Assembly: GCA_029204225.1 (NCBI GenBank)
Contig: MU831899.1
Coordinates: 33,609-97,608, forward strand
DNA from: Diphasiastrum complanatum
Lineage: Eukaryota; Streptophyta; Lycopodiopsida; Lycopodiales; Lycopodiaceae
Direction: 5' to 3'
DNA: 64,000 nt
Every line of letters begins with the position of its first letter. The stretch's first letter is position 1. The translations under genes and the position numbers were made by a program. Below the pieces are notes generated by a model. That model worked only from the letters and a program-made list of their open reading frames with translations, was not told the DNA's origin and made no database searches. This document shows, piece after piece, positions 1 through 64,000 of the stretch.

Positions 1-437
1 GAAAACAAGCAATACCAATCTAATATCCAAGTGATTTACGATCGAAGGGGCTTTACATGTGTAAAATTCAACCTCCTAAATAGACAAAGACTAAGTACAA
101 AGTATTAATATAATTTAAAGCATTGGATCACAAAAATTACATGTAAATGGAGACAAACATACGCTTGATGCAAATTTCAATCATCCTCTTGATTATTGAC
201 ATCCAAGTGAGCTCCAATTTGTTCTATTGGACCATTTTCAAGCATATCTCAAATTCTATTGGACCACTCATGGTTCCACCTCTAAATCCTATTGGACCTC
301 TTAACTTCATCAAACAAAAGCATTACACTTGTCTACACTCTAATTGGCTCGAGTTTGGCCTCCTACTCTATTTTGACTCAATAGTGGCATTACAATTGGA
401 AATGGATAATTTGCCATCTATGCCAAATTTGACCTAC
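1..437. other. Unassigned edge segment with a short CTATTGGACC tandem repeat
   Basis: No credible gene is seen. CTATTGGACC occurs at about 224, 256 and 289, a spacing of 32-33 bases, giving a small tandem repeat. The short open frame across it looks like chance translation of repeat DNA. The segment lies where the protease of the adjacent minus-strand gypsy element should follow, so it is probably foreign sequence that interrupts that element. Confidence 0.4.
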
Positions 438-2140
438 CTAATGGACTTTTGATTCTACTTGATCTAACTTTTGCGTTAAGACTTCTTTTGCTTTTGGCAG
501 CAACTTCAGGAACTCTCCTAATGAAATATTGATCTTACTAGACAAAATATTCATGAGCAATCCTGTTTGTGGCACTTCTGGTTCAGTCATCTTGAAGGGT
601 TCTTCATGATGATGCAACTGATCATTCATATCTATATGTGAATTTCTTGGTGATTGCAATGGTGAAGAATGTATTTCGGTTGTTACTTTAGCAACTTCCA
701 GTTCCTCTTCTTCTTGTAGATGTTTAATCCACTCCCTCATATCCTGATATCATCATTTTTCTGCATGAAGATTGGGATAGACTCCAGATGTTGTTGGTAT
801 ATCATTCAATGGTATAGAATCAGTAGGTACTGGATTTGCTACTGGTTCTTTCTGCTTCTATGCTCTGGTGACCACCATCAAGGGTACACTTGATTTATTC
901 TGAGCTACTGGTCTTAGCTTGATTGTTATCAAATTTACAAGTGTTGTAGCTGGTGGTGGCTTCGGTCTTGCTGGACAGTCTTTATAACAATGCCCATAAC
1001 CATAGTCACGACATAATGATACAAATTTCTCTTTATTTGGACATTCTGCAGCTTTGTGATTTTCTCCACATGCAAAGCATCCAAGTGGTGCTCTAGTCCA
1101 GTTTCTAGATGCTTGTTGTTGTGCAACAACATTAATAGCATATTGTTCTGAAGATCTACCTTCTTGCTCATTACCATAGTTCCATTGCTCGACACTTCTA
1201 TACGGTTCTGGTTCCATCAAATTGGCAGGAGGAGTGGAACTCTTTGGTGGGGCAGGTACGGCTAAACGTTTCAGGTATCCAAGACCAGATTGTCGAGGTC
1301 TAGTTGCTGAATTTCCTCCATACTATGGTTTTCGATATCCCATTTGGGCATATCGTTGCTGAATTATTCGAGATTGAAGTTGTAAAAGGCAGTCTCATGA
1401 TCAGGCAAATTATACAAATGGCGTACACTGATTTCCATTTGTTTTTTCAATTGAGGACACTCATTCACTGTGTGATTTCCTGTACAAATAGAACACCAAA
1501 CAATTTCCCTGGTTGAAAAAATCTTTGCAAACTTCTCAAGTTCCTTGTTCGCTTTTCCTTGAAAATCTTCCATTGCTTTGATCTTCTCATCAAATTGCAC
1601 CTGCAACTTTTACATCTATTTTTTCTACCCTGCTGTATAAGGCAACACTTTTTGATATTCGGCTCATTGTCTGAATCTTCATCCTCCTCGCGAATTGCAT
1701 CTCCATAGCATTTTGCAAGAGTGCATACTCATTATGGCGTTTCAGCTCACGTCTGATTCGTTTAGGTAGACCTGACAAAAACCACATAATCATGACATTT
1801 TTGTTAATCAGCTCAGGTTCGCACTCAAATATGAGGTGTTTCACCCGTTCAATGTAATCTCAAACCATTTCCCACCTTCCCATTTTAGTTTTACTTAAAA
1901 GTAGGAAAGGGTCTTCCACAAACTTCCACGGCTTGAATCGTGTGATAAGGGCTCTTTTAACAACCTCCCAATCTGTACGTTCCTTTTCATCTTGATTATA
2001 GTACCAATCTTGTGTTGCGCTTGTTAAGGCCATAGGAAACAACTTAAGTTTATCTTGAGAAAAAATTTCACCATAGGCTTCACAAGATTCAGTATATATT
2101 TGAAGAAATCTAACTGGATCTATGAGAATCTGATTCTATA
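438..2140 (-). pseudogene. Ty3/gypsy gag remnant (Gyp1-L)
   Basis: Gag of a Ty3/gypsy retrotransposon, broken by frameshifts and stops. In minus-strand order it has the capsid (Retrotrans_gag) segment with RTDWEVVKRALITRF at about 1860-2042, the rest of capsid at 1590-1844 and a CCHC knuckle CSICTGNHTVNEC within 1364-1606. A second knuckle CFACGENHKAAEC follows within 858-1220, then a third reduced to CRDYGYGHCYKDC with one Cys replaced by Tyr. The pre-protease linker lies at 438-740. Capsid packages element RNA in cytoplasmic particles. A near-identical capsid stretch lies at 62595-62978 on the plus strand, so the same family flanks both ends of the window. Protease, RT and integrase are absent here. 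The family call is strong; the exact clade is inferred. Confidence 0.85.
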
Positions 2141-3218
2141 TCGTAAAAGAAATTTCGAAATTCAATCAATCGATACCTCTCAAAAATGATAAATTTATCA
2201 GAATCCAAATTAGAATATATCAGATTTGACCCAAATTTTGATAGAGACTTGATCTAGAAAATCAGAACCTAAAAATAGTACTGGCGAAGGTTGGCTTGGC
2301 AAGGGTTTAACAATGATATTTTGGAAAAAAAACTCTCTGATCAACTTTTCGAACAATTTCTAGAAAAATAACCTTTGTTGAACTCTCAGATGCAAGATTT
2401 GACACAGATAAAACTAGGGTAAAATCGATGAAGGTTTCTAACACAAGAAAATATAGTTTTTGTAATTTGACGAGGGTAAAAATCAAGATTTTCTATGATC
2501 TAGACAAGAAGAATCTTCACCGAACTCAAAAATTGTATTTTATTATAAATAGAATATTTTGAAAACTTGGCGAAGGTTTTGGCAAAGGAACAAAAGTAAT
2601 ACTAGTATTTTTGCAAAAAAATGACTTTTTTGGCAAAAATATGGCAATATGACAACTGATCCTCTGGAAACCCTTCTATTTTTGTGTTATTCTTCGCCGA
2701 CCTAGCAGTAGATAGATTTGAATCACACCTATGCACCATGAATTTGGGCAAAGGTTCTTTTTCTATATTTTTAGGGTTTTGGTGATTTTTTGGTATTTTT
2801 TGACGGTTTTTTTTATGGTTCTAGAAATCTGTTGGGAATTAATCTTTGCCCTTCAAACTGAAGGTTTTGTGATAAAAAAAAGGTGTCTGCAACTCAGCAA
2901 AGGTTTTGCAAAAGAGAACAAAAAGTTATCAGCTTTGATGATGATTTTTGTCTCTTTTTGACCAAAATCTGACAAATTTGACCAATTTCTGTTATTTTCT
3001 CTGATATCTCAGATCCAAATCTTAAGATTGGTGATCTAAGTAGCTTTCCCTATTCTACAATCAGATTAGATTTCAAACAAGCAAATCCACTCAAATCAAG
3101 CAAAATCACTCCCAAACTAATCCTAAATGCAAATCTAACACTATTTATGCAACGACAAGATGCCTAATGCAAGCTAACCATCCACAAAACATGCTGCAAA
3201 CTAAAAAATTGGTGTAGC
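2141..3218 (-). other. Gyp1-L untranslated leader, AT-rich
   Basis: AT-rich stretch between the primer site and gag with no convincing coding. It contains repeated variants of GGCGAAGGTT. Around 2200-2320 it matches, in reverse complement, the leader of the plus-strand relative at 62290-62590, which supports one element family at both ends. Confidence 0.55.
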
Positions 3219-3236
3219 TTCCTGACAACGACGCCA
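3219..3236 (-). promoter_or_regulatory. Primer binding site, Asp-tRNA type (Gyp1-L)
   Basis: The minus strand reads TGGCGTCGTTGTCAGGAA, a mutated form of the TGGCGCCGTTGTCGGG primer site typical of Athila/Tat-like gypsy elements and complementary to tRNA-Asp 3' ends. It sits 4 bases inside the LTR end. The better-preserved counterpart is at 31402-31419. Confidence 0.7.
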
Positions 3237-3240
3237 AAAT

Positions 3241-3537
3241 TGTAGTGGGTTTCTTTCTTTGCCTAACCTGAATCCAAGATCTAGTCAATCTAGCATCAAA
3301 GAGACAGAGCTGGTTGTCATGCATAGATTCGTTCTCATGAGAGCGATAGTATAGTTCAGATTTCAACATGAATGGAGGATTCACATCTAACTCTAACATC
3401 TATTAACCCTACAATCCATTAACACTACGCATCCACAACAAAGATAGCTTACTCTTCTCTCTCATAAAAAGTATAATAACATGCAATCCCAATAACAATT
3501 AGATCCAACAATTAGCAAAATCCAAAGAAAGCATGTT
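3241..3537 (-). mobile_element. 3' part of a Gyp1 5' LTR
   Basis: Minus-strand LTR fragment ending in CCCACTACA just before the primer site. Its far part (about 3423-3537) matches 62148-62270 of the plus-strand relative. The fragment stops abruptly at about 3537 inside the second intron of the CACTA transposase, so this junction truncates both elements. Confidence 0.65.
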
Positions 3538-3604
3538 TTATGTCTATTTAAATTTCCAATCAATAAATACCAAATAAAAAAACCAAGTACATATAAATAC
3601 CTGA

Positions 3605-4318
3605 CAATGATTGATAGTTTGTATATGGTCTCACAAATATCTTTTGACAAGCACTCGCGAATTGACAATGGATAGATGAATTGAATCATCTTTAGCCAAT
3701 CATGAGATTTGAGACCTTGGAACTTTCCATCCACTGTAAATGATGATCGTAGAGAATGGGCAAAATCAGTTGGTGTTCTAATGCCATGAATAATGGAGCG
3801 CACATGGTTAAGCTCCTCCTTAGTGAATGTCCAAGGTACTTTTGGAGCATGATCTTCACCATCCTTTATCCAATATTCTTTTTTGGTGTTTGATTCTTTT
3901 AGATCGTGCCTTGCAGCAATGGCATCTTTTTCACCAATCAAGTGTTTCCAAATAGATTCACCCACATTTTTAAATATGTGCATGGGATCAAGTAGGTGAT
4001 TAATCAAAAGGTTATTCCAATATTCCAAACGATGAAATATAGATAATCTTTTCATATCATCGATTGGCTTTGCTTGAGATTCCTCCCATAGTATTCGCCA
4101 ATCTTTCACGGACATCCTCTTTGGAGGCATCTCTTTCTCAACTCTTCCTCCAAAACCTCTTCTATGAGTGTCTCTGAATAGATGGCCTTCATGCAAGTAT
4201 TTACGATGATTTTCATAAACTGCTTTTTTGAGACTAAAAAAACATCTTCCCACAAGATTTGGCCCGCACAAAAAACAAGCATTTTTTCTAGCCGTTTGAA
4301 AGCCTGCCCAACAAATAG
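3605..4318 (-). pseudogene. CACTA TNP2 transposase, second conserved exon (CAC1a)
   Basis: Exon of the CACTA transposase downstream of the catalytic region. It begins ICWAGFQTARKNACFLCGPN, the Cys-rich segment, followed by VYENHRKYLHEGHLFR. It then carries MPPKRMSVKDWRILWEES and MKRLSIFHRLEYWNNLLINHLLDPMHIFKNV, both typical of plant TNP2 proteins. Splice signals fit: an acceptor near 4319 and a donor GTATTTA near 3604. It is open throughout, whereas copy 2 has small indels here. The following DUF4218-type exon is missing because the gypsy LTR cuts the element about 70 bases further on. Confidence 0.85.
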
Positions 4319-4477
4319 ATACTATCAATCACTATTAAAAAAATTATATGTCAAAGAATAATTATAGCCATTGTAGTATATCATGTAAATATCAAGAATT
4401 ACTACTTGTATGTAACTGTAAACAAACTCCTATGTACACAAGATAGACATTGTTTGAATGATTACTTGAGCATTCAC

Positions 4478-5215
4478 CTAATCCTGGATAGTCATGCATT
4501 GTCCACATTATAGGGGCATGTAGTGTAAACTCCCTCTCATGTAAGGGGCACGAAATGTCATATGCTTTTATCCCCTTCCACAAGTCTTCCAACTCGTCAA
4601 TAAGTGGCTCAAGATACACATCCATGTTCTTAACCTTGCGTTGGCCAGGAATTAAAAGTGCCAACATAATGTGTCTCTTTTTTGTACTCAACCAAAGAGG
4701 AATATTATAATTTATCAAGCAAACAGGCCAAATGGACCACGTAGTTTCTCGTACATCAAAGGAGTTCACGTCATCTGTTGCAAGACCAAATCTCACATTT
4801 CTTGACTCATTGGCAAAGCTTGGATACTCTTTGTTGATGTGTTTCCATGCAAGTGAATCTGAAGGTACCCTCATCGTCCCATCCGTAGAGGTATGGTGTG
4901 CATGCCAGTCCATATGTTGTATAAGAGATTTACAACAAAATAAACGTTGCAATCGTGGAATTACTAGAACATGTCGTAAAACTTTGCACAGAATGGTTGC
5001 CCCTTGCAAATCATCTCTATATCGAGGAGTATCATGAATGGGACATTTCTTGAGTGATTCGTACCTTCCTTGATATAAAATACAATCTTTTGGACATGCA
5101 TGATATTGCTTGTAGTCCATCCCGATGTTAGACAACGTCTTTCGTGCCTCATCTCTTGTCTCAGGCATGGCATTCCCTTCTGGGAGAATTTTATTTTTCA
5201 ATAGTCTGTACATGA
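4478..5215 (-). pseudogene. CACTA TNP2 transposase, catalytic-core exon (CAC1a)
   Basis: Transposase_21-type core that would bind and cut element ends. In order it has KILPEGNAMPETRDEARKTL, YKQYHACPKDCILY, a Cys pair, RNVRFGLATDDVNSF, MLALLIPGQ, MDVYLEPLIDELEDLWKGI and IMWTMHDYPGLGECS before a splice donor. Family hallmarks such as HACPNDC and the LLIPGP...DVYLxPLIDEL block are clear. The exon is uninterrupted, unlike copy 2 which has two stops. The usual FNPFG motif has become VNSFDV, suggesting decay. An upstream exon near 5300-5700 is damaged, so the whole gene is not functional as it stands. Confidence 0.87.
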
Positions 5216-5299
5216 CAAAAGAAGTCATTGTAAAACAAATATCACTCAATGTCCAAATTGTAAATCTTGTTTCAAAGCAAAAATGACAAGTAGATGAAA

Positions 5300-5720
5300 A
5301 AACTTTTACTCAAATAATGATGTGAGGCTTTGGTCACTCCATCTATATTTGGCTTGAAGATTTAATAGAAGTAGAGAAGTCGCCATACGAGATGTCTTTG
5401 CTCCAAGATACAATGCGGTCTTTGATTCTTCTCGCAATTTCTTTTATTCTTTAGACAAAAGTGCCTCCTCATCTTGTTCATTGTGTCTAGTTGCAATATT
5501 GGTCTCACACATATCATCAAACATGTCTCCCATGACTTCAAATTCATCATTCATTGGAAGATCATTTTCATCATTGGAACTTGTTTACGAAGAAGTAGAT
5601 CTAGATGAGCTAGATTCAGATGCATTAGTCTCTTTATTAATGCGCTCATCAATTTCCATCATCTCTTTTAAACCTTGATGTAGACGACGAGGTAATTGCT
5701 TTATATGTGGACCGTTGTAT
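5300..5720 (-). pseudogene. N-terminal transposase exon (CAC1a), with stop
   Basis: The reading is NDEFEVMGDMFDDM, then NEQDEEALLSKE, a stop, KLREESKTALYLGAKTSRMA and AKYRWSDQSLTSLF. This matches 39514-39924 on the plus strand. The acidic segment followed by LYPGAK-like and WSDxSLTxLF motifs is the usual N-terminal part of TNP2 transposases. The in-frame stop near 5447 and Leu for Pro in the LYPG motif show decay. Confidence 0.75.
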
Positions 5721-6111
5721 TACATTCGTCGTCTACATCGACCATTACAAGGATTATTGTCACCAACACTAAATTAAGATGAAGAATCCTATATATCAAA
5801 ATAGCAAGAAGTAGGTTGAAACAATGCTTGATAAACATTTCCTTCCAATACTTGATAGATCTAGATGTTGCATATGAATATAAATTACCTCTTAGTTTAA
5901 AACGTATGAACATACCAATGTATCTATTAGACAAATTTGTCTTTTCAACTTGTTAACATTCAATGAACTCAAAGACGAATAATGCTCCTAACATTTAATC
6001 TAGGCAAATGATGAATAATGCTCCTAACATGTGACATATTTAATGGCACAAACCAAATACAATCAAGGTGCATGGATTATACGTCTCTACATATCAACAA
6101 AATTTAAATCT
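5721..6111 (-). other. CAC1a spacer, probable intron or leader
   Basis: AT-rich sequence between the SET-like ORF and the transposase N-terminal exon. No gene was recognised. Copy 2 lacks this stretch because a retroelement fragment replaced it. Confidence 0.4.
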
Positions 6112-6819
6112 TCACATTTGACTTATTGTCTTTTGCAAACATTTGGGTAGAAGACGGTTGAAACTATACTTAAAGAACAATTTCTCCCCAAACCTGATAG
6201 ATCTAGTGGCACATACCACTAAATAAGTGCCCTTTACATTCCTAGTAAAATATTCTTCTTTTCCATTGGTGCATTCTTCAAAATCACAATTCGTCAATAG
6301 AGGGTGGCCAATGGAACTATTTATATATGCAGCAATGTTTCCATGCACATTTGGATGTTCATCAATGTATGTACGATTTGCCCTTGAGATGTTGCCTCCT
6401 TGCATGCGTTGCTCCTCTAAAGAACAAGCATTTGAATTCAAGCCATATACTTGCATCCTCCATTGGTGACGACACAAAGCATGCCAATCACCCCAATTGT
6501 ATTGAGGTCCTGCATATGGCATCAATGTCACAACACTATTTAAAGGGACCTCAATACTACTCAATGCAAAAAGGCCCAAACCAGCCTCAGGAAAGTGTTC
6601 AATAGGCATCATGTACATTCGACCCCAATACATAAATGGTGATTGGAGTGGCCAACACGAATATCTACTTCTAATAAAAGTTTTTACTAATGGTTGCAAG
6701 CTAGGTGGAAGAGGAAGGTCAGACAAAGAACCTAGAATGTCTTTTGACACATCAACAGAGCATGTGGTGACATTCTGGAGTAGGATATAATCGTGTGATT
6801 CGGGATTTTTGATTAGCAC
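6112..6819 (-). CDS. SET-domain-like protein carried by the CACTA element
   Basis: Open frame of 235 codons, of which the first 20 or so (above about 6761) are inverted DNA. After a linker (DILGSLSDLPLPPSLQPLVK) it shows SET-fold landmarks. AGLGLFALSSI and VVTLMPYAG match the N-terminal glycine-rich strand. HPNVHGNIAAYINSSIG and LLTNCDFEEC match the NHS pseudoknot region. LVVCATRSIRFGEKLFFKYSF matches the C-terminal GEEL..DY motif. SET proteins normally methylate protein lysines using SAM. Here the catalytic NHS reads NSS and the DY position reads KY, so activity is doubtful. The first half recurs at 38200-38550 in the sister element, so the gene travels with the transposon. It may be a captured host gene or a lineage-specific transposon accessory. 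Confidence 0.6.
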   Translation of the reverse strand: MLIKNPESHDYILLQNVTTCSVDVSKDILGSLSDLPLPPSLQPLVKTFIRSRYSCWPLQSPFMYWGRMYMMPIEHFPEAGLGLFALSSIEVPLNSVVTLMPYAGPQYNWGDWHALCRHQWRMQVYGLNSNACSLEEQRMQGGNISRANRTYIDEHPNVHGNIAAYINSSIGHPLLTNCDFEECTNGKEEYFTRNVKGTYLVVCATRSIRFGEKLFFKYSFNRLLPKCLQKTISQM

Positions 6820-6873
6820 TCTATAATGTTCTCTCTGTTTTTCTCTTCATGTGTGTTTAGGGTCGATGTGGGT

Positions 6874-6912
6874 GGGTGTGTGTGTGCGTGTGTGTGTTTG
6901 TGTGTGTGTTTC
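6874..6912. repeat. TG-rich microsatellite
   Basis: Imperfect (TG)n tract with GTGTGTGTGCGTGTGTG character, shared with 37617-37655 in the sister copy. Confidence 0.85.
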
Positions 6913-6959
6913 ATGCTGCTAGTTTACGATTTGTGTTATATATTAATTTATGTTTCATG

Positions 6960-7103
<144 letters not shown>

Positions 7104-7109
7104 TGATAC

Positions 7110-7470
7110 ATCTAACATTTTCAACTTTTGCAGAAGGAGTACCATAAGTTGGTTCCAAGAAAAAGAGAATATTACTGATAGGATAAACCACATGAATATT
7201 GATTTTGGATCATCATTGGCCCTAGATGATGCTCTTGTTGATGATGACCCCTTGCATTATATAATTAGTTCATCAATGCCTTGTGATTCAATCCATGTCT
7301 CCAAATCTCTAGAACGTTCTTACCACCCAACCACGCCTATCCTAGATATTGCACATGCGTCCTCCACAATACTCCACGTGGATTCCACAAACATGACCAC
7401 CCCTTTAAAAAAGAGAACACGTCTTGGACGTATTATGACTAATTTGAAAGATAATTGCAAATTGGGCTTT
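7110..7470 (+). pseudogene. First exon of the SET-like gene, displaced by inversion
   Basis: After an acceptor-like TTTTGCAG (7126-7133) the frame contains MNIDFGSSLALDDALVDDD, an acidic Ser-rich stretch, PTTPILDIAH and LKKRTRLGRIMTNLKDN. The same peptide sits in frame immediately before the SET region at 37842-38190. Because of the inversion it now lies head-to-head with the SET ORF and cannot be part of it. The function of this acidic N-terminal extension is unknown. Confidence 0.7.
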
Positions 7471-7584
7471 TTTGTGAAAATCATCTTCCAACAGAAAACA
7501 TTTGAACCACGCCTTTAACGGAAGAAAACAAAGGCTACACACCTTCCTAGAATTGGGAGTGTTGGTTACCTTTAACTCTTTCAT

Positions 7585-7586
<2 letters not shown>

Positions 7587-7675
<89 letters not shown>
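7587..7675. repeat. (CT)n microsatellite
   Basis: Perfect CT array of about 89 bases. It corresponds, in reverse, to the GA array at 37277-37370 of the sister copy, so it was present before the copies separated. Confidence 0.97.
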
Positions 7676-7677
<2 letters not shown>

Positions 7678-7726
7678 CGTGAATGAGAGGCTATTATGGG
7701 TTATTGAATATGGAAATAAAGATTAA

Positions 7727-7897
7727 CTACATCTAATCATTCTATTTGGATTTTTTTTTTTTAGAAGCAAGTGAGAGATTAACTTCATTTAAATATTCTT
7801 TTTGGATTTTTCCTTTTAGAAGCAAGTGAGAGATTAACTTCATCTAAATAGTCTATTTGGATTTTTTCTTTTAGAAGCAAGTGAGAGATTAACTTCA
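7727..7897. repeat. 55-bp tandem repeat, three units (CAC1a)
   Basis: AGAAGCAAGTGAGAGATTAA starts at 7763, 7818 and 7873, an exact 55-base period. The matching array in copy 2 is at about 37062-37225. It is therefore a structural part of this CACTA family. Confidence 0.9.
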
Positions 7898-7939
7898 AAG
7901 TATCGTGGTACTCATCCTATTGTTCAATATTTATTGGCC

Positions 7940-8175
7940 AAACTATACTTGAAGTGTCATAAGGGTTCCGAAAAACACTTTAAAGAGTTTACCTCTCGTA
8001 CTCTTGGATTCTCTGTGTGCACTCCATTGGCCCAAATATGATTGTTGATAGTCCTCCTTGTCCGAATCCTAAGGCCTTTGCATTGTGTGCATGTACATGG
8101 TATCCTCTCATCATATTCTGGTTGAAACTGGCCCAATAATCCAATTGCAAATTGAACAAATTCTTTCAGTGTCAT
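7940..8175 (-). pseudogene. Transposase-associated domain exon (CAC1a)
   Basis: The reading is KEFVQFAIGLLGQF, then ERIPCTCTQCKG, RIRTRRTINNHIWANG and V. This fits the plant CACTA transposase-associated domain, with CPCxxC-like and RxxVxxHLxxxG motifs, which precedes the catalytic region. In copy 2 an internal deletion removes the CTCTQC part. The domain is thought to help bind element DNA; that role is from general knowledge. Confidence 0.7.
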
Positions 8176-8339
8176 TCAAGTGAAAATTGACAAATTCTAA
8201 CATGTGACAAATTGTAACATGTGACAAAAACTAACAAAATAGTCTTTGTACATTTAGTGCATTTTCAACCTTCATTTGTGATGGAGTGGTGTCTTGGCTT
8301 TCCAAAGAGCAATATACTATATCCAAAGAGCAAATCGGA

Positions 8340-8540
8340 TTACATCACTATTACAAATAAAAAAATTGTGACATAAATCAATATACATACATGTGATGGA
8401 TCAATAAGCGGTCTACGTCGATTGATGAAAGAGCTTGAAGATGAACCGGTCAATAGTTGTTCATTGTACTTTAGTCTTGCTTGCTCCTTTTTTTTTGTGA
8501 TAGAGCTCAATTCTTTTTTCTTTCTCTTAATCACGTGGAG
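8340..8540 (-). pseudogene. CACTA 5' coding exon 2 (CAC1a)
   Basis: Lys/Arg-rich exon with KEQARLKYNEQLLTGSSSSS, RRRPLID; the homologue at 36427-36590 reads EIIVPPRVLEKEKRIELY before it. In copy 2 it starts after a clean acceptor (GAATTCTAG). The charged, Ser-rich composition could be a nuclear-localisation or linker region. No known domain is recognised. Confidence 0.5.
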
Positions 8541-8667
8541 GTACGATAATTTTCCTAGAATTCATAATTCCAATCAAATGTCATTGTAAGAATAAATTTG
8601 CAAGAAAAATTATACACTCATATTCAAATAACAAATAAAGTGCAATTGATGTCAATATCAATAACAA

Positions 8668-8766
8668 TATATACCCGCTGTTGCGATCATGAGATGAATC
8701 GCTATCTGATGATGATGACATCGTCGTTGACATATACACACTGTAGCCATCTACTCTATACCACAT
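8668..8766 (-). pseudogene. CACTA 5' coding exon 1 (CAC1a)
   Basis: The start MWYRVDGYSVYMSTTMSSSS and the acidic DSDSSHDRNSG are conserved in the sister copy at 36215-36306, where the exon ends at CAG|GTATAT. It is likely the start of the element's main protein. Here the donor position reads CGGGTATAT. Confidence 0.5.
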
Positions 8767-9950
8767 TATAAGTAATCATTATGAGACCGTATGTACTGAA
8801 AAAATATAGTAAAAATTGTTAAAGACATGCCAACATCTAATCCATGTATATTCTACTTATGCTTAATGTAAATCTAATATTCTAGTAACTTTGCTACCAA
8901 GAAAATTGCTTGGGTAGGGCAACACATGATGAGCAATCAAAATGAGGTTCATACTGACAAATGTTAGACATCAGTAGATAGTGCATGCATGCCTATCTCA
9001 ACTAATTTAAAGACCGCATAGCAGTCAATGTTCGAAGCTCTCAGTTTAAACTCTTGTCTAAGATGAGTGATGATCTCACTCGATCTTTCTTTCAAGATGG
9101 AATGATCAGAATCAAACAATCAGTCAATTGATTCATTGCCCACTCAGTCACTCATTTGATTAATTAATACTTGGCTCGAGTTAGTTAAAGATAAATCTCT
9201 TTGGATTGGCCTAGTGTGCCATGGTATCTCATGACGAGCAATATGCATTCGCCCTTTCTATCTATGGTTGCTTTGTATGCAAGAAATCATATACTAGATA
9301 ACACACCATTGATCAACATCTTTATTACAATGCTAAATGATATTTCAACTAATCATTATGATTTCATATAAGGTTATATAGGTCACACACCAACAATTAA
9401 AAAGATTTATCATATAGGTCACATATCACTAAGGTCCTCAATATAACATAAATGCTTTTGATCATGAATCTAAATGACCCCATGCAACCATTTAAGAGGC
9501 CACATGACAAAAGCAAAAAAACATTATTTGACCATGTAATTATGTCATCAAATTATATCAAATCTATGACACCTAGATTATTGATAAACTAAATATTTTA
9601 TGACATCACCGATTTGACATAATATTATGTCATAAAATCTTAAAAAACTTGTCAAATTACTTGTTTAATAATAATATGTACTATTTCTTATCTCATGATT
9701 TTGTCTTGTATGTCAAATCTCAGGAAAAATAAAATTTATAACAATATAAAACTAAATACTACCATAATGGCCTTTGAATTGATTTTTTTACATTCCGTCA
9801 TATTAAAAAAAATATTTTATGTAAAATCCTACAATAAAATATTCTCATAAAATCTAGAAAAGATTATGAGAATATTGAATGACATTTGAAGCATGAAAGC
9901 CCATGTGGAGGACCCTCTCACGTGCCAAGAGAGGGAAAAAAATAACTCAT
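8767..9950. other. CACTA 5' region and AT-rich flank, no gene
   Basis: From 8767 to about 9489 the sequence matches 35684-36211 in reverse complement (non-coding 5' part of the transposon). From 9490 to 9950 it is AT-rich, with no recognised coding, terminal repeat or other structure. Confidence 0.5.
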
Positions 9951-10015
9951 GGAACATCCACGCGTGGATATCGCGTGGATAACTTCTGCGTGGATAATCC
10001 ACGCGAAACTTGAAT
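9951..10015. repeat. Palindromic GCGTGGAT/ATCCACGC repeat cluster 1
   Basis: Holds ATCCACGCGTGGAT, a further GCGTGGAT unit and GCGTGGATAATCCACGC. These are self-complementary words of the same kind as those at 29911-30323 and 44281-44650. The function is unknown. Confidence 0.85.
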
Positions 10016-10335
10016 GCCAATACAATAGCATTTCCACGAGCATTCTTGCTCCTCTTCTTTTGCTTTCAAGTTTTATAGGTTTTCTAATCTAGTGTTTAGT
10101 GCTCTTGTTTGGTACTGCTCTTCTAAGTTCTATAGATCTTGCTCGCTTGCTTTTGGTTGCTCTTCATTACTAGTGATCTTGCTCTTGCTTTTGCTTGCTC
10201 TATTGATCTTGTTTGTTCTTGCTTACTATTAATCTATTGCTTTCTATTCATTGCATATTCTTCTAATCTAAAAGTCTTCAATACTCTTTCACTCCCATTC
10301 TCCACTACTTTCTAACTTTTAAAGTTTTAGATAGA
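10016..10335 (+). other. Pyrimidine-rich leader upstream of transposase-like ORF
   Basis: No coding. It is rich in repeated TTGCTCTTGCTT words and looks like a 5' untranslated leader for the ORF that begins at 10336. No convincing TATA box was identified. Confidence 0.35.
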
Positions 10336-10925
10336 ATGGCTTCAAGTGGTAGGTCAAGTGGAAGGTCAAGTGGGAGACCATCTAGGAGAAGAGCTCGTGA
10401 GGAGCCCAAAGAATATAATCAAGAGTGGTTTGAGAATCTATCTCCTCAACAAAGAGATAGAATAAAAATCTTGTGTTATCTTCTTCGGGTGAATCATCCG
10501 AGAGAAGAGCTTCCAAAGATGCCCCTTCCAAAGAATTGTGTAGTGTGTATTATGATCTTAATCCACATGGTGGAGTTATAAAAAATATGCATGGCAATGT
10601 AGTTCATGTCCGTTTGTGTGATTTAGTTGCTTTATATTTTGGTAAAGATTACATGATCGATTGGTCTTCCCAATCGCTTGAAGACAAAAATAAAATAATC
10701 GAGACTTTGTATTCTGAATTACTTCAATCCAATGCTTTTAGTAGGACTTGGGCCTTAAATACAATGTGCCTTTGGATTCGAAACAAAAGGCAATTGATGA
10801 GAAGAGTCGTGAGGAATCCCAAGAATCCCACGAAGCCTGGATGGTGTTCCAAAAGGGATTGGAGGAAGGTGATGAAAAATTTTTCAGAATTCACACGTGT
10901 GGGGAATGTCCACAAGAGTGACTGA
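10336..10925 (+). pseudogene. Broken plant-transposase-like ORF
   Basis: Starts MASSGRSSGRSSGRPSRRRA and reaches RDRIKILCYLLR, then needs a one-base frame change near 10480-10500 to continue as YYDLNPHGGVIKN, VRLCDLVALYFGKDYMIDWS and LWIRNKRQLMRRV. It ends GWCSKRDWRKVMKNF. The block ending RNKRxxxRR then a Trp-containing tail resembles plant transposase (Ptta/En/Spm-type) accessory proteins, a weak resemblance. The tandem SSGR start suggests a basic, disordered N-terminus. A copia LTR begins 20 bases after the stop, so the 3' part may be lost. It could also be an unrelated transposon ORF. Confidence 0.4.
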
Positions 10926-10945
10926 TCTTAATTAAGCTTTGTGAT

Positions 10946-11647
10946 TGGCACTATAACCTGATTCTAGATTGATCAACAAAATCTAGTTCAGAAGAAATGG
11001 CTGATTCACAATCTAGCATGCTAATCGACAGAATATAGTAGCAATGAATCAAAGAATGCATAAAAATACAAGATTTCAGTGTATGAGTCTTAGCCTCAAC
11101 ACGAGTTGGAGAGAGAGAGCTAGAGAGATAACAAGCAATATTTGTTTAGATCCAAAATGACATGAGATAGCTACAAAACTTTGGTTCTTCATCATTGATT
11201 GTGTGGAGAGCTACACATATTTATGGAGATTGAGGTAGCTCGAGGTAGAACCACATCTATCCATTCCAAAATGACATCTAGAGTCTATGTGTCACTTGTC
11301 ATGCATGAAATTCTACCAGCTTTTTACAAGTGTACTAGTTCTAACTAGAAATGCCCAAATCATCATGCATGTGTCCATTAAACTTTGTGCATGCCTTGTA
11401 TGTCACTATGGATCACTTACAATTAATGCATGTGAGTTGCCACGAGTTTCTACAAGCATAATCATGCTAATTCTATGTCTACAAACTATATGCAAGTTGC
11501 ATTTATCAAACTAGATAATACATAACCATTTAGCTTGAGTTCTATGTAGGCCAAACTGGCATTTTGCATTAATGAGCTACATACTTGCATGGTACAACAT
11601 TTGTAGCAAGCCAAGAAATCAATATGGATTGTTTTTCAATTTTAACA
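10946..11647 (-). mobile_element. 3' LTR of copia element Cop1-a
   Basis: Minus strand: TGTTAAAATTG start directly after the purine run TTAGGAGGAG, ending ATAGTGCCA. The end is placed at 10946 because an independent partial LTR (31010-31161) loses homology at the same base. It contains a GA-rich stretch at 11105-11130. No 5' LTR is present for this copy. Confidence 0.7.
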
Positions 11648-12745
11648 CTCCTCCTAAAAATGATCTATATTGATTTGGACATGGATCTTGGTATAACTCC
11701 AAGGTTGGCTCTATGCTTGTTGAAGGAACTTTTGCTCAAAGATTTGGTGAGCATATCTGCAATGCAAGATGATGTGTCGATGTGCTCCAATTTGATTTCA
11801 CCTCCAATGAGCTTCTCTCTCACGAAGTGATGTGCAACTTCGATATGCTTGCTCCTTGCATGGAATATTGGGTTGTTGACAAGGGCTTGAGCTGAAATGT
11901 TGTCACACATGATCATAGGTATGTCTTTTTCCATAATTATCTTTAGCTCCACTAGTAACCTCTTGATCCAAAGCACTTCCTTTGTTGTTGTAGTGAGCGC
12001 CTTGTACTCAGCTTCACATGATGAGAGTGATACAATATCTTGCTTTTTGGAAAGCCAAGATATCAAGTTTCCTCCAAGATATATGACATAAGCACTTGTA
12101 GATTTTTGATCTGCTCTATCACTTGCAAAATCTGAGTCAAAATAACCAATAATAGAAAGATCTTTACTTTTATACAATAAACCAAAATCAAAAGTTGAAG
12201 ATATATATCTAAGCACTCTCTTGGCCTTTTTCCAATGATAAACTGAAGGATTTTGCATAGCCTGGCTCAACTTATGAACACTAAAGCTTATGTCAGGTCT
12301 AGTTATTGTGGTTCAAATTAAGGAGCCTATAAGACCTCTAAAAAGTGTGATGTCCTCGAAGGATCTTTCATCACCTTTGTTAGAGTCCTTTACATTTTGC
12401 TCCATAGGTATTTCTATATTCTTACAATTCAACATATTGAACTTTTTTAACATTGAAAGAGCATACTTGGATTGACATACAAAAGCTTTATTTTTAAGAA
12501 AGTCTATCTCTAGTCCTAGAATATAGTGAATTTTTTCAAGATCTTGCATCTTGAACTCTTTTCCAAGTGCAATCTTGGTTTCCTCAACTAACTTGATACA
12601 ACTTCTTGTCAGAATGATATCATCAACATAAATAAGAAGGATGACAATATCTTTATCAAAAAACTTGACATATAAGGAAGGATCATAGTTACTAAGATTA
12701 AATCCTAATGACTCAAGAAAGGTGTTAAGTTGAGAATACCATTAC
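11648..12745 (-). pseudogene. Cop1-a reverse transcriptase C-terminus and RNase H
   Basis: A YVDDIIL RT motif is readable at about 12605-12640 in a frame different from its flanks. LEKIHYILGLEIDF and YALSMLKKFN follow at 12313-12549. RNase H covers 11665-12270, with the connection YHWKKAKRVLRYI, then GYFDSDFASD, SLSSCEAEYKAL and MCDNISAQALVNN, and the terminal TKSLSKSSFNKHR. RNase H residues D-E-D are visible (DSDFA, EAEY, CDN). Several frameshifts separate the blocks, so no polyprotein can be made. It joins the 3' LTR through a short purine tract. Confidence 0.88.
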
Positions 12746-14105
12746 CTTGGAGCTTGCTTTAATCCATATAAACTTTTGAAGAGCAAGCAAACTTTTCCTT
12801 CATCATGGATGAACCCAATAGGTTGGTCCATATAGATCTCTTCTTCTAGATAGCCATTTAGAAATGCATTAGAAACATCTAGTTGAAGAATTTGCCAATT
12901 GAAAAAACAAGCAAGAGAAATTATGATTCTAATTGACACCATTTTTGCAACTCGGACAAAGGTCTCCTCATAATCAAGTCCATAAACTTGAGAAAAGCCT
13001 TTAGCACAAAGCCTTGCCTTATACTTATTGATTGTGCCATCTTGATTATACTTGACTCGAAAAACCCATTTGCAACCAATGGTATGCTTGTTGGATGGAA
13101 GATCCACAAGCTGCCATGTATTATTGGCCATCAAAGCATCATATTCCTCCTTCACGGCAAGGTACCATTCCTTTGAGTGGATAGCATCATATACATCCTT
13201 CGGCTCCTCATGAGAAATAAAATAGGCACAATTAGTGGAGTTGATTTTTTGCTTTCCTCTACCTTCATAGGTAAGCCTTCTAGGCTCGGATCTTTCTCTT
13301 TGGGATCTCCTTGGTGAAAAAATTCGAGGTGACTCCTCCTCAAATATCGGCCCCATATCTCCATGATGATCTTCAAGGGTGATGATTGGAGTATCTTTGT
13401 GAGAATCTTTGAACTCGGCCTTCTCAAGAATGTATGTTTGATCTTCATGGAATATCACATCTCTACTCTCAATTGTAGTTGAGATAGAGGGGACATAGAT
13501 CCTGTAAGCTTTCTTGTTGGATGCATATCCAACCATGATCCCTTTAACAGAATTATGATCATCTCTTTTCCTTGTTTCCAAGGGCATATTAACAAAGCAA
13601 GTACAATCAAAAACTCTAGGGTGATCTACCTTAGGTTTCTTCTGAAAAAAGACTTCAAAAGGTGTTTTTCCAGCAAGAGCATTGTGAGGTAATCTATTGC
13701 ACAATTTATAGCTTCACCCCAATATTCAATAGGCAAAGAAGCTACTACTCAAATTGCTTTAGCACATTCACATAAAGATCTGTTTTTCCTCTCAGCTACT
13801 CCATTTTGGGATGGAGAATAGGCACAAGAAAATTCTCTCTTTATGCCTTCACCTTCACAATAATTATGAAACTTGTTGGAAATATATTCACCTCCTCCAT
13901 CGCATCTTAAAGCTTTAACTTTGCAAGAAAACTGTTTTTCTACATAAGCTTTGAAGATAAGAAAGTGATAAAAAACCATAGTCTTTGAAGAAAGTAGATA
14001 CAACCAAGTGTATCTAGTAAAGTCATCAATAAAGGTGACAAAACATGTTGCACCACCAATACTTTGAGAAGAGAAAAAATGTACATTTGAATGTATGAGT
14101 TCCAA
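12742..14105 (-). pseudogene. Cop1-a integrase and reverse transcriptase
   Basis: Integrase core lies at 13749-14105 with FVTFIDDFTRYTWLYLL, LRCDGGGEY and YSPSQNGVAERKNRSL. It continues at 12742-13704 with the integrase tail (PFEVFFQKKPKVDHPRVF) and RT palm start WQLVDLPSNKHTIGCKWVF, KARLCAKGFSQVYGLDYEET, DVSNAFLNGYLEEEIYMDQP and LYGLKQAPR. This integrase-before-RT order defines Ty1/copia. The break near 13705-13748 includes an in-frame stop. The usual FAPVAK reads FVRVAK, which suggests degeneration. Confidence 0.9.
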
Positions 14106-14132
14106 TGGATAAGTAGTCTTTATAAAAGACTT

Positions 14133-14423
14133 CTAATATGGCTTTCTGTGTGACTTTGCAATGGCACAAGCCTCACAAGGCTTGAAATCTTTTGAAAGAG
14201 ATTTTGGAAAACCAATAGCCTTCTCCTTCTTAATCATAGAAGACATAGATGTAAAGTTAAGATGTCCCAACCTTCTATGCCACAGCTCCTCCTTAGATAA
14301 CAAAGCAACTTCACAAAGGTTTGCATTCTCATAAGAATTCAATCTAGAAACATTTATAGGAGGAGCGAATGACAAGACTAAAGGTAGAAGTTGCTCTGTC
14401 TCTGAGCACCAATGCAAGATCAA
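14133..14423 (-). pseudogene. Cop1-a GAG-pre-integrase domain
   Basis: ELWHRRLGHLNFTSM and CEACAIAKSHRKPY form the zinc-binding HH-CC domain that precedes copia integrase. The element stops at about 14425, and gag, protease and 5' LTR are missing. The flank is the unrelated plus-strand ORF of Gyp2-a. Confidence 0.85.
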
Positions 14424-14483
14424 TCACAGTCGATCTCACAAAGCTGAACCAGCTCCAAGGCTAGATGCTCAAAATTTTTGAAT

Positions 14484-15729
14484 CGAGTTCTTACAACCGC
14501 TCAAGGATGCGAAGGCTCTTGTCGAGGAAGAGTTGGCTGAGCTGAAGAAGCTCTCGAGTGATGCCACCCCATCTTGCAGCGGGCCCGATGCACACAATGA
14601 ATACCTTCAGGCCCTGCTTCAAACTGATGACCTCACACAACAAATCCAAGTTGTGCCTGCCTGCACCAGAGCCGAAGACCATCTAAAATTCTTGGAGGCT
14701 GTTGCAAAGATTGACAAGCTCAAACAGGATCTGTCAAATCTTAAGCATCAATTGGACGATCATAAGCTGGCTGCTGAGTTGCAAACTCAAGACTTGGCAA
14801 CTGCATCTACACAGCCAAAGCGAATGCGGCAAAATTAGTCGAAGGTATGTGCTGACAGATTTCGTGCATTTGCTGAACGCTTCTGGAAATGGTGTCCACA
14901 TGCTTTTAATATTGAATTGCAATGGCGTGTGGATTACATGATGCTACCAGGCACAGTAGGCATCATCTTTGACGAATGGAAGTGACCTTGGGAGAAGGAC
15001 GACTTTCTTTGGTTATGGGCCCAGCTCTCTATCGAGCAGAAAAGATGTCTCTGTTGGGGCATAATCCAGGGTAAGTCTCAGGTCGTACCTTTCGGATTAG
15101 CAGAGTTATACATAGGCTCTTCGGCTATGTATGCTCTTGAATATATTCGAATCAAAGAACTTCAATTTTTGCAGAACGAAGATAATAAGCGACATTTTTG
15201 GAAGCAAAAGTCGCAATCTCAACTGTACAAACCACAAGCTGTTGCGGATTTAGGCACATTCGACAATGCAAGTTTGCTGATTAATATAAATATGGCTTAT
15301 CCAAAATTATTCAGTCTTTATGTGGATTGGGAGTGAAACCTTGCAAAATATTTTGCGGAGATTAGCCATAATTTGCAAGATAGAAGGAATTCATTCCGTT
15401 ATAAGCAGTTCTGTACATATACATTTTGTCAGTTTGGTACCTTTGCGGCGAAGACATTATTTTTTGTTCAAAATCTTTATGTTAAAAGCAATTTTATTAG
15501 ATTCTTAGCTCCTTACTGTAAAGAAATCACTCTACGTAGTGATTCAGATGAAGATACCAAGTTAACCTAGGAGCTGTTCGATGGAACATTGCTCTCGGTT
15601 AAGTTAGAAGAATGCGGCAACTTACCAGTTGGCCGCTACACAAAATCAAAAGAATACTTGCTCTTGATTGAAGCTCAACAAAACTTGGAGCTTGCTCAGA
15701 AATTATATGAAGAACTGAATCGTTCATGA
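14484..15729 (+). pseudogene. Decayed, unrecognised ORF upstream of the Gyp2 LTR
   Basis: One reading frame runs about 415 codons with only four interruptions: TAG at 14836, TGA near 14983, TGA at 15334 and TAG at 15568. No indel is needed. The N-terminal part is helical and likely coiled coil (EEELAELKKLS, AVAKIDKLKQDLSNLKHQLD). The middle is Trp-rich (FRAFAERFWKWCPHAF, WLWAQLSIEQKRCLCWGI). The C-terminal part has FRYKQFCTYTFCQFGTF and ends LLIEAQQNLELAQKLYEELN. I do not recognise the family. It lies about 275 bases before a purine tract and LTR, the place of a 3' accessory ORF or of gag in a non-autonomous LTR element. Confidence 0.5.
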
Positions 15730-16018
15730 ATATCCATTCGTGCCTTTGTTGTGGTGATGTTTCTATGGGATGTTGAATTTTTGAAGTTTAAAGATGTTTT
15801 GAAGTTTGATACCAGTTTTCATTAGCAACTCAAAGATCAACTCAGAACAACTTATTCAATTAAAGAAACAGCAAGATACATATTATCTAAGACGAAGAGA
15901 TATCTAAAGGACGAAATACACGAAGAAATATCTTTTCGCCTCAACGAAAATATGATGAACAAGAATGAAATGAAGATGATATGTTCACGAGGATGTTTCA
16001 CATTTGAGGAAGGAGATA
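15730..16018 (+). other. Gyp2-a 3' untranslated region and polypurine tract
   Basis: Non-coding stretch ending in the purine run GAGGAAGGAGATA (16006-16018) immediately before a TG that begins the LTR. It would prime plus-strand DNA synthesis in an intact element. Confidence 0.55.
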
Positions 16019-17270
16019 TGTGATGTCACAAAAATGTTAAATATTGAATATCAACATAAATATGGCATGATATACTCGAAAGTAAAGATATGAGCCGGTT
16101 AAGTATAAATCATGAAGAGTCCTAAGTCATTTTTCAGGAATATATCTCCTAAGTACTTGCCTTGTAATTAAGGACAAGACCTTTAAAAGGAAAAGACATT
16201 GCCTTGGATAACCTTTACTAGGTCGTCCATACGAAAAGACATGTTAAACTAGAGTAACTTTAACTCATGGTTAAGTATACCTCCTATGGTATAGTTGAAC
16301 GTATTTTCAGTCTAATTGTTAACTAGACCCTTTCGCGGGAGCGACACACCTATTGTTCAAGATGTGTGTTTGTTCGCCCCGTAGAACATATATAGATCTC
16401 ACACTTCAGTCTCGATCATCGAGAGAGAAGAGTTTATGCTTATGTAAGAGATTGAAGAAGTGAATAGAGTTCTATGAGTTGTTCTCTCTTATCTTTGTTC
16501 TCCACACTACTGAGTGTGACTGATCTTGAGTCTGCTAACAATCTCTAACACATTTTATGAATTACTCTCTGATCAGACATATGCTTTAGTGCATTACAAT
16601 TGTTTGTTGTGTTTCTGTAAAGCATGCTCTAAAGAACTGTCTTAAAACCATCTTATTCATCTGTCGTGAATACTTTCTTTTCGGCACTCGAATAACGACT
16701 ATCTTGGGTACAGTCTAGCACGATCATTGAATGAAGCTGTATGTATACATATGCGATGACAGTCCTTGTCTAAAGAATTGAGTCTTTGATCTGTTTTTCC
16801 TGATTGGCATTGACATAAGTTTCTAACGTGTTCTAAAACTCTTTGTGTTCTTTAACCATTAAGTTGGGCTTTAGTTGTTGAGGACTTCTGTTTAGAAATG
16901 AATAAGTTCGCAAATGTGATTAATTAATTGTCTGCACAGTCGTGAATACATTGGACAATTCTCGATTCTCTGTTGAAACCTTAATCAGCCAGAGTGTAGT
17001 ACGTCTATACTACTTTGATAACATCTCATCTGTAGAATGGGCTTCCTTCAATTCGATAGAGGCCAGATTGTTGTTCTGAATTTATTAACATTACCCATCC
17101 CAAACATAAGTAATACTGGTTACTTTTTAATGTCTGTCGACAACTAGAATAACACTTGAAACCACTTGTCATAAATTGTACCAAAAACATAACTTTCTAA
17201 TGTTGGCCTCTGTGGGAATGACATTTTTTTACTATAAAATCTATATTAACCCTGTTGGTATAGTAGTACA
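16019..17270 (+). mobile_element. 3' LTR of Gyp2-a (about 1.25 kb)
   Basis: Starts TGTGATGTCACAAAAATG after a purine tract. The last 490 bases (16780-17270) match 31425-31930 in reverse complement, where the LTR is followed by an Asp-tRNA-type primer site. The right end here fades near GGTATAGTAGTACA. The body is AT-rich and non-coding. Confidence 0.7.
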
Positions 17271-17545
17271 TGTTGTCGAACCATTCGACGATGATGCATC
17301 ATGCTCAATGTCATCATTAGCTTGTGAAGCTTGCAAATGATCATCCTTCAAAATTGTGTCATTGAATCCATCATCACGATCTTGTTCATGAGTTGCATCA
17401 GCTGACAGTACCATGTCCTCCACGACATCTCTATCTTCAAAAATGCTTTTACTTTGAGGAGCGACTTGGATCATGTACCACCATCTGGGATTTGAACGAT
17501 CGAGGTGAAAGACCACCTACAATTGATCGATGTTACCATAGACGT
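17271..17545 (-). pseudogene. CACTA transposase C-terminal exon (CAC2)
   Basis: The minus strand reads VVFHLDRSNPRWWYMIQVAP and then an acidic Ser/Asp-rich tail. QVFYxxDPSNPRWxVV is the standard end of plant TNP2 proteins. An acceptor-like GTAG precedes it. This belongs to a CACTA family different from CAC1. Confidence 0.7.
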
Positions 17546-18180
17546 TGACTCGTAGTTAGTATCCATAGCTATGCTACAGTTGCTTGCATATTACTATACA
17601 CAACATACATTTCTTGTAGTACACTGAAGATCGATTGATTGACAACAAAAGAGCATAGACATCTTGAAGACATAGAAGAAATGTACCTGCTCACATTGTT
17701 GCAGAAAAACAAATGTGTCGCTTTGATCTGTCCAAAGCTTGGTGGAGTTAATGGAAAAATAACCACTCTCATCTTTCCTGACAGTTGCATTGAGACCATT
17801 GCAAATAGCTTTGAACCATTTGACATCAAATATGAAAAAGCTGAATTGCGTAAATCCAACTTCGAGGATGTCATTGATTATCCCACAATAATCAAGCTGA
17901 GAAGAGAGTAAATTGTGCCATGCTTACTCGAATCTCTTGGATGAAATTGCCATGACTCCACAATCGTACGTGTTTTTATTTTTGTCAATGTGCTCTATAC
18001 AAAAGTGTCATCCATGCGTCCATAGTGCATTGTATTTTTTGTAATGAACAAAATGGAACTAAATGTGTTAGGGATACAACAAACATGTACAAAATTGCAT
18101 GTATTAATAAACATGTGAAGGTTGATCATCATAGCTTACATGTAAATCTCGCTCACTCTTTGTTACTTCTTGGTTGTTTG
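17546..18180 (+). other. Unassigned region with a small plus-strand ORF (17639-17911)
   Basis: A 90-codon plus-strand frame (MTTKEHRHLEDIEEMYLL, KCVALICPKLGGVNGKIT, IANSFEPFDIKYEKAEL, ending IIKLRRE) has balanced, protein-like composition but no recognised family. It sits between two exons of a minus-strand CACTA relic. It may be captured host sequence or chance. The rest shows nothing clear. Confidence 0.3.
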
Positions 18181-18480
18181 CCAAGGCTTCTCTAAGTGCA
18201 TCACACAGCCAATCAAGCGTCATGTCCTTGGGTAGAAGGGCAAGGTAGGTGGGTATAGTTGTCTTCTTTGCCCTCTCCTGAAAGTGGCTCGAGCGGTTTG
18301 TCTACGGGCCTTGGCCTCTTCGTATAGAGAAATCCACTTTTGCATTTCCTTGCTATTAAGAATGCAAAACTTATTTGAAGCACAAACTGCATGCAGCATC
18401 GGGTCCAAAAGATGGTTTATCAACAATTTTCTCCAATATGGGAGTTCATGAAATATTGATAACCTCTTCATGCCGGGAGG
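18181..18480 (-). pseudogene. CACTA TNP2 fragment with internal deletion (CAC2)
   Basis: MKRLSIFHELPYWRKLLINHLLDPM matches the CAC1 transposase, but the next residues jump to a region that in CAC1 lies about 300 residues further on (KWISLYEEAKARRQ, then MTLDWLCDALREAL). An internal deletion has removed the DUF4218-type part. Confidence 0.75.
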
Positions 18481-18599
18481 GAGTTGCCCTAGATCTTGAT
18501 TGGATCTTCAAATTCGAAGCCAATCACTTGCCTACAATATTAACAAACAAGCACACACATTTAATGCAGATTATATATCGTTAGAAGAAACATAAAGAG

Positions 18600-18810
18600 A
18601 GTAATCATAAAATAAATAAATGACATGTACCATTAATTGGCCCAAATATGTATTGTACTTTCATGGAATGAGGACGTTGGCCAACAAGCCCATCATGCAT
18701 AGGGTGATCGGGTTGAAGGTATCGAGTGTGGCCCTCATAAACCATCTTTCGCAGATGTTGTGAGTGACGTGCTTGCAAATACTCGCCACAAACGAGATAC
18801 ACATTGTAAC
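18600..18810 (-). pseudogene. CACTA TNP2 fragment, Cys-region exon (CAC2)
   Basis: VCGEYLQARHSQHLRKMVYEGHTRYLQPDHPMH corresponds to the CGPN...LKKxVYxxHRRxLxxxHPFR segment of plant TNP2 proteins. It is flanked by AT-rich, probably intronic sequence on both sides. Confidence 0.65.
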
Positions 18811-18959
18811 CACTAGTTTATAGCCCTACATTGTTACAAAACAGCCAACTTAATCATAAGTCCAATGTTTGAATTGAAAGAAAATTTGTGAATGCACATA
18901 AAATTTAATATAATACAAACCAATAGCAAGGATATCTCACCTAAATATTTTCCATAGCC

Positions 18960-19680
18960 AGGAAAGTCGTACATCATCCACATCAAGATCCCCTTTACCA
19001 CAAAATCTTTTTATCTCAGTGGTCTTGATATATCGCTCACTTGAACTCCTTGCCATAGAATCTTTAGCTCATCTATCCAGGGAGCCATATGCACGTCCAT
19101 ATTTTTTGCCTTATATTTTCTGGGAATAAGAAGGACGAGCATTAGATGCCCCTTCTTTATACTTAGCCAAGGGGGGGATGTTGTAGTTTACAAGGACAAC
19201 CGACCAAGTGGACCATGATGTGGAGCGCAAACCGAATGGATTCACACCATCCATGGCCAACCCCAAATGAAAATGGCGAAGCTCATCCCTAAACTCATGC
19301 CAGGTAACATCCATGTGCTTCCATGATGGAGAATCGGCAGAGATCCTCATAGTATCGTCAGATGAACAATTGCTTGAATGCCATGTAATTATCTTCGCGA
19401 TGAAATTACACTTAAACATGTGGCGTATCCTGGGTATGATGGGAAAATGTCTTACCACCTTGGCGGGTATCGTGCTCCTTGTAAATCTTGCCTGTAGCGA
19501 TGTTCCCCACAACATGGACACGTACTTGCCTCCTCAAACTCATCTCGATATAAGATGCAATCATTGGGACATGCATGGATGCTCTTGTAATCCATGTCGA
19601 CCGCGAATAGCATTTTCTTAAATAAGGAAGATATGATGAGGCAAAGGCTTCCTTGCAAACTGTTTCAGCTAGCCTGCAAA
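18960..19680 (-). pseudogene. CACTA TNP2 catalytic-core exon (CAC2)
   Basis: Core reads across frames as MDYKSIHACPNDCILYRDEF, CPCCGEHRYRQDLQG, VVRHFPIIPRIRHMF, DDTMRISADSPSWKHMD, RHFHLGLAMDGVNPFGLRS and WSVVLVNYNIPP, then a Tyr-Lys-Glu frame break and PSYSQKI. It is more diverged from the consensus than CAC1, and at least three frame changes are needed. The element lacks recognisable terminal repeats. Confidence 0.8.
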
Positions 19681-19754
19681 CTTGACTGTGTGACATGTGT
19701 TAATAGTTTTTTTATGGAAATATAGGATGTATTGTGCCAATAGACTTATGGGTT

Positions 19755-19911
19755 GATGATTTGGGATGCACGGCTCTTCATTACGTTGCTGAAAGCCACT
19801 CTATCAAGTGTATCAAGGCTATTCATTACATTGCTGAAAGCCACTCTATCAAGTGTATCAAGCTGCTCCTGTAGAGCTGTGCAAAGATAGAGCTCAAAAC
19901 TTGTCTGAAGA
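19755..19911 (+). pseudogene. Ankyrin-repeat gene relic with in-frame 45-bp duplication
   Basis: The frame from 19764 reads GCTALHYVAESHSIKCIK, then a near-copy AIHYIAESHSIKCIKLLL, a TAG, and SCAKIELKT. The G-x-TALHxxAE...LL...GAxIxLKT pattern is an ankyrin repeat. The first half is duplicated with a 45-base period (19777 and 19822). It ends at stops, and no neighbouring ankyrin units were found. It is probably an exon fragment moved by a transposon. Confidence 0.45.
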
Positions 19912-20645
19912 AGCGACTGATATGGTATAGTACTATCATTGCTTCTTCATGAGAGGACATAGATCAGGAGTTTGTCCTGACCAGTGATTAGAGCCTTCTT
20001 CTTTTGCATGATGGATTACAACTATTTTGGTGTTGTTATTCTTAAGACCCACCGGATTCAAGTGAGTGGAACGATGAAGCAGAGCAGCCGCCAGGTCTTG
20101 TTTATGATGAGCGCAGATTTAATGTCTTGCGAATCTAATCTGTGTAGGATGTGCCTGTTCGCCAGGTCATTCGGCAACCCAGAAAAAAATTCATATTCTA
20201 ACTACGAATGATCATCAAAATTACATGAAACAAAAACTTGTGACAGTGGGGTTTTACATGAAACAAAAACTTGTGGCCGTGGGGTTCTAATACTCTAATA
20301 TAGACAGCAACCAACATCAAGATGCTTGATTCTAATACTCTAATACAGACAGCAGCCAACACGGAGACGCCTAGCTGACTGAAACACGTCAGTTTATGCA
20401 TCACTCCACATATTGTTTTATTGGTATAGATCATCCTATGCACAAGACGGTCATGAAATAGCTCCGAAGTCTAAACGGTCAAGATATTCCTTCTCAACGA
20501 TTTCACATCCATTGCCTTCAGCATTTTATTTGTGTATTGAATGGCCATCTATTTTTATCTTTGTTTTTAAGCAAATGAGTCATTAAGAATGATCCAGCTG
20601 CTCGGTGCATTCCCAAATGACCATGATAAAAGTACGTTCCAGGAG
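19912..20645. repeat. Non-coding stretch with two short tandem repeats
   Basis: CATGAAACAAAAACTTGTG occurs at about 20223 and 20258 (35-base period). TTCTAATACTCTAATA followed by AGACAGC occurs at about 20284 and 20331 (47-base period). No gene is recognised in the remainder. Confidence 0.55.
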
Positions 20646-21839
20646 GGTAGATTCTAAAACATTGGACCTTAACTTAGATGTAAATGTCTATGAGGCTGGC
20701 CTTCATTTCTAGTTCCATTATATACAAGTTTCATGAAAACACCTGCACTTAAAAAAACCATGGACAATTTTCAAAAGGGCTGGCCGTAATGCGTGGGATT
20801 TTGGAAAAGCACGCATTGTCTCAATCACATCTACAACATAAATCAAAAGATGGTTTTGTTATTTGCGAACATCATCTCTCACTCAACATGCATAAACGTG
20901 AATTCTTCAAAACTATAAACACACAACTTATAGACACGTGTATTTCTGAAGTTTCAAGATCCACACTCTACAAGATATGGAAACATGTCAAGACTCCAAC
21001 AAGACAAATAATGTCCAAATGCAAAATATGTGACGACCTTAAAAATGCAATAAAGACAACTCTTGATGCTAGGATGCGTGATCAATATATTGCATTGAGA
21101 GATCGTCATCTACATCATGTTTTCGATTCTAGAAAATTGTATGCATATTGGAAAGAAAGTCAAGATCCCATCCTGAGTAGTCTTTGTGGCTTATCAGTGA
21201 TGGAATGGATCAAAATACAACAACATTACATCGTTTCAATAAGACTCCTACCAGATTAGAGGGCTATCGATTTTTAAAAACACATGTTTGTGGGATATTG
21301 GTTCATGGATCTAAGTTGCTCTGTGTTGTTTGGATTGATACCTTGCATGCTCGTGATAACAATCAAATTGCCACATCAATAATGCGAGCAATAAGAAAGG
21401 TACAATCTTATGTATCAAAGCTAACAATTATTGGAGGGAGAACAAGAACAAATTTATTTTTGGTCTTTGTTGATGTTAGTGGCACATAACATCTTCCAAA
21501 AGGTAGAAATGGGATTTCCTTTGTTTGGCCACACACGTGAAGATATACATCAGGTTTTCAGTGTCATATCCAAGGCTTTGAAGTCCAAATCAGCTCATAC
21601 AATGCCAGAAATGGTAGCACGAATTGATGAAAAGATAGGTGGCAGTTGTATCGAGAGCACTGAAGTAGAAATACTGGAACAAATGGTAGATTGTAAATAG
21701 TTTATAGATCCTTGTATTGCTCAAGGAAATGACGGCTTAGAAGGACACACCAATTCTCACTATTTTTGTTTTTAAATGATGAATGGTGAGCCAACCATGC
21801 AATGGAAATACTATTTGAATGATGGAGACAACGCATGGA
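20646..21839 (+). pseudogene. DUF7869-like transposase-type gene, copy 1
   Basis: Broken gene in three frames. It has MRGILEKHALSQ, a Cys/His stretch ICEHHLSLNMHKREF and STLYKIWKHVKTPTR, followed by a CxxC-type KCKICDDLKNA and an R-rich helix. The core has SDGMDQNTTTLHRFNK, THVCGILVHG, WRENKNKFIFG (read at about 21430-21465) and FPLFGHTREDIHQVFSVIS. The DGMDQ, HG, ENKN and GHTxEDIDxxFS series is how I know DUF7869-type proteins, transposase-like genes widespread in seed-free plants and animals. Their activity is unproven. The second copy lies 1.7 kb downstream with nearly identical lesions. Confidence 0.6.
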
Positions 21840-22351
21840 CAGAGAGTCATTTAGAGATCAGTAGGTGACACCTCATCTTACTCTGGACAACACAAACTTA
21901 TATGTGAAAGTCTCTCCAAGATTGATTGGGCATTGAGAGACGAACGCGGTTCCGTCGTACCACAGTGTTCTAACCTATTGCCAAAGATATTCCACGAACT
22001 GCAAATTACTTGAGAATAGATTCAAACAAAGCCACAGAAGCAAAATGTTCATAACAAAACAGCTGAGAATATTCGTTTATGAATAGTTTCTAGAGTCATT
22101 AAAAAAATTCAAATCACTATTCTCGAAAGATTACATACCAATTCTACACCAATTCGTTATTTTGAATCACATGTAAACAAATCCTACCACACAGTAAGAA
22201 ATATGTATTGGATACAACATTCCAATCAACGATTGAAGCTATCTATTGATTTTGTTTAATCCATTCGAAGTTTCGATGTGCCTGATTTTGTTATCATTTT
22301 TAGGCCACGTTAATTTGTATTGGATGAAGTTCCAGATTTGAATACATGTTG
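21840..22351 (+). other. Unique spacer between the two DUF7869-like copies
   Basis: Not duplicated elsewhere in the window. A short frame ([18 protein letters not shown]) hints at coding remnants, perhaps the missing N-terminal part of copy 2, but no family is recognised. Confidence 0.35.
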
Positions 22352-24101
22352 GGTAAATTCTAAAACATTGAACCTTAACTTAGATGTAAATGTCTATGAG
22401 GCTGGCCTTCATTTCTAGTTCCATTATATACAAGTTTCATGAAAACACCGGCACATTAAAAAAACATGGACAATCTTCAAAAGGGCTGGCCGTAATGCGT
22501 GGGATTTTGGAAAAGCACGCGTTGTCTCAATCACATCTACAACATAAATCAAAAGATGGTGTTGTTATTTGCGAACATCATCTCTCACTCAACATGCATA
22601 AACGTGAATTTCTTCAAAACTATAAACACACAACTTATAGACACATGTATTTCTGAAGTTTCAAGATCCACATTCTACAAGATATGGAAACATGTCAAGA
22701 CTCCAACAAGACAAATAATGTCCAAATGCAAAATATGTGACGACCTTAAAAATGCAATAAAGACAACTCTTGATGCTAGGATGCGTGATCAATACATTGC
22801 ATTGAGAGATCGTCATCTACATCATGTTTTCGATTCTAGAAAATTGTATGCATATTGGAAAGAAAGTCAAGATCCCATCCTGAGTAGTCTTTGTGGCTTA
22901 TCAGTGATGGAATGGATCAAAATACAACAACATTACATCGTTTCAATAAGACTCCTACCAGATTAGAGGGCTATCGATTTTTAAAAACACATGTTTGTGG
23001 GATATTGGTTCATGGATCTAAGTTGCTCTGTGTTGTTTGGATTGATACCTTGCATGCTCGTGATAACAATCAAATTGCCACATCAATAATGCAAGCAATA
23101 AGAAAGGTAAAATCTTATGTATCAAAGCTAACAATTATTGGAGGGAGAACAAGAACAAATTTATTTTTGGTGTTTGTTGATGTTAGTGGCACATAACATC
23201 TTCCAAAAGGTAGAAATGGGATTTCCTTTGTTTGGCCACACACGTGAAGATATAGATCAGGTTTTTAGTGTCATATCCAAGGCTTTGAAGTCCAAATCAG
23301 CTCATACAATGCCAGATATGGTAGCACGAATTGATGAGAAGATAGGTGGCAGTTGTATCGAGAGCACTGAAGTAGAAATACTGGAACAAATGGTAGACTG
23401 GAAATAATTTATAGATCCTTGTATGCTGAAGAAATGACGGCTTAGAAGGACACACCAATTCGCACTATTTTTGTTTTTAAATGATGAATGGTGAGCCAAC
23501 CATGCAATGGAAATACTATTCGAATGATGGAGACAACGCATGGAGTGACCCTTTTAAACTATTGCAATGTGTACTTTCAAAAGATGAAGTCATCTTTCTA
23601 GCATCCATGAAAGATCTGGATCTAGATGAAATGAAAGGAATAATGTCCTTTATTGATTATTTGCGGTTCATGAGCCAGAAGTTTCCAGAATACAAGGATC
23701 ACAATGATGCATGTGTGGTTGAAACCACAAAACTTTTCAAATATCTTTCCAAACAAAAGATTGTATCAGGATCAATGTATAGCCAAGAGGCTTTTTGGCC
23801 ACAATCCTTGCCAACCACTTTCGATTCATCTGTATTAACTTCGATCAATGAGGTCGAAATGGATGTAGAGTTATTACCCTAGAGGGTTTGTGGGTGAAAA
23901 GTTGATGCACCTATGGTCGAATTCATCCCACGTAGAGAAGTTGTGTTGGACAAGTTCGTTGCAATGCGGCCTCTAGATGAAAATGTTGGGGAGGGTTCCA
24001 TACCTATTTGGGTGGGAAAAGTTGTTGAGGTGCAGAAAAACTCAGAAGGTTTGGCCACAGAGTTTAAAGCATTATGTTACAAACCAAAATCTAACCAATG
24101 A
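22352..24101 (+). pseudogene. DUF7869-like transposase-type gene, copy 2 with C-terminal part
   Basis: Repeats copy 1 over 22352-23545 with roughly 2-3 percent differences (hand comparison). One extra T near 22611 breaks the frame where copy 1 is open, and FGHTREDIDQVF keeps the expected Asp. Beyond 23545 it runs on alone: SDPFKLLQCVLSKDEVIFL, a long helical region and EAFWPQSLP. A damaged junction follows, then VLDKFVAMRPLDENVGEGS and PIWVGKVVEV, a C-terminal block often seen in this group. Copy 1 lacks this C-terminus because it stops at 21839. Neither copy can make the full protein. Confidence 0.6.
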
Positions 24102-24897
24102 CGTAGAAACCAGAGACAAGTTGACAATTCAGAGCTGCACAAAAATTGCTTAGAGAAAAATTGGATTCCGAACAATGATGGACCACAATATATGAATGTA
24201 GATACTGTTGTTCATGCATGGAAATCAAAGGCGAAAAAAAAAATTAAAACACAGCTATACCGTGGAAAAATCAACATCTATCCCAAAAATATCAGTGGCA
24301 CACATCAAAGAATACTTGTCCAAATTATCCGATGAATGTGCAACTGATATTGATGAGTAGAGTTCATGATTGTAGTTGTAGAGTCCTCAGGCTAGCTACG
24401 ATCTTTGTGGCCATAATTATAGGACTTGTAATGTATTAGTAAGTGAAAGAATGACTGGTTGTGGCCTCATCATTATGATCTTGAATGGCCCTTGTAACTG
24501 TTCATAAGTGCTTGCTATTTGAAGGTAATGCAGATTTCAAGCCATTAGAGGGAAGAAGTTGTGATTGACCGAACTGCCTGATGGTTATTCCAGGTTGATT
24601 ACAACAGCACTAATGAACTTGAACGGAGGGTTAGTGTTATAAGAAGTTGCTATTTGTGGTTTTGTAGGAAATAGCAACAGACATTAGCTGCTTGGAGATG
24701 AGAGATGCTGGAACAGATGACTCACTTCCTCCGAATTGCAAGAACAAGAAATTGCGACTCTACAAAATTTAAAATTTCCACTATAAACTCTCTCACAACA
24801 AAACTCTATCATTAAAGAGGAGTAATATAAACTCTCTCACAATAAAACTATGTCAGCAAAGATGAGAGACGCAGAGAGAGAGAGAGATGCATAGAAC
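24102..24897 (+). other. Tail of DUF7869-like relic and gene-poor DNA
   Basis: The frame PQYMNVDTVVHAWKSK continues weakly to about 24360, possibly the far C-terminus of copy 2. After that no coding or structural element is evident. Confidence 0.3.
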
Positions 24898-24984
24898 GCG
24901 ACAATGTGAAAACTAAGCACAATCTTTTATTTCTCTTTTTGCAAGATCGATTGGGAGGAAGAAAGAAAGACATACCGCGAGCAA

Positions 24985-25080
<96 letters not shown>

Positions 25081-25227
25081 GACAATGTGAAGACTAAGCA
25101 CAACCTTTTATTTCTCCTTTTGCAAGATCGATTGAGAGGAAGAAAGACAGATAGAATGCAAGTGCGTGCACGCATGAGAGCGATTTTCCTTTGGAAAGAT
25201 TGATTGAGAGAGAGAGAGAGAGAGAGT
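24898..25227. repeat. Duplicated 80-bp unit flanking a (GA)n array
   Basis: GCGACAATGTGAAAACTAAG and the following GCACAA, TTTTATTTCTC, TTTTGCAAGATCGATTG stretch at 24898 recurs at 25078 with few changes. A GA array of about 85 bases (24990-25074) lies between them and a short one at 25206-25227. Replication slippage or unequal exchange would explain it. Confidence 0.8.
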
Positions 25228-25279
25228 GAGAGCGCGAGCGCTAGAGATGGCTCGTGAGCGATATACACCAAACACTCAC

Positions 25280-25444
<165 letters not shown>

Positions 25445-25692
25445 CTAGACAACGTGTAGACGGTCTGGTGCCACATCCAAGACCCGAGTATATAGCCATG
25501 AAAAATGTCACGTCATCATTAAAATTTGATGACGGAAATTTTTTTTATTTTTTATTTTTTAGATGATGACATGGAATTTTCTCCTTTCAAAGAATTTTAA
25601 AATGGGTATTAGTTGGCCTTAAAATAACGTGTCTCAACAATTATTTGTCCAAAAATATTCCATGGGAGATTCTTAGTGAAAAAAAAAAATAG

Positions 25693-25728
25693 GTGTCGTA
25701 CCACGACACTTGTGCCGTGGTACGACAC
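25693..25728. repeat. Hairpin with 13-bp perfect stem (GTGTCGTACCACG)
   Basis: GTGTCGTACCACG at 25693-25705 pairs perfectly with CGTGGTACGACAC at 25716-25728 across a 10-base loop ACACTTGTGC. The loop itself shares the ACACTTGTG word with the next hairpin. Confidence 0.9.
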
Positions 25729-25745
25729 TTGGTATGATGTTTGGA

Positions 25746-25769
25746 CCCCACGACACTTGTGTCGTGGGG
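25746..25769. repeat. Hairpin with 11-bp perfect stem (CCCCACGACAC)
   Basis: CCCCACGACAC pairs with GTGTCGTGGGG around TT. It is 17 bases after the previous hairpin and has the same CGACACTTGTG core, so the two form a related pair. Confidence 0.9.
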
Positions 25770-25778
25770 TGTATATAC

Positions 25779-25883
25779 ACATATATATATATATATATAT
25801 ATATGTAGATTTATTATTTGGTTTTTTTTTTTACTTCTTTTTATTATTTAGTTTTTGATTTATAGATTTTTTTTTTATTTGTT

Positions 25884-25917
<34 letters not shown>
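25779..25917. repeat. (TA)n microsatellites
   Basis: Two TA arrays (about 25779-25804 and 25887-25917) separated by T-rich DNA. Confidence 0.9.
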
Positions 25918-25919
<2 letters not shown>

Positions 25920-26093
25920 GTCAAGAGTAATTATTGAGTTTACAGTTGAAAAAAAAGATGTTCTACTTAAAATCAATTACGCCAATAGAATATTGTTAGC
26001 AATATAATACTACTTATTAGCGGAAGTGCATTAACAACGACAATCAATATTCAGAATCTTTTATGAGTACGCAGGTGCATCCACTATAGTCTT

Positions 26094-26306
26094 GTGCTCA
26101 TAATTCATCTAATTTGTACATGCTACTTTCTCATACATAATGATAGCATTGTCTTAATTGTGTTGTATGTTGATGATATAATTCTCACGAACAATGGCAA
26201 GTGTCTCATTCACTCTATCAAAGACAATTTGTGCAAGCAATTTGAAATGACATATTTAGATTCTATTCATTACTGCTTGGGAATTGAAGTCTGGCAAAAA
26301 GAATAA
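26094..26306 (+). pseudogene. Copia reverse transcriptase fragment
   Basis: IVLIVLYVDDIILTNNGKCL and FEMTYLDSIHYCLGIEVWQK are the RT active-site strand (YVDD) and the following connection region of a Ty1/copia element. The end GIEVWQK matches GVEVWQK in Cop5 at about 46010. No other part of the element is adjacent, so this is a 210-base orphan. Confidence 0.8.
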
Positions 26307-26346
26307 CAAAATTTAAATTTTGAATTTTAAAAAAAAAAAAAACAAC

Positions 26347-27560
26347 TTATCCATCCACCGCGGCTGATGGTTTTTTTTTTTTAATTTCAAATTTTTAAAA
26401 TAATAAATAGATTGTATTTTTGAATTTTTTTTTAAAAAAAAAGTCAAAAAATCAACTCAAATTAATAATTTCAAACAAACCCGAAAACTGACTCTTACCA
26501 TTTTTCAAATATAAGAATTTTTGGAAATTTAAAAATTTGCAATTCGCTAGATAGCAAAATAAAATTTGACAATTTTGAAAACAAAGAAAAGTTTAGCTTT
26601 GGACTCCCGTATTTATCTCTATTCAATTGTGTCATTTCCAAAGACAATTACGAAAGAAACTATGTGATGGGCCAAGATCGCCCCCAAATTTTTTTTCAAA
26701 AAAACAAAGAGAAACACAAAAAAAAAAATAAGACGGGGGGTTTTGCTCTCCCTCCATCCGCCGCGGCAGATGGAAGGGTCCAAGACCCCTCAAAGATTTG
26801 TTTTTTATAATTTTTTTTGAGCATTTTAGAAAATAGATTTGAATTTAATTTTTAATTTTTTTCTTAAAAAAAAAACTTGTCCACCTGCCGTGTTTTTTTT
26901 TTTTAATTTTTTTTTTCAAGTTTTAGAAACAAAATTAAATTTTAATTTTGAATTTTTTTTGAAAAAAAAGACTAATCAAGATTTCAATTTAGACTAGAAA
27001 TTTTAAACAAATTCAAAAACCGACTCTTACAATTTTTCAAAGATAAAAATTTTTGAAAATAAAAAGATTTGCAATTGGCAATTTTGAAAAAAAACAAAAA
27101 TTTAGCTTTGGGACATTCGTATTTATCTTTTTTCAACTGTCTCATTTTTTAAAATAAGTATGAAATAAATTATATGACAAGTGACGGAGGGGCCAAGCTC
27201 CTCCTAAAAGAAAATTTCAATAAAAAAAAGAAAAAAATTTAAATTTTTTTTTTCTGATTTCTAAAAAATGAATTTAAATTTAATTTTTATTTATTTTATA
27301 AAAATAAAATTGTTGTCCATCCACCGTAGTAGATGGTTATTTTTTTTAAAAAAAAATTCAAGTTTTAAAAAAAGAAATTTTAATTTTGAAATATTTTTGA
27401 AAACTTATTTTTAAACTTTTTCTTCAAACTTTTTAGAAAAAAATTAAAATATAGTGTTTCTTTTTAAAATAAAAAATTTTGGTTTCCATCCGCCACAACG
27501 GATGGAGGGGGCCAAGCTCCCATTAACACACACACACACAAATTTTGAAAGAATATGACA
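26347..27560. repeat. Tandem AT-rich repeat units carrying CCATCCGCCGCGGCAGATGG palindromes
   Basis: Near-palindromes of the form CCATCCGCCGCGGCAGATGG lie at about 26348, 26753, 27318 and 27487, with a degenerate one at 26881. Around them long A/T-rich blocks recur, for example GACTCTTAC followed by ATTTTTCAAA near 26488 and 27021, about 533 bases apart. GGCCAAG with C runs follows some palindromes. I read this as three units of about 430-540 bases, with the middle one reduced. Confidence 0.65.
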
Positions 27561-27939
27561 TCTTAAATTTAGAATATGAAAACTCGAATTCTAAAAATGA
27601 ACTAAAATTTAGATTCTAGACACCCTATTTATGTTTTCCTGAGTCACTTTCTAAAACTAGTTATGGAATAATTAGTATGCCACGTATCAGCACCATGTGT
27701 ATTTCTTACTTTAAGCTAATTTAACATTTTTTTTAATTTCAAAATTTTTTTTAAGGTGAAAACAAAAATCTATTTTATAAAATCCTTGCCTACAATTTTT
27801 GAGAAAAAGACTAATTTAAGCTTCTATACATAGCTTAGAAAAATGTCATGTGAATGTTTATGGGATAAATATGGAACCTAATGGTCTATTCTCATCACTC
27901 CATTCATTCTACATTATTTAAAAGAGAAAAAAAAATGTA

Positions 27940-27940
27940 A

Positions 27941-27975
<35 letters not shown>
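27940..27975. repeat. (TA)n microsatellite
   Basis: TA array with a single G interruption near its right end. Confidence 0.9.
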
Positions 27976-28101
27976 CAAACATGCGCGTCCACCTCGGGCC
28001 CAGCCATTTCGCTTTCGCGCGCCGGCGCCCGTGCGCGTCAACGTCCCGACCCCGGACATAGGCATGGGCTAAATTTTATTTTTTTTAAGTGCATCCGCGT
28101 T

Positions 28102-28208
28102 CGGACGCGTCCGGGGTGGACACACTTTGAAATTTTTTATTTTTTTTTCAAGTGTATTTTCAGACTAATTTTTTTTTTTTCAAAGTGCGCCCACCCCAGA
28201 CGCGTCCG
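28102..28208. repeat. Inverted repeat with 31-base GC-rich arms
   Basis: CGGACGCGTCCGGGGTGGAC and the following ACACTTTGAAA at 28102-28132 pair with 28178-28208 with three mismatches, across a 45-base T-rich spacer. CGGACGCGTCCG is itself a 12-base palindrome. It lies at the edge of a GC-rich island (27980-28060) inside very AT-rich DNA. Confidence 0.85.
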
Positions 28209-28944
28209 GGGTGGATTCAAAATTATTCTACATATCCGATCTGTGTCTCTGATATATTGAGAATGATTAACACGAAAGCTCTACCATTTTTTAGTTTCCA
28301 TTTGAAATTAAATGTATCATCTTCAAGCCTCCCTTTGATATACGTGACAACATCCTACAACTCCTTGGCGATTACCACGGTCTTCATCTTAAATTTTCAC
28401 AAATGATAATTTGATCCATATAGCTTGTTGACTGTAAAGCCATCTTTGCTTTGTGAATCCATATGGAAGTCAATCTATTAATAGTTTGATTTGTCAATGA
28501 CCTAAGATTGAAAAATAATGTCTAATAATATCATAATACTATTACCATGCAACACTCTAATTAGAATCAATATAAATGCTCTAAATAGATTAAATAATCT
28601 GATATTACACACAAGAAAAACTGCATTCGATAAATTCAAATGTCGAGTGAAGAATCATAGTATGTGGTGTAGTGTTGATTAAAGAGCCTTGTGGGATCTA
28701 AGTGAGGAATCCGTTCACTAGTGACTCCAAGGGTATAAAGGTAGAACTTTTGACTTTTTTGACCTCTGCATTCTTAGTGAAAAACAATTGCTCAATGTTT
28801 CACAAGTGGATTGGCAGATCATTAGTTTGGAGGTAAATTCTGTCTTTCTTAACAACATTTTGAAATTAGTATTCTAATGTATTTGTTTCATTCTAATTCA
28901 TTCTGTTTCATAATTGATTTCTTGTGTGCTGAATTTTTTTGCAG
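28209..28944. other. Gene-poor AT-rich DNA
   Basis: No confident coding or repeat structure. If the next exon is real, its upstream exons may lie here, but none was recognised. Confidence 0.35.
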
Positions 28945-29028
28945 TCACCCCAGCAAAATAATTCATTCAACTGTGGGTGGTACACATTATACAATGTCAA
29001 GTTATTTTTTGAGTGGTCCAACCTTCAG
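28945..29028 (+). pseudogene. Possible Ulp1/C48 cysteine-protease exon
   Basis: An 84-base exon candidate bounded by TTTTTTTGCAG and CAG|GTGAAT, exactly 28 codons. It reads SPQQNNSFNCGWYTLYNVKL with Phe-Phe-Glu-Trp following. P-x-Q-x-N-x-x-(D/N)-C-G is the catalytic-cysteine block of Ulp1-type deSUMOylating proteases, which plant transposons often carry. The His and Asp blocks were not found nearby, so this may be an isolated relic. Confidence 0.35.
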
Positions 29029-29910
29029 GTGAATTTGGGAGCACAAAATACATGTACCAATGCCCAACTTGGGCTTTCATTTATTGAATGAAAGACTGTA
29101 TACACAAATTTTTATTAAAGTTTATTTGAAGCTATTGTTCTCCCACAATGGTGATTGTTGTAGGGAGATCTTTGCAGCAAATTATCAGTTCCTATCTTTT
29201 TCGCATATGTGACATGACAAATATTAGTGAATGTGCAGTTGTAAATGATGACATTTTTAATTATTTTGTTCTATTTTGAAATGGCAATAAACATAAAGTA
29301 CTTACGAGTCTTCCGTTGATGATAAATTTGAAATATGCTGGTAGATTGGTTTGCAATAGCATGAGCTATGTTCTTTTAAAATCAAGCTTCCAATGCTCTT
29401 CCACCTCAACCATAGTCAAATATTCCTCATTGTATATGATGCTTATTTCCATTTGGTTTGTGTGGCCATTTAGTTCAAAGTCTTGATCCAGTGGTAGCCA
29501 TGTACCTTCAATTTTCTTGTATCTCTTGGTAGCTAAATGTGAGACTGAGCATTTGCTTTTTGATATGATAACAGAAGATCATTGAAGACTTTTTAATCCT
29601 GCATTCTATGTCATTATTTGTTTTACTATCCCAGCCTTGATCCATGAGATCTAACAAAGTCTCATCTTAGGTGAACAATTTTTGAGCCTGTGCTTATCTT
29701 CATAGCATTTCTAATATCAATGAGTAGCTTGCATCTCAAGGATTCGGAAACAATACTGTCAGGAGTAGGCCACTCATCACTTTGAAAACTAGGCAATGGA
29801 ATTGCTTCGAGCTTGCCAAAACCTCCATCTGTTTGTGGCGTATATAACACAAGAACACATATAACAAATATCCACGCACAATACAAAGGAGAACGTGCGG
29901 GCAAAAAAAA
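29029..29910 (-). other. Unassigned; protein-like minus-strand frame at 29662-29835
   Basis: The minus strand reads GGFGKLEAIPLPSFQSDEWP, then SIVSESLRCKLLIDIRNAMK, a stop, and a continuing readable frame DETLLDLMDQGWDSK. Composition is protein-like but no family is recognised. Remaining sequence shows nothing. Confidence 0.3.
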
Positions 29911-30323
29911 ATACGCGTGGATACAAGCACGTGGATTATTTACGCGTGGATGTTCCACGTAAATGTCATTTCCGATAGCAGATCGGCCGGATGTCGTGAA
30001 ATTCAAAATGCGTGGATTATCCACACCAAGTCCGACTACCGACAGCTGGGCAAACCTCCGACACCCGGAGCCGAAAATAGGAATTCTAATTTTGCATGGA
30101 TAATCCACGCGTGGATTATCCACGTCATAGTAAAAATTAAATAAAAAAGGCTCGGCTTTCGCATGGATATTGCGTGGATATTGCATGGATAATTATCCAC
30201 GCGTGGATTATCCACGCAAAATTTAGAGAGTTGAGGCCGTGGATACCGCGTGGATAAATTTTTTTCTATATCCACGCGGTATCCATGCGGATAGGTTTTT
30301 GGAATTTGCATGGATTATCCACG
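29911..30323. repeat. Palindromic GCGTGGAT/ATCCACGC repeat cluster 2 (largest)
   Basis: More than ten copies of (G)CGTGGAT or ATCCACG(C), most paired as self-complementary words such as GCGTGGATTATCCACGC. Examples are at about 30010, 30095-30125, 30161-30217, 30239-30290 and 30307-30323. ATCCACGCGTGGAT joins units back to back. The peptide repeats in overlapping frames (Trp-Ile-Ile-His type) are a by-product. Confidence 0.9.
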
Positions 30324-31009
30324 CAAAAAATTTTGTTAAAAAAAAAACCATTTGGCGTGAACCAAAATGTGGTTCGCTCCGAAACTAGAGGTGACTTTCT
30401 ATTTTTGTGTTGTGTGAGAGAGAGAAAAAGAGAGTATAGATGGGAGTGAGAATGAGATGAGGATGAATGTGAGTGAGAAGATTGATAGTGTTTAGGATTT
30501 TTAGTTCATTGATGAATGTTAGTATCTTTTTTGTTTGTGATGTAGGTTTGGATATGAAAAATGAAAAATGAGCTTTCATTGCAAAGGATTCAAAGATTAA
30601 GTGCATGCAAAAGGAAAAGCAAAGATTGCAAAACAATGGAGATACAATAGTAAAGGTAAATTCACATTTATTTTGATTCATTTGATATTTAGTTGATAAC
30701 TTAATGTGTTATCTATTGATGCATTATATTGTGCTTTCCATTACTTTTTATTGTGCATTATAGCATGCAAATCATGTGCTAAAATAGATACATTGCATTG
30801 AATTCATCAATGGATACATTTGCATTACATAGATGTGCATTAAATAGACTATACATTGCATTGAATACATCGATAGATACATTTGCAATCAATAGACGTG
30901 CATTCAATAGACTATACATTTGCATTCATGGATTAAAAATATATGCATTCAAAAATTTTGCAAGAATGATGTGATGCCAAAACATTATATTGATTGATTT
31001 AAAAACAAG
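30324..31009. repeat. AT-rich DNA with a 63-bp tandem repeat
   Basis: GATACATTTGCA units start at 30813 and 30876 (63-base period) within about 30784-30940, built of CATTGCATTGAA and ATAGACTATACAT words. The rest is unremarkable. Confidence 0.5.
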
Positions 31010-31161
31010 TACGTTGATGAGGCTAAGACTCATACATTGAAATCTTGTATTTTTATTCATTCTTTGATTCATTGCTACTATATTCTGTTGATTAGCATGC
31101 TAGATTGTGAATTAGCCATTTCTTCTGAACTAGATTTTGTTGATCAATCTAGAATCAGGTT
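31010..31161 (+). mobile_element. Partial Cop1 LTR (3' end)
   Basis: About 150 bases match the reverse complement of 10946-11095, ending at the same ATAGTGCCA. It abuts the gag start of Gyp2-b and so truncates it. Agreement of the two ends fixes the Cop1 LTR boundary. Confidence 0.8.
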
Positions 31162-31349
31162 ATAGTGCCAATTTTAGAGATAGAAGTGAAACGTGCAGCA
31201 AGACCCTCCATACCGAAGCTAATTAGGAGTTCAAGTAATTGGGCAGTGATTTTGTCTAGATTTTTTCGACTAGTACTTTCACTTTGTCTTCGTAAAAATT
31301 CCTCTCTAAGCTTATGGTATTGTTCTAATCTGGATTCTCTATCTGACAT
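31155..31349 (-). pseudogene. Gyp2-b gag start, truncated
   Basis: A minus-strand ORF begins MSDRESRLEQYHKLREEFLR about 50 bases after the primer site, the expected place for the first gag codons. It is a charged helical segment of about 60 residues, cut by the Cop1 LTR. No known domain is reached. Confidence 0.5.
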
Positions 31350-31401
31350 ACACTAGAAATGGAGATGGATTTATCAGATTTCTTATAACTTTCCTAAACT
31401 A

Positions 31402-31419
31402 TTCCCGACAACGGCGCCA
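31402..31419 (-). promoter_or_regulatory. Primer binding site, Asp-tRNA type (Gyp2-b)
   Basis: The minus strand reads TGGCGCCGTTGTCGGGAA, near-perfect to the tRNA-Asp-complementary site used by Athila/Tat-like gypsy elements. It starts 5 bases after the LTR end (TATACCA). Confidence 0.85.
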
Positions 31420-31424
31420 AAAAT

Positions 31425-31950
31425 TGGTATATGTCATACTATACCAAGATGGTTAATATAGATTTTATAGTAAAAAAATGTCATTCCCATAGAGGATGGC
31501 ATTAGAAATTTATGTTTTTGGTACAATTCATGACAAGTAGTCTCGAGTGTTATTCTGGTTGTCGACAAACATTAAAAAGTAACCAGTATTACTTTTGTTT
31601 GGGATGGCTAATGTTGATAAATTCAGAACAACAATCTAGCCTCTATCGAATTGAAGGAAGCGCGTTCCACAGATGAGATGTTATCAGAGTAGTACAACAA
31701 TACTACACTCTAGCCGATTAAGGTGTCAACAAAGAATCGAGAATTGTTCGTTGTATTCGTGACTATGCAGACAATTAATTAATCGCGTTCGCGAACTTAT
31801 TCGTTTTTAAACATAAGTCCTCAACAACTAAAGCCCAACTTAATGGTTAAAGAACACGAAGAGTTTCAGAACACGTTAAAAACTTATGTCAATGCCAATC
31901 AGGAAAAACATATCAAAGACTCAATTCTTCAGACAGGGAATCCTTAATTA
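31425..31950 (-). mobile_element. Partial 5' LTR of Gyp2-b
   Basis: Reverse-complement match to the last 490 bases of the LTR at 16019-17270, here followed by the primer site. It shows that the plus-strand element at 14.5-17.3 kb and this one are the same family. Homology stops near 31950. Confidence 0.8.
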
Positions 31951-32960
31951 TCACAAAACAAAGCCGAATTCTCTAACAACAAAAAAAAACAAACAAACAC
32001 ACACACACACACACACACACTCATGCCTACATACAATGTGGTCAGAGGTGGCCTAGAAGGTTGCACATGGGCCAGGGATGCATGAGTTGTGGGGACATGG
32101 TTGAGCATAACATCGAACATAGCTCATGGTCTCCACCAAAATCTCTCTCCTTCTTCACGTTCCTCTAGTCATTTCATAATAAACAAGGCTTGGGAAAAGT
32201 GTAACGAGGGAGGTAGTGGATAATGTCCAAAAATCTTCTTGTTGGTGTCAAAGTATCCCATGTACACGTATTGTACCTCGATAATGGACATCCATCAATC
32301 TATGTTCATAGTGGACATACATCATCATGAAATTCAAATAAACTAATGCTACCTTTGGCCCACTATTCCATTATGAGGAGATGTCTAAGTTTTGAGCTAA
32401 GCTAGACATTCATAGTAAGTTCTTTGATGCATTTCTATTTTGCTTGAAAAGTGAAAAACATGTTTAGTGGGATCAAATAGGTTAAGCCTTGTAAGTATTC
32501 ATGATAATTTGTTTATATTAATCCATATATGTTTAAACTTTTTCAATTATATAATGATTTGTTTTGGGAGACACAATGGTACATTGAGACTATTTTACTA
32601 TGTCATCATGAAATCAAAGAATTACAAGAGTGGCAAATTAGCCACGATCTAAAATGTATTTGCTGATGCATACCATCAGATCAGATATCTGTACTTTTGG
32701 GTACTTGCATGATCTTGCTGGTACTCTTTGGAGCGTTGAGGGCATGAGAAGGTTTCATTTCCACCGTTGGTTTTGTTTTTGTCATTTGTCTTCTCTCATA
32801 CTGGACCGCAAAAGATTCTCGTTTGTGAATCTTTCGTATTCGCGAACCGTTCGTCTGCTTTGACTTTTGTGTTCGCCAACTGTTCGTCTTTGTTTTCTTT
32901 GACTTTCGTGTTTGCAAAACTTTTTGTGCTTCGTGTCTCCAGATCTTTGAGTTCGCAAAT
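31951..32960. other. Unassigned DNA with a (CA)n tract
   Basis: A CA microsatellite lies at about 31998-32021. From 32800 to 32960 there is TTCG-rich sequence (TTCGCGAACCGTTCG and relatives) of unknown origin. No gene was recognised. Confidence 0.45.
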
Positions 32961-33990
32961 GTGAAGGCTAAGAGAAGATCCAAGACAAGTCCTTTCGAAA
33001 AGGAACACGCAGATGTGGTCCAGCATGATATGCCTGAGCATTTTAAACGTTATACATTGGATGATGTGGTTATCATGTTATCTAAAGCACATCGTGAACC
33101 TGAAAAACACGTACCAAACTCAAAAGATGTTTATGATGGTCCAGCTAGGACACAGCCAATGAATCTTGCTAAGCCAGGAGAACCAAAAAAGATTGTGCAA
33201 GTTGGATCACAACTTAATCCTGAACGGTATCAAGCACTCCGCATGTTAGATTGCTTTGCATGGACTTATCAAGATCTGCAGGGTATTCTAACGTCAGTTA
33301 CTGAACATACCATACCTTTAGTACCTGATGCAATTCCAAAATTACAAAGGTCTATCGCGGTAATCCTAATGTTGCAGATCTGATAAAGAAAGAGCTTCAG
33401 AGATTGCTTGACGTCGATTTCATTTACGAGATCGAACATACCAAATGGATCTCATCAATTGTCATTATTCCTGAGAAGAATGAGAAATTGAGAATTTGTG
33501 TGAATTTCAAGGCTTTGAACAAAGTGACGTGAAAGGATCACTTTTCGTTACCTTTTACTGAAAGCATTTTGGATCGCCTTGCTGGAGCGGAAGCTTACAG
33601 TTTCCTGGATGGATTTAGTGGTTACAACTAGGTTAAGATTGCACCTGCAGATCGCTACAAAGCAACTTTTGCAATAGAATGGGGCACCTATGCTTACAAA
33701 GTAATGCCATTTGGACTCTGTAATACACCAAGTTCGTTCCAAAGAGCAATTTGCTTTTAAAGATTATCTACAGAAATTTCTTGAAATTTACTTGGATGAC
33801 CTGGGAGTCCATAGTAGTACAGATGTAGACCATCTGGATCGATTGGAAAAAGTATTTGAAAGATGTCGCAAATATTAAATTTCTCTAAATCCAGAAAAAT
33901 GCCAGATAGGGGTTTCCCACGGAGTTGTGCTTGGCCATGTGACATCAAGACATGGTATTGCCATGGATTATTCTAAAATCATTGGCTGAT
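32961..33990 (+). pseudogene. Gyp1 pol fragment: linker and reverse transcriptase
   Basis: Begins KAKRRSKTSPFEKEHA, the same peptide with which the right-edge Gyp1-R runs out of the window (KAKRISKTSPLKKEQ). It continues KKIVQVGSQLNPERYQALR, FAWTYQDLQGI and HTIPLVPDAIP, frameshifts, then shows RT motifs KTIRICVNF-like LRICVNFKALNKVT, YSFLDGFSGYN and YKVMPFGLCNTPSSFQRAI. After a deletion there is FLEIYLDDLGVHS (YxDD box) and LNPEKCQIGVSHGVVLGH. Stops interrupt at least three places. RNase H and integrase are missing. Confidence 0.88.
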
Positions 33991-34115
33991 TTTCTTGTTG
34001 GCTGTTCATGGGGCACGACTGATTTTGTGTCATGTCGTATCATGTCGCCTTTTGTCAAAGGTTCAAAATTGAAAGCTAGCAAAGCTTTGGCATTAGAAAC
34101 AAACTTTTTCTTCAA
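33991..34115. other. Short unassigned spacer
   Basis: Nothing recognised between the RT fragment and the LTR that follows. Confidence 0.3.
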
Positions 34116-34500
34116 TGTCAACTAGTTAAGTTGGTCTAAATTGGCAATTTGGAGGCCAAAGTGAAACTTCAACTTGGAGATACATTTTTTTATGTCAATA
34201 TGGCCATGAGATATTGTTTTTACTATTTTTGACAAGTAATGGACTTGATAAGGTTGGATTGGGACCTATCCTAATTTGCTAATGTGGATACATTACATCT
34301 AGTCATGAAAATCTAGGTTTTTGATGAAGTACCTAGAAGTTGCCATTTTAGAAAAAGTGGCCAAGTGACATTATAAATACTATACCAACATGGATAACAA
34401 TTCTTGATGTTCTCATTTTGTATGGAAAATTTTTCTCTTTTGATTCTATTTTCATCTCTTTCATATTTCTCATGATATCTTGAGTTCTAATGTGTAGAAT
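34116..34500 (+). mobile_element. Partial copia LTR (Cop2-b)
   Basis: Starts TGTCAACTAGTT exactly like the Cop2-a LTR at 58027 and stays similar for about 385 bases. It includes a TATAAATAC box at 34372 and TCTCATTTTGTATGGA. Similarity ends at about 34500, before the LTR 3' end and primer site. Confidence 0.75.
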
Positions 34501-35683
34501 GCTAATATTATGTCACTCATTCATGCACAAATTCTCAAGTATTGAGGATATTTTATGGCAAGATGGAGATGGAGGCTCATTCATGGAGTTTTATGGAGAA
34601 AACCTTACATATATAGAAGAAGCATGCAAGCATTTGTTGATCACTCACATTTATTGCTTGGTTGCTATTATTTTCCAAAGATGTCAAAGGTGGAAGCATG
34701 GAGGCCAAAGTGAACTTTCAACTTAGAGATATATTTGTTTATGTCAGTGAAGCCCTAGTGAATTTCACACCCTTAGTATGCCATTTGCCATTGAAAGTTG
34801 CCTTGCAAATATTTCCTTAGAATATCCACAATAGAGTCATTGAGGAATGAAACCAATCTATATATTTATGATTCTTCAATTTGAACTATGATTGGCTTGA
34901 CAATATTCTAGGTCATACCACTATGAGACCTACTAGCATTAATTGATATGTAAAGCCATCAATGTCATGACTTTTGTGCATACTAGTCGATAGTCAACTA
35001 CATTATTGCAATTTGTTGAAGTTGCTTACTGGCATGAAGATGGGGCCCGCACTAGTGGCTTTGAGGAAATAATCAGATCTTGCTATTTGTGAGAGCCTAA
35101 AATCTTTGGACACATGGTGAACAATGGATTGTGTCGGGCGTAACTTGATCCGTGTTGGTAAACAATAGGGGTTCATGGTTACCCTTTAGTTCATTTTGAC
35201 ATGAAATCTTTGTGACCTTAGTATGTCGTTTAGTTTTGAAAGTTGCCCAAAAAATTTCTTATAATTTTAATCTTCAACTTGAAATGTGATTGGCTTGACA
35301 TACTCTATATCATTCCTATAATGTTTAATATGAAAATTCTTAGAATGAATTTGTGTGCACTTTTCAAGTTGTATATCAAAATGACAAATTGGACAAAATT
35401 TTACCCATCAATTTCAATATTCAAAATTGTCTTAAGCCCTTCAAAATTTTAAACATTTGAACATGTCTAATATGGGCTTTACATGCAAGTGAGTGAAATT
35501 TCAACATTGCTTAATTGCGACATCATGACTAATTTGAAAATACTCAAAGTAAATTTAAAAATATTAACTCTTAAATTCAAGATTAATGTCTTCAATAATG
35601 ATGGCCATAATCCGAATTGTGAAAACGGAGTAGCAAGATTGTTGCTATTGAGAATAGGATCACCAGATCATAATTCCACCGCA
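34501..35683. repeat. LTR-derived and internally repeated AT-rich DNA
   Basis: A second degenerate copy of the Cop2 LTR start (GGAGGCCAAAGTGAA) lies at about 34700. CCTTAGTATG and TTGAAAGTTGCC followed by TGATTGGCTTGACA recur at about 34765-34900 and 35215-35300, some 450 bases apart, a degraded duplication. No gene. Confidence 0.45.
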
Positions 35684-36211
35684 TGGGGTCATTTAGATAC
35701 ATGATCAAAAGCATTTATGCTATATTGAGGACCTTAGTGATATGTGACCTATATGATAAATCTTTTTAATTGTTGGTGTGTGACCTATATAACCTTATAT
35801 GAAATCATAGTAATTAGTTGAAATACCATTTAGCATTGTAATAAAGATGTTGATCAATGGTGTGATTTCTTGCATACAAAGCAACCATAGATAGAAAGGG
35901 CGAATGGATATTGCTCGTCATAAGATACCATGGCACACTAGGCCAATCCAAAGAGATTTACTATGTGGTCTTTAATTAGTTGAGATAGGCCTGCATGCAC
36001 TATCTATTGATGCCTAACATTTGTCAGTATGAACCTCATTTTGATTACTCGTCATGTGTTGCCCCACCCAAGCAATTTTCTTGATAGCAATGTTACTAGA
36101 ATATTATATTTACATTAAGCATAAGTAGAATATACATGGATTAGATGTTGGCATGTCTTTAACAAATTTTATTATATTTGTTCAGAACATACGGTCTCAT
36201 AATGATTACTT

Positions 36212-36600
36212 ATGATGTGGTATAGAGTAGCTGGCTACAATGTGTATATGTCATCGACGATGTCATCATCATCAGATAGCGATTCATCTCATGATCGCAA
36301 CAACAGGTATATATTGTTATTGATATTGACATCAATTGCACTTTATTTGTTATTTGAATATGAGTGTATGATTTTTCTTGCAAATTTATTCTTACAATGA
36401 CATTTGATTGGAATTATGAATTCTAGGGAAATTATCGTACCTCCACGTGTTTTAGAGAAAGAAAAAAGAATTGAGCTCTATCATAGAAAAAAGGAGCAAT
36501 CAAGACTAAAGTACAATGAACAACTATTGACTGGTTCATCTTCAAGCTCTTCCATCAGTCGACGTAGACTGCCTATTGATCTATCACGTGCATGTATATT
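36212..36600 (+). pseudogene. CACTA 5' coding exons 1 and 2 (CAC1b)
   Basis: Exon 1 (36212-36306) has MWYRVAGYNVYMSS, then an acidic Ser-rich stretch, and ends CAG|GTATAT. Exon 2 starts at 36427 after GAATTCTAG and reads EIIVPPRVLEKEKRIELYHR, SRLKYNEQLLTGSSSSS and RRRLPIDLS. The two join in frame. No known domain. The homologous exons in CAC1a are at 8340-8766. Confidence 0.5.
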
Positions 36601-36779
36601 GATTTATGTCATTATTTTTTTATTTGTAATAGTGATCGCAATTTGCTCTTTGGATATAGTATATTGCTCGTTGGAAATCCAAGGCACCACTCCATCACAA
36701 ATGAAAGTAAAAAATGCACTAAATGTACAAAGACTATTTTGTCAATTTTTGTCACATGTTACAATACGTTACATGCTAG

Positions 36780-36960
36780 AATTTGTCAATTTTCACTTGA
36801 ATGACACTGAAAGAATTTGTGCAATTTGCAATTGGATTATTGGACTTAGGATTATGCAAAGGCCTTAGGATTCGGACAAGGAGGATTGTCAACGATCATA
36901 TTTGGGCCAATGGAATGCACACAGAGAATCCAAGAGTACGAGAGGTAAACTCTTTAAAGT
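36780..36960 (+). pseudogene. Deleted transposase-associated exon (CAC1b)
   Basis: Flanks match CAC1a 7940-8190, but about 50 bases coding the Cys motif are gone. The sequence jumps from a TTGGACT to ATGCAAAGGCCTTAGGATTC. Confidence 0.7.
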
Positions 36961-37061
36961 GTTTTTTGAAAATGCTTTAATCTTTGACCCTTATGACACT
37001 TCAAGTATAATTTGGCCAATAAATATTGAGTGATAGGATGAGTGCCACGATACTTTAAAGT

Positions 37062-37240
37062 TAATTTTTCACTTGCTTCTGAAAGGAAAAATCCAAATAG
37101 AATATTTAGATGAAGTTAATCTCTCACTTGCTTCTAAAAGGAAAAATCCAAATAGAATGATTAGATGAAGTTAATCTCTCACTTGCTTCTAAAAGAAAAA
37201 ATCCAAATAGAATGATTAGATGTAGTTAATCTTGATTTCC
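37062..37240. repeat. 55-bp tandem repeat (CAC1b)
   Basis: Three units built on TTAATCTCTCACTTGCTTCT, the reverse complement of the CAC1a array at 7727-7897. Confidence 0.85.
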
Positions 37241-37272
37241 ATATTCAATCATCCATAATAGACTCATTCACG

Positions 37273-37372
<100 letters not shown>

Positions 37373-37704
37373 AGTTAAAGGTAACCAACACTCCCAATTC
37401 TAGGAAGGTGTGTAGCCCTTGTTTTCTTCCGTTAAAGGCGTGGTTCAAATGTTTTTTGTTGGAAGATGAGCTCCACAAAAAAGCCCAAATGCCGCAAGGA
37501 GGGAGCATGTGGTAACATTCTGGAGTAGGATATAATCATGTGGTTTGGGAGTTTTGATTAGCACTCTATAATGTTCTCTCTGTTTTTCTCTTCATGTGTG
37601 TTTAGGGTCGGTGTGGGTGGGTGTGTGTGTGCGTGCGTGTATTTGCGTGTGTGTTTCATGCTACTGGTTTACGGTTTGTGTTATATATCAATTTATGTTT
37701 CATG

Positions 37705-37806
<102 letters not shown>

Positions 37807-37828
37807 AACATTTTCAACTTTTGTAGAA

Positions 37829-38550
37829 GAAAGACCATAAGTTGGTTTCAAGAAAAAGAGTTGCAAGAGAGATCGAGAATATTATTGATAGGATAAATCA
37901 CATGAATATTGATTTTGGATCATCATTGGCCCTAGATGATGCTCTTGTTGATGATGACCCCTTGCATGATATAATTAGTTCATCAATGCCTTGTAATTCA
38001 ATCCATGTCTCCAAATCTCTAGAACGTTCTTACCACCCAACCACACCTATCCTAGATGTTGCACATGAGTCCTCCACGATACTCCACGTGGATTCCACAA
38101 ACTTGACCACCTCTTTAAAAAAGAGAACACGTCTTGGACATATTATGACTAGTTTGAAAGATAATTGCAAATTACTATGCACTGTTGATGTGTCAAAAGA
38201 CATTCTAGGTCCTTTGTCTGACCTTCCTCTTCCACCTAGCTTGCAACCATTAGTAAAAACTTTTATTAGAAGTAGATATTCGTGCTGGCCACTCCAATCA
38301 CCATTACCATCAAATGGAACACCATTTACGGATTGGGAACACTTTCTTGAGGCTGGTTTGGGCCTTTTTGCATTGAGTAGTATTGAGGTCCCTTTAAATA
38401 GTGTTGTGACATTGATGCCATATGCAGGACCTCAATACAATTGGGGTGATTGGCATGCTTTGTGTCGTCACCAATGGAGGATGCAAGTATATGGCTTGAA
38501 TTCAAATGCTTGTTCTTTAGAGGAACAACGCATGCAAGGAGGCAACATCT
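37829..38550 (+). pseudogene. SET-like gene, N-terminal half (CAC1b)
   Basis: One open frame joins the acidic exon MNIDFGSSLALDDALVDDD, LKKRTRLGHIMTSLKDNCKL and TVDVSKDILGPLSDLPLPP to the SET start AGLGLFALSSI, VVTLMPYAG and MQVYGLNSNACSLEEQRM. It is cut at about 38550 just before the catalytic region. The continuity of the N-terminal exon with the SET part shows how the gene was arranged before the CAC1a inversion. The FTDWEHFLEAGLG context differs slightly from CAC1a (MMPIEHFPEAGLG). Confidence 0.65.
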
Positions 38551-39513
38551 TGTGGAAAAAGTACAAAAAGGACCAAGAGTGGATCCTAATCTCAAGAGGG
38601 ATTGGTTGTCAGATTACTTGATCTAACAATCTACTGGAGATTAAGATCAATCTAGATCAATTCTAGACACAAAATCCTAACAAGAACAATCATTAATTGA
38701 AGGTAAGTGTACTTTATGGTTTCACACGTGTGAAACACAGTCTGAGTACGGACTCCAACCTGAAAATCAAGTACACATTGATAGAACCTCAAAACAATCA
38801 AAACAAATGTAGACAAATGGAGAGAATCACTCAAAATTGCTTCCAAAACCAAGATTGGTGTCTCACATTGATTATGGCCAAATGTGGCTCTATATATACA
38901 ATAAGTGGGAGGTCGTGGTACTAATCATCCATTTGATCCCACATGTGTGAAGGTGCTTTGTCATATGATGATTCATCATGCAAAACTGACACTTGGACAA
39001 AACCTTCTAATTTGAGCACTTTTGGTCCATTTTCCTTCTATATGGAGATCTACTTGAAAATCTTCTAGAATTCAAAATTCGCCTACTTCAGCTTATTCCA
39101 CAAGTGTGAGCTGTCCTCTACACATGGGATATGACACCTAACCAAAATATTTGGCTCATGCAATCAATAGATTGATGCCATGTGTCATATATCTAGAAAA
39201 GTAGTTTTTGGCCTTTTTAGCCACTAGAACTTGAATTAAATCATATGTCCACCTATATGATTATGGTACATGACAAGTACACTATTTTCACACGTGGGAA
39301 CAGGCTCCACACATGTGTTTTTATCTATATACAAGATTTTTGGCCTCTACCAAGCTTATTTTTGCATTTTTCACACTCCTCCTCAAAAATCTAGCTTGGT
39401 AAATGTAGCTTGATGGAAAACATGATGATCTTGAACTTGACTCCATGGGCTTAATTGGTCTTTGTTGGTTCAAAAGGTTTGAAGATCAGCCAATGAGCTT
39501 AATGTTGATCTGC
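38551..39513 (-). mobile_element. Inserted copia fragment (LTR-like) in CAC1b
   Basis: This block has no match in CAC1a and replaces about 0.7 kb of it. The minus strand contains the polypurine-like TTTTTGAGGAGGAG followed by TGTGAAAAATGC at about 39372, the same arrangement as the Cop1 3' LTR start. The left 0.8 kb would be LTR and the right 140 bases the pol tail. The left LTR edge and target duplication were not resolved. Confidence 0.5.
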
Positions 39514-40768
39514 CATACAGTGGTCCACGTATAAAGCAATTACCTGTCGTCTACGTCAAGGCTTAAAAGAGATGATGTAAATTGATGAGCGCATTAATCA
39601 AGAGACTAATGCATCTAAATCTAGCTCATCTAGATCTACGTCTTCGCAAACAAGTTCCAACGATGAAAATGAGCTTTCAATGAATGATGAATTTGAAGTC
39701 ATGGAAGACATGTTGGATGATATGTACGAGAACAATATTGTAGCTAGACACAATGAACAAGATGAGGAGGCACTTTTGTCTAACGGAGAAAGAAAATTGC
39801 GAGAAGAATCAAAGACCGCATTGTATCCTGGAGCAAAGACATCTCGTTTGGCTACTTCTCTACTTCTATTAGATCTTCAAGCCAAATATAGATGGAGTGA
39901 CCAAAGCCTCACATCATTATTTGAGTAAAAAAAATGTCATCTACTTGTCATTTTTGCTTTGAAACAAAATTTACAATTTGGACATCAAGTGATATCTTTT
40001 TTACAATGACTTCTTTTGTCATGTACAGACTATTGAAAACCAAAATTCTCCCAGAAGGGAATGTCATGCCTGAGACAAGAGATGAGGCACGAAAGATGTT
40101 GACTAACATCGGGATGGACTAAAAGCAATATCATGCATGTCCAAAAGATTGTATTTTATATCGAGGAAGGTACGAATCACTCAAGAAATGTCCCATTTGT
40201 GATACTCCTCGATATAGAGATGATTTGCAAGGGGCAACCATTCCGTGCAAAGTTTTACGACATTTTTCAGTAATTCCACGATTGCAACGTTTATTTCGTT
40301 GTAAATCTCTTGCACAACTTATGGACTAGCACGCACACCATACCTTTACGAATGGGATGATGAGGGTACCATCAAATTCACCTGCATGGAAACACATCAA
40401 CAAAGAGTATCCAAGCTTTGTCAATGAGTCCAAAAATGTGAGATTTGGTCTTGCAACAAATGGTGTGAACCCCTTTGGTGTACGAACAACTACGTGGTCC
40501 ATTTGGCCTATTTGCTTGGTAAATTAAGATATTCCTCCTTGGTTGAGTACAAAAGAGAGACACATTATGTTGGCACTTTTAATTCCTGGCCAACGCAAGT
40601 TTAAGAACATGGATGTGTATCTTGAGCCGCTTATTGACGAGTTGGAGGATTTGTGGAAGGGGATAAAAGCATATGACATTTCGTGCCCCTTACATGAGAG
40701 GGAGTTTACACTACATGCCATTGTAATGTGGACAATGCATGACTATCCAGGATTAGGTGAATGCTCAG
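39514..40768 (+). pseudogene. CACTA TNP2 transposase, N-terminal and core exons (CAC1b)
   Basis: Exon to 39924 (donor GTAAAA) has DEFEVMEDMLDDM, TALYPGAKTSRLA and AKYRWSDQSLTSLF. Exon 40029-40768 has KTKILPEGNVMPETRDEARK, HACPKDCILYRGRY, CPICDTPRYRDDLQG, RFGLATNGVNPFGVRT, MLALLIPGQ, MDVYLEPLIDELEDLWKGI and WTMHDYPGLGECS. Two nonsense changes are visible against CAC1a: TAA at 40120 (Tyr codon in CAC1a) and TAG near 40327 (Trp codon in CAC1a). The NPFG motif is intact here. Together with the following exons this covers nearly the whole TNP2 protein. Confidence 0.87.
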
Positions 40769-40912
40769 GTAATCATTCAAACAATGTCTATCTTGTGTAC
40801 ATAGGAGTTTGTTTACGGTTACATACAACTAGTAATTCTTGACATTTACAAGATATACTACAATGGCCATAATTATTCTTTGACATATACTTTTTTTAAT
40901 AGTGATTGATAG

Positions 40913-41889
40913 TATCCATTTGTTGGGCAAACTTTCAAACGGCTGGAAAAAATGCTTGTTTTTTGTGCGAGCCAAATCTTGTGAGAAGACACTCTTTTAG
41001 TCTCAAAAAAGTGGTTTATGAAAATTATTGTAATACTTGCATGAAGGCCATCCATTCAGAGACACTCATAGAAGAGGTTTTAGAAGAAGAGTTGAGAGAG
41101 AGATGCTTCCAAAGATGATGTCTGTGAAAGATTGGCGAATACGATGGGAGGAATCTCAAGCAAAGCCAATCGATGAAAAGATTATCTATATTTCATCATT
41201 TGGAATATTGGAATAACCTTTTGATTAATCACCTACTTGATCCCATGCACATATTTAAAAATGTGGGTGAATCTATTTGGAAACACTTGATTGGTGAAAA
41301 AGATATCATTGCTGCAAGGCCTGATCTAAAAGAATCAAACATCAAAAAGGAATATTGGATAAAGGATGGTGAAGATCATGCTCCAAAAGTACCTTGGACA
41401 TTCACTATGGAGGAGCTTAACCATGTGCGCTCCATTATTCATGACATTAGAACACCAACTGGTTTTGCCCATTCTCTACGGTCATTATTCACAGTGGATG
41501 GAAAGTTGCAAGGTCTCAAATCTCATGATTGGCTAAAGATGATTCAATTCATCTATCCATTGTCAATTCATGGGTCCTTGTCAAAAGATATTTGTGAGAA
41601 CATATACAAACTATCAATCATTGTTAGGTATTTACATGTACTTGGTGCATTTTTCTATTTAGTACTTATTGATTGGAAATTCAAATAGACATAAAATGGA
41701 TTGAATATGTTGCAGACGAATGTGTTCAAAAGAAATCCATGAGCTGGATCTTCGCAAGAGACATGAGGATATGGTGGAGATTGTGTGCATGTTTGAGAGA
41801 TATTTTTCGACTTCCATCATGGACTCACAAGTGCATTTATTGGTGCACTTGGTTGAAGAAGTTTCTATTGCTGGTCCAGTGCACACTAG
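40913..41889 (+). pseudogene. CACTA TNP2 transposase, middle exons (CAC1b)
   Basis: Exon 40913-41627 has ICWANFQTAGKNACFLC, two single-base shifts near 41115-41170, then MKRLSIFHHLEYWNNLLINH and HGSLSKDICENIYKLSIIV. Exon 41716-41889 has RKRHEDMVEIVCMFERYFST and MDSQVHLLVHLVEEVSIAGP, the start of the DUF4218-type domain usual downstream of the TNP2 core. Splice sites TTGCAG| and CTAG|GTATAA fit. These exons are partly or wholly absent from CAC1a. Confidence 0.83.
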
Positions 41890-41994
41890 GTATAAGTGCA
41901 TAAATTATCTTTTGCATGTGTATTTAGACTAAATCAATTGATACATGAACTCATTAAATAAAACACTTATTTTTAACCATTTGTGACTTTTTAG

Positions 41995-43410
41995 GTGGAT
42001 GTTCTTTATGGAAAGGTACATGAAAGTCTTAAAAGATTTTGTGCATCACAAGACAAGGCTTGAAGGTAGCATGTCAGAGGGATGGTTAGTACATGAATCT
42101 CTCTTTTATGTTACTGAAATTTTGCACCAACTACATCCATCTGCTCCACTATTGTGGCGTGATGAGGAAGCGGAAGAGGTAACTAGTGAAAAACCTCAAG
42201 GGATGGGAAAGGTCCATAGGTTGGCACCCTTCCAACAAGAAAAAATTTCTACATTCATGTTTTATAATTGTGGAGTTATGGATAAATGGTTAGACCTATA
42301 TGAAGAAGAAAAAAAAAAGAGGGCCTTGTCTAGAAAGCGCCAACGACGGAATAAAGGTAGACACATGGCCTCAAGTTCACATGATCTTGAGTCATTGCCC
42401 AAGCAATGCACTATAGAGTGGATGCATGACACACTACAAAAAGCAACAAAAGAGGGACAAAAAATATCAAACGCAGAATGGGACTTTGCAAGAGGATGCG
42501 AATGGAAGGTATTATTCTTTAGATACTTTATTATTAGAACATTCTTGTTTATAACAATATCTGTTTAATCATTTTGAAACACCATGTTCATTCACAATGA
42601 TTATTTATGAGATTCATGTTTGTCATGTGGCAGTGCAAAATGTATAATGCTATATGGGTTTTTGGTTTCCACTTTTGTGTTGAAAGGATTGATAACAAGA
42701 GATGCACACACGATTGTGGTGTAATAGCATCTTTCCAACAAGAAAGTCAAAGCAGTGCACGAGATCGGAATCCCATCTCAGGAGATATAGAATACGTAGG
42801 AACTATACAAAATATTTATGATGTGTCATTTGGTGAAAGTGGACACTATTTTATATTTTATGTGAAATGGTTCAAGGTATTGTCGAGGGCCAAATGCAAT
42901 CGTAAAATCGGATCCAAGTGGATTTTTTGTGATTGATTCATCAAAAACATTGAGCATGGAGTCCTTTGACACATTGGTGTTGCCTCGTCACTGTGAGCAG
43001 GTGCACATGCTATGCTATAATGTTTTTCATTTTATTGCAAGTGACTTCAGTATTTGAGTTTTCGATATGTTCTAAAATAGTGATTTTTGTAGGTGTTTTT
43101 TCAACCAGATCGACTAAACAAGATATGGTAGTTTGTAGCTCAAGTTGAACCACATTCACGACGAGTATTTGAGGGTGCAAATGTTGAGAATGAAATAAAA
43201 AACCTTCATTTTAACTATGAGATTGAGCTACCTAGAGATGTAACAAATCGTCAAACCATACTTGAAGCACCCACTTCCATAGATGTTGAGAATAGAAATT
43301 CTAATAGTCATGATGATGAAATAATTTTTGAAAGTGAGAGTGATGATGAAAATCATCTAAGAAATTGCAAGATGTTGTCGCTGATGAAATTGATTATTGT
43401 AATTCTGAAT
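41995..43410 (+). pseudogene. CACTA TNP2 transposase, C-terminal exons (CAC1b)
   Basis: Exon 41995-42508 has WMFFMERYMKVLKDFVHHKT, the DUF4218 continuation, and IEWMHDTLQKATKEGQKISN. Exon 42634-42876 has SGDIEYVGTIQNIYDVSFG and YFIFYVKWFKV, the DUF4216-type segment. A one-base shift then gives YCRGPNAIVKSDPSGFFVID up to 43000. The last exon from 43093 has VFFQPDRLNKIW, a stop, and QVEPHSRRVFEGANVENEIK with an acidic tail. The domain order is that of complete plant TNP2 proteins. Confidence 0.82.
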
Positions 43411-43465
43411 AAAAATTGATTATTGCAATTCTGAATGAAATTGATTATTGCAATGCTTTCAAATG
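43385..43465. repeat. 26-bp tandem repeat, three units
   Basis: Units AAATTGATTATTGYAATTCTGAAT start near 43387, 43412 and 43438 at the end of the transposase tail. Confidence 0.7.
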
Positions 43466-43583
43466 ATTGTTATTTAGCCAAAATAGAGTCTCATTTATGG
43501 TCAAGTAAGTGAAAAGAATAGACGTAGTTTGACTTTAATCCCATTTTTTTGGAGATAATGTCGGTGAAGATAGATGTATGACT

Positions 43584-43774
43584 TCATGTTCCAAGAAAAT
43601 TCTCATTTTTTAACAAATGCTGCAAAGACAGTAAATCACTAAAAGCATGTGAGTTAATGAAATCACCACCACAAACTATGACAAAATCAAGTGTTTCATC
43701 ATAGTCAATCCCCTTGAATTGAGCATATCCCTTGGCAAATAGTCTTGTTTTATAATTGTTCACACTACCATCTT
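43584..43774 (-). pseudogene. Copia reverse transcriptase fragment
   Basis: IKLNQDGSVNNYKTRLFAKG and YAQFKGIDYDETLDFV are the KARLVAKGYxQxxGIDYxETFAPV block at the start of copia RT. Only about 190 bases remain, bounded on the 5' side by a perfect hairpin. Confidence 0.8.
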
Positions 43775-43815
43775 GATTAAGCTTGATCTTAAAGATGGTA
43801 AGATCAAGCTTAATC
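43775..43815. repeat. Perfect hairpin with 17-bp arms
   Basis: GATTAAGCTTGATCTTA (43775-43791) is the exact reverse complement of 43799-43815, with a 7-base loop AAGATGG. The left arm is copia coding sequence, so the right arm is a fold-back copy of it. Confidence 0.93.
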
Positions 43816-44280
43816 ATTCATCAATTCCTCGTTAAAGAGCAAACTTGCCAAAATCACCATCTCTTGATAATCTCTCAAAGAATGTACAAAATGAGCTCTC
43901 AATCCATATCAAATGATCTCGGATATGAGATTAGGTAGAGTGCCATTAGGGTAGACCCTAAACCCCTGGATCTCAAAGCCTTAGATCATGCATAATTACC
44001 CTCTTGGTCGCTCAAGTCAACTGTCTTATAAAAGTAGGTGGCCGCCCTCATCAAAAATCCCAATCATCTAGGAACTCCATGATATAATTCACTTTAGAAA
44101 AATATTTATTTAAGTAATTCCATTTCATTATGAACATGCAAAAAAAAAAAAAAAACCTCATCATAATATAATTCACTTAGAAAAAAATATACATATATAG
44201 TCTAATCATAATATAATTCACTTTAGAAATATATTTATTTAACTAATTTCATGTCATTATCAACATGCAAAAAACAAAAA
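43816..44280. repeat. Non-coding DNA with a duplicated AT-rich unit
   Basis: ATATAATTCACTTTAGAAA, then ATTTATTTAA and CATTTCATTAT with CAACATGCAAAAA, recurs at about 44082-44150 and 44210-44275. No gene. Confidence 0.55.
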
Positions 44281-44650
44281 CAAAAAAAATACGTGGATAA
44301 TCCACACAGAAGATATCCACACGTGGATATCTTTAACTTCCAGTCTCGTTCGGTGAACAAACTGAAATCTGCGTTGATTATCCATGCCAAGATTGCTTTT
44401 TGGCGCTGCCAACCTCCCCTCCCAAACAGTTGCCAAAATTTTCAAAATTCAATTTTGCGTGGATTATCCACGCTTGGATAATCCACGTGCATAAATTTTT
44501 TGGCGCCGTGTCAGAAAAACACCGGTAGACTGGCCGAAGGCATGTTTAAAAACAATTTGACGTGGATAATTCACGTGTGGATGTTCCACGCAAACAAAAT
44601 TTCGGAAAATCGACTAAGCGTCGGGTCTCGCATGGATACTCTGCGTGGAT
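44281..44650. repeat. Palindromic GCGTGGAT/ATCCACGC repeat cluster 3
   Basis: Contains CGTGGATAATCCACA, ATCCACACGTGGATAT, GCGTGGATTATCCACGC joined to TTGGATAATCCACGTG, CGTGGATAATTCACGTG and ATGTTCCACGC. It shares with cluster 2 the order of A-rich lead-in, palindromes, and unique 60-120-base spacers containing GGCGC or GGCCG words. It ends about 50 bases before a copia protease frame. Confidence 0.88.
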
Positions 44651-44698
44651 AAATATAGAGTTTTCTAGTTGTGAAAGGCAAATGTTGCATAGTCATCC

Positions 44699-45175
44699 AT
44701 GGATGCAGACAAAGGTGACAAAGCCTTCACGATACTTGATGAAACTTCAACGAGCTACACTGAACATGACTACGATGTAGTCATTGATTCAAGAGCAACA
44801 TCACACATCACCTGCAAGAAAAAGATTTTGATCAACTTCAGAAAATTCAAAAATATTAGAGCAGTGATTCTAGGTGATGGGAGTAGACATGATGTTAAAG
44901 GCATCGACACTCTACAGCTGCGAATACTGTCAAGTCAAGCAAAGTTGTCAAGAGCACTCTACGTGCCTACATTGATAAAAGATCTACTATCAATCTCCAA
45001 GATGACAGATCTTGGTATTCAAGTTTTGTTCGATGGCAACACATGCCGCATGATCAAAAAAATGACAAAAAAATTGTTGACGGTTGGATGCAGAGAAGGA
45101 AACCTCTACCAGGCCAAGATAATCAGCAACTCTGATAAAATATTAAATGCACCAAAAAATGAAAATCAGCTCTAG
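44699..45175 (+). pseudogene. Copia protease region (Cop5)
   Basis: DVVIDSRATSHITCKKKIL is the D-S-G-A-T/S-x-H active site with Gly replaced by Arg. VILGDGSRHDVKGIDTL, LSRALYVPTLIKDLLSISKM and GIQVLFDGNTCRMIK follow as in copia polyproteins. Loss of the catalytic Gly indicates an inactive protease. It is in the same orientation as the integrase fragment downstream. Confidence 0.85.
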
Positions 45176-45890
45176 CATAGGAGAATGTATCATCTGAACA
45201 CGCGGAGCCCTGTATGACATGTGCAAGGAAGACATAGTCACAGGTCTCAAGATATCAAGGCCCGAAACTGACTTCTACGAAGCCTATCAGAAAGGCAAGC
45301 AACATCAAAATCCATTCATGCATGAGGGCAGAAGAGCCAAGGAAGTTCTTGAGCTTGTCCACTCTTATGTCTGTGGATCGATGAAGATGGATTTGCTCTT
45401 AGGTTTGAGATATTTTTTGATGTTCATAGATGATTACAACTAGATGACCACGATCTACTACCTAAAGAAAAAATCTGAAGTGTTTGATTCCTTCAAGAAG
45501 TTTGTGGCATTTGCAAAGTGACACACCTCGAAAACGATATAGATCCTCAGATTTGACAATGGAGGTGAATACAAAAGCAAAGAATTCTCAAAATTTTGCG
45601 AAGAACAGGGGATAGAACACCAGTTCACTCTTGCATACACACCAGAATACAATGGTGTTGCAGAAAGAATAAACAGAACGCTAGTTGAAAGAGCCAAATG
45701 CATGAGGCACAGGCTCAATTGCCAAGTCAATTTTGGGCTGAGGCAATAGCTGTAGCTGTACACCTGCAGAACAGATCTACAACGACAGTGCTGGAAGATA
45801 AGATGTCGTATGAACTATGGACAGGTAGAAAGCCTGATCTATCACTTAGAATTTGCTTTGCACAGGAACACAGATCATGTTACATAGTAA
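45176..45890 (+). pseudogene. Copia pre-integrase and integrase (Cop5)
   Basis: CKEDIVTGLKISRPET and KGKQHQNPF represent the pre-integrase part; VLELVHSYVCGSM, LMFIDDYN and ILRFDNGGEYKSKEF, then YTPEYNGVAERINRTLVERA form the integrase core with D, D and E positions recognisable. Stops occur after DDYN and near TSKTI, and a frame change follows the last motif. Confidence 0.85.
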
Positions 45891-46490
45891 CACAGACATA
45901 AAACACTCTCCACTGCAAGCTCACATAGCAACTGTATTTCTCAAAATGAAGTTACACTGTACATATAGTTGTTCACTCATAGATCTCAGCCTGATGCATT
46001 ATTGCCTTGGAGTAGAGGTGTGGCAAAAAGGACACGAAGTGGGTTTAACACAGGTGAAGTATGTCAAAGAGTTGCTGCATAGGTTTAGGTTGCAGGATTG
46101 CAAACTAGTAAATACTCCTATTGAACCAGGTAAAAAGCTTTCTAAGCTTGATGACTCACAGTCATTTGATGTTACGCTGTATAGACAGTTAGTAGGGAGC
46201 TTGATTTACCTTACCACTACTAGACCAGATATATGCTATGTTGTTGGCATTGTAAGTCAGTTTATGGCAACACCTACGAAAACGCATTGGAAGGCAGCTA
46301 AACGCATTTTGCGTTATGTGAAAGGCACTTCGGATTATGGCTTGATTTACAGGAAGCATGATGATTTACCTGAGTTTGTGTGGCTATGTGGATGCGAATT
46401 GGGGAGGTGACTATGATGATCGTAGATCCACCATAGGGTATGTATTCTAGGTTTGTGGTAGTTGCTTTTCCTGGTCTAGTAAAAAGAAAA
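45891..46490 (+). pseudogene. Copia RT end and RNase H start (Cop5), joined by deletion
   Basis: MHYCLGVEVWQKGHEVGLTQ, YVKELLHRFRLQDCKLVNTP, YRQLVGSLIYLTTTRPDICY and THWKAAKRILRYVKGTSDYG are the RT-RNase H connection. A frame change then gives YVDANWGGDYDDRRSTIGYV. The polymerase part with YVDD is missing between integrase and this block. It ends head to head with Cop4 at about 46490-46500. Confidence 0.85.
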
Positions 46491-46494
46491 GTAC

Positions 46495-47440
46495 AATACC
46501 ATCAAAGCATAAGACATATAGATTTGGATCCAAATGTATTCTCACCATTCCTTTTGAATGAAAGTAGGCATCAATCCTGCTATACCACGCACGTGGTGCC
46601 TGTTTAAGACCGTAAAGTGCTTTCTTTAAGCGACATACTTTATTTTCATGTCCCTTCGCTACAAAGCCTTCAGGTTGATCCATGAACACTTCTTCTTCTA
46701 GCTCACCATTTAGAAAAGCAGATTTCACATTCATTTGATGCAAAGGCCAACCAAAATGTGAAGCTAAAGCAACAAGTAGACGTAGAGTATTCCGCTTACA
46801 AACCGGCGCAAAGGTCTCCTCATAGTCGATGCCTTTACTTTGTGCATACCCTTTGATCACCAATCTTGTCTTATGTTTTGCTATACTTCCATCTGCATGG
46901 TACTTAGTCCTGTATACCCATTTGCAACCAATGGGTTTCTTGCCAACTGGTGGTTCTACTAAGTTCCATGTGTTATGCTTAGCAATTGACTCCATGTCCT
47001 CTCCCATGGCCTTGACTCAAATGTCATCATCCTTCGCTTCACCATAAGTCGAAGGTTCTTTGCTTTGAATAATTCTAGATAAGAGAGCATAATTGCTTCA
47101 TACCTTTCAGGTTGTGTCTTCTCTCTTGTTGATCTTCGTAGCTCTCCCTGGCTAGATGATCCTGGAAAGTCATCCATGTCGCGGCTCTCCAACAATCTCT
47201 CAAACCACTTAGGGAGCTTCTTGTCAGGTGATCGGCTTCTGGGTGAAAATGTATCCCACGGTACATCCTTCTCCTTGCGTTTGTCACCTGCAACTTCAAT
47301 CCTTCTTGCACCAAAAGGTTTGTCCCTACCTCTCCAACCTATCTCTTGAGGTTGAGTAGTAGTACCTTGAGATGTATCCTCTTTTTCATCACTTGGAAGG
47401 TCAATGAATGGATCATCATCAGGTGGTATCCTCACTATAC
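46495..47440 (-). pseudogene. Copia RT N-terminal half and linker (Cop4)
   Basis: RT: TWNLVEPPVGKKPIGCKWVY, HKTRLVIKGYAQSKGIDYEE, TFAPVCKRNTLRLLVALASH, SAFLNGELEEEVFMDQPEGF and RLKKALYGLKQAPRAWYSRI. The upstream linker 46959-47435 carries the usual hydrophilic, Arg/Glu-rich region (RRSTREKTQPERYEAIM). RT is cut before the YVDD motif at the junction with Cop5, so the polymerase is incomplete. One frame change separates the linker from RT. Confidence 0.9.
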
Positions 47441-47458
47441 CATCTTTCCTACTGGATG

Positions 47459-48142
47459 TTAGCCCTTCACACGATCATCATATCCTAGGAATATACACTT
47501 GATAGCTTTTACATCAAGTTTACGTCTCTCTTCCTTAGAAACATGTACAAAGGCCTTACATCCAAAGATTTGCAAGTGGTTCACCTTTGGCTTCTTCTTT
47601 GTGAATGCTTCCTCAGGTGTTATCTTTGGTATGGCAATGGTAGGACTTCTATATTGAAGATAGACTGTCGTGCTGCATGCTTCTGACCAAAAAGCTTTTG
47701 GTAGTTTCATCTCAGCTGGCATAGATCTGGCACTTTCCACAATCGTCCGATTCTTGCGCTCAGCTACACCATTGAGAGCAGGAGTATGAGCTTGCGTAAA
47801 TTGTCTTTTTATCCCAAATTGATCACAAAGATAATTGAAGTCATTAGACTTGTACTCACCTCCACTATCTGATCTTAGGACTTTGATCTTCCTACTTGTC
47901 TGAGTTTTGACCAATGCTTTGAAGCTCTTGAAGTTGAAAAATGCATCTGATTTCTTCTTCAAGAAGTAGATCCACGTCTTACGTGACATATTATCAATAA
48001 AGGTCATGAAATAGAAGGCTTTACCTAAGTACATGGTCCTCATAGGCCCGCATAAATCTGTGTGGATTAAATCCAAGATGTTCTTTGCTCTTGAAACACC
48101 CTCCTTTATTGAACTTCTCTCGATGCTGCTTCCCATGTACAC
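47459..48142 (-). pseudogene. Copia integrase (Cop4)
   Basis: LDLIHTDLCGPMRTM, AFYFMTFIDNMSRKTWIYFL, VLRSDSGGEYKSNDFN and HTPALNGVAERKNRTIVESA give the D-D-E integrase core. PEEAFTKKKPKVNHLQIFG and CKAFVHVSKEERRKLDVKA follow, the standard C-terminal extension. It is open over 227 codons, the best integrase of the window, and overlaps the upstream gag-protease frame by a frame change near 48080-48140. Confidence 0.9.
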
Positions 48143-49559
48143 AAAATTCGCACATCATTTTCAAGTGATCTTCTATGGTAGACAATCTTGTTACCATCTC
48201 CAATTTTCTCATCAAACTGAGGCTTCCCAAGTTCAAGTGACCAAGCCTCTTATGCCACAACTCAGTTTGCGATGGAATGGACGATACAAGTCCATGTTGC
48301 CCCTTGATTGTAGCATTCAACCTGTACAATTTTGTATTAGGCTCTCTTACTCCATCCGCAATAACTTTGAACTTTTGCTTCACATCCTTCACAAAGCAAC
48401 GATCATGGGCAAATTCTACTTTCAACTTTTGATCAGTAATGACTCCAACAGAAAGTAGATTTTTCTTCAAACTTGGTACGTAAAGTACCTCCCTGATCAT
48501 CCTGCTTTTGCCATCAGGTAGTTGAATTGAAACGGTGCATATCCCCTTGATCTTGCACACCTCGCCATTTGCTTGTGAAACAGATGTTCCATTATCCAAC
48601 ACTTTCATGCTAGTGAACCAATTCTTGTTACTTGTCATGTGTCTTGTGGCTCCCGAGTCAATATACCACGCTTGATTATCTTGAATGGATGACAATGCAG
48701 ATATGAGGATGCTAGAGTCTTCAATCTCACCCTCATCGACAAGGTTAACCTGCTTGTTTTGGTTTCCCCTTGCCTTGTTCCGCCAGGAATTTGCGACATT
48801 CACTCTTCCAATGGCCCTTTTTATCACAATGGAAGCACTTGCCTTTCTTCTTGGTCTTACTGGAAGATCCCTCATCCTCTTGAGACTTGACAAATTGCTG
48901 CTCAGACTTCTTCTTGCCCTTGCCCTTGCCTTGTTTTTGGCGTGTCGCAAGTGCCTGATCGTCAGTATTCTAGCTTTCACCATTTCTCGCCGTTGCTCTT
49001 CCTGCATTAAGATTCCTGTGAGATCATCAAAGGTGGGCAATCTTTCTCTTGATGCTATTCCGCTCACAAACATCTGATAGGGTTCTGCAATGCCACACAA
49101 TGCATTGTGCACCAGCTCCACATCATGTATGCGCTCACCAATAGAATGCACTTCATCCCTCATTGTCTTGATTCTGGTCATGTACGTCTGAATGTGCTCT
49201 CCTTGTTCCATTCGAGCACCATTCAGCTTTGACTTTAGAAACATGATTCTTGACGGATTTGACGTCTCGAATTGCTCCTTTAGCACATCCCATGCCTGTC
49301 TGGGTGTAACAACATCACAAATGTGGGTAATGATGTGATCCTTCACTGACAAGTTAATGAAGGTCAAAGCTTTCCTCATCTTTTTGTCGAATACTTTGAT
49401 ATCCGCTTCATTTGGTGGCCTTCTCTCATCACCCGTGATGACTTCCCACACGTCTTTCTCCATCAGTATGTTTTTCATTTTGGATTTCCACACTGCATAG
49501 TTGGAAATCCCGTCCAATTAGCTAATTTCACTCAAAATGGACTCTCCCATGTTTGTCAT
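48143..49559 (-). pseudogene. Copia gag, protease and pre-integrase (Cop4)
   Basis: Gag starts MTNMGESILSEIS at 49559, hits a TAA after 13 codons, and continues as LDGISNYAVWKSKMKNILME through the UBN2-type capsid. Protease has WYIDSGATRHMTSNKNWF with intact DSGA, then VLYVPSLKKNLLSVGV. Pre-integrase has LWHKRLGHLNLGSLSLM and CEFCVHGKQHREKF. A long frame spans 48021-49517, yet between about 48985 and 48765 it is out of phase. The true zinc knuckle CFHCDKKGHWKSEC lies in another frame at about 48797-48838. Two compensating indels thus preserve length but not the knuckle. Confidence 0.88.
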
Positions 49560-50105
49560 TGCAAAACTGCTTGAAACTTCTGTCGTAGGCTAAAAACAGT
49601 ATGCCGAGGCCAACAGTGATGTCGGAAGTAAAAAATAATGACCTGCACTTTTTTCCTTACCAGGCCACTCACCGCTTTTCCACCAATTTGAAAGCCAAAT
49701 CGGCGTCGCCTTCCAAAATGCACTCAGTCGTCAACTCCCAACTTCGTGCCCAGTGAAATGGTGAAATCACTTCTGGAGCAATCCGAACACTTTCTCTGCT
49801 GCAATCACTCTGTTTTACTGTATTGTACTTGCAGGTACAGTCTGGGTGCCCTTCGTTTGGAGGTAATAGCCTTTCGTTTGGGTCAAAACGGGCAAAGGAC
49901 CCAAAAATAGAAATTTTCTTTGTTTTTGAACTATTTCTTCACCTTGAAGAAACTTCACTTTTCACTTGTGAAGGGACCCAACTCCCATTTCAGTACGAAA
50001 ATTTTTAATGAAGTTGAAGGCCAAAATGCACTCCACTCCTTCAGGGCCCTCTTCAACACCCCTTTAGACTCCATCCAATGGTTGATTTTCATCCAACTGT
50101 GTTTC
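49560..50105 (-). other. Cop4 leader or LTR-derived DNA
   Basis: Non-coding sequence upstream of Cop4 gag on the minus strand. No primer site or TG...CA LTR end could be fixed. It joins the plus-strand Cop6 RT fragment at about 50105. Confidence 0.35.
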
Positions 50106-51037
50106 TGAAAGTTACGAAATCACAGATCTTGGAGAAGCAACAAAATACCTCGGGCTAGAGATCAGAAGAAATCGAACAAAGGGCGAAATGCACTTGAGTC
50201 AGTCAGAATATGCCAGAAAGTGCTCAAGCAGTATCACATGATGGACTGCAAAGAAAAGGCCACACCAATGATAGCTGGAGCCAAGCTCACGAAGCAGGAT
50301 TGCCCAAAAACGGAAGAGGAAGAACAGAAGATGGCAGGTATACCCTACCAAAACTTAATTGGTAGTCTGATGTACCTTACAATTTGTACCATACCCGATC
50401 TAGCTTTCTCTGTTTACGCTTTGAGCCAATTCTCTTCCAATCCTGGCCTGGCACATTGGCAAATGGCAAAATGAATCCTACAATATCTGCAGGGTACCCA
50501 GAATATGGGATTAACCTACAGAGCTGAAAACGAAAGAAAAGGATTCGAGCTGCACCACTACAGTGATGCAAGTTGAGCTAGTTGCAAAGATGATAGCAAG
50601 TCCATAACTGGAAGATGTACAATAGCGTGCGGAGCTGCAATCAGCTGGCTATGCAAAAAGCAAACCTTGGTGGCTCAATCATCTTACGAAGCTGAATATG
50701 TCGCCGCTTCAAAGGTGGCAAACGAGGTAGTGTGGCTGCAGATGATGTTGGAAGCAATCGGGATACCACAAGAAGGGCCATGTACGATGATGATGGACTC
50801 TCAAAGTGCCATTTATCTGTCCCAAGATCCTGTCTTCCATTCAAACACAAAACACATACTTCTGAAGTACCATCACATTCGAGATTTAATCTCGAAAGGA
50901 GAGCTCCAGGTCCAGTTCATAAAATCAGAAGACATGATTGCAGATCTGCTCACGAAGTCGCTCGACAAGCCACTCTTTGACAAGCAAAGAAAGGCAATTG
51001 GATTAAACGTACAAAGCTGCAACGTTCAAGAGAGAGT
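50106..51037 (+). pseudogene. Copia RT end and RNase H (Cop6)
   Basis: DLGEATKYLGLEIRRNRTKG, a one-base frame break at about 50215, then KQYHMMDCKEKATPMIAGAK and YQNLIGSLMYLTICTIPDLA, and a stop after HWQMAK. RNase H follows: HYSDAS, a stop, SITGRCTIACGAAISWLCKK, VAQSSYEAEYVAASKVANEV and MMMDSQSAIYLSQDP. The tail is HIRDLISKGELQVQFIKSED and ADLLTKSLDKPLFDKQRKAI. RNase H acidic residues are visible. It ends at a purine run (CAAGAGAGAG) and LTR. Confidence 0.88.
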
Positions 51038-51560
51038 GTCAGAAATGGTGAACTCTTGCAACTTTGCCGCAACATGAACACGAAGCGAAGGTCGAACGGA
51101 CAACAATTCGCGAAAGTTAATGTGCCTTGACTCGAAGCATGAACGATTCGCGAATCAGTCGCGGATCGTAAACATGCCTCCAGGATCTCAAAAACCGCAA
51201 AGGGACGCAAAACGAGAAGACACGAGGAAACGAAAGAAATGAAAGGAAATCTTTCGCGCTGTCAGCTAGCAGCTCAATAAGCTTGAAGTCGTAGACTTCA
51301 CGACCAGCTGAAACGAGTAGCAACGACGGAGAGTAACTGATTAGTTGATTTAGCATTAACTAGTCTTGTAATTCTCTATTTAGCTGTCTTGTAAACTCCA
51401 CGCAATGGAGATATATAAACTATTTTCCTGGATCATAACGTAGATAAAAAAGATCATGATTTTGTAAGACAAAGAGACATAGCGAGTAGAGCAAATAAAG
51501 AAAATACTAGAAACGAAAGAGCTGCATGTTCGAGATAGAACCTTGGAGAACACATCCCTG
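51038..51560 (+). mobile_element. 3' LTR of Cop6
   Basis: Begins TGTCAGAAATGG directly after CAAGAGAGAG. It contains a TATATAAAC box at about 51412, and the end near GGAGAACACA (about 51553) is approximate. It lies about 500 bases upstream of the host gene's ATG in the same orientation, so read-through transcription towards that gene is possible. Confidence 0.55.
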
Positions 51561-51664
51561 GTGGAGAAGGTTGGGCTTAATTTGACCCATTTTCACATTA
51601 CGTAAAGATCAATGGGTATGCCCTAGGGCCTACACCCTCACCTAAACCCAAGTTGTGTAGAGCA

Positions 51665-52023
51665 ACGTAGCAGTCATGAAGCAGAAAAACAAACATGTGG
51701 CAAGATGTGGTTGATTTCAGGCCATAGCAAGGCCTCACAAAAAAGGTATAATCAACCATTCGTCTGCAACTGCTAAGTACTAGGTATCCGTCATGCAGAG
51801 GGTGGGCCACCTGTTGAAGCACTCTGAGCCATTGGAGCGGCGAGGGTGGCTACAACATGTAGCCCACCGTTGGATGACGAATATCATACGTAGCAGTTGT
51901 GTTGCAAATCTACGGTGGAGATTTAAAACGTTTTACAAGCCCTGCTATGGCTCAAAATCTGCCTGTTCTTATCCAACCAGATGATGCCATGTGTTTGATA
52001 TCACTCCTCAGAACTGCTACGTC
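51665..52023. mobile_element. Fold-back (MITE-like) element in the 5' region of the host gene
   Basis: Nearly full-length inverted repeat. ACGTAGCAGT at 51665 mirrors ACTGCTACGT ending at 52023. The arms also share GGCCATAGCAAGGC versus GCCCTGCTATGGC, GGTATCCGTCATGCAGAGG versus its counterpart near 51870, and CAACTGCTA. Arms are about 165-185 bases with numerous mismatches. No coding capacity. It ends 46 bases before the ATG at 52069 and overlaps the upstream in-frame codons from 51991. Confidence 0.6.
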
Positions 52024-52068
52024 AAGTATCCTTCATCCCACCATCCTCTAGCCAGTTTTGCTCCTAGA

Positions 52069-55000
52069 ATGGCTCAACCTGGCATTGCCACCATTAGCCA
52101 CCTTCCTCATGAAAGATACTTAGCTCCAAAGAAGATACAAGGCTCCTCCTCCAACATGGCACCCTCCTCATTTGCTCTCTTCTCTCTCCATTCCAGCTAT
52201 GGCTACAAACAATTCTCATCCAAGGGTTTCACTCCTAGGGTTTGCTGGTGTCCTTCACTCCACGCTTCTCCGTACTGCATTCTTTCTCAGCATTCAAAGG
52301 TTAAGAAGAGCTCTTTCATTCAAGCATTCACATCAAACGGGGAAGAATTTTGTAATGGCAGTACAAAAGTAAAGGAAAAGTATCCAGGTTTGAAGCATAG
52401 GGTTGCCTTTCGGTGCTGTGACGCTGCCAAGTTTGGTGGATCAAGCAGAAGGAATGTGGCCGTATGCAGGACGAAATTGGATTCAGAGGAACGGGCCATT
52501 GAAGCCGGGTTAGGGTTTCAAGAGCAGGAGCTGCCAGAAGGCTGGAGGAAGTTATTGCAAGTAATGTTATGGACAATGCTAGCCATCTATGTTGTATGGC
52601 TGTTCCTTGCCCCGACAGCTCCGGTAATATATCTGTTCCTTGCATAGAAATATGCACTTGCAGCGAAACCGGTTTTTGGTTGCCACTTCTAGTTAGCTTT
52701 TCTGCAAGCATAAAAAATCTTTCATTGCAGCCATCTATGCCTAAACCGCTTACTTAATATATCTGACTTTTGAGGTGTCTTGATTATTGCACGGAAATTT
52801 GAAGATAAAGCGAAAACTAGGTATTTTCGTTGCCACTTCTAGCTTGCATATATGAAAAATCTTACATAATCTGACAAAAATAAAAACCAGGTTTTTTGTT
52901 GCCACTAGCCTTTCTCAGCATGCATGAAAAATCTCGCAGTGTAGTTTTTCCGTCCCGTAAAATGTGTGAGCGCAAGGCTGGACGGTGCAGAGTAATATTC
53001 TGCCCCAATGTTTTCCTTGCAATCTGATTGAGCGTAATTTCATTTCCCTGAAAATAATGAGCTCTTATGAATGGAACCTGAAAAGATGGAGCTCTTGTGG
53101 ATGGAATGCAAAATATAATAGCCCTCTTGGATGGGATGTGAAACTGCGGAGCTCTCTCGTATGAATCTGTCAACCTCTCTGGGCATAATATTGGGCAAGT
53201 TTTTTTGTGACAGAAAACTTTCAATAATCTACATTCTTGGCATTTTACGAAAATTACAGCTCATCCTGTCGCTACCATGGGTAGATGACACGAGTTGCTG
53301 TTAGTTTCTAGATATGCTTCTAAATGCACATTATCTAGTTCATAGGGTTTCGTTATGTATTGCATGATCAACTCTTGGTGTATACCAGTACATTGTGCTC
53401 TTTACTATGCTTTTCTCTAGAAATTCAATTTCCATTCACTGCCCTTAAGTGCAAAGGATTTCTTAGGCAGGCTTTATCTTTTTGTGATTGAAGCAGAGCA
53501 ACCAATATGAGTATCTTGCAGATCCATTCTTGTATGACCAATCCCTTCTGTTGATATTTTTCAAATTCATGAAAATAAGCAAACATCAAATCTTTTATCC
53601 GAAAGCCCAAGCTGCTTCTAACTTTCATAGGCTTGAGTTATGTGTAGTCATTAGATCATAGCATTTTCACTGAAATAAAGGTCATATCCAAAACTTTGAT
53701 TGCTGCTGTATAATAGGTGACACGATGTAGACCTGCAATCTATATGTGGCAATAAGTCTTTCGTGATGCAAATATTTCCAGCATCAGAGCTGTTAGGGAA
53801 TTTTTAACCATTGTTTGTCAGATAGAAAACCCTTAAGAGCTGCTCAGAGCTGCAGTTAAATAATATATTTGCCCTTATATTGATAATTGAATCAATAATA
53901 ATTGTATGTCAAGTCCCCTCTTTTTTGATAAAAGATCATTCATATCAAAGGAAGCGGAACACTGCTGCATTCCTAGGGCTCTTTTTAATTGAAGTTCTCC
54001 ATTTCACCATTGTGGTTCTTCCTTCTGAATTAAGCATTATTATATAGCTTTGGAAGCGCTAGAGTTATTTTTTATGAAGTCTTTCTAACACGCTTCTATT
54101 GCGCTCATTCTGTCAATGAAGGGTGATCCAGTTTGGGCTATCAAACCTGGAACTGTGTCAATGATAGCTTATCTTTCTCTCAATTTCTTCTTCATTCTTC
54201 CACTATGCAATGCTGGTATGTATGTATATAACTGCCGAGAGTCACAGCACATATTTTCCTGATGTTAAAAATCAGAGCTTTTCTTTTTGTTATTCAAGTC
54301 TTGAAGGTCATTCATGTGAGCTGGTTTTACTTCAGTATCCATTGAACACAGGTATACTATTGTGAATAAGTATCTAATGTACACAGGTATATTATTGTGA
54401 ATAAGAACAACTTTGAGGATAGATATTATTTACAGTAGATCTTGTTTGTTTGATGGTCCCTACAACTACCTGTTGGATAACATTTGGTATTTATGGGATG
54501 AACAGCTGGGATCAACTTCATGATGGCTCCTGTACTTCACCCGGTCAGTCAATTCAATTTAGTTTGGTGATATCGGTATAGATGGATTAGTTTATCAGGT
54601 CAATTTCATAAGACATACCCAGGAAACTAGTAGTCTAGTTATGAGATTTGGCCAGGTTTTTGAAATGTTTTGAAAATGAACAGACTGCAGAAGCTCTATT
54701 CAACATGGTAATGGGATGGACTCTGATGTTTGCACCTCTAATCTTCACCGACCGTAAGCGCAATCAGTTCAGAGGCTCTTTGGAAGCTTTGTGGCTTGGT
54801 CAAATGTTCCTCACAAACAGTAAGCCTCATTTTTACTTTTAAAAAAGTCCATCTCTCAAATTTAGAGATTTCATATCGTAGATATGAGTTACAGAAATAC
54901 ACGAAGTGTAAGCTAACGGTTCTTATCAGGTTTTTGTTGCTTTTCTAGTATTTCTCATTCCATACATGGCCATTCGGATCAGTAAAAGCATTTCAGAAGA

Positions 55001-55397
55001 ACAAATGCCATCTCAGTTTACAGCTGCTAGCCAAGAGCATGGTATAGTATATACGACAATGACATCTGGGGCTCAAATTGTGGGGTTAGTTGGAGGTTTA
55101 GTTGGTGTACTTTCTGTATTGTGGGCTATAGCAGGAAGATTTGGTGAGGATTTTGGAAGTCTGACAGACCGCGCTAGCTTTTTTGTTAATTATATCTGCA
55201 GTGACCGATTAGCTTATGCTTTTGTGTGGGATATTGGGCTTTACAGCCTTTTCCAGCCTTGGTTAATAGGTGACAATATTGAGAATGTTGATGAGAGAAA
55301 ACAGTCAGCTGTTAAGATACTGAGATTTGTCCCTTACTGTGGTCTAGTTGCCTACCTTTGGGGACTTTCCAGAAGGTCTCAAAAGAGCCTGATATAA
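52069..55397 (+). CDS. Predicted plastid multi-pass membrane protein, five exons
   Basis: The only intact host gene. Exons 52069-52623, 54122-54215, 54506-54543, 54684-54819 and 54949-55397 join in phase with GT-AG introns to give 423 residues. The N-terminal 110 or so residues are Ser/basic-rich and lack acidic residues early, as in a chloroplast transit peptide. Hydrophobic segments include KLLQVMLWTMLAIYVVWLFL, SMIAYLSLNFFFILPLCNAA, FNMVMGWTLMFAPLIF, LWLGQMFLTNIFLIPYM, IVGLVGGLVGVLSVLWAIAG and FVPYCGLVAYLWGL. About six membrane spans are predicted. I chose ATG 52069 because the in-frame ATG at 51991 lies in a fold-back repeat. I do not recognise a named family; its function is unknown. Confidence 0.85.
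52624..54121 (+). other. Intron 1 of the host gene
   Basis: About 1.5 kb from CCG|GTAATA to CAATGAAG|GGTGAT. No nested gene or transposon was recognised; short runs of a duplicated GGTTTT..TTGCCACTTCTAG motif occur at about 52670 and 52830. Confidence 0.75.
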
Positions 55398-55462
55398 ATG
55401 TATCAGAAGCTTTGGAAAGGATTCTTTGATTTAATACTATATATTTTGTAAATTTAACCACA

Positions 55463-55463
<1 letters not shown>

Positions 55464-55526
<63 letters not shown>
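55464..55526. repeat. Compound (CT)n(AC)n microsatellite in the 3' flank
   Basis: About 13 CT units followed directly by about 18 CA units, some 70 bases after the host gene's stop codon, possibly within its 3' untranslated region. Confidence 0.95.
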
Positions 55527-55529
<3 letters not shown>

Positions 55530-57147
55530 AACATGCATGAACACATTCGTTTGTTCTGATGTCCTTGCTTCTTATACACGAGCTTACCAAAGTATACTTT
55601 TATAATTTTGATGTCACATACTATTGCCATGGTCATGACTGCCATGGTGTACTACAAGAATGCTTTTGTTCATATCATGTAGGTTGCTTTACCGTACTAC
55701 TATAAAGAACAATACGGTAGAAAATGCATCAGGTTTGAGGATGTCAACAAGGGCTTCAACATAAACAATAGAGATATAAAATATCATAAGAGATATGAGA
55801 TAGATAAATGCAGATATATCACATTATATGAAGTAATATGTCAAGGAAAAGAATAGTACCCTCCAGTAGGGCCCCAAATATCAGATGAAAGACGTAGGGA
55901 AGAACAACTTAATGCACCAAATCAAGGATGCCTTATTGTATGTTGAGAGTTGAAGACTTCTATACAAAGAATGGCATACAAAGACGAGTAATTAATCCAA
56001 GCCAGTTGTAGACAAAAGAAAGGCAACATGTACAAGTAAGAATGATTGAATTGAAACACTAAAAGGCATTCCTAGTGACAAAGGTTGCAAAAGCATGGGG
56101 ATTGTCAATAAACGCACAATATAGATATCATGACCATAGAACATTATAATCATGCTATTACAAATAATGTCTCTTGCAATAAAGTGCATCCAAAATGTAC
56201 AACACTACAAATATGGGCATTTTGCCCCACATGTATGGTGGGGCCCATCTTTGGCTCGCTACTAAGGTTACTATTAAGGTAATTATTAGCTTGAAAGCAA
56301 GAAAATGTGTATGCTCATTGTTAATAAATGTTTGAATAAAGTTAACAATATAATAACAAAAATGCAATTACTTTAATAAACATAAACAATTCTTGAGATA
56401 TACAATGAAATCATGTATATGATGAAAAAAATATATATTGTCTTTATATTCTCCAAAAAGATACACAATGTTTTATTTTTTATAAGGGGTTTGAAACAAA
56501 GTCCCTTATTTTTATTTTTCTAGAAAAATCACATTAAATCTAAGAAGTAACAAAAATACTACTTGGTCTTCATTTTCCAAATTAGAATTATGTACATCCT
56601 CCTCGTCTTGCCCCTCATCATCTTCCTTGGACATTTCTCCTTTTTCTTCATCTCCTTTCATAGTCAAATTTTTTTTTCTTCTACATATTAAGCGGAGGAC
56701 ATGTATATATTCACAAAACACATTAAAATTCATTAGCATATGATGTTAATATGCTCTTGATTATCATGTTGCAAGAGCACATTACTACATGCATAAAACC
56801 ATCAAGCAAGTACCTTTACACGTGTGGAAGTAGTACTTGAAAAAAAACTAAGTATGAAAGTTGTTGCTCTCAAGTAGAGAGAGAAAGTCACTATCAAGCC
56901 TCGGGTAGAGAGAGAATCCAATATGACTAAAAAATGTAGCTCAATTACTCTCAGAAACTCAAGTACATAATGAACTAAATGAGCTCTCTAATAGGATCTC
57001 GAGGTGAGGGTATTCTCCATATGATTGGACCCTTTTTTTCTATCTCTAAATATGATTGGCTTGATGATATATGGGCCATCAAATGTGATTGGGCCAATTT
57101 GGTACATATATCCCCTAACTCAACGTAGATAACTTTTTTATTTTTTC
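55527..57147. other. Intergenic, AT-rich; right end probably Cop1-type LTR
   Basis: No gene was recognised. From about 56830 to 57147 GA-rich words and a TG start after the purine run TAGGAG suggest the minus-strand 3' LTR of Cop1-c, but its left edge could not be set. The rest holds nothing supported. Confidence 0.4.
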
Positions 57148-57164
57148 ACTCCTAAAAAGTTATC

Positions 57165-58026
57165 TATTCTACATAAGCATGGATCTTGGAATCAATCCAA
57201 GGTTAGATCTAAGCTTGATGAAGGAGCTCTTGGGTAGTGGCTTGGTGAGTAGATCGGCAATACATGAAGATGAATCAATATGCTCCAAGTAGATCTCTCT
57301 TCCAATAAGCTTCTCTCTCACAAAGTGTGTGCAACTTCAATTTGCTTGTTCCTTGCATGAAAAATTGGATTGTTGGCAAGGGCTGTGGCTGAGATGTTGT
57401 CACATTTTATCAATGGCAAATCCTCCTCCTTAATGCATTTGAGCTCCAATAATAACCTCTTGATCCAAAGCACTTCTTTTGTTGTTGTAGTAAGTGTCTT
57501 ATACTCAACCTCACATGATGAAAGAGATATAGTATCTTGCTTTTTGGAAAGCCAAGATATGAGATTTCCTCCAAGAAATATAGTATAAGCACTTGTAGAT
57601 TTTCGATCCAACTTGTCACCAGCAAAATCCGAGTCCAAGTAGCCAAGAATAGATAGATCTCACTTTTGTAGAGCAAACCAAAATCATTAGTTGAAGATAT
57701 ATACGTTAGGACTCTCTTGGCTGAATTCCAATGGTAGATATTAGGATCTTGCATAGATTGGCTTAGCTTGTGCACACAATAGCTCAAGTCGGGCCTAGTG
57801 ATGGTCAACCAAATCAAGGAGCCAATAAGACTCCTAAAAAGGGTGATGTCTTCGAAGGATCTTTCATCTCCCTTAATAGGATCTTTTACATGTTGCTTTA
57901 TAGGTGTATCTATGCTCTCACGATTCTCCATATGAAACTTTTTTAGCATTGATAGAGCATATCTAGATTGACATATAAAGCAAAATCATGATGAAAGTCA
58001 ATATCTAGGCCTAAGATGTGAAAAAT
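57165..58026 (-). pseudogene. Copia RT end and RNase H (Cop1-c), truncated
   Basis: MLKKFHMENRESIDTPIKQH, LIGSLIWLTITRPDLSYCVH and YHWNSAKRVLTYISSTNDFG, a frame change, then DSDFAGDKLDRKSTSAYTIF, SLSSCEVEYKTLTTTTKEVL and LIKCDNISATALANN. It parallels Cop1-a (11665-12549) closely. It is cut at 58026 by the Cop2-a LTR start, inside the segment coding HILGLDIDF. Confidence 0.88.
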
Positions 58027-58659
58027 TGTCAACTAGTTTGGTTCATTTATTTGGTATTTTTGGAGGCCAAAATGAAATCTCAAGTTAGAGATAGTTTTAT
58101 ATTTGTCAATAAAGGCCTAAATAGTGTTTGTACTATTTTTGGCAAGTGAATAAGTGGATGAGGTCAAGTTTGGACTCATTCTAATTGGCTAAATTTGATA
58201 CATTGCATCTAGACGGTTATTGGTTACTTACCAAGAAATTAGCATTTAGGGAAATTTTAGGGCAAGTGGCCAAATGACATTTTGGTAGCTATAAATAGTA
58301 GTACCTGCATGGAGAACATATCATTGCATTCTCATTTTGTATGGAGAATTCATCTCTTGAGTTTCTATGTCCATCTCATTGGTTTATCTCTTGATATCTT
58401 GATTTTCTATGTGTAGAATATTGATTTGATGGTTGATATAGGTTCCACACATGTGAAGGACAGCTTGCTGCTGCTGTTGTACGGATAGGGACAGTACCAT
58501 ACTGTATTTTCATGTTCATGATCGGATCTTAGTGATTTATACAATTCTAGCATGTTAATCTTGATGAATTCTATCTTGTGACTAAATCTAGATGTTCAAA
58601 CCAAATTAGCCAAGATCTTAGATCCATTAGTTGTGTTTTGAATCTATAATAATTTGACA
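58027..58659 (+). mobile_element. 5' LTR of Cop2-a (633 bp)
   Basis: TGTCAACTAGTT to AATTTGACA, immediately followed by the primer site. TATAAATA lies at 58290. The first 400 bases match 34116-34500. Confidence 0.85.
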
Positions 58660-58671
58660 TGGTATCAGAGC
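58660..58671 (+). promoter_or_regulatory. Initiator-Met tRNA primer binding site (Cop2-a)
   Basis: TGGTATCAGAGC with zero spacing from the LTR end, the standard copia site for minus-strand priming. Confidence 0.95.
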
Positions 58672-59945
58672 AAGTTGTATGCCAAAGTTGGTGGTTATGC
58701 CAAATCTAGTGGTGGATTTGAGGGCGCCATAAATTCTATGTGATTTGGAGGTGTTGTCGGTTCAAAATTTGCATATAGAAAGTGGATGTTTGTGGTCTAA
58801 TCATCATTTTAGGTCAAATCACTTGTGGATGACCAATTTTTGAAATCACTTACTAGAATGTGGAGACAAAAATTGCTCATGATTTTGGATGGTACATTCT
58901 ATTAGATGAGGTATCTAGATTCTAGCTTTTGTATGCAGATTTCTCTTGATTCAATATTTTGCATTTTTGGTGAAACCCTAAATTTGATAGGATCTCTTGA
59001 TTTTTAAGTTGCTGGACTTTTCAAGAGTGTGCTTCAATCTTAGGTGTTGGCAAAATTTCATCATATTGTATTTAGATCTATTGTGATCAAGAAATCAAGA
59101 TTCTAGGTGCTAGAAATTGCTAGAAAGAGAAAAAGGAGAGGCTAGATTGTTTCCATATATTTGCGATCTCTTCTTCAGTTTCATTTGTTAATTTTCAAGG
59201 GAGTGCTAAGTACATTGAAATAGGTTCAAAGAGAAGATCATATCATTGCAACAACCTCAAGTGGCTTACCTCAATCAACTATTCTACTTGGAAGGTAAGG
59301 ATGGAATACTTGCTAGAGATGAATGAGTTGATGGATATTGTTGTAGGTGTGGAGGAGAGGCCTTTGGAACTACAAGATCAATTGAGATATGAAAAAATCT
59401 AGAGGGCAAAGAAAGCTCTACATGTGGTCAGGATGAATGTTACAAATGAACTTCTTAAGGAAGTTGGTAAGTGTACTTCATCAAATGAGGCTTGAGAAGC
59501 TTTATGAGTCCAAGTCTACATCAAGGATTCTAAAGCTTAGGAGACAAATCTTTTCTTGTATGCAAAAGAAGGATGAAAGTTCTCATGCTTTTGTTTTGAG
59601 GGTTAAGGCATTCAATGATGAGTCATCATGTATTGATGAAAGCATTAAGGAGATAGAACTTTTGCAAGTTGTTCTTAATGGCTTGTTGGATGATCATGCT
59701 AATCTTGTTCAAAGGTTTTCTATTCAAAAGACTTTTTCAAGTATGGTGGATTTGCAAAGATTTTGGTGAATGAGGAGTTTAGGCTTCAAGCAAGAGGTGG
59801 GTCTACATCTACATCTCAAGTTGATGGAGAGGAGGCCATGTTCATCAAAGGCAAGCTCAAGGGCAAAGGCGAAGGAAAATGGTCAAAGGGTCAAGATCAA
59901 TGTGAGCCTTCCACTTTTGTTGGTAATGTTGGATTTCAACCCAAA
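58672..59945 (+). pseudogene. Cop2-a leader and gag, truncated
   Basis: After a 0.6 kb leader, gag reads KWLTSINYSTWKVRMEYLLE, MDIVVGVEERPLELQDQL, a stop, and KKALHVVRMNVTNELLKEVG. It continues in another frame as RILKLRRQIFSCMQKKDESS and IELLQVVLNGLLDDHANLVQ, then as EEFRLQARGGSTSTSQVDGE. This is UBN2-type copia capsid. Two stops and frame shifts make it inactive. The zinc knuckle and everything after are missing. Confidence 0.85.
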
Positions 59946-60162
59946 GCCCAAATCCATTTTAGTAAAGAGAATCTTGAAAGTTGTATATACTTATACCAGA
60001 AAAACCGAGTTTTTGAGCAAAAGATCAAAATTCGGGATCGAATTTTTCTGACCCTGGATTGACTCGAATCAAGTCATTTTTTTTCAAGACCGGATCGACT
60101 CAAAAATTTCTATAAAATTTGAGTCACATCTATAAAATTTGATACATGTATATTTTCAATAA
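59946..60162. other. Unassigned AT-rich spacer
   Basis: Short stretch with repeated GATCGACTC and TATAAAATTTGA words between two copia elements. Origin not recognised. Confidence 0.35.
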
Positions 60163-60653
60163 TGTTAGTCAGAAAGTCCAACCCACGTCGCGGCTTGAGA
60201 GTCTGCCTACTTTGTACATGCATTTATAGTTCCAATGACAATTGTAATAAATGCAGTGGATAGAATTTAATGCTTACAAGGTACTGATCGGTTGTAATAA
60301 GAAGATGTAGATGTTATTCATAAGATAAGGTTTCTCTGTATCAAGTGCTATTACACAAAAAATGATCAACCAGCCGAGGCCGATTCTGCTTTAAGCCAAT
60401 GTATTCAATTCTCACAATCAGAGTGCAATTTTGTCTACGCTACTATTTTGTTCTATTGCGCATTGTTATTGATTATTCGACTAACTGATGTGCTTCCGAT
60501 TTGCAACCACCCGTTGCTTAACTTCCACTGCTATTTCACAAATTTTCGATTTGGTATCAATATTCTATTTCTATCAGAACCCGTTCTTGATAACTCATCG
60601 CTTCCGACGTAGTATCAAAGTTCATCTCTGATCAATCCCACCAATCTTCGACA
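60163..60653 (+). mobile_element. 5' LTR of Cop3 (491 bp)
   Basis: TGTTAGTCAGAAAGTCC to CAATCTTCGACA, directly followed by the primer site. The left boundary is inferred from the TG and the change in sequence character. Confidence 0.7.
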
Positions 60654-60668
60654 TGGTATCAGAGCGAC
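60654..60668 (+). promoter_or_regulatory. Initiator-Met tRNA primer binding site (Cop3)
   Basis: TGGTATCAGAGCGAC immediately after the LTR end. Confidence 0.95.
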
Positions 60669-60784
60669 TGGCTCAGTAATTTGCATTTCTATTGTGGGTT
60701 ATCAGTCTTGTTTCTACCCAGACTTAGTTTCAGCAAGCGCGCAGCCAACAGTTTTCCGATATCGTTGTTTCTACCAACGATCTC

Positions 60785-61727
60785 GATCACTACGCCAGAA
60801 TGGGTCCCTTCTTCTGGTTCATCTCTGATTGACAAACTTGACGGAGAAAACTATCATCTCTGAAAATTCAAGATGAGAGTCATACTACTTTCCAAAGAAC
60901 TATGGGACATAATTCATGGCACAGAAGTCAAACTAGAAGGTGATGCAGCCATAATCACCAAATGGAGACAACGAGATGGCAAGGCATTTGCCTTCATCAT
61001 ATCTGAGTGGATGCTTGGGACATCCTAGAAACCCTCTACGATATTAGAGATGTAAGTTCCAAACTTCATTTGAGGAAGAAGTTCCTCACTCTGAGTGCAG
61101 ATTTCGATGCAGTGATGACTCTATTATTGAGTCTACATGATGCCTATGGAAATTGGATCATGGCAATTTTGACCCAACAACATCTCACTCTATCAAGAGT
61201 AATTTTGATGATACTATAAGAGGAAATCAGAAGAACTATCTCCTCTAGCTCAGGATAACATCCTCAAGTTCTATATTAAAAAAAAACCCAAAATTTCAGA
61301 TCAAACAAATCTACAAATTCAGATTATCCTGACAGAAAGAGCAACATGTAGCCTAGATCAAATTTTCAATCAAATTCAGATTTCAAGATTGAATTCTGGA
61401 ACTTCATCATTCTATGATTATTGTAAGAGGACTGGCCATGTCATCAAGGACTGCATAACTTTTAAATACAACAATGCAAAGAAGAAGTAGTTCCAAGAAC
61501 AATCAAATGTTGCAACAACCAATCACTCAATCCATCAACAAGAGGAAGATGAAACAACCTTCATGACCAAGGTCGGAGAACAACAAAATATCGATTTCTG
61601 GTATCTGGACTTGGGAGCAACACAACACATGACTCACCATTGGGACTGGCTCCAAAGCTACAAATCATTAACCCATTGTAGAGTTGTGCAACTTGAAGAT
61701 AACTCATCTCATTTCATCAAGAGTGAA
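60785..61727 (+). pseudogene. Cop3 gag and protease start, truncated
   Basis: SSLIDKLDGENYHL, a TGA where Trp is expected, KFKMRVILLSKELWDIIHGT and RQRDGKAFAFIISE, a deletion, then AWDILETLYDIRDVSSKLHL. A zinc knuckle reads YDYCKRTGHVIKDC with its first Cys changed to Tyr. Protease reads FWYLDLGATQHMTHHWDWLQ, with DSG altered to DLG. The frame ends at 61727 where the Gyp1-R LTR starts. Both key metal-binding and catalytic residues are lost. Confidence 0.85.
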
Positions 61728-62270
61728 TGTTGGAGGGTTTGTGGATCCCAAGACAACCCTAGTTAATAAGTGAGAGAGATTTGGCACCCTGCGTGTGTAA
61801 GTCCAACCCAATGATCACATAGTTATTTGATTAATTAGAATGTTAATAAAAGGACTTTAGGCCTTTTTGCGGGACTTTAATGTCACAAGGCCTAAATGTC
61901 AAGTTAGTGAATACAGTTGGCTTTCCCTCCAATTTTGATGGTTCCCACACTTTTTAAAATTTGAATAAAAAGAGAGGCAAGACTGGACCAATAGGATTCA
62001 GAGGCCAGGGTCCTCCTCTCTACTATAAAAAAGGACCAACTCGAGTTTCTCCTGATGTTCATTTCCTCATTTCAATAAAGCAGATTAATTCTCTTTAGAA
62101 ATGGATTGATGAATGTCCTTGCTCTTCCTTCCTTTTCCTCCATTTCTCATGCTTTCTTTGGATTTTGCTAATTGTTGGATCTGATCATTATTGGGATCGC
62201 CGTTTCTTGTGCTTTTTGTGAGAGAGAAAGGGAGAGAGAGAAGAGTAAGTTTCTATCATTATTGTGGATT
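61728..62270 (+). mobile_element. 5' LTR of Gyp1-R, lacking its 3' end
   Basis: TGTTGGAGGGTTTG begins abruptly inside the Cop3 protease. The segment 62148-62270 matches the LTR end of Gyp1-L (3423-3537). A deletion at about 62280 removes the last 150 bases and the primer site before leader sequence resumes. Confidence 0.65.
62024..62030 (+). promoter_or_regulatory. TATA box of the Gyp1-R LTR
   Basis: TATAAAA in the context CTCTCTACTATAAAAAAGG. A polyadenylation-type AATAAA follows at 62074. Spacing fits an LTR promoter and R region. Confidence 0.6.
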
Positions 62271-62594
62271 TAGGGTTAATGGAACAAAATAGCACTGTCG
62301 AACCTTCGCCGAGCCAACCTTCGCCTAGAGAACCTTCACCAGTCCTATTTTTAGTTTCTGATTTTTCTGATCAAGTCTCTATCAAAATTTGGATCAAATC
62401 TGATATATTATGAATTGGATTCTAAGAGATTTATCATTTTTGAGAAGTATCGATTGATCGAATTTTGGAAAGTTTTTCATTATATAGAATCGAATTCTTG
62501 AAAAGTGGAATAGAGCTAGCAGATCTAATTTGAGATAGTTTTTTGGAAAAATCTATATCCAATCTCATTATCAATTTGATCTAAATTCGTAAAG
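62271..62594 (+). other. Gyp1-R leader
   Basis: Non-coding leader with CCTTCGCC-type repeats, matching the Gyp1-L leader around 2180-2330 in reverse complement. Confidence 0.55.
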
Positions 62595-63065
62595 ATGGCT
62601 GCCCTTGGAGCTGCTCTTGGAGGTGCTCCACAGGAGGTCAATCCAATTATTGTTAGAAGAGCACCCCGATTGGATCTACCCAAATATAATGGATTAACAG
62701 ATCCAGTTAGATTTCTTCAGATCTATGCTGAATCCTGTGAGGTCTATGGTGAGATTTATCCTCAAGATAAACTTAAGTTATTTCCTATGGCCTTAATAGG
62801 CACAACACAAGATTGGTATTATAACCAAGATGAAACTGAGCGTACAGATTGGGAGGTTGTTAAACGAGCCCTTATCACACGGTTCAAACCGCGGAAGTTT
62901 ATGGAAGATCCTTTCCTACTTTTAAGTAAAATTAAAATGGAAAAGTGGGAAATGGTTCGAGATTACATCGAAGGGTGAAACGTCTTAGATTTAAATGTGA
63001 ACCTAAGTTGATTAATAAAAATGCCATGATTATGTGGTTTTTGTCAGGTCTATTAAGCTAGTTGA
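62595..63065 (+). pseudogene. Gyp1-R gag capsid
   Basis: MAALGAALGGAPQEVNPIIV opens the frame, followed by PRLDLPKYNGLTDPVRFLQI, QDKLKLFPMALIGTTQDWYY and RTDWEVVKRALITRFKPRKF (Retrotrans_gag). A one-base frame change near 62970 is followed by FKCEPKLINKNAMIMWFLSG, a segment also present in Gyp1-L. The zinc knuckles are deleted. This copy gives the gag start that Gyp1-L lacks. Confidence 0.87.
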
Positions 63066-63330
63066 TCAAACGACAGTTCGTCCATGAGGAATGGTAGAAG
63101 ATATAACTCTCAGGATTGCAGGAGTACAGTTCATCATTAATTTCGTCGTGATGGACTTACCAGAAGCACCAAATGTCTACCGAGTTCTCTTAGGACGTCC
63201 ATGGTTACGAGTTGCGCAAGTAATTCATAATGGGGGTACCAGAAAAATCACTTTTGAAAATCATGAATGTGCAGTTAAAGTTGATCCTACGACTTGGGAC
63301 TATCAAACCAGTGGTTCAAAAAGCGGATGA
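63066..63330 (+). pseudogene. Gyp1-R aspartic protease, C-terminal part
   Basis: VEDITLRIAGVQFIINFVVM, LPEAPNVYRVLLGRPWLRVA and GGTRKITFENHECAV form the end of the retropepsin domain (LLGRPWL box). The D-S/T-G active site lies upstream and is deleted, fusing gag directly to the protease end. Confidence 0.8.
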
Positions 63331-63535
63331 CGATTCATCAACAACGGATCACACTTGTGATCGACCAGAGAAAAAAAATTGGGAGCTCACTACAATTCTC
63401 AAACGGATGCTGTCAATTGAGATGAAGCTCTTGCAACAATTGATTGTACAGCAGGATATATGTGTCAACAAGATATTCAATCAGAGTTGAGCGAGATTTC
63501 CTTATTAGATCGAACATTGGACACATTTCCACTAA
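63331..63535 (+). other. Gyp1-R gag-pol linker, frame-broken
   Basis: Short, frame-shifted piece with LLQQLIVQQDICVNKIF and RTLDTFPLN readable in different frames. It probably belongs to the same polyprotein. Confidence 0.4.
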
Positions 63536-64000
63536 ATTGAGGATGATCTCATAACAGTGAGCCATGTCTTAACTTATGATGGCAATGCAGAACATATGGA
63601 TGAACAGATTCTACATCATATGGATCCGACCAGATTTGGAGTGCATAATGTTCCTTATGAACCAACAATCAAATCGCCCAAAGTAGTTAAATTGAAGGGA
63701 GACAGGATCACAGGTTTGATGACGAAGAAACAAGCTAAGCAACATTATAATACAGTCCTGAAATGGGAAAATCCCCCTCAAAAGATTGATTCAAAGGAAG
63801 TGCCATCTCTATTGGATAAAGACAAAGGAAAAGTCAAGAATGATTCTTCAAGTCAGATTTCTAGCAAGACATCATCGTCTAGAAAGTCTTCACCTGTGAA
63901 GAAAGATTTATCATCCCGAAAGTCATCACCTCCACGATCAATTCCTACTAAGAAGGCTAAACGAATATCCAAGACAAGTCCTTTAAAAAAAGAACAAGCA
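63536..64000 (+). pseudogene. Gyp1-R pol linker, open to the window edge
   Basis: The frame is open for 155 codons to base 64000: EDDLITVSHVLTYDGNAEHM, FGVHNVPYEPTIKSPKVVKL, a Ser/Lys-rich low-complexity stretch, and KAKRISKTSPLKKEQ. The last peptide recurs at 32961, just before RT motifs, so RT should follow beyond the window. The Ser/Lys-rich segment is a hydrophilic linker between protease and RT. Confidence 0.7.

Follow-up and report, generated by a model that had tools for sequence, protein, structure and literature searches.

Transposon-borne chromatin modifiers bear on how mobile DNA evades silencing. TET/JBP genes are known from fungal EnSpm elements, among others, and a SET open reading frame (ORF) from a Helitron-Helentron intermediate, whose host is probably Phytophthora. 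In this rolling-circle element, the SET ORF lies beside the Rep/Helicase gene, matches SET with an E-value of 3.42e-24, has conserved co-factor sites and is 50% similar to Clr4 (PMC4067079). SET histone methyltransferase genes have also been described in the HarbingerS and MuDR families of Phytophthora (Kojima and Jurka 2014, cited in PMC12730594). For plants, the VANC proteins of the VANDAL elements of Arabidopsis, which are of MuDR type, induce the loss of silent marks and bind noncoding repeats sequence-specifically, and the abstract on VANC mentions no SET domain (PMC10398659). In SETMAR/Metnase, a SET domain has likewise been joined to transposon biology.

CACTA elements are known to carry host-derived exons. 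For instance, Pack-CACTA and Tgm-Express elements are non-autonomous CACTA elements that contain gene fragments (PMC1947982, PMC13317346). Jozin of Chenopodium and other angiosperm CACTA elements combine Transposase_21 with DUF4218 and carry TAD, DUF4216 and sometimes Transposase_24 or Peptidase_C48; in the main text of that domain comparison the term “SET domain” occurs 0 times (PMC8978399).

Here, we describe CACTA transposons of one family that harbor a SET-like gene in a 64,000-nt stretch of the Diphasiastrum complanatum genome (the window). Like the HarbingerS and MuDR families, the copies in the window are DNA transposons with an incorporated SET-like gene; by contrast, those families, as described in the citing paper (PMC12730594), belong to other superfamilies and to oomycete hosts. 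The SET match in the window (8.2e-5) is far weaker than that of the Helitron-Helentron intermediate and its motif residues are changed. With VANDAL elements, this family would share the arrangement of a plant DNA transposon with an accessory protein acting on silent chromatin. With Pack-CACTA and Tgm-Express, it shares the CACTA type and the presumably host-derived exons, except that a near-complete gene lies beside tnp2; with Jozin and its angiosperm relatives, it shares Transposase_21 together with DUF4218. Searches of the open-licence transposon literature yielded no CACTA element with a SET gene. Thus, SET genes in DNA transposons are already known, and our comparison suggests that a CACTA element with a SET-like gene is new among the literature found.

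Results

Two CACTA copies share a gene order. Copy A lies on the minus strand and extends from about 10.0 kb down to 3536, and copy B, which is on the plus strand, spans from 35681, where its match to copy A ends, to about 44650, the position of its last subterminal repeat. In both, a SET-like 5' gene is followed by tnp2. The tnp2 side comprises the following features:

3536..5720, minus strand: tnp2 region of copy A, with Transposase_21; 93.1% identical over 2189 bp to 39515-41696 of copy B
39515..41696, plus strand: tnp2 region of copy B, with Transposase_21 and three in-frame stops in the stretch 39925-40842
41987..42568, plus strand: ORF of copy B with DUF4218 (1.8e-8)

Transposase_21, the profile of CACTA tnp2, matched at 6.5e-48 and 2.8e-8 in copy A and at 2.4e-24 in copy B, and DUF4218 is a usual domain of plant CACTA transposases. 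DUF4216 was not detected in the copy B frame 42601-42936, and copy A is cut off before this part; the frames scanned from this window contained neither TAD nor DUF4216. Toward the 5' end, the copies are 92.6% identical over 379 bp in the N-terminal half of the SET domain (SET-N), and 90.0% identical over 1576 bp and 92.9% over 294 bp in the 5' region. Both copies are dead.

The match of copy A with copy B stops at 3536, where another repeat starts; 3415-3535 and 1767-2307 match parts of 62148-63052. On weak grounds, this abutting repeat might be taken for a retroelement, since the frame 62580-62978 matches Retrotrans_gag at 0.004, below the cut-off. Retroelement frames, at least partly of Copia type, also occur around the CACTA copies at 13749-14132, 44693-45175 and 48021-49517 (rve; Pol_BBD; Retrotran_gag_2). 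The window also has a third CACTA transposase, an older relic at 17804-19619 of the minus strand (Transposase_21, 9.1e-20); its pieces are 35-53% identical to copies A and B, with one 25-residue piece at 84%. The SET ORF of copy A has no match beside this relic, whose 5' side seems truncated. Elsewhere in the window, two frames in direct orientation, 20753-21489 and 22496-23196, look almost the same by eye (MSKCKICDDLKNAIKTTLDARMRDQY...), and 51985-52647 and 54912-55397 look by eye like exons of a host plastid-targeted membrane protein; the frames 20753-21489, 51985-52647 and 54912-55397 gave no Pfam match at 0.01.

Subterminal repeats of one palindrome family mark one end of each copy:

9950..10005, unstranded: 5' subterminal repeats of copy A, with GTGGATAATCCAC at 9990 and the related TGGAACATCCACGCG at 9950; also found at the 3' end of copy B and at 29.9-30.3 kb
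44291..44650, unstranded: 3' subterminal repeats of copy B, of the palindrome family common to the 5' end of copy A

With up to two mismatches, the palindrome GTGGATWATCCAC has 14 sites in the window compared to 1.18 (sd 1.05, largest 4) in 100 shuffles. One of these sites is at the 5' end of copy A (9990), six are at the 3' end of copy B (44293-44589) and seven are at 29931-30322. All three places also show the related TGGATGTTCCA or its reverse, with up to one change. Subterminal repeats seem to enclose the SET-like gene on its 5' and 3' sides, an arrangement that is a composite of the two copies, each of which shows one end only. No pair of CACTA/CACTG termini with a 3-bp target duplication emerged when the sites of CACTA then C/G in the window were listed and their flanks compared by eye, a search in which the 3' end of copy A and the 5' end of copy B are cut off. 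Thus, the initial annotation of a CACTA family holds by virtue of the transposase, with Transposase_21 beside the SET-like gene in both copies, while complete CACTA ends and a target-site duplication were not found. A dense palindrome cluster at 29870-30325, with 7 of the 14 sites and no transposase match found beside it, might represent a non-autonomous family member or one end of a different element.

The SET-like frame of copy A is the minus-strand ORF 6112-6846 of 244 codons. In a search against 24,736 models, this ORF matched Pfam SET (PF00856) with an E-value of 8.2e-5 and 23.4 bits, that is, 1.0 bit above the curated cut-off of 22.4; its 190-residue core alone gave 5.7e-5 and 23.9 bits. 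None of three controls (two shuffles and one reversed protein) matched SET, and one had an unrelated weak match at 0.15. The features are:

6166..6393, minus strand: match to Pfam SET PF00856, residues 152-227 of the ORF
6313..6321, minus strand: NSS at the NHS position, codons AAT AGT TCC
6166..6171, minus strand: KY at the DY position with the Tyr kept, codons AAG TAT

The profile search that had been proposed as a check therefore recovers SET, and the motif order also reads as annotated: GLGLFA, PYAG, INSS (GNIAAYINSSIG) and GEKLFFKY (ATRSIRFGEKLFFKY) follow each other in the order that fits SET. Of the motifs by which SET domains are generally known (G-x-G, Y-x-G, NHS and a terminal Tyr), copy A keeps G-x-G, Y-x-G, the Asn of NHS and the last Tyr. 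The residues of active SET lysine methyltransferases (NHS, D-Y) are absent and NSS and KY are present instead. Both replacements that had been annotated, NHS to NSS and DY to KY, can be read in the codons of copy A, with the refinement that the terminal Tyr is kept and only the Asp is changed in the second. These readings support a CACTA family that carries a SET-like gene with motif residues off consensus.

A profile made from two SUV39-type SET domains (SUV39H2/EHMT1) did not recognize the copy A domain, which scored 4.8 bits; the best five of 2000 shuffles scored 8.3, 7.0, 6.5, 5.4 and 4.7 bits. A search of PDB sequences returned no SET and one unrelated weak match (E 0.91). Because the Pfam match goes together with the failure of the SUV39-type profile and the lack of SET among PDB sequences, the domain is, as judged by these comparisons, a divergent SET domain that is not SUV39-type. 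Two single-sequence AlphaFold2 models of the protein had mean pLDDT values of 32.6 and 31.0 and are no-confidence models. NCBIfam had no match for two proteins, and PHROGs had two weak matches (0.084, 0.3), neither bearing on SET. A tblastn search found no relatives in viral contigs (1 pattern-matched stretch) or in bacterial/archaeal genomes (45 stretches), a result with little bearing on plants.

The margin of 1.0 bit, the failure of the narrower profile and of the PDB search, and the fold that was not obtained could mean that the resemblance is due to chance and the ORF is not a SET domain at all. Against this, E-values of 5.7e-5 to 8.2e-5 were reached among 24,736 models with 0 of 3 controls matching SET, and four motif blocks occur in order, two of which (GLGLFA and PYAG) fall outside the profile-matched stretches. 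We consider a chance resemblance very improbable. Frames of this length were also not seen by chance: 0 of 2000 mononucleotide shuffles of the copy A region gave a 244-codon frame, and 0 of 2000 of the 950-nt region of copy B gave a 264-codon frame.

The SET-like ORF is, by comparison of the copies, the end of a broken gene. The gene probably consists of three predicted exons and sits immediately upstream of the Transposase_21 gene, whose direction it shares:

8675..8733, minus strand: predicted exon 1 of copy A, with the predicted ATG at 8733, followed by a GT donor; aligned to 36248-36306 of copy B
8391..8554, minus strand: predicted exon 2 of copy A, interrupted by a TAA stop in frame and by one inserted nucleotide; followed by the donor GTATGT
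6758..7463, plus strand: segment of copy A inverted relative to copy B, 86.3% identical to 37503-38173 of copy B, in the orientation opposite to its flanks
6112..6763, minus strand: 3' part of exon 3 of copy A, with the SET domain and the stop; the genuine part of ORF 6112-6846
36248..36306, plus strand: predicted exon 1 of copy B, Ser-rich, starting with the predicted ATG at 36248
36427..36589, plus strand: predicted exon 2 of copy B, open; donor GC where copy A has GT
37827..38550, plus strand: exon 3 of copy B to the end of the copy A match, with the N-terminal part and the SET-N half; TTTTGTAG just before
38551..39514, plus strand: stretch of copy B unlike copy A, 964 bp that replace the SET core and the gap to tnp2

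We take the orientation of the inverted segment in copy B as the original one because it gives a splice site and an open frame. In copy A, a (GA)n tract lies in this segment, as does, from about 7134, the 5' half of exon 3 with its 17-nt deletion. Thus, the copy A gene is broken by an inversion, an in-frame stop and indels. The ORF that had been annotated as the gene is genuine in its 3' part, while its residues 1-28 stem from the inverted segment and the gene is longer than the ORF. In copy B, exons 1 and 2 together have 222 nt if exon 2 ends at the donor position of copy A (GTATGT), and they are in frame with exon 3; the joined predicted exons read MSSTMSSSSDSDSSHDRNN... via KKDHKLVSRKRVAREIEN... 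into the SET-N half with no stop. The predicted protein has ~400 residues, with a Ser-rich, basic N-terminal part followed by the SET domain.

The copy B frames alone had no match to a SET profile, and we assign them to the SET-like gene based on their match with copy A. Of the annotated claim that two copies carry the same SET-like region, the common SET-N half (6763-6387 in copy A, 38177-38550 in copy B) stands, while copy B lacks the SET core. Because copy B leaves the copy A match at 38550, NSS and KY are known from copy A alone, and the annotated occurrence of altered catalytic residues in two copies is not borne out. By eye, the 964 bp of copy B look like the start of a Copia-type element; only 36 bp of them match the 11.6-kb region (83%, E 0.001). 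The predicted second intron has two long (GA)n tracts in both copies (6962-7101 and 7585-7675 in copy A; 37277-37370 and 37708-37801 in copy B), one of which in copy A was inverted along with the 0.7-kb segment.

About 400 nt separate the SET stop at 6112 from the downstream tnp2-side match at 5720, which is on the same strand, and splicing past this stop might join the SET part to tnp2, compare SETMAR. SETMAR is a chimeric SET-Hsmar1 protein, whereas the SET-like gene and tnp2 are two separate frames inside a CACTA element. We regard such a fusion as very improbable.

The altered residues appear to be old. Neither the step from His to Ser (AGT) nor that from Asp to Lys (AAG) is possible with fewer than two base changes, for which we estimate a probability of about 1e-4 at half of the divergence between copies A and B, a rough figure that assumes equal rates. 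In addition, a relic of the C-terminal end of the SET domain (SET-C) has the same AAG:

5807..5864, minus strand: diverged second copy of the SET-C end, 58 bp, 78% identical, downstream of the SET stop

This relic was found as a DNA match with an E-value of 1e-9, and 0 of 200 shuffles reached 45 bits; searching at the protein level gave no match for it. The Asp position of the relic is occupied by Lys (AAG) and the Tyr position by His (CAT). The base changes and the shared AAG suggest that NSS and KY are unlikely to have arisen by decay after insertion, although the His of the relic and the negative protein-level search weigh against this.

With regard to catalysis, SAM in MLL3 is hydrogen-bonded by the NH-motif Asn, while MLL5, in which the NH motif is RR (RRS), has no activity, and for PRDM4, with RKA at the NHS position, no activity is reported in that source (PMC5094779). 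MLL5 and PRDM4 lose the Asn itself, whereas copy A keeps it; therefore, a loss of SAM binding cannot be assumed. The kept Asn and last Tyr would be compatible with NSS/KY being a working variant of the SET active site that methylates lysines of histones or of the transposase. However, the His and the Asp are replaced, and the precedents of MLL5 and PRDM4 point the same way even though both have lost the Asn, so that we consider an active enzyme quite improbable. Rather than a standard enzyme, a protein with weak, altered or no methyltransferase activity is to be expected from the replaced His and Asp, despite the kept SAM-contacting Asn and last Tyr. A role as a non-catalytic reader or decoy, as annotated, is possible.

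The divergence between the copies is neutral in both genes. Between copies A and B, the N-terminal part of exon 3 has dN 0.049 and dS 0.058, and the SET-N part has dN 0.076 and dS 0.067 with an 11-codon patch and 0.011 and 0.028 without it. Neutral dN/dS, combined with only these two copies in the genome, had been named in advance as an outcome that would tell against the SET-like gene; the pooled SET-like gene without the patch is indeed neutral (w 0.69, p 0.42), but tnp2 is equally so (w 0.96, p 0.90; further estimates 1.13 and 0.80). Since neutrality is just as apparent in the transposase, which selection must have maintained at some time, the test is without power: the neutral divergence reflects the decay of dead copies, and dN/dS decides nothing at this locus.

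Outside the patch, the SET-N part has 5 differences in 339 sites compared to 21.9 expected at the tnp2 rate (P 1.6e-5). Selection as the sole cause of this low divergence was rejected because synonymous divergence is low too (0.028). The pattern rather points to gene conversion between the copies, which would fit better. The patch itself (38301-38342 in copy B, 6595-6639 in copy A) is almost wholly different between the copies, in frame in both and bordered by near-identical flanks; by eye, the version in copy A is more like the first strand of SET. Neither version has a full second copy in the window.

Discussion

Based on the data reported here, we lean toward a model in which the SET-like gene is an accessory gene of this CACTA family with catalysis probably altered or lost, a reading to which we give somewhat better than even chances. 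In this model, the CACTA family would have acquired the SET gene from a host and would have kept it as an accessory gene. The SET-like protein would be made together with the transposase, would reach the nucleus and would act on the chromatin of the element. This action would, in turn, ease or tune host silencing of the element. Several lines of evidence argue for this model: the SET match above the cut-off that is absent in 3 of 3 controls, the same gene order in both copies, the phase-compatible predicted exons, the excess of the subterminal palindrome, the low likelihood of NSS and KY being post-insertion decay, and the precedent of other DNA transposons that carry SET genes (PMC12730594, PMC4067079). 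Other observations speak against it. There is no sign of selection on the SET-like gene, whose w resembles that of tnp2; the window has two copies only, of which copy B has neither the SET core nor a SET profile match; the SET score exceeds its cut-off narrowly, and the SUV39-type profile and the PDB search are without SET; and the relic has His in place of the Tyr and is absent from the protein-level search.

The same lack of visible selection fits passive capture, in which a host SET gene or fragment was picked up in the manner of Pack-CACTA or Tgm-Express and was amplified unused. Such capture is documented for plant CACTA elements (PMC1947982, PMC13317346, PMC8978399), and in the account of Jozin and its relatives, captured fragments are found in the 5' region, external to the coding sequence, and have been suggested to serve as camouflage (PMC8978399). 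However, the unit in the window would amount to nearly a whole gene, which runs the same way as the transposase and has an ATG of its own, a stop and two predicted introns. Moreover, the elements in the window also hold a transposase, whereas Pack-TYPE elements are described as non-autonomous (PMC8903248). We therefore regard passive capture as a serious possibility, albeit on the unlikely side.

Returning to an accessory gene, a more far-reaching version of this model is that the regular second gene of this CACTA lineage beside tnp2 is a SET-derived reader or decoy, remade with NSS and KY, that would counter silencing and would have arisen independently of VANC and of the SET transposons of oomycetes. 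This version is unlikely at present. If an accessory SET-like gene is confirmed, the transposons known to carry SET genes would come to include the CACTA type found in plants. Such an element would also amount to a natural experiment on whether a transposon can make use of a SET fold that lacks the standard motif.
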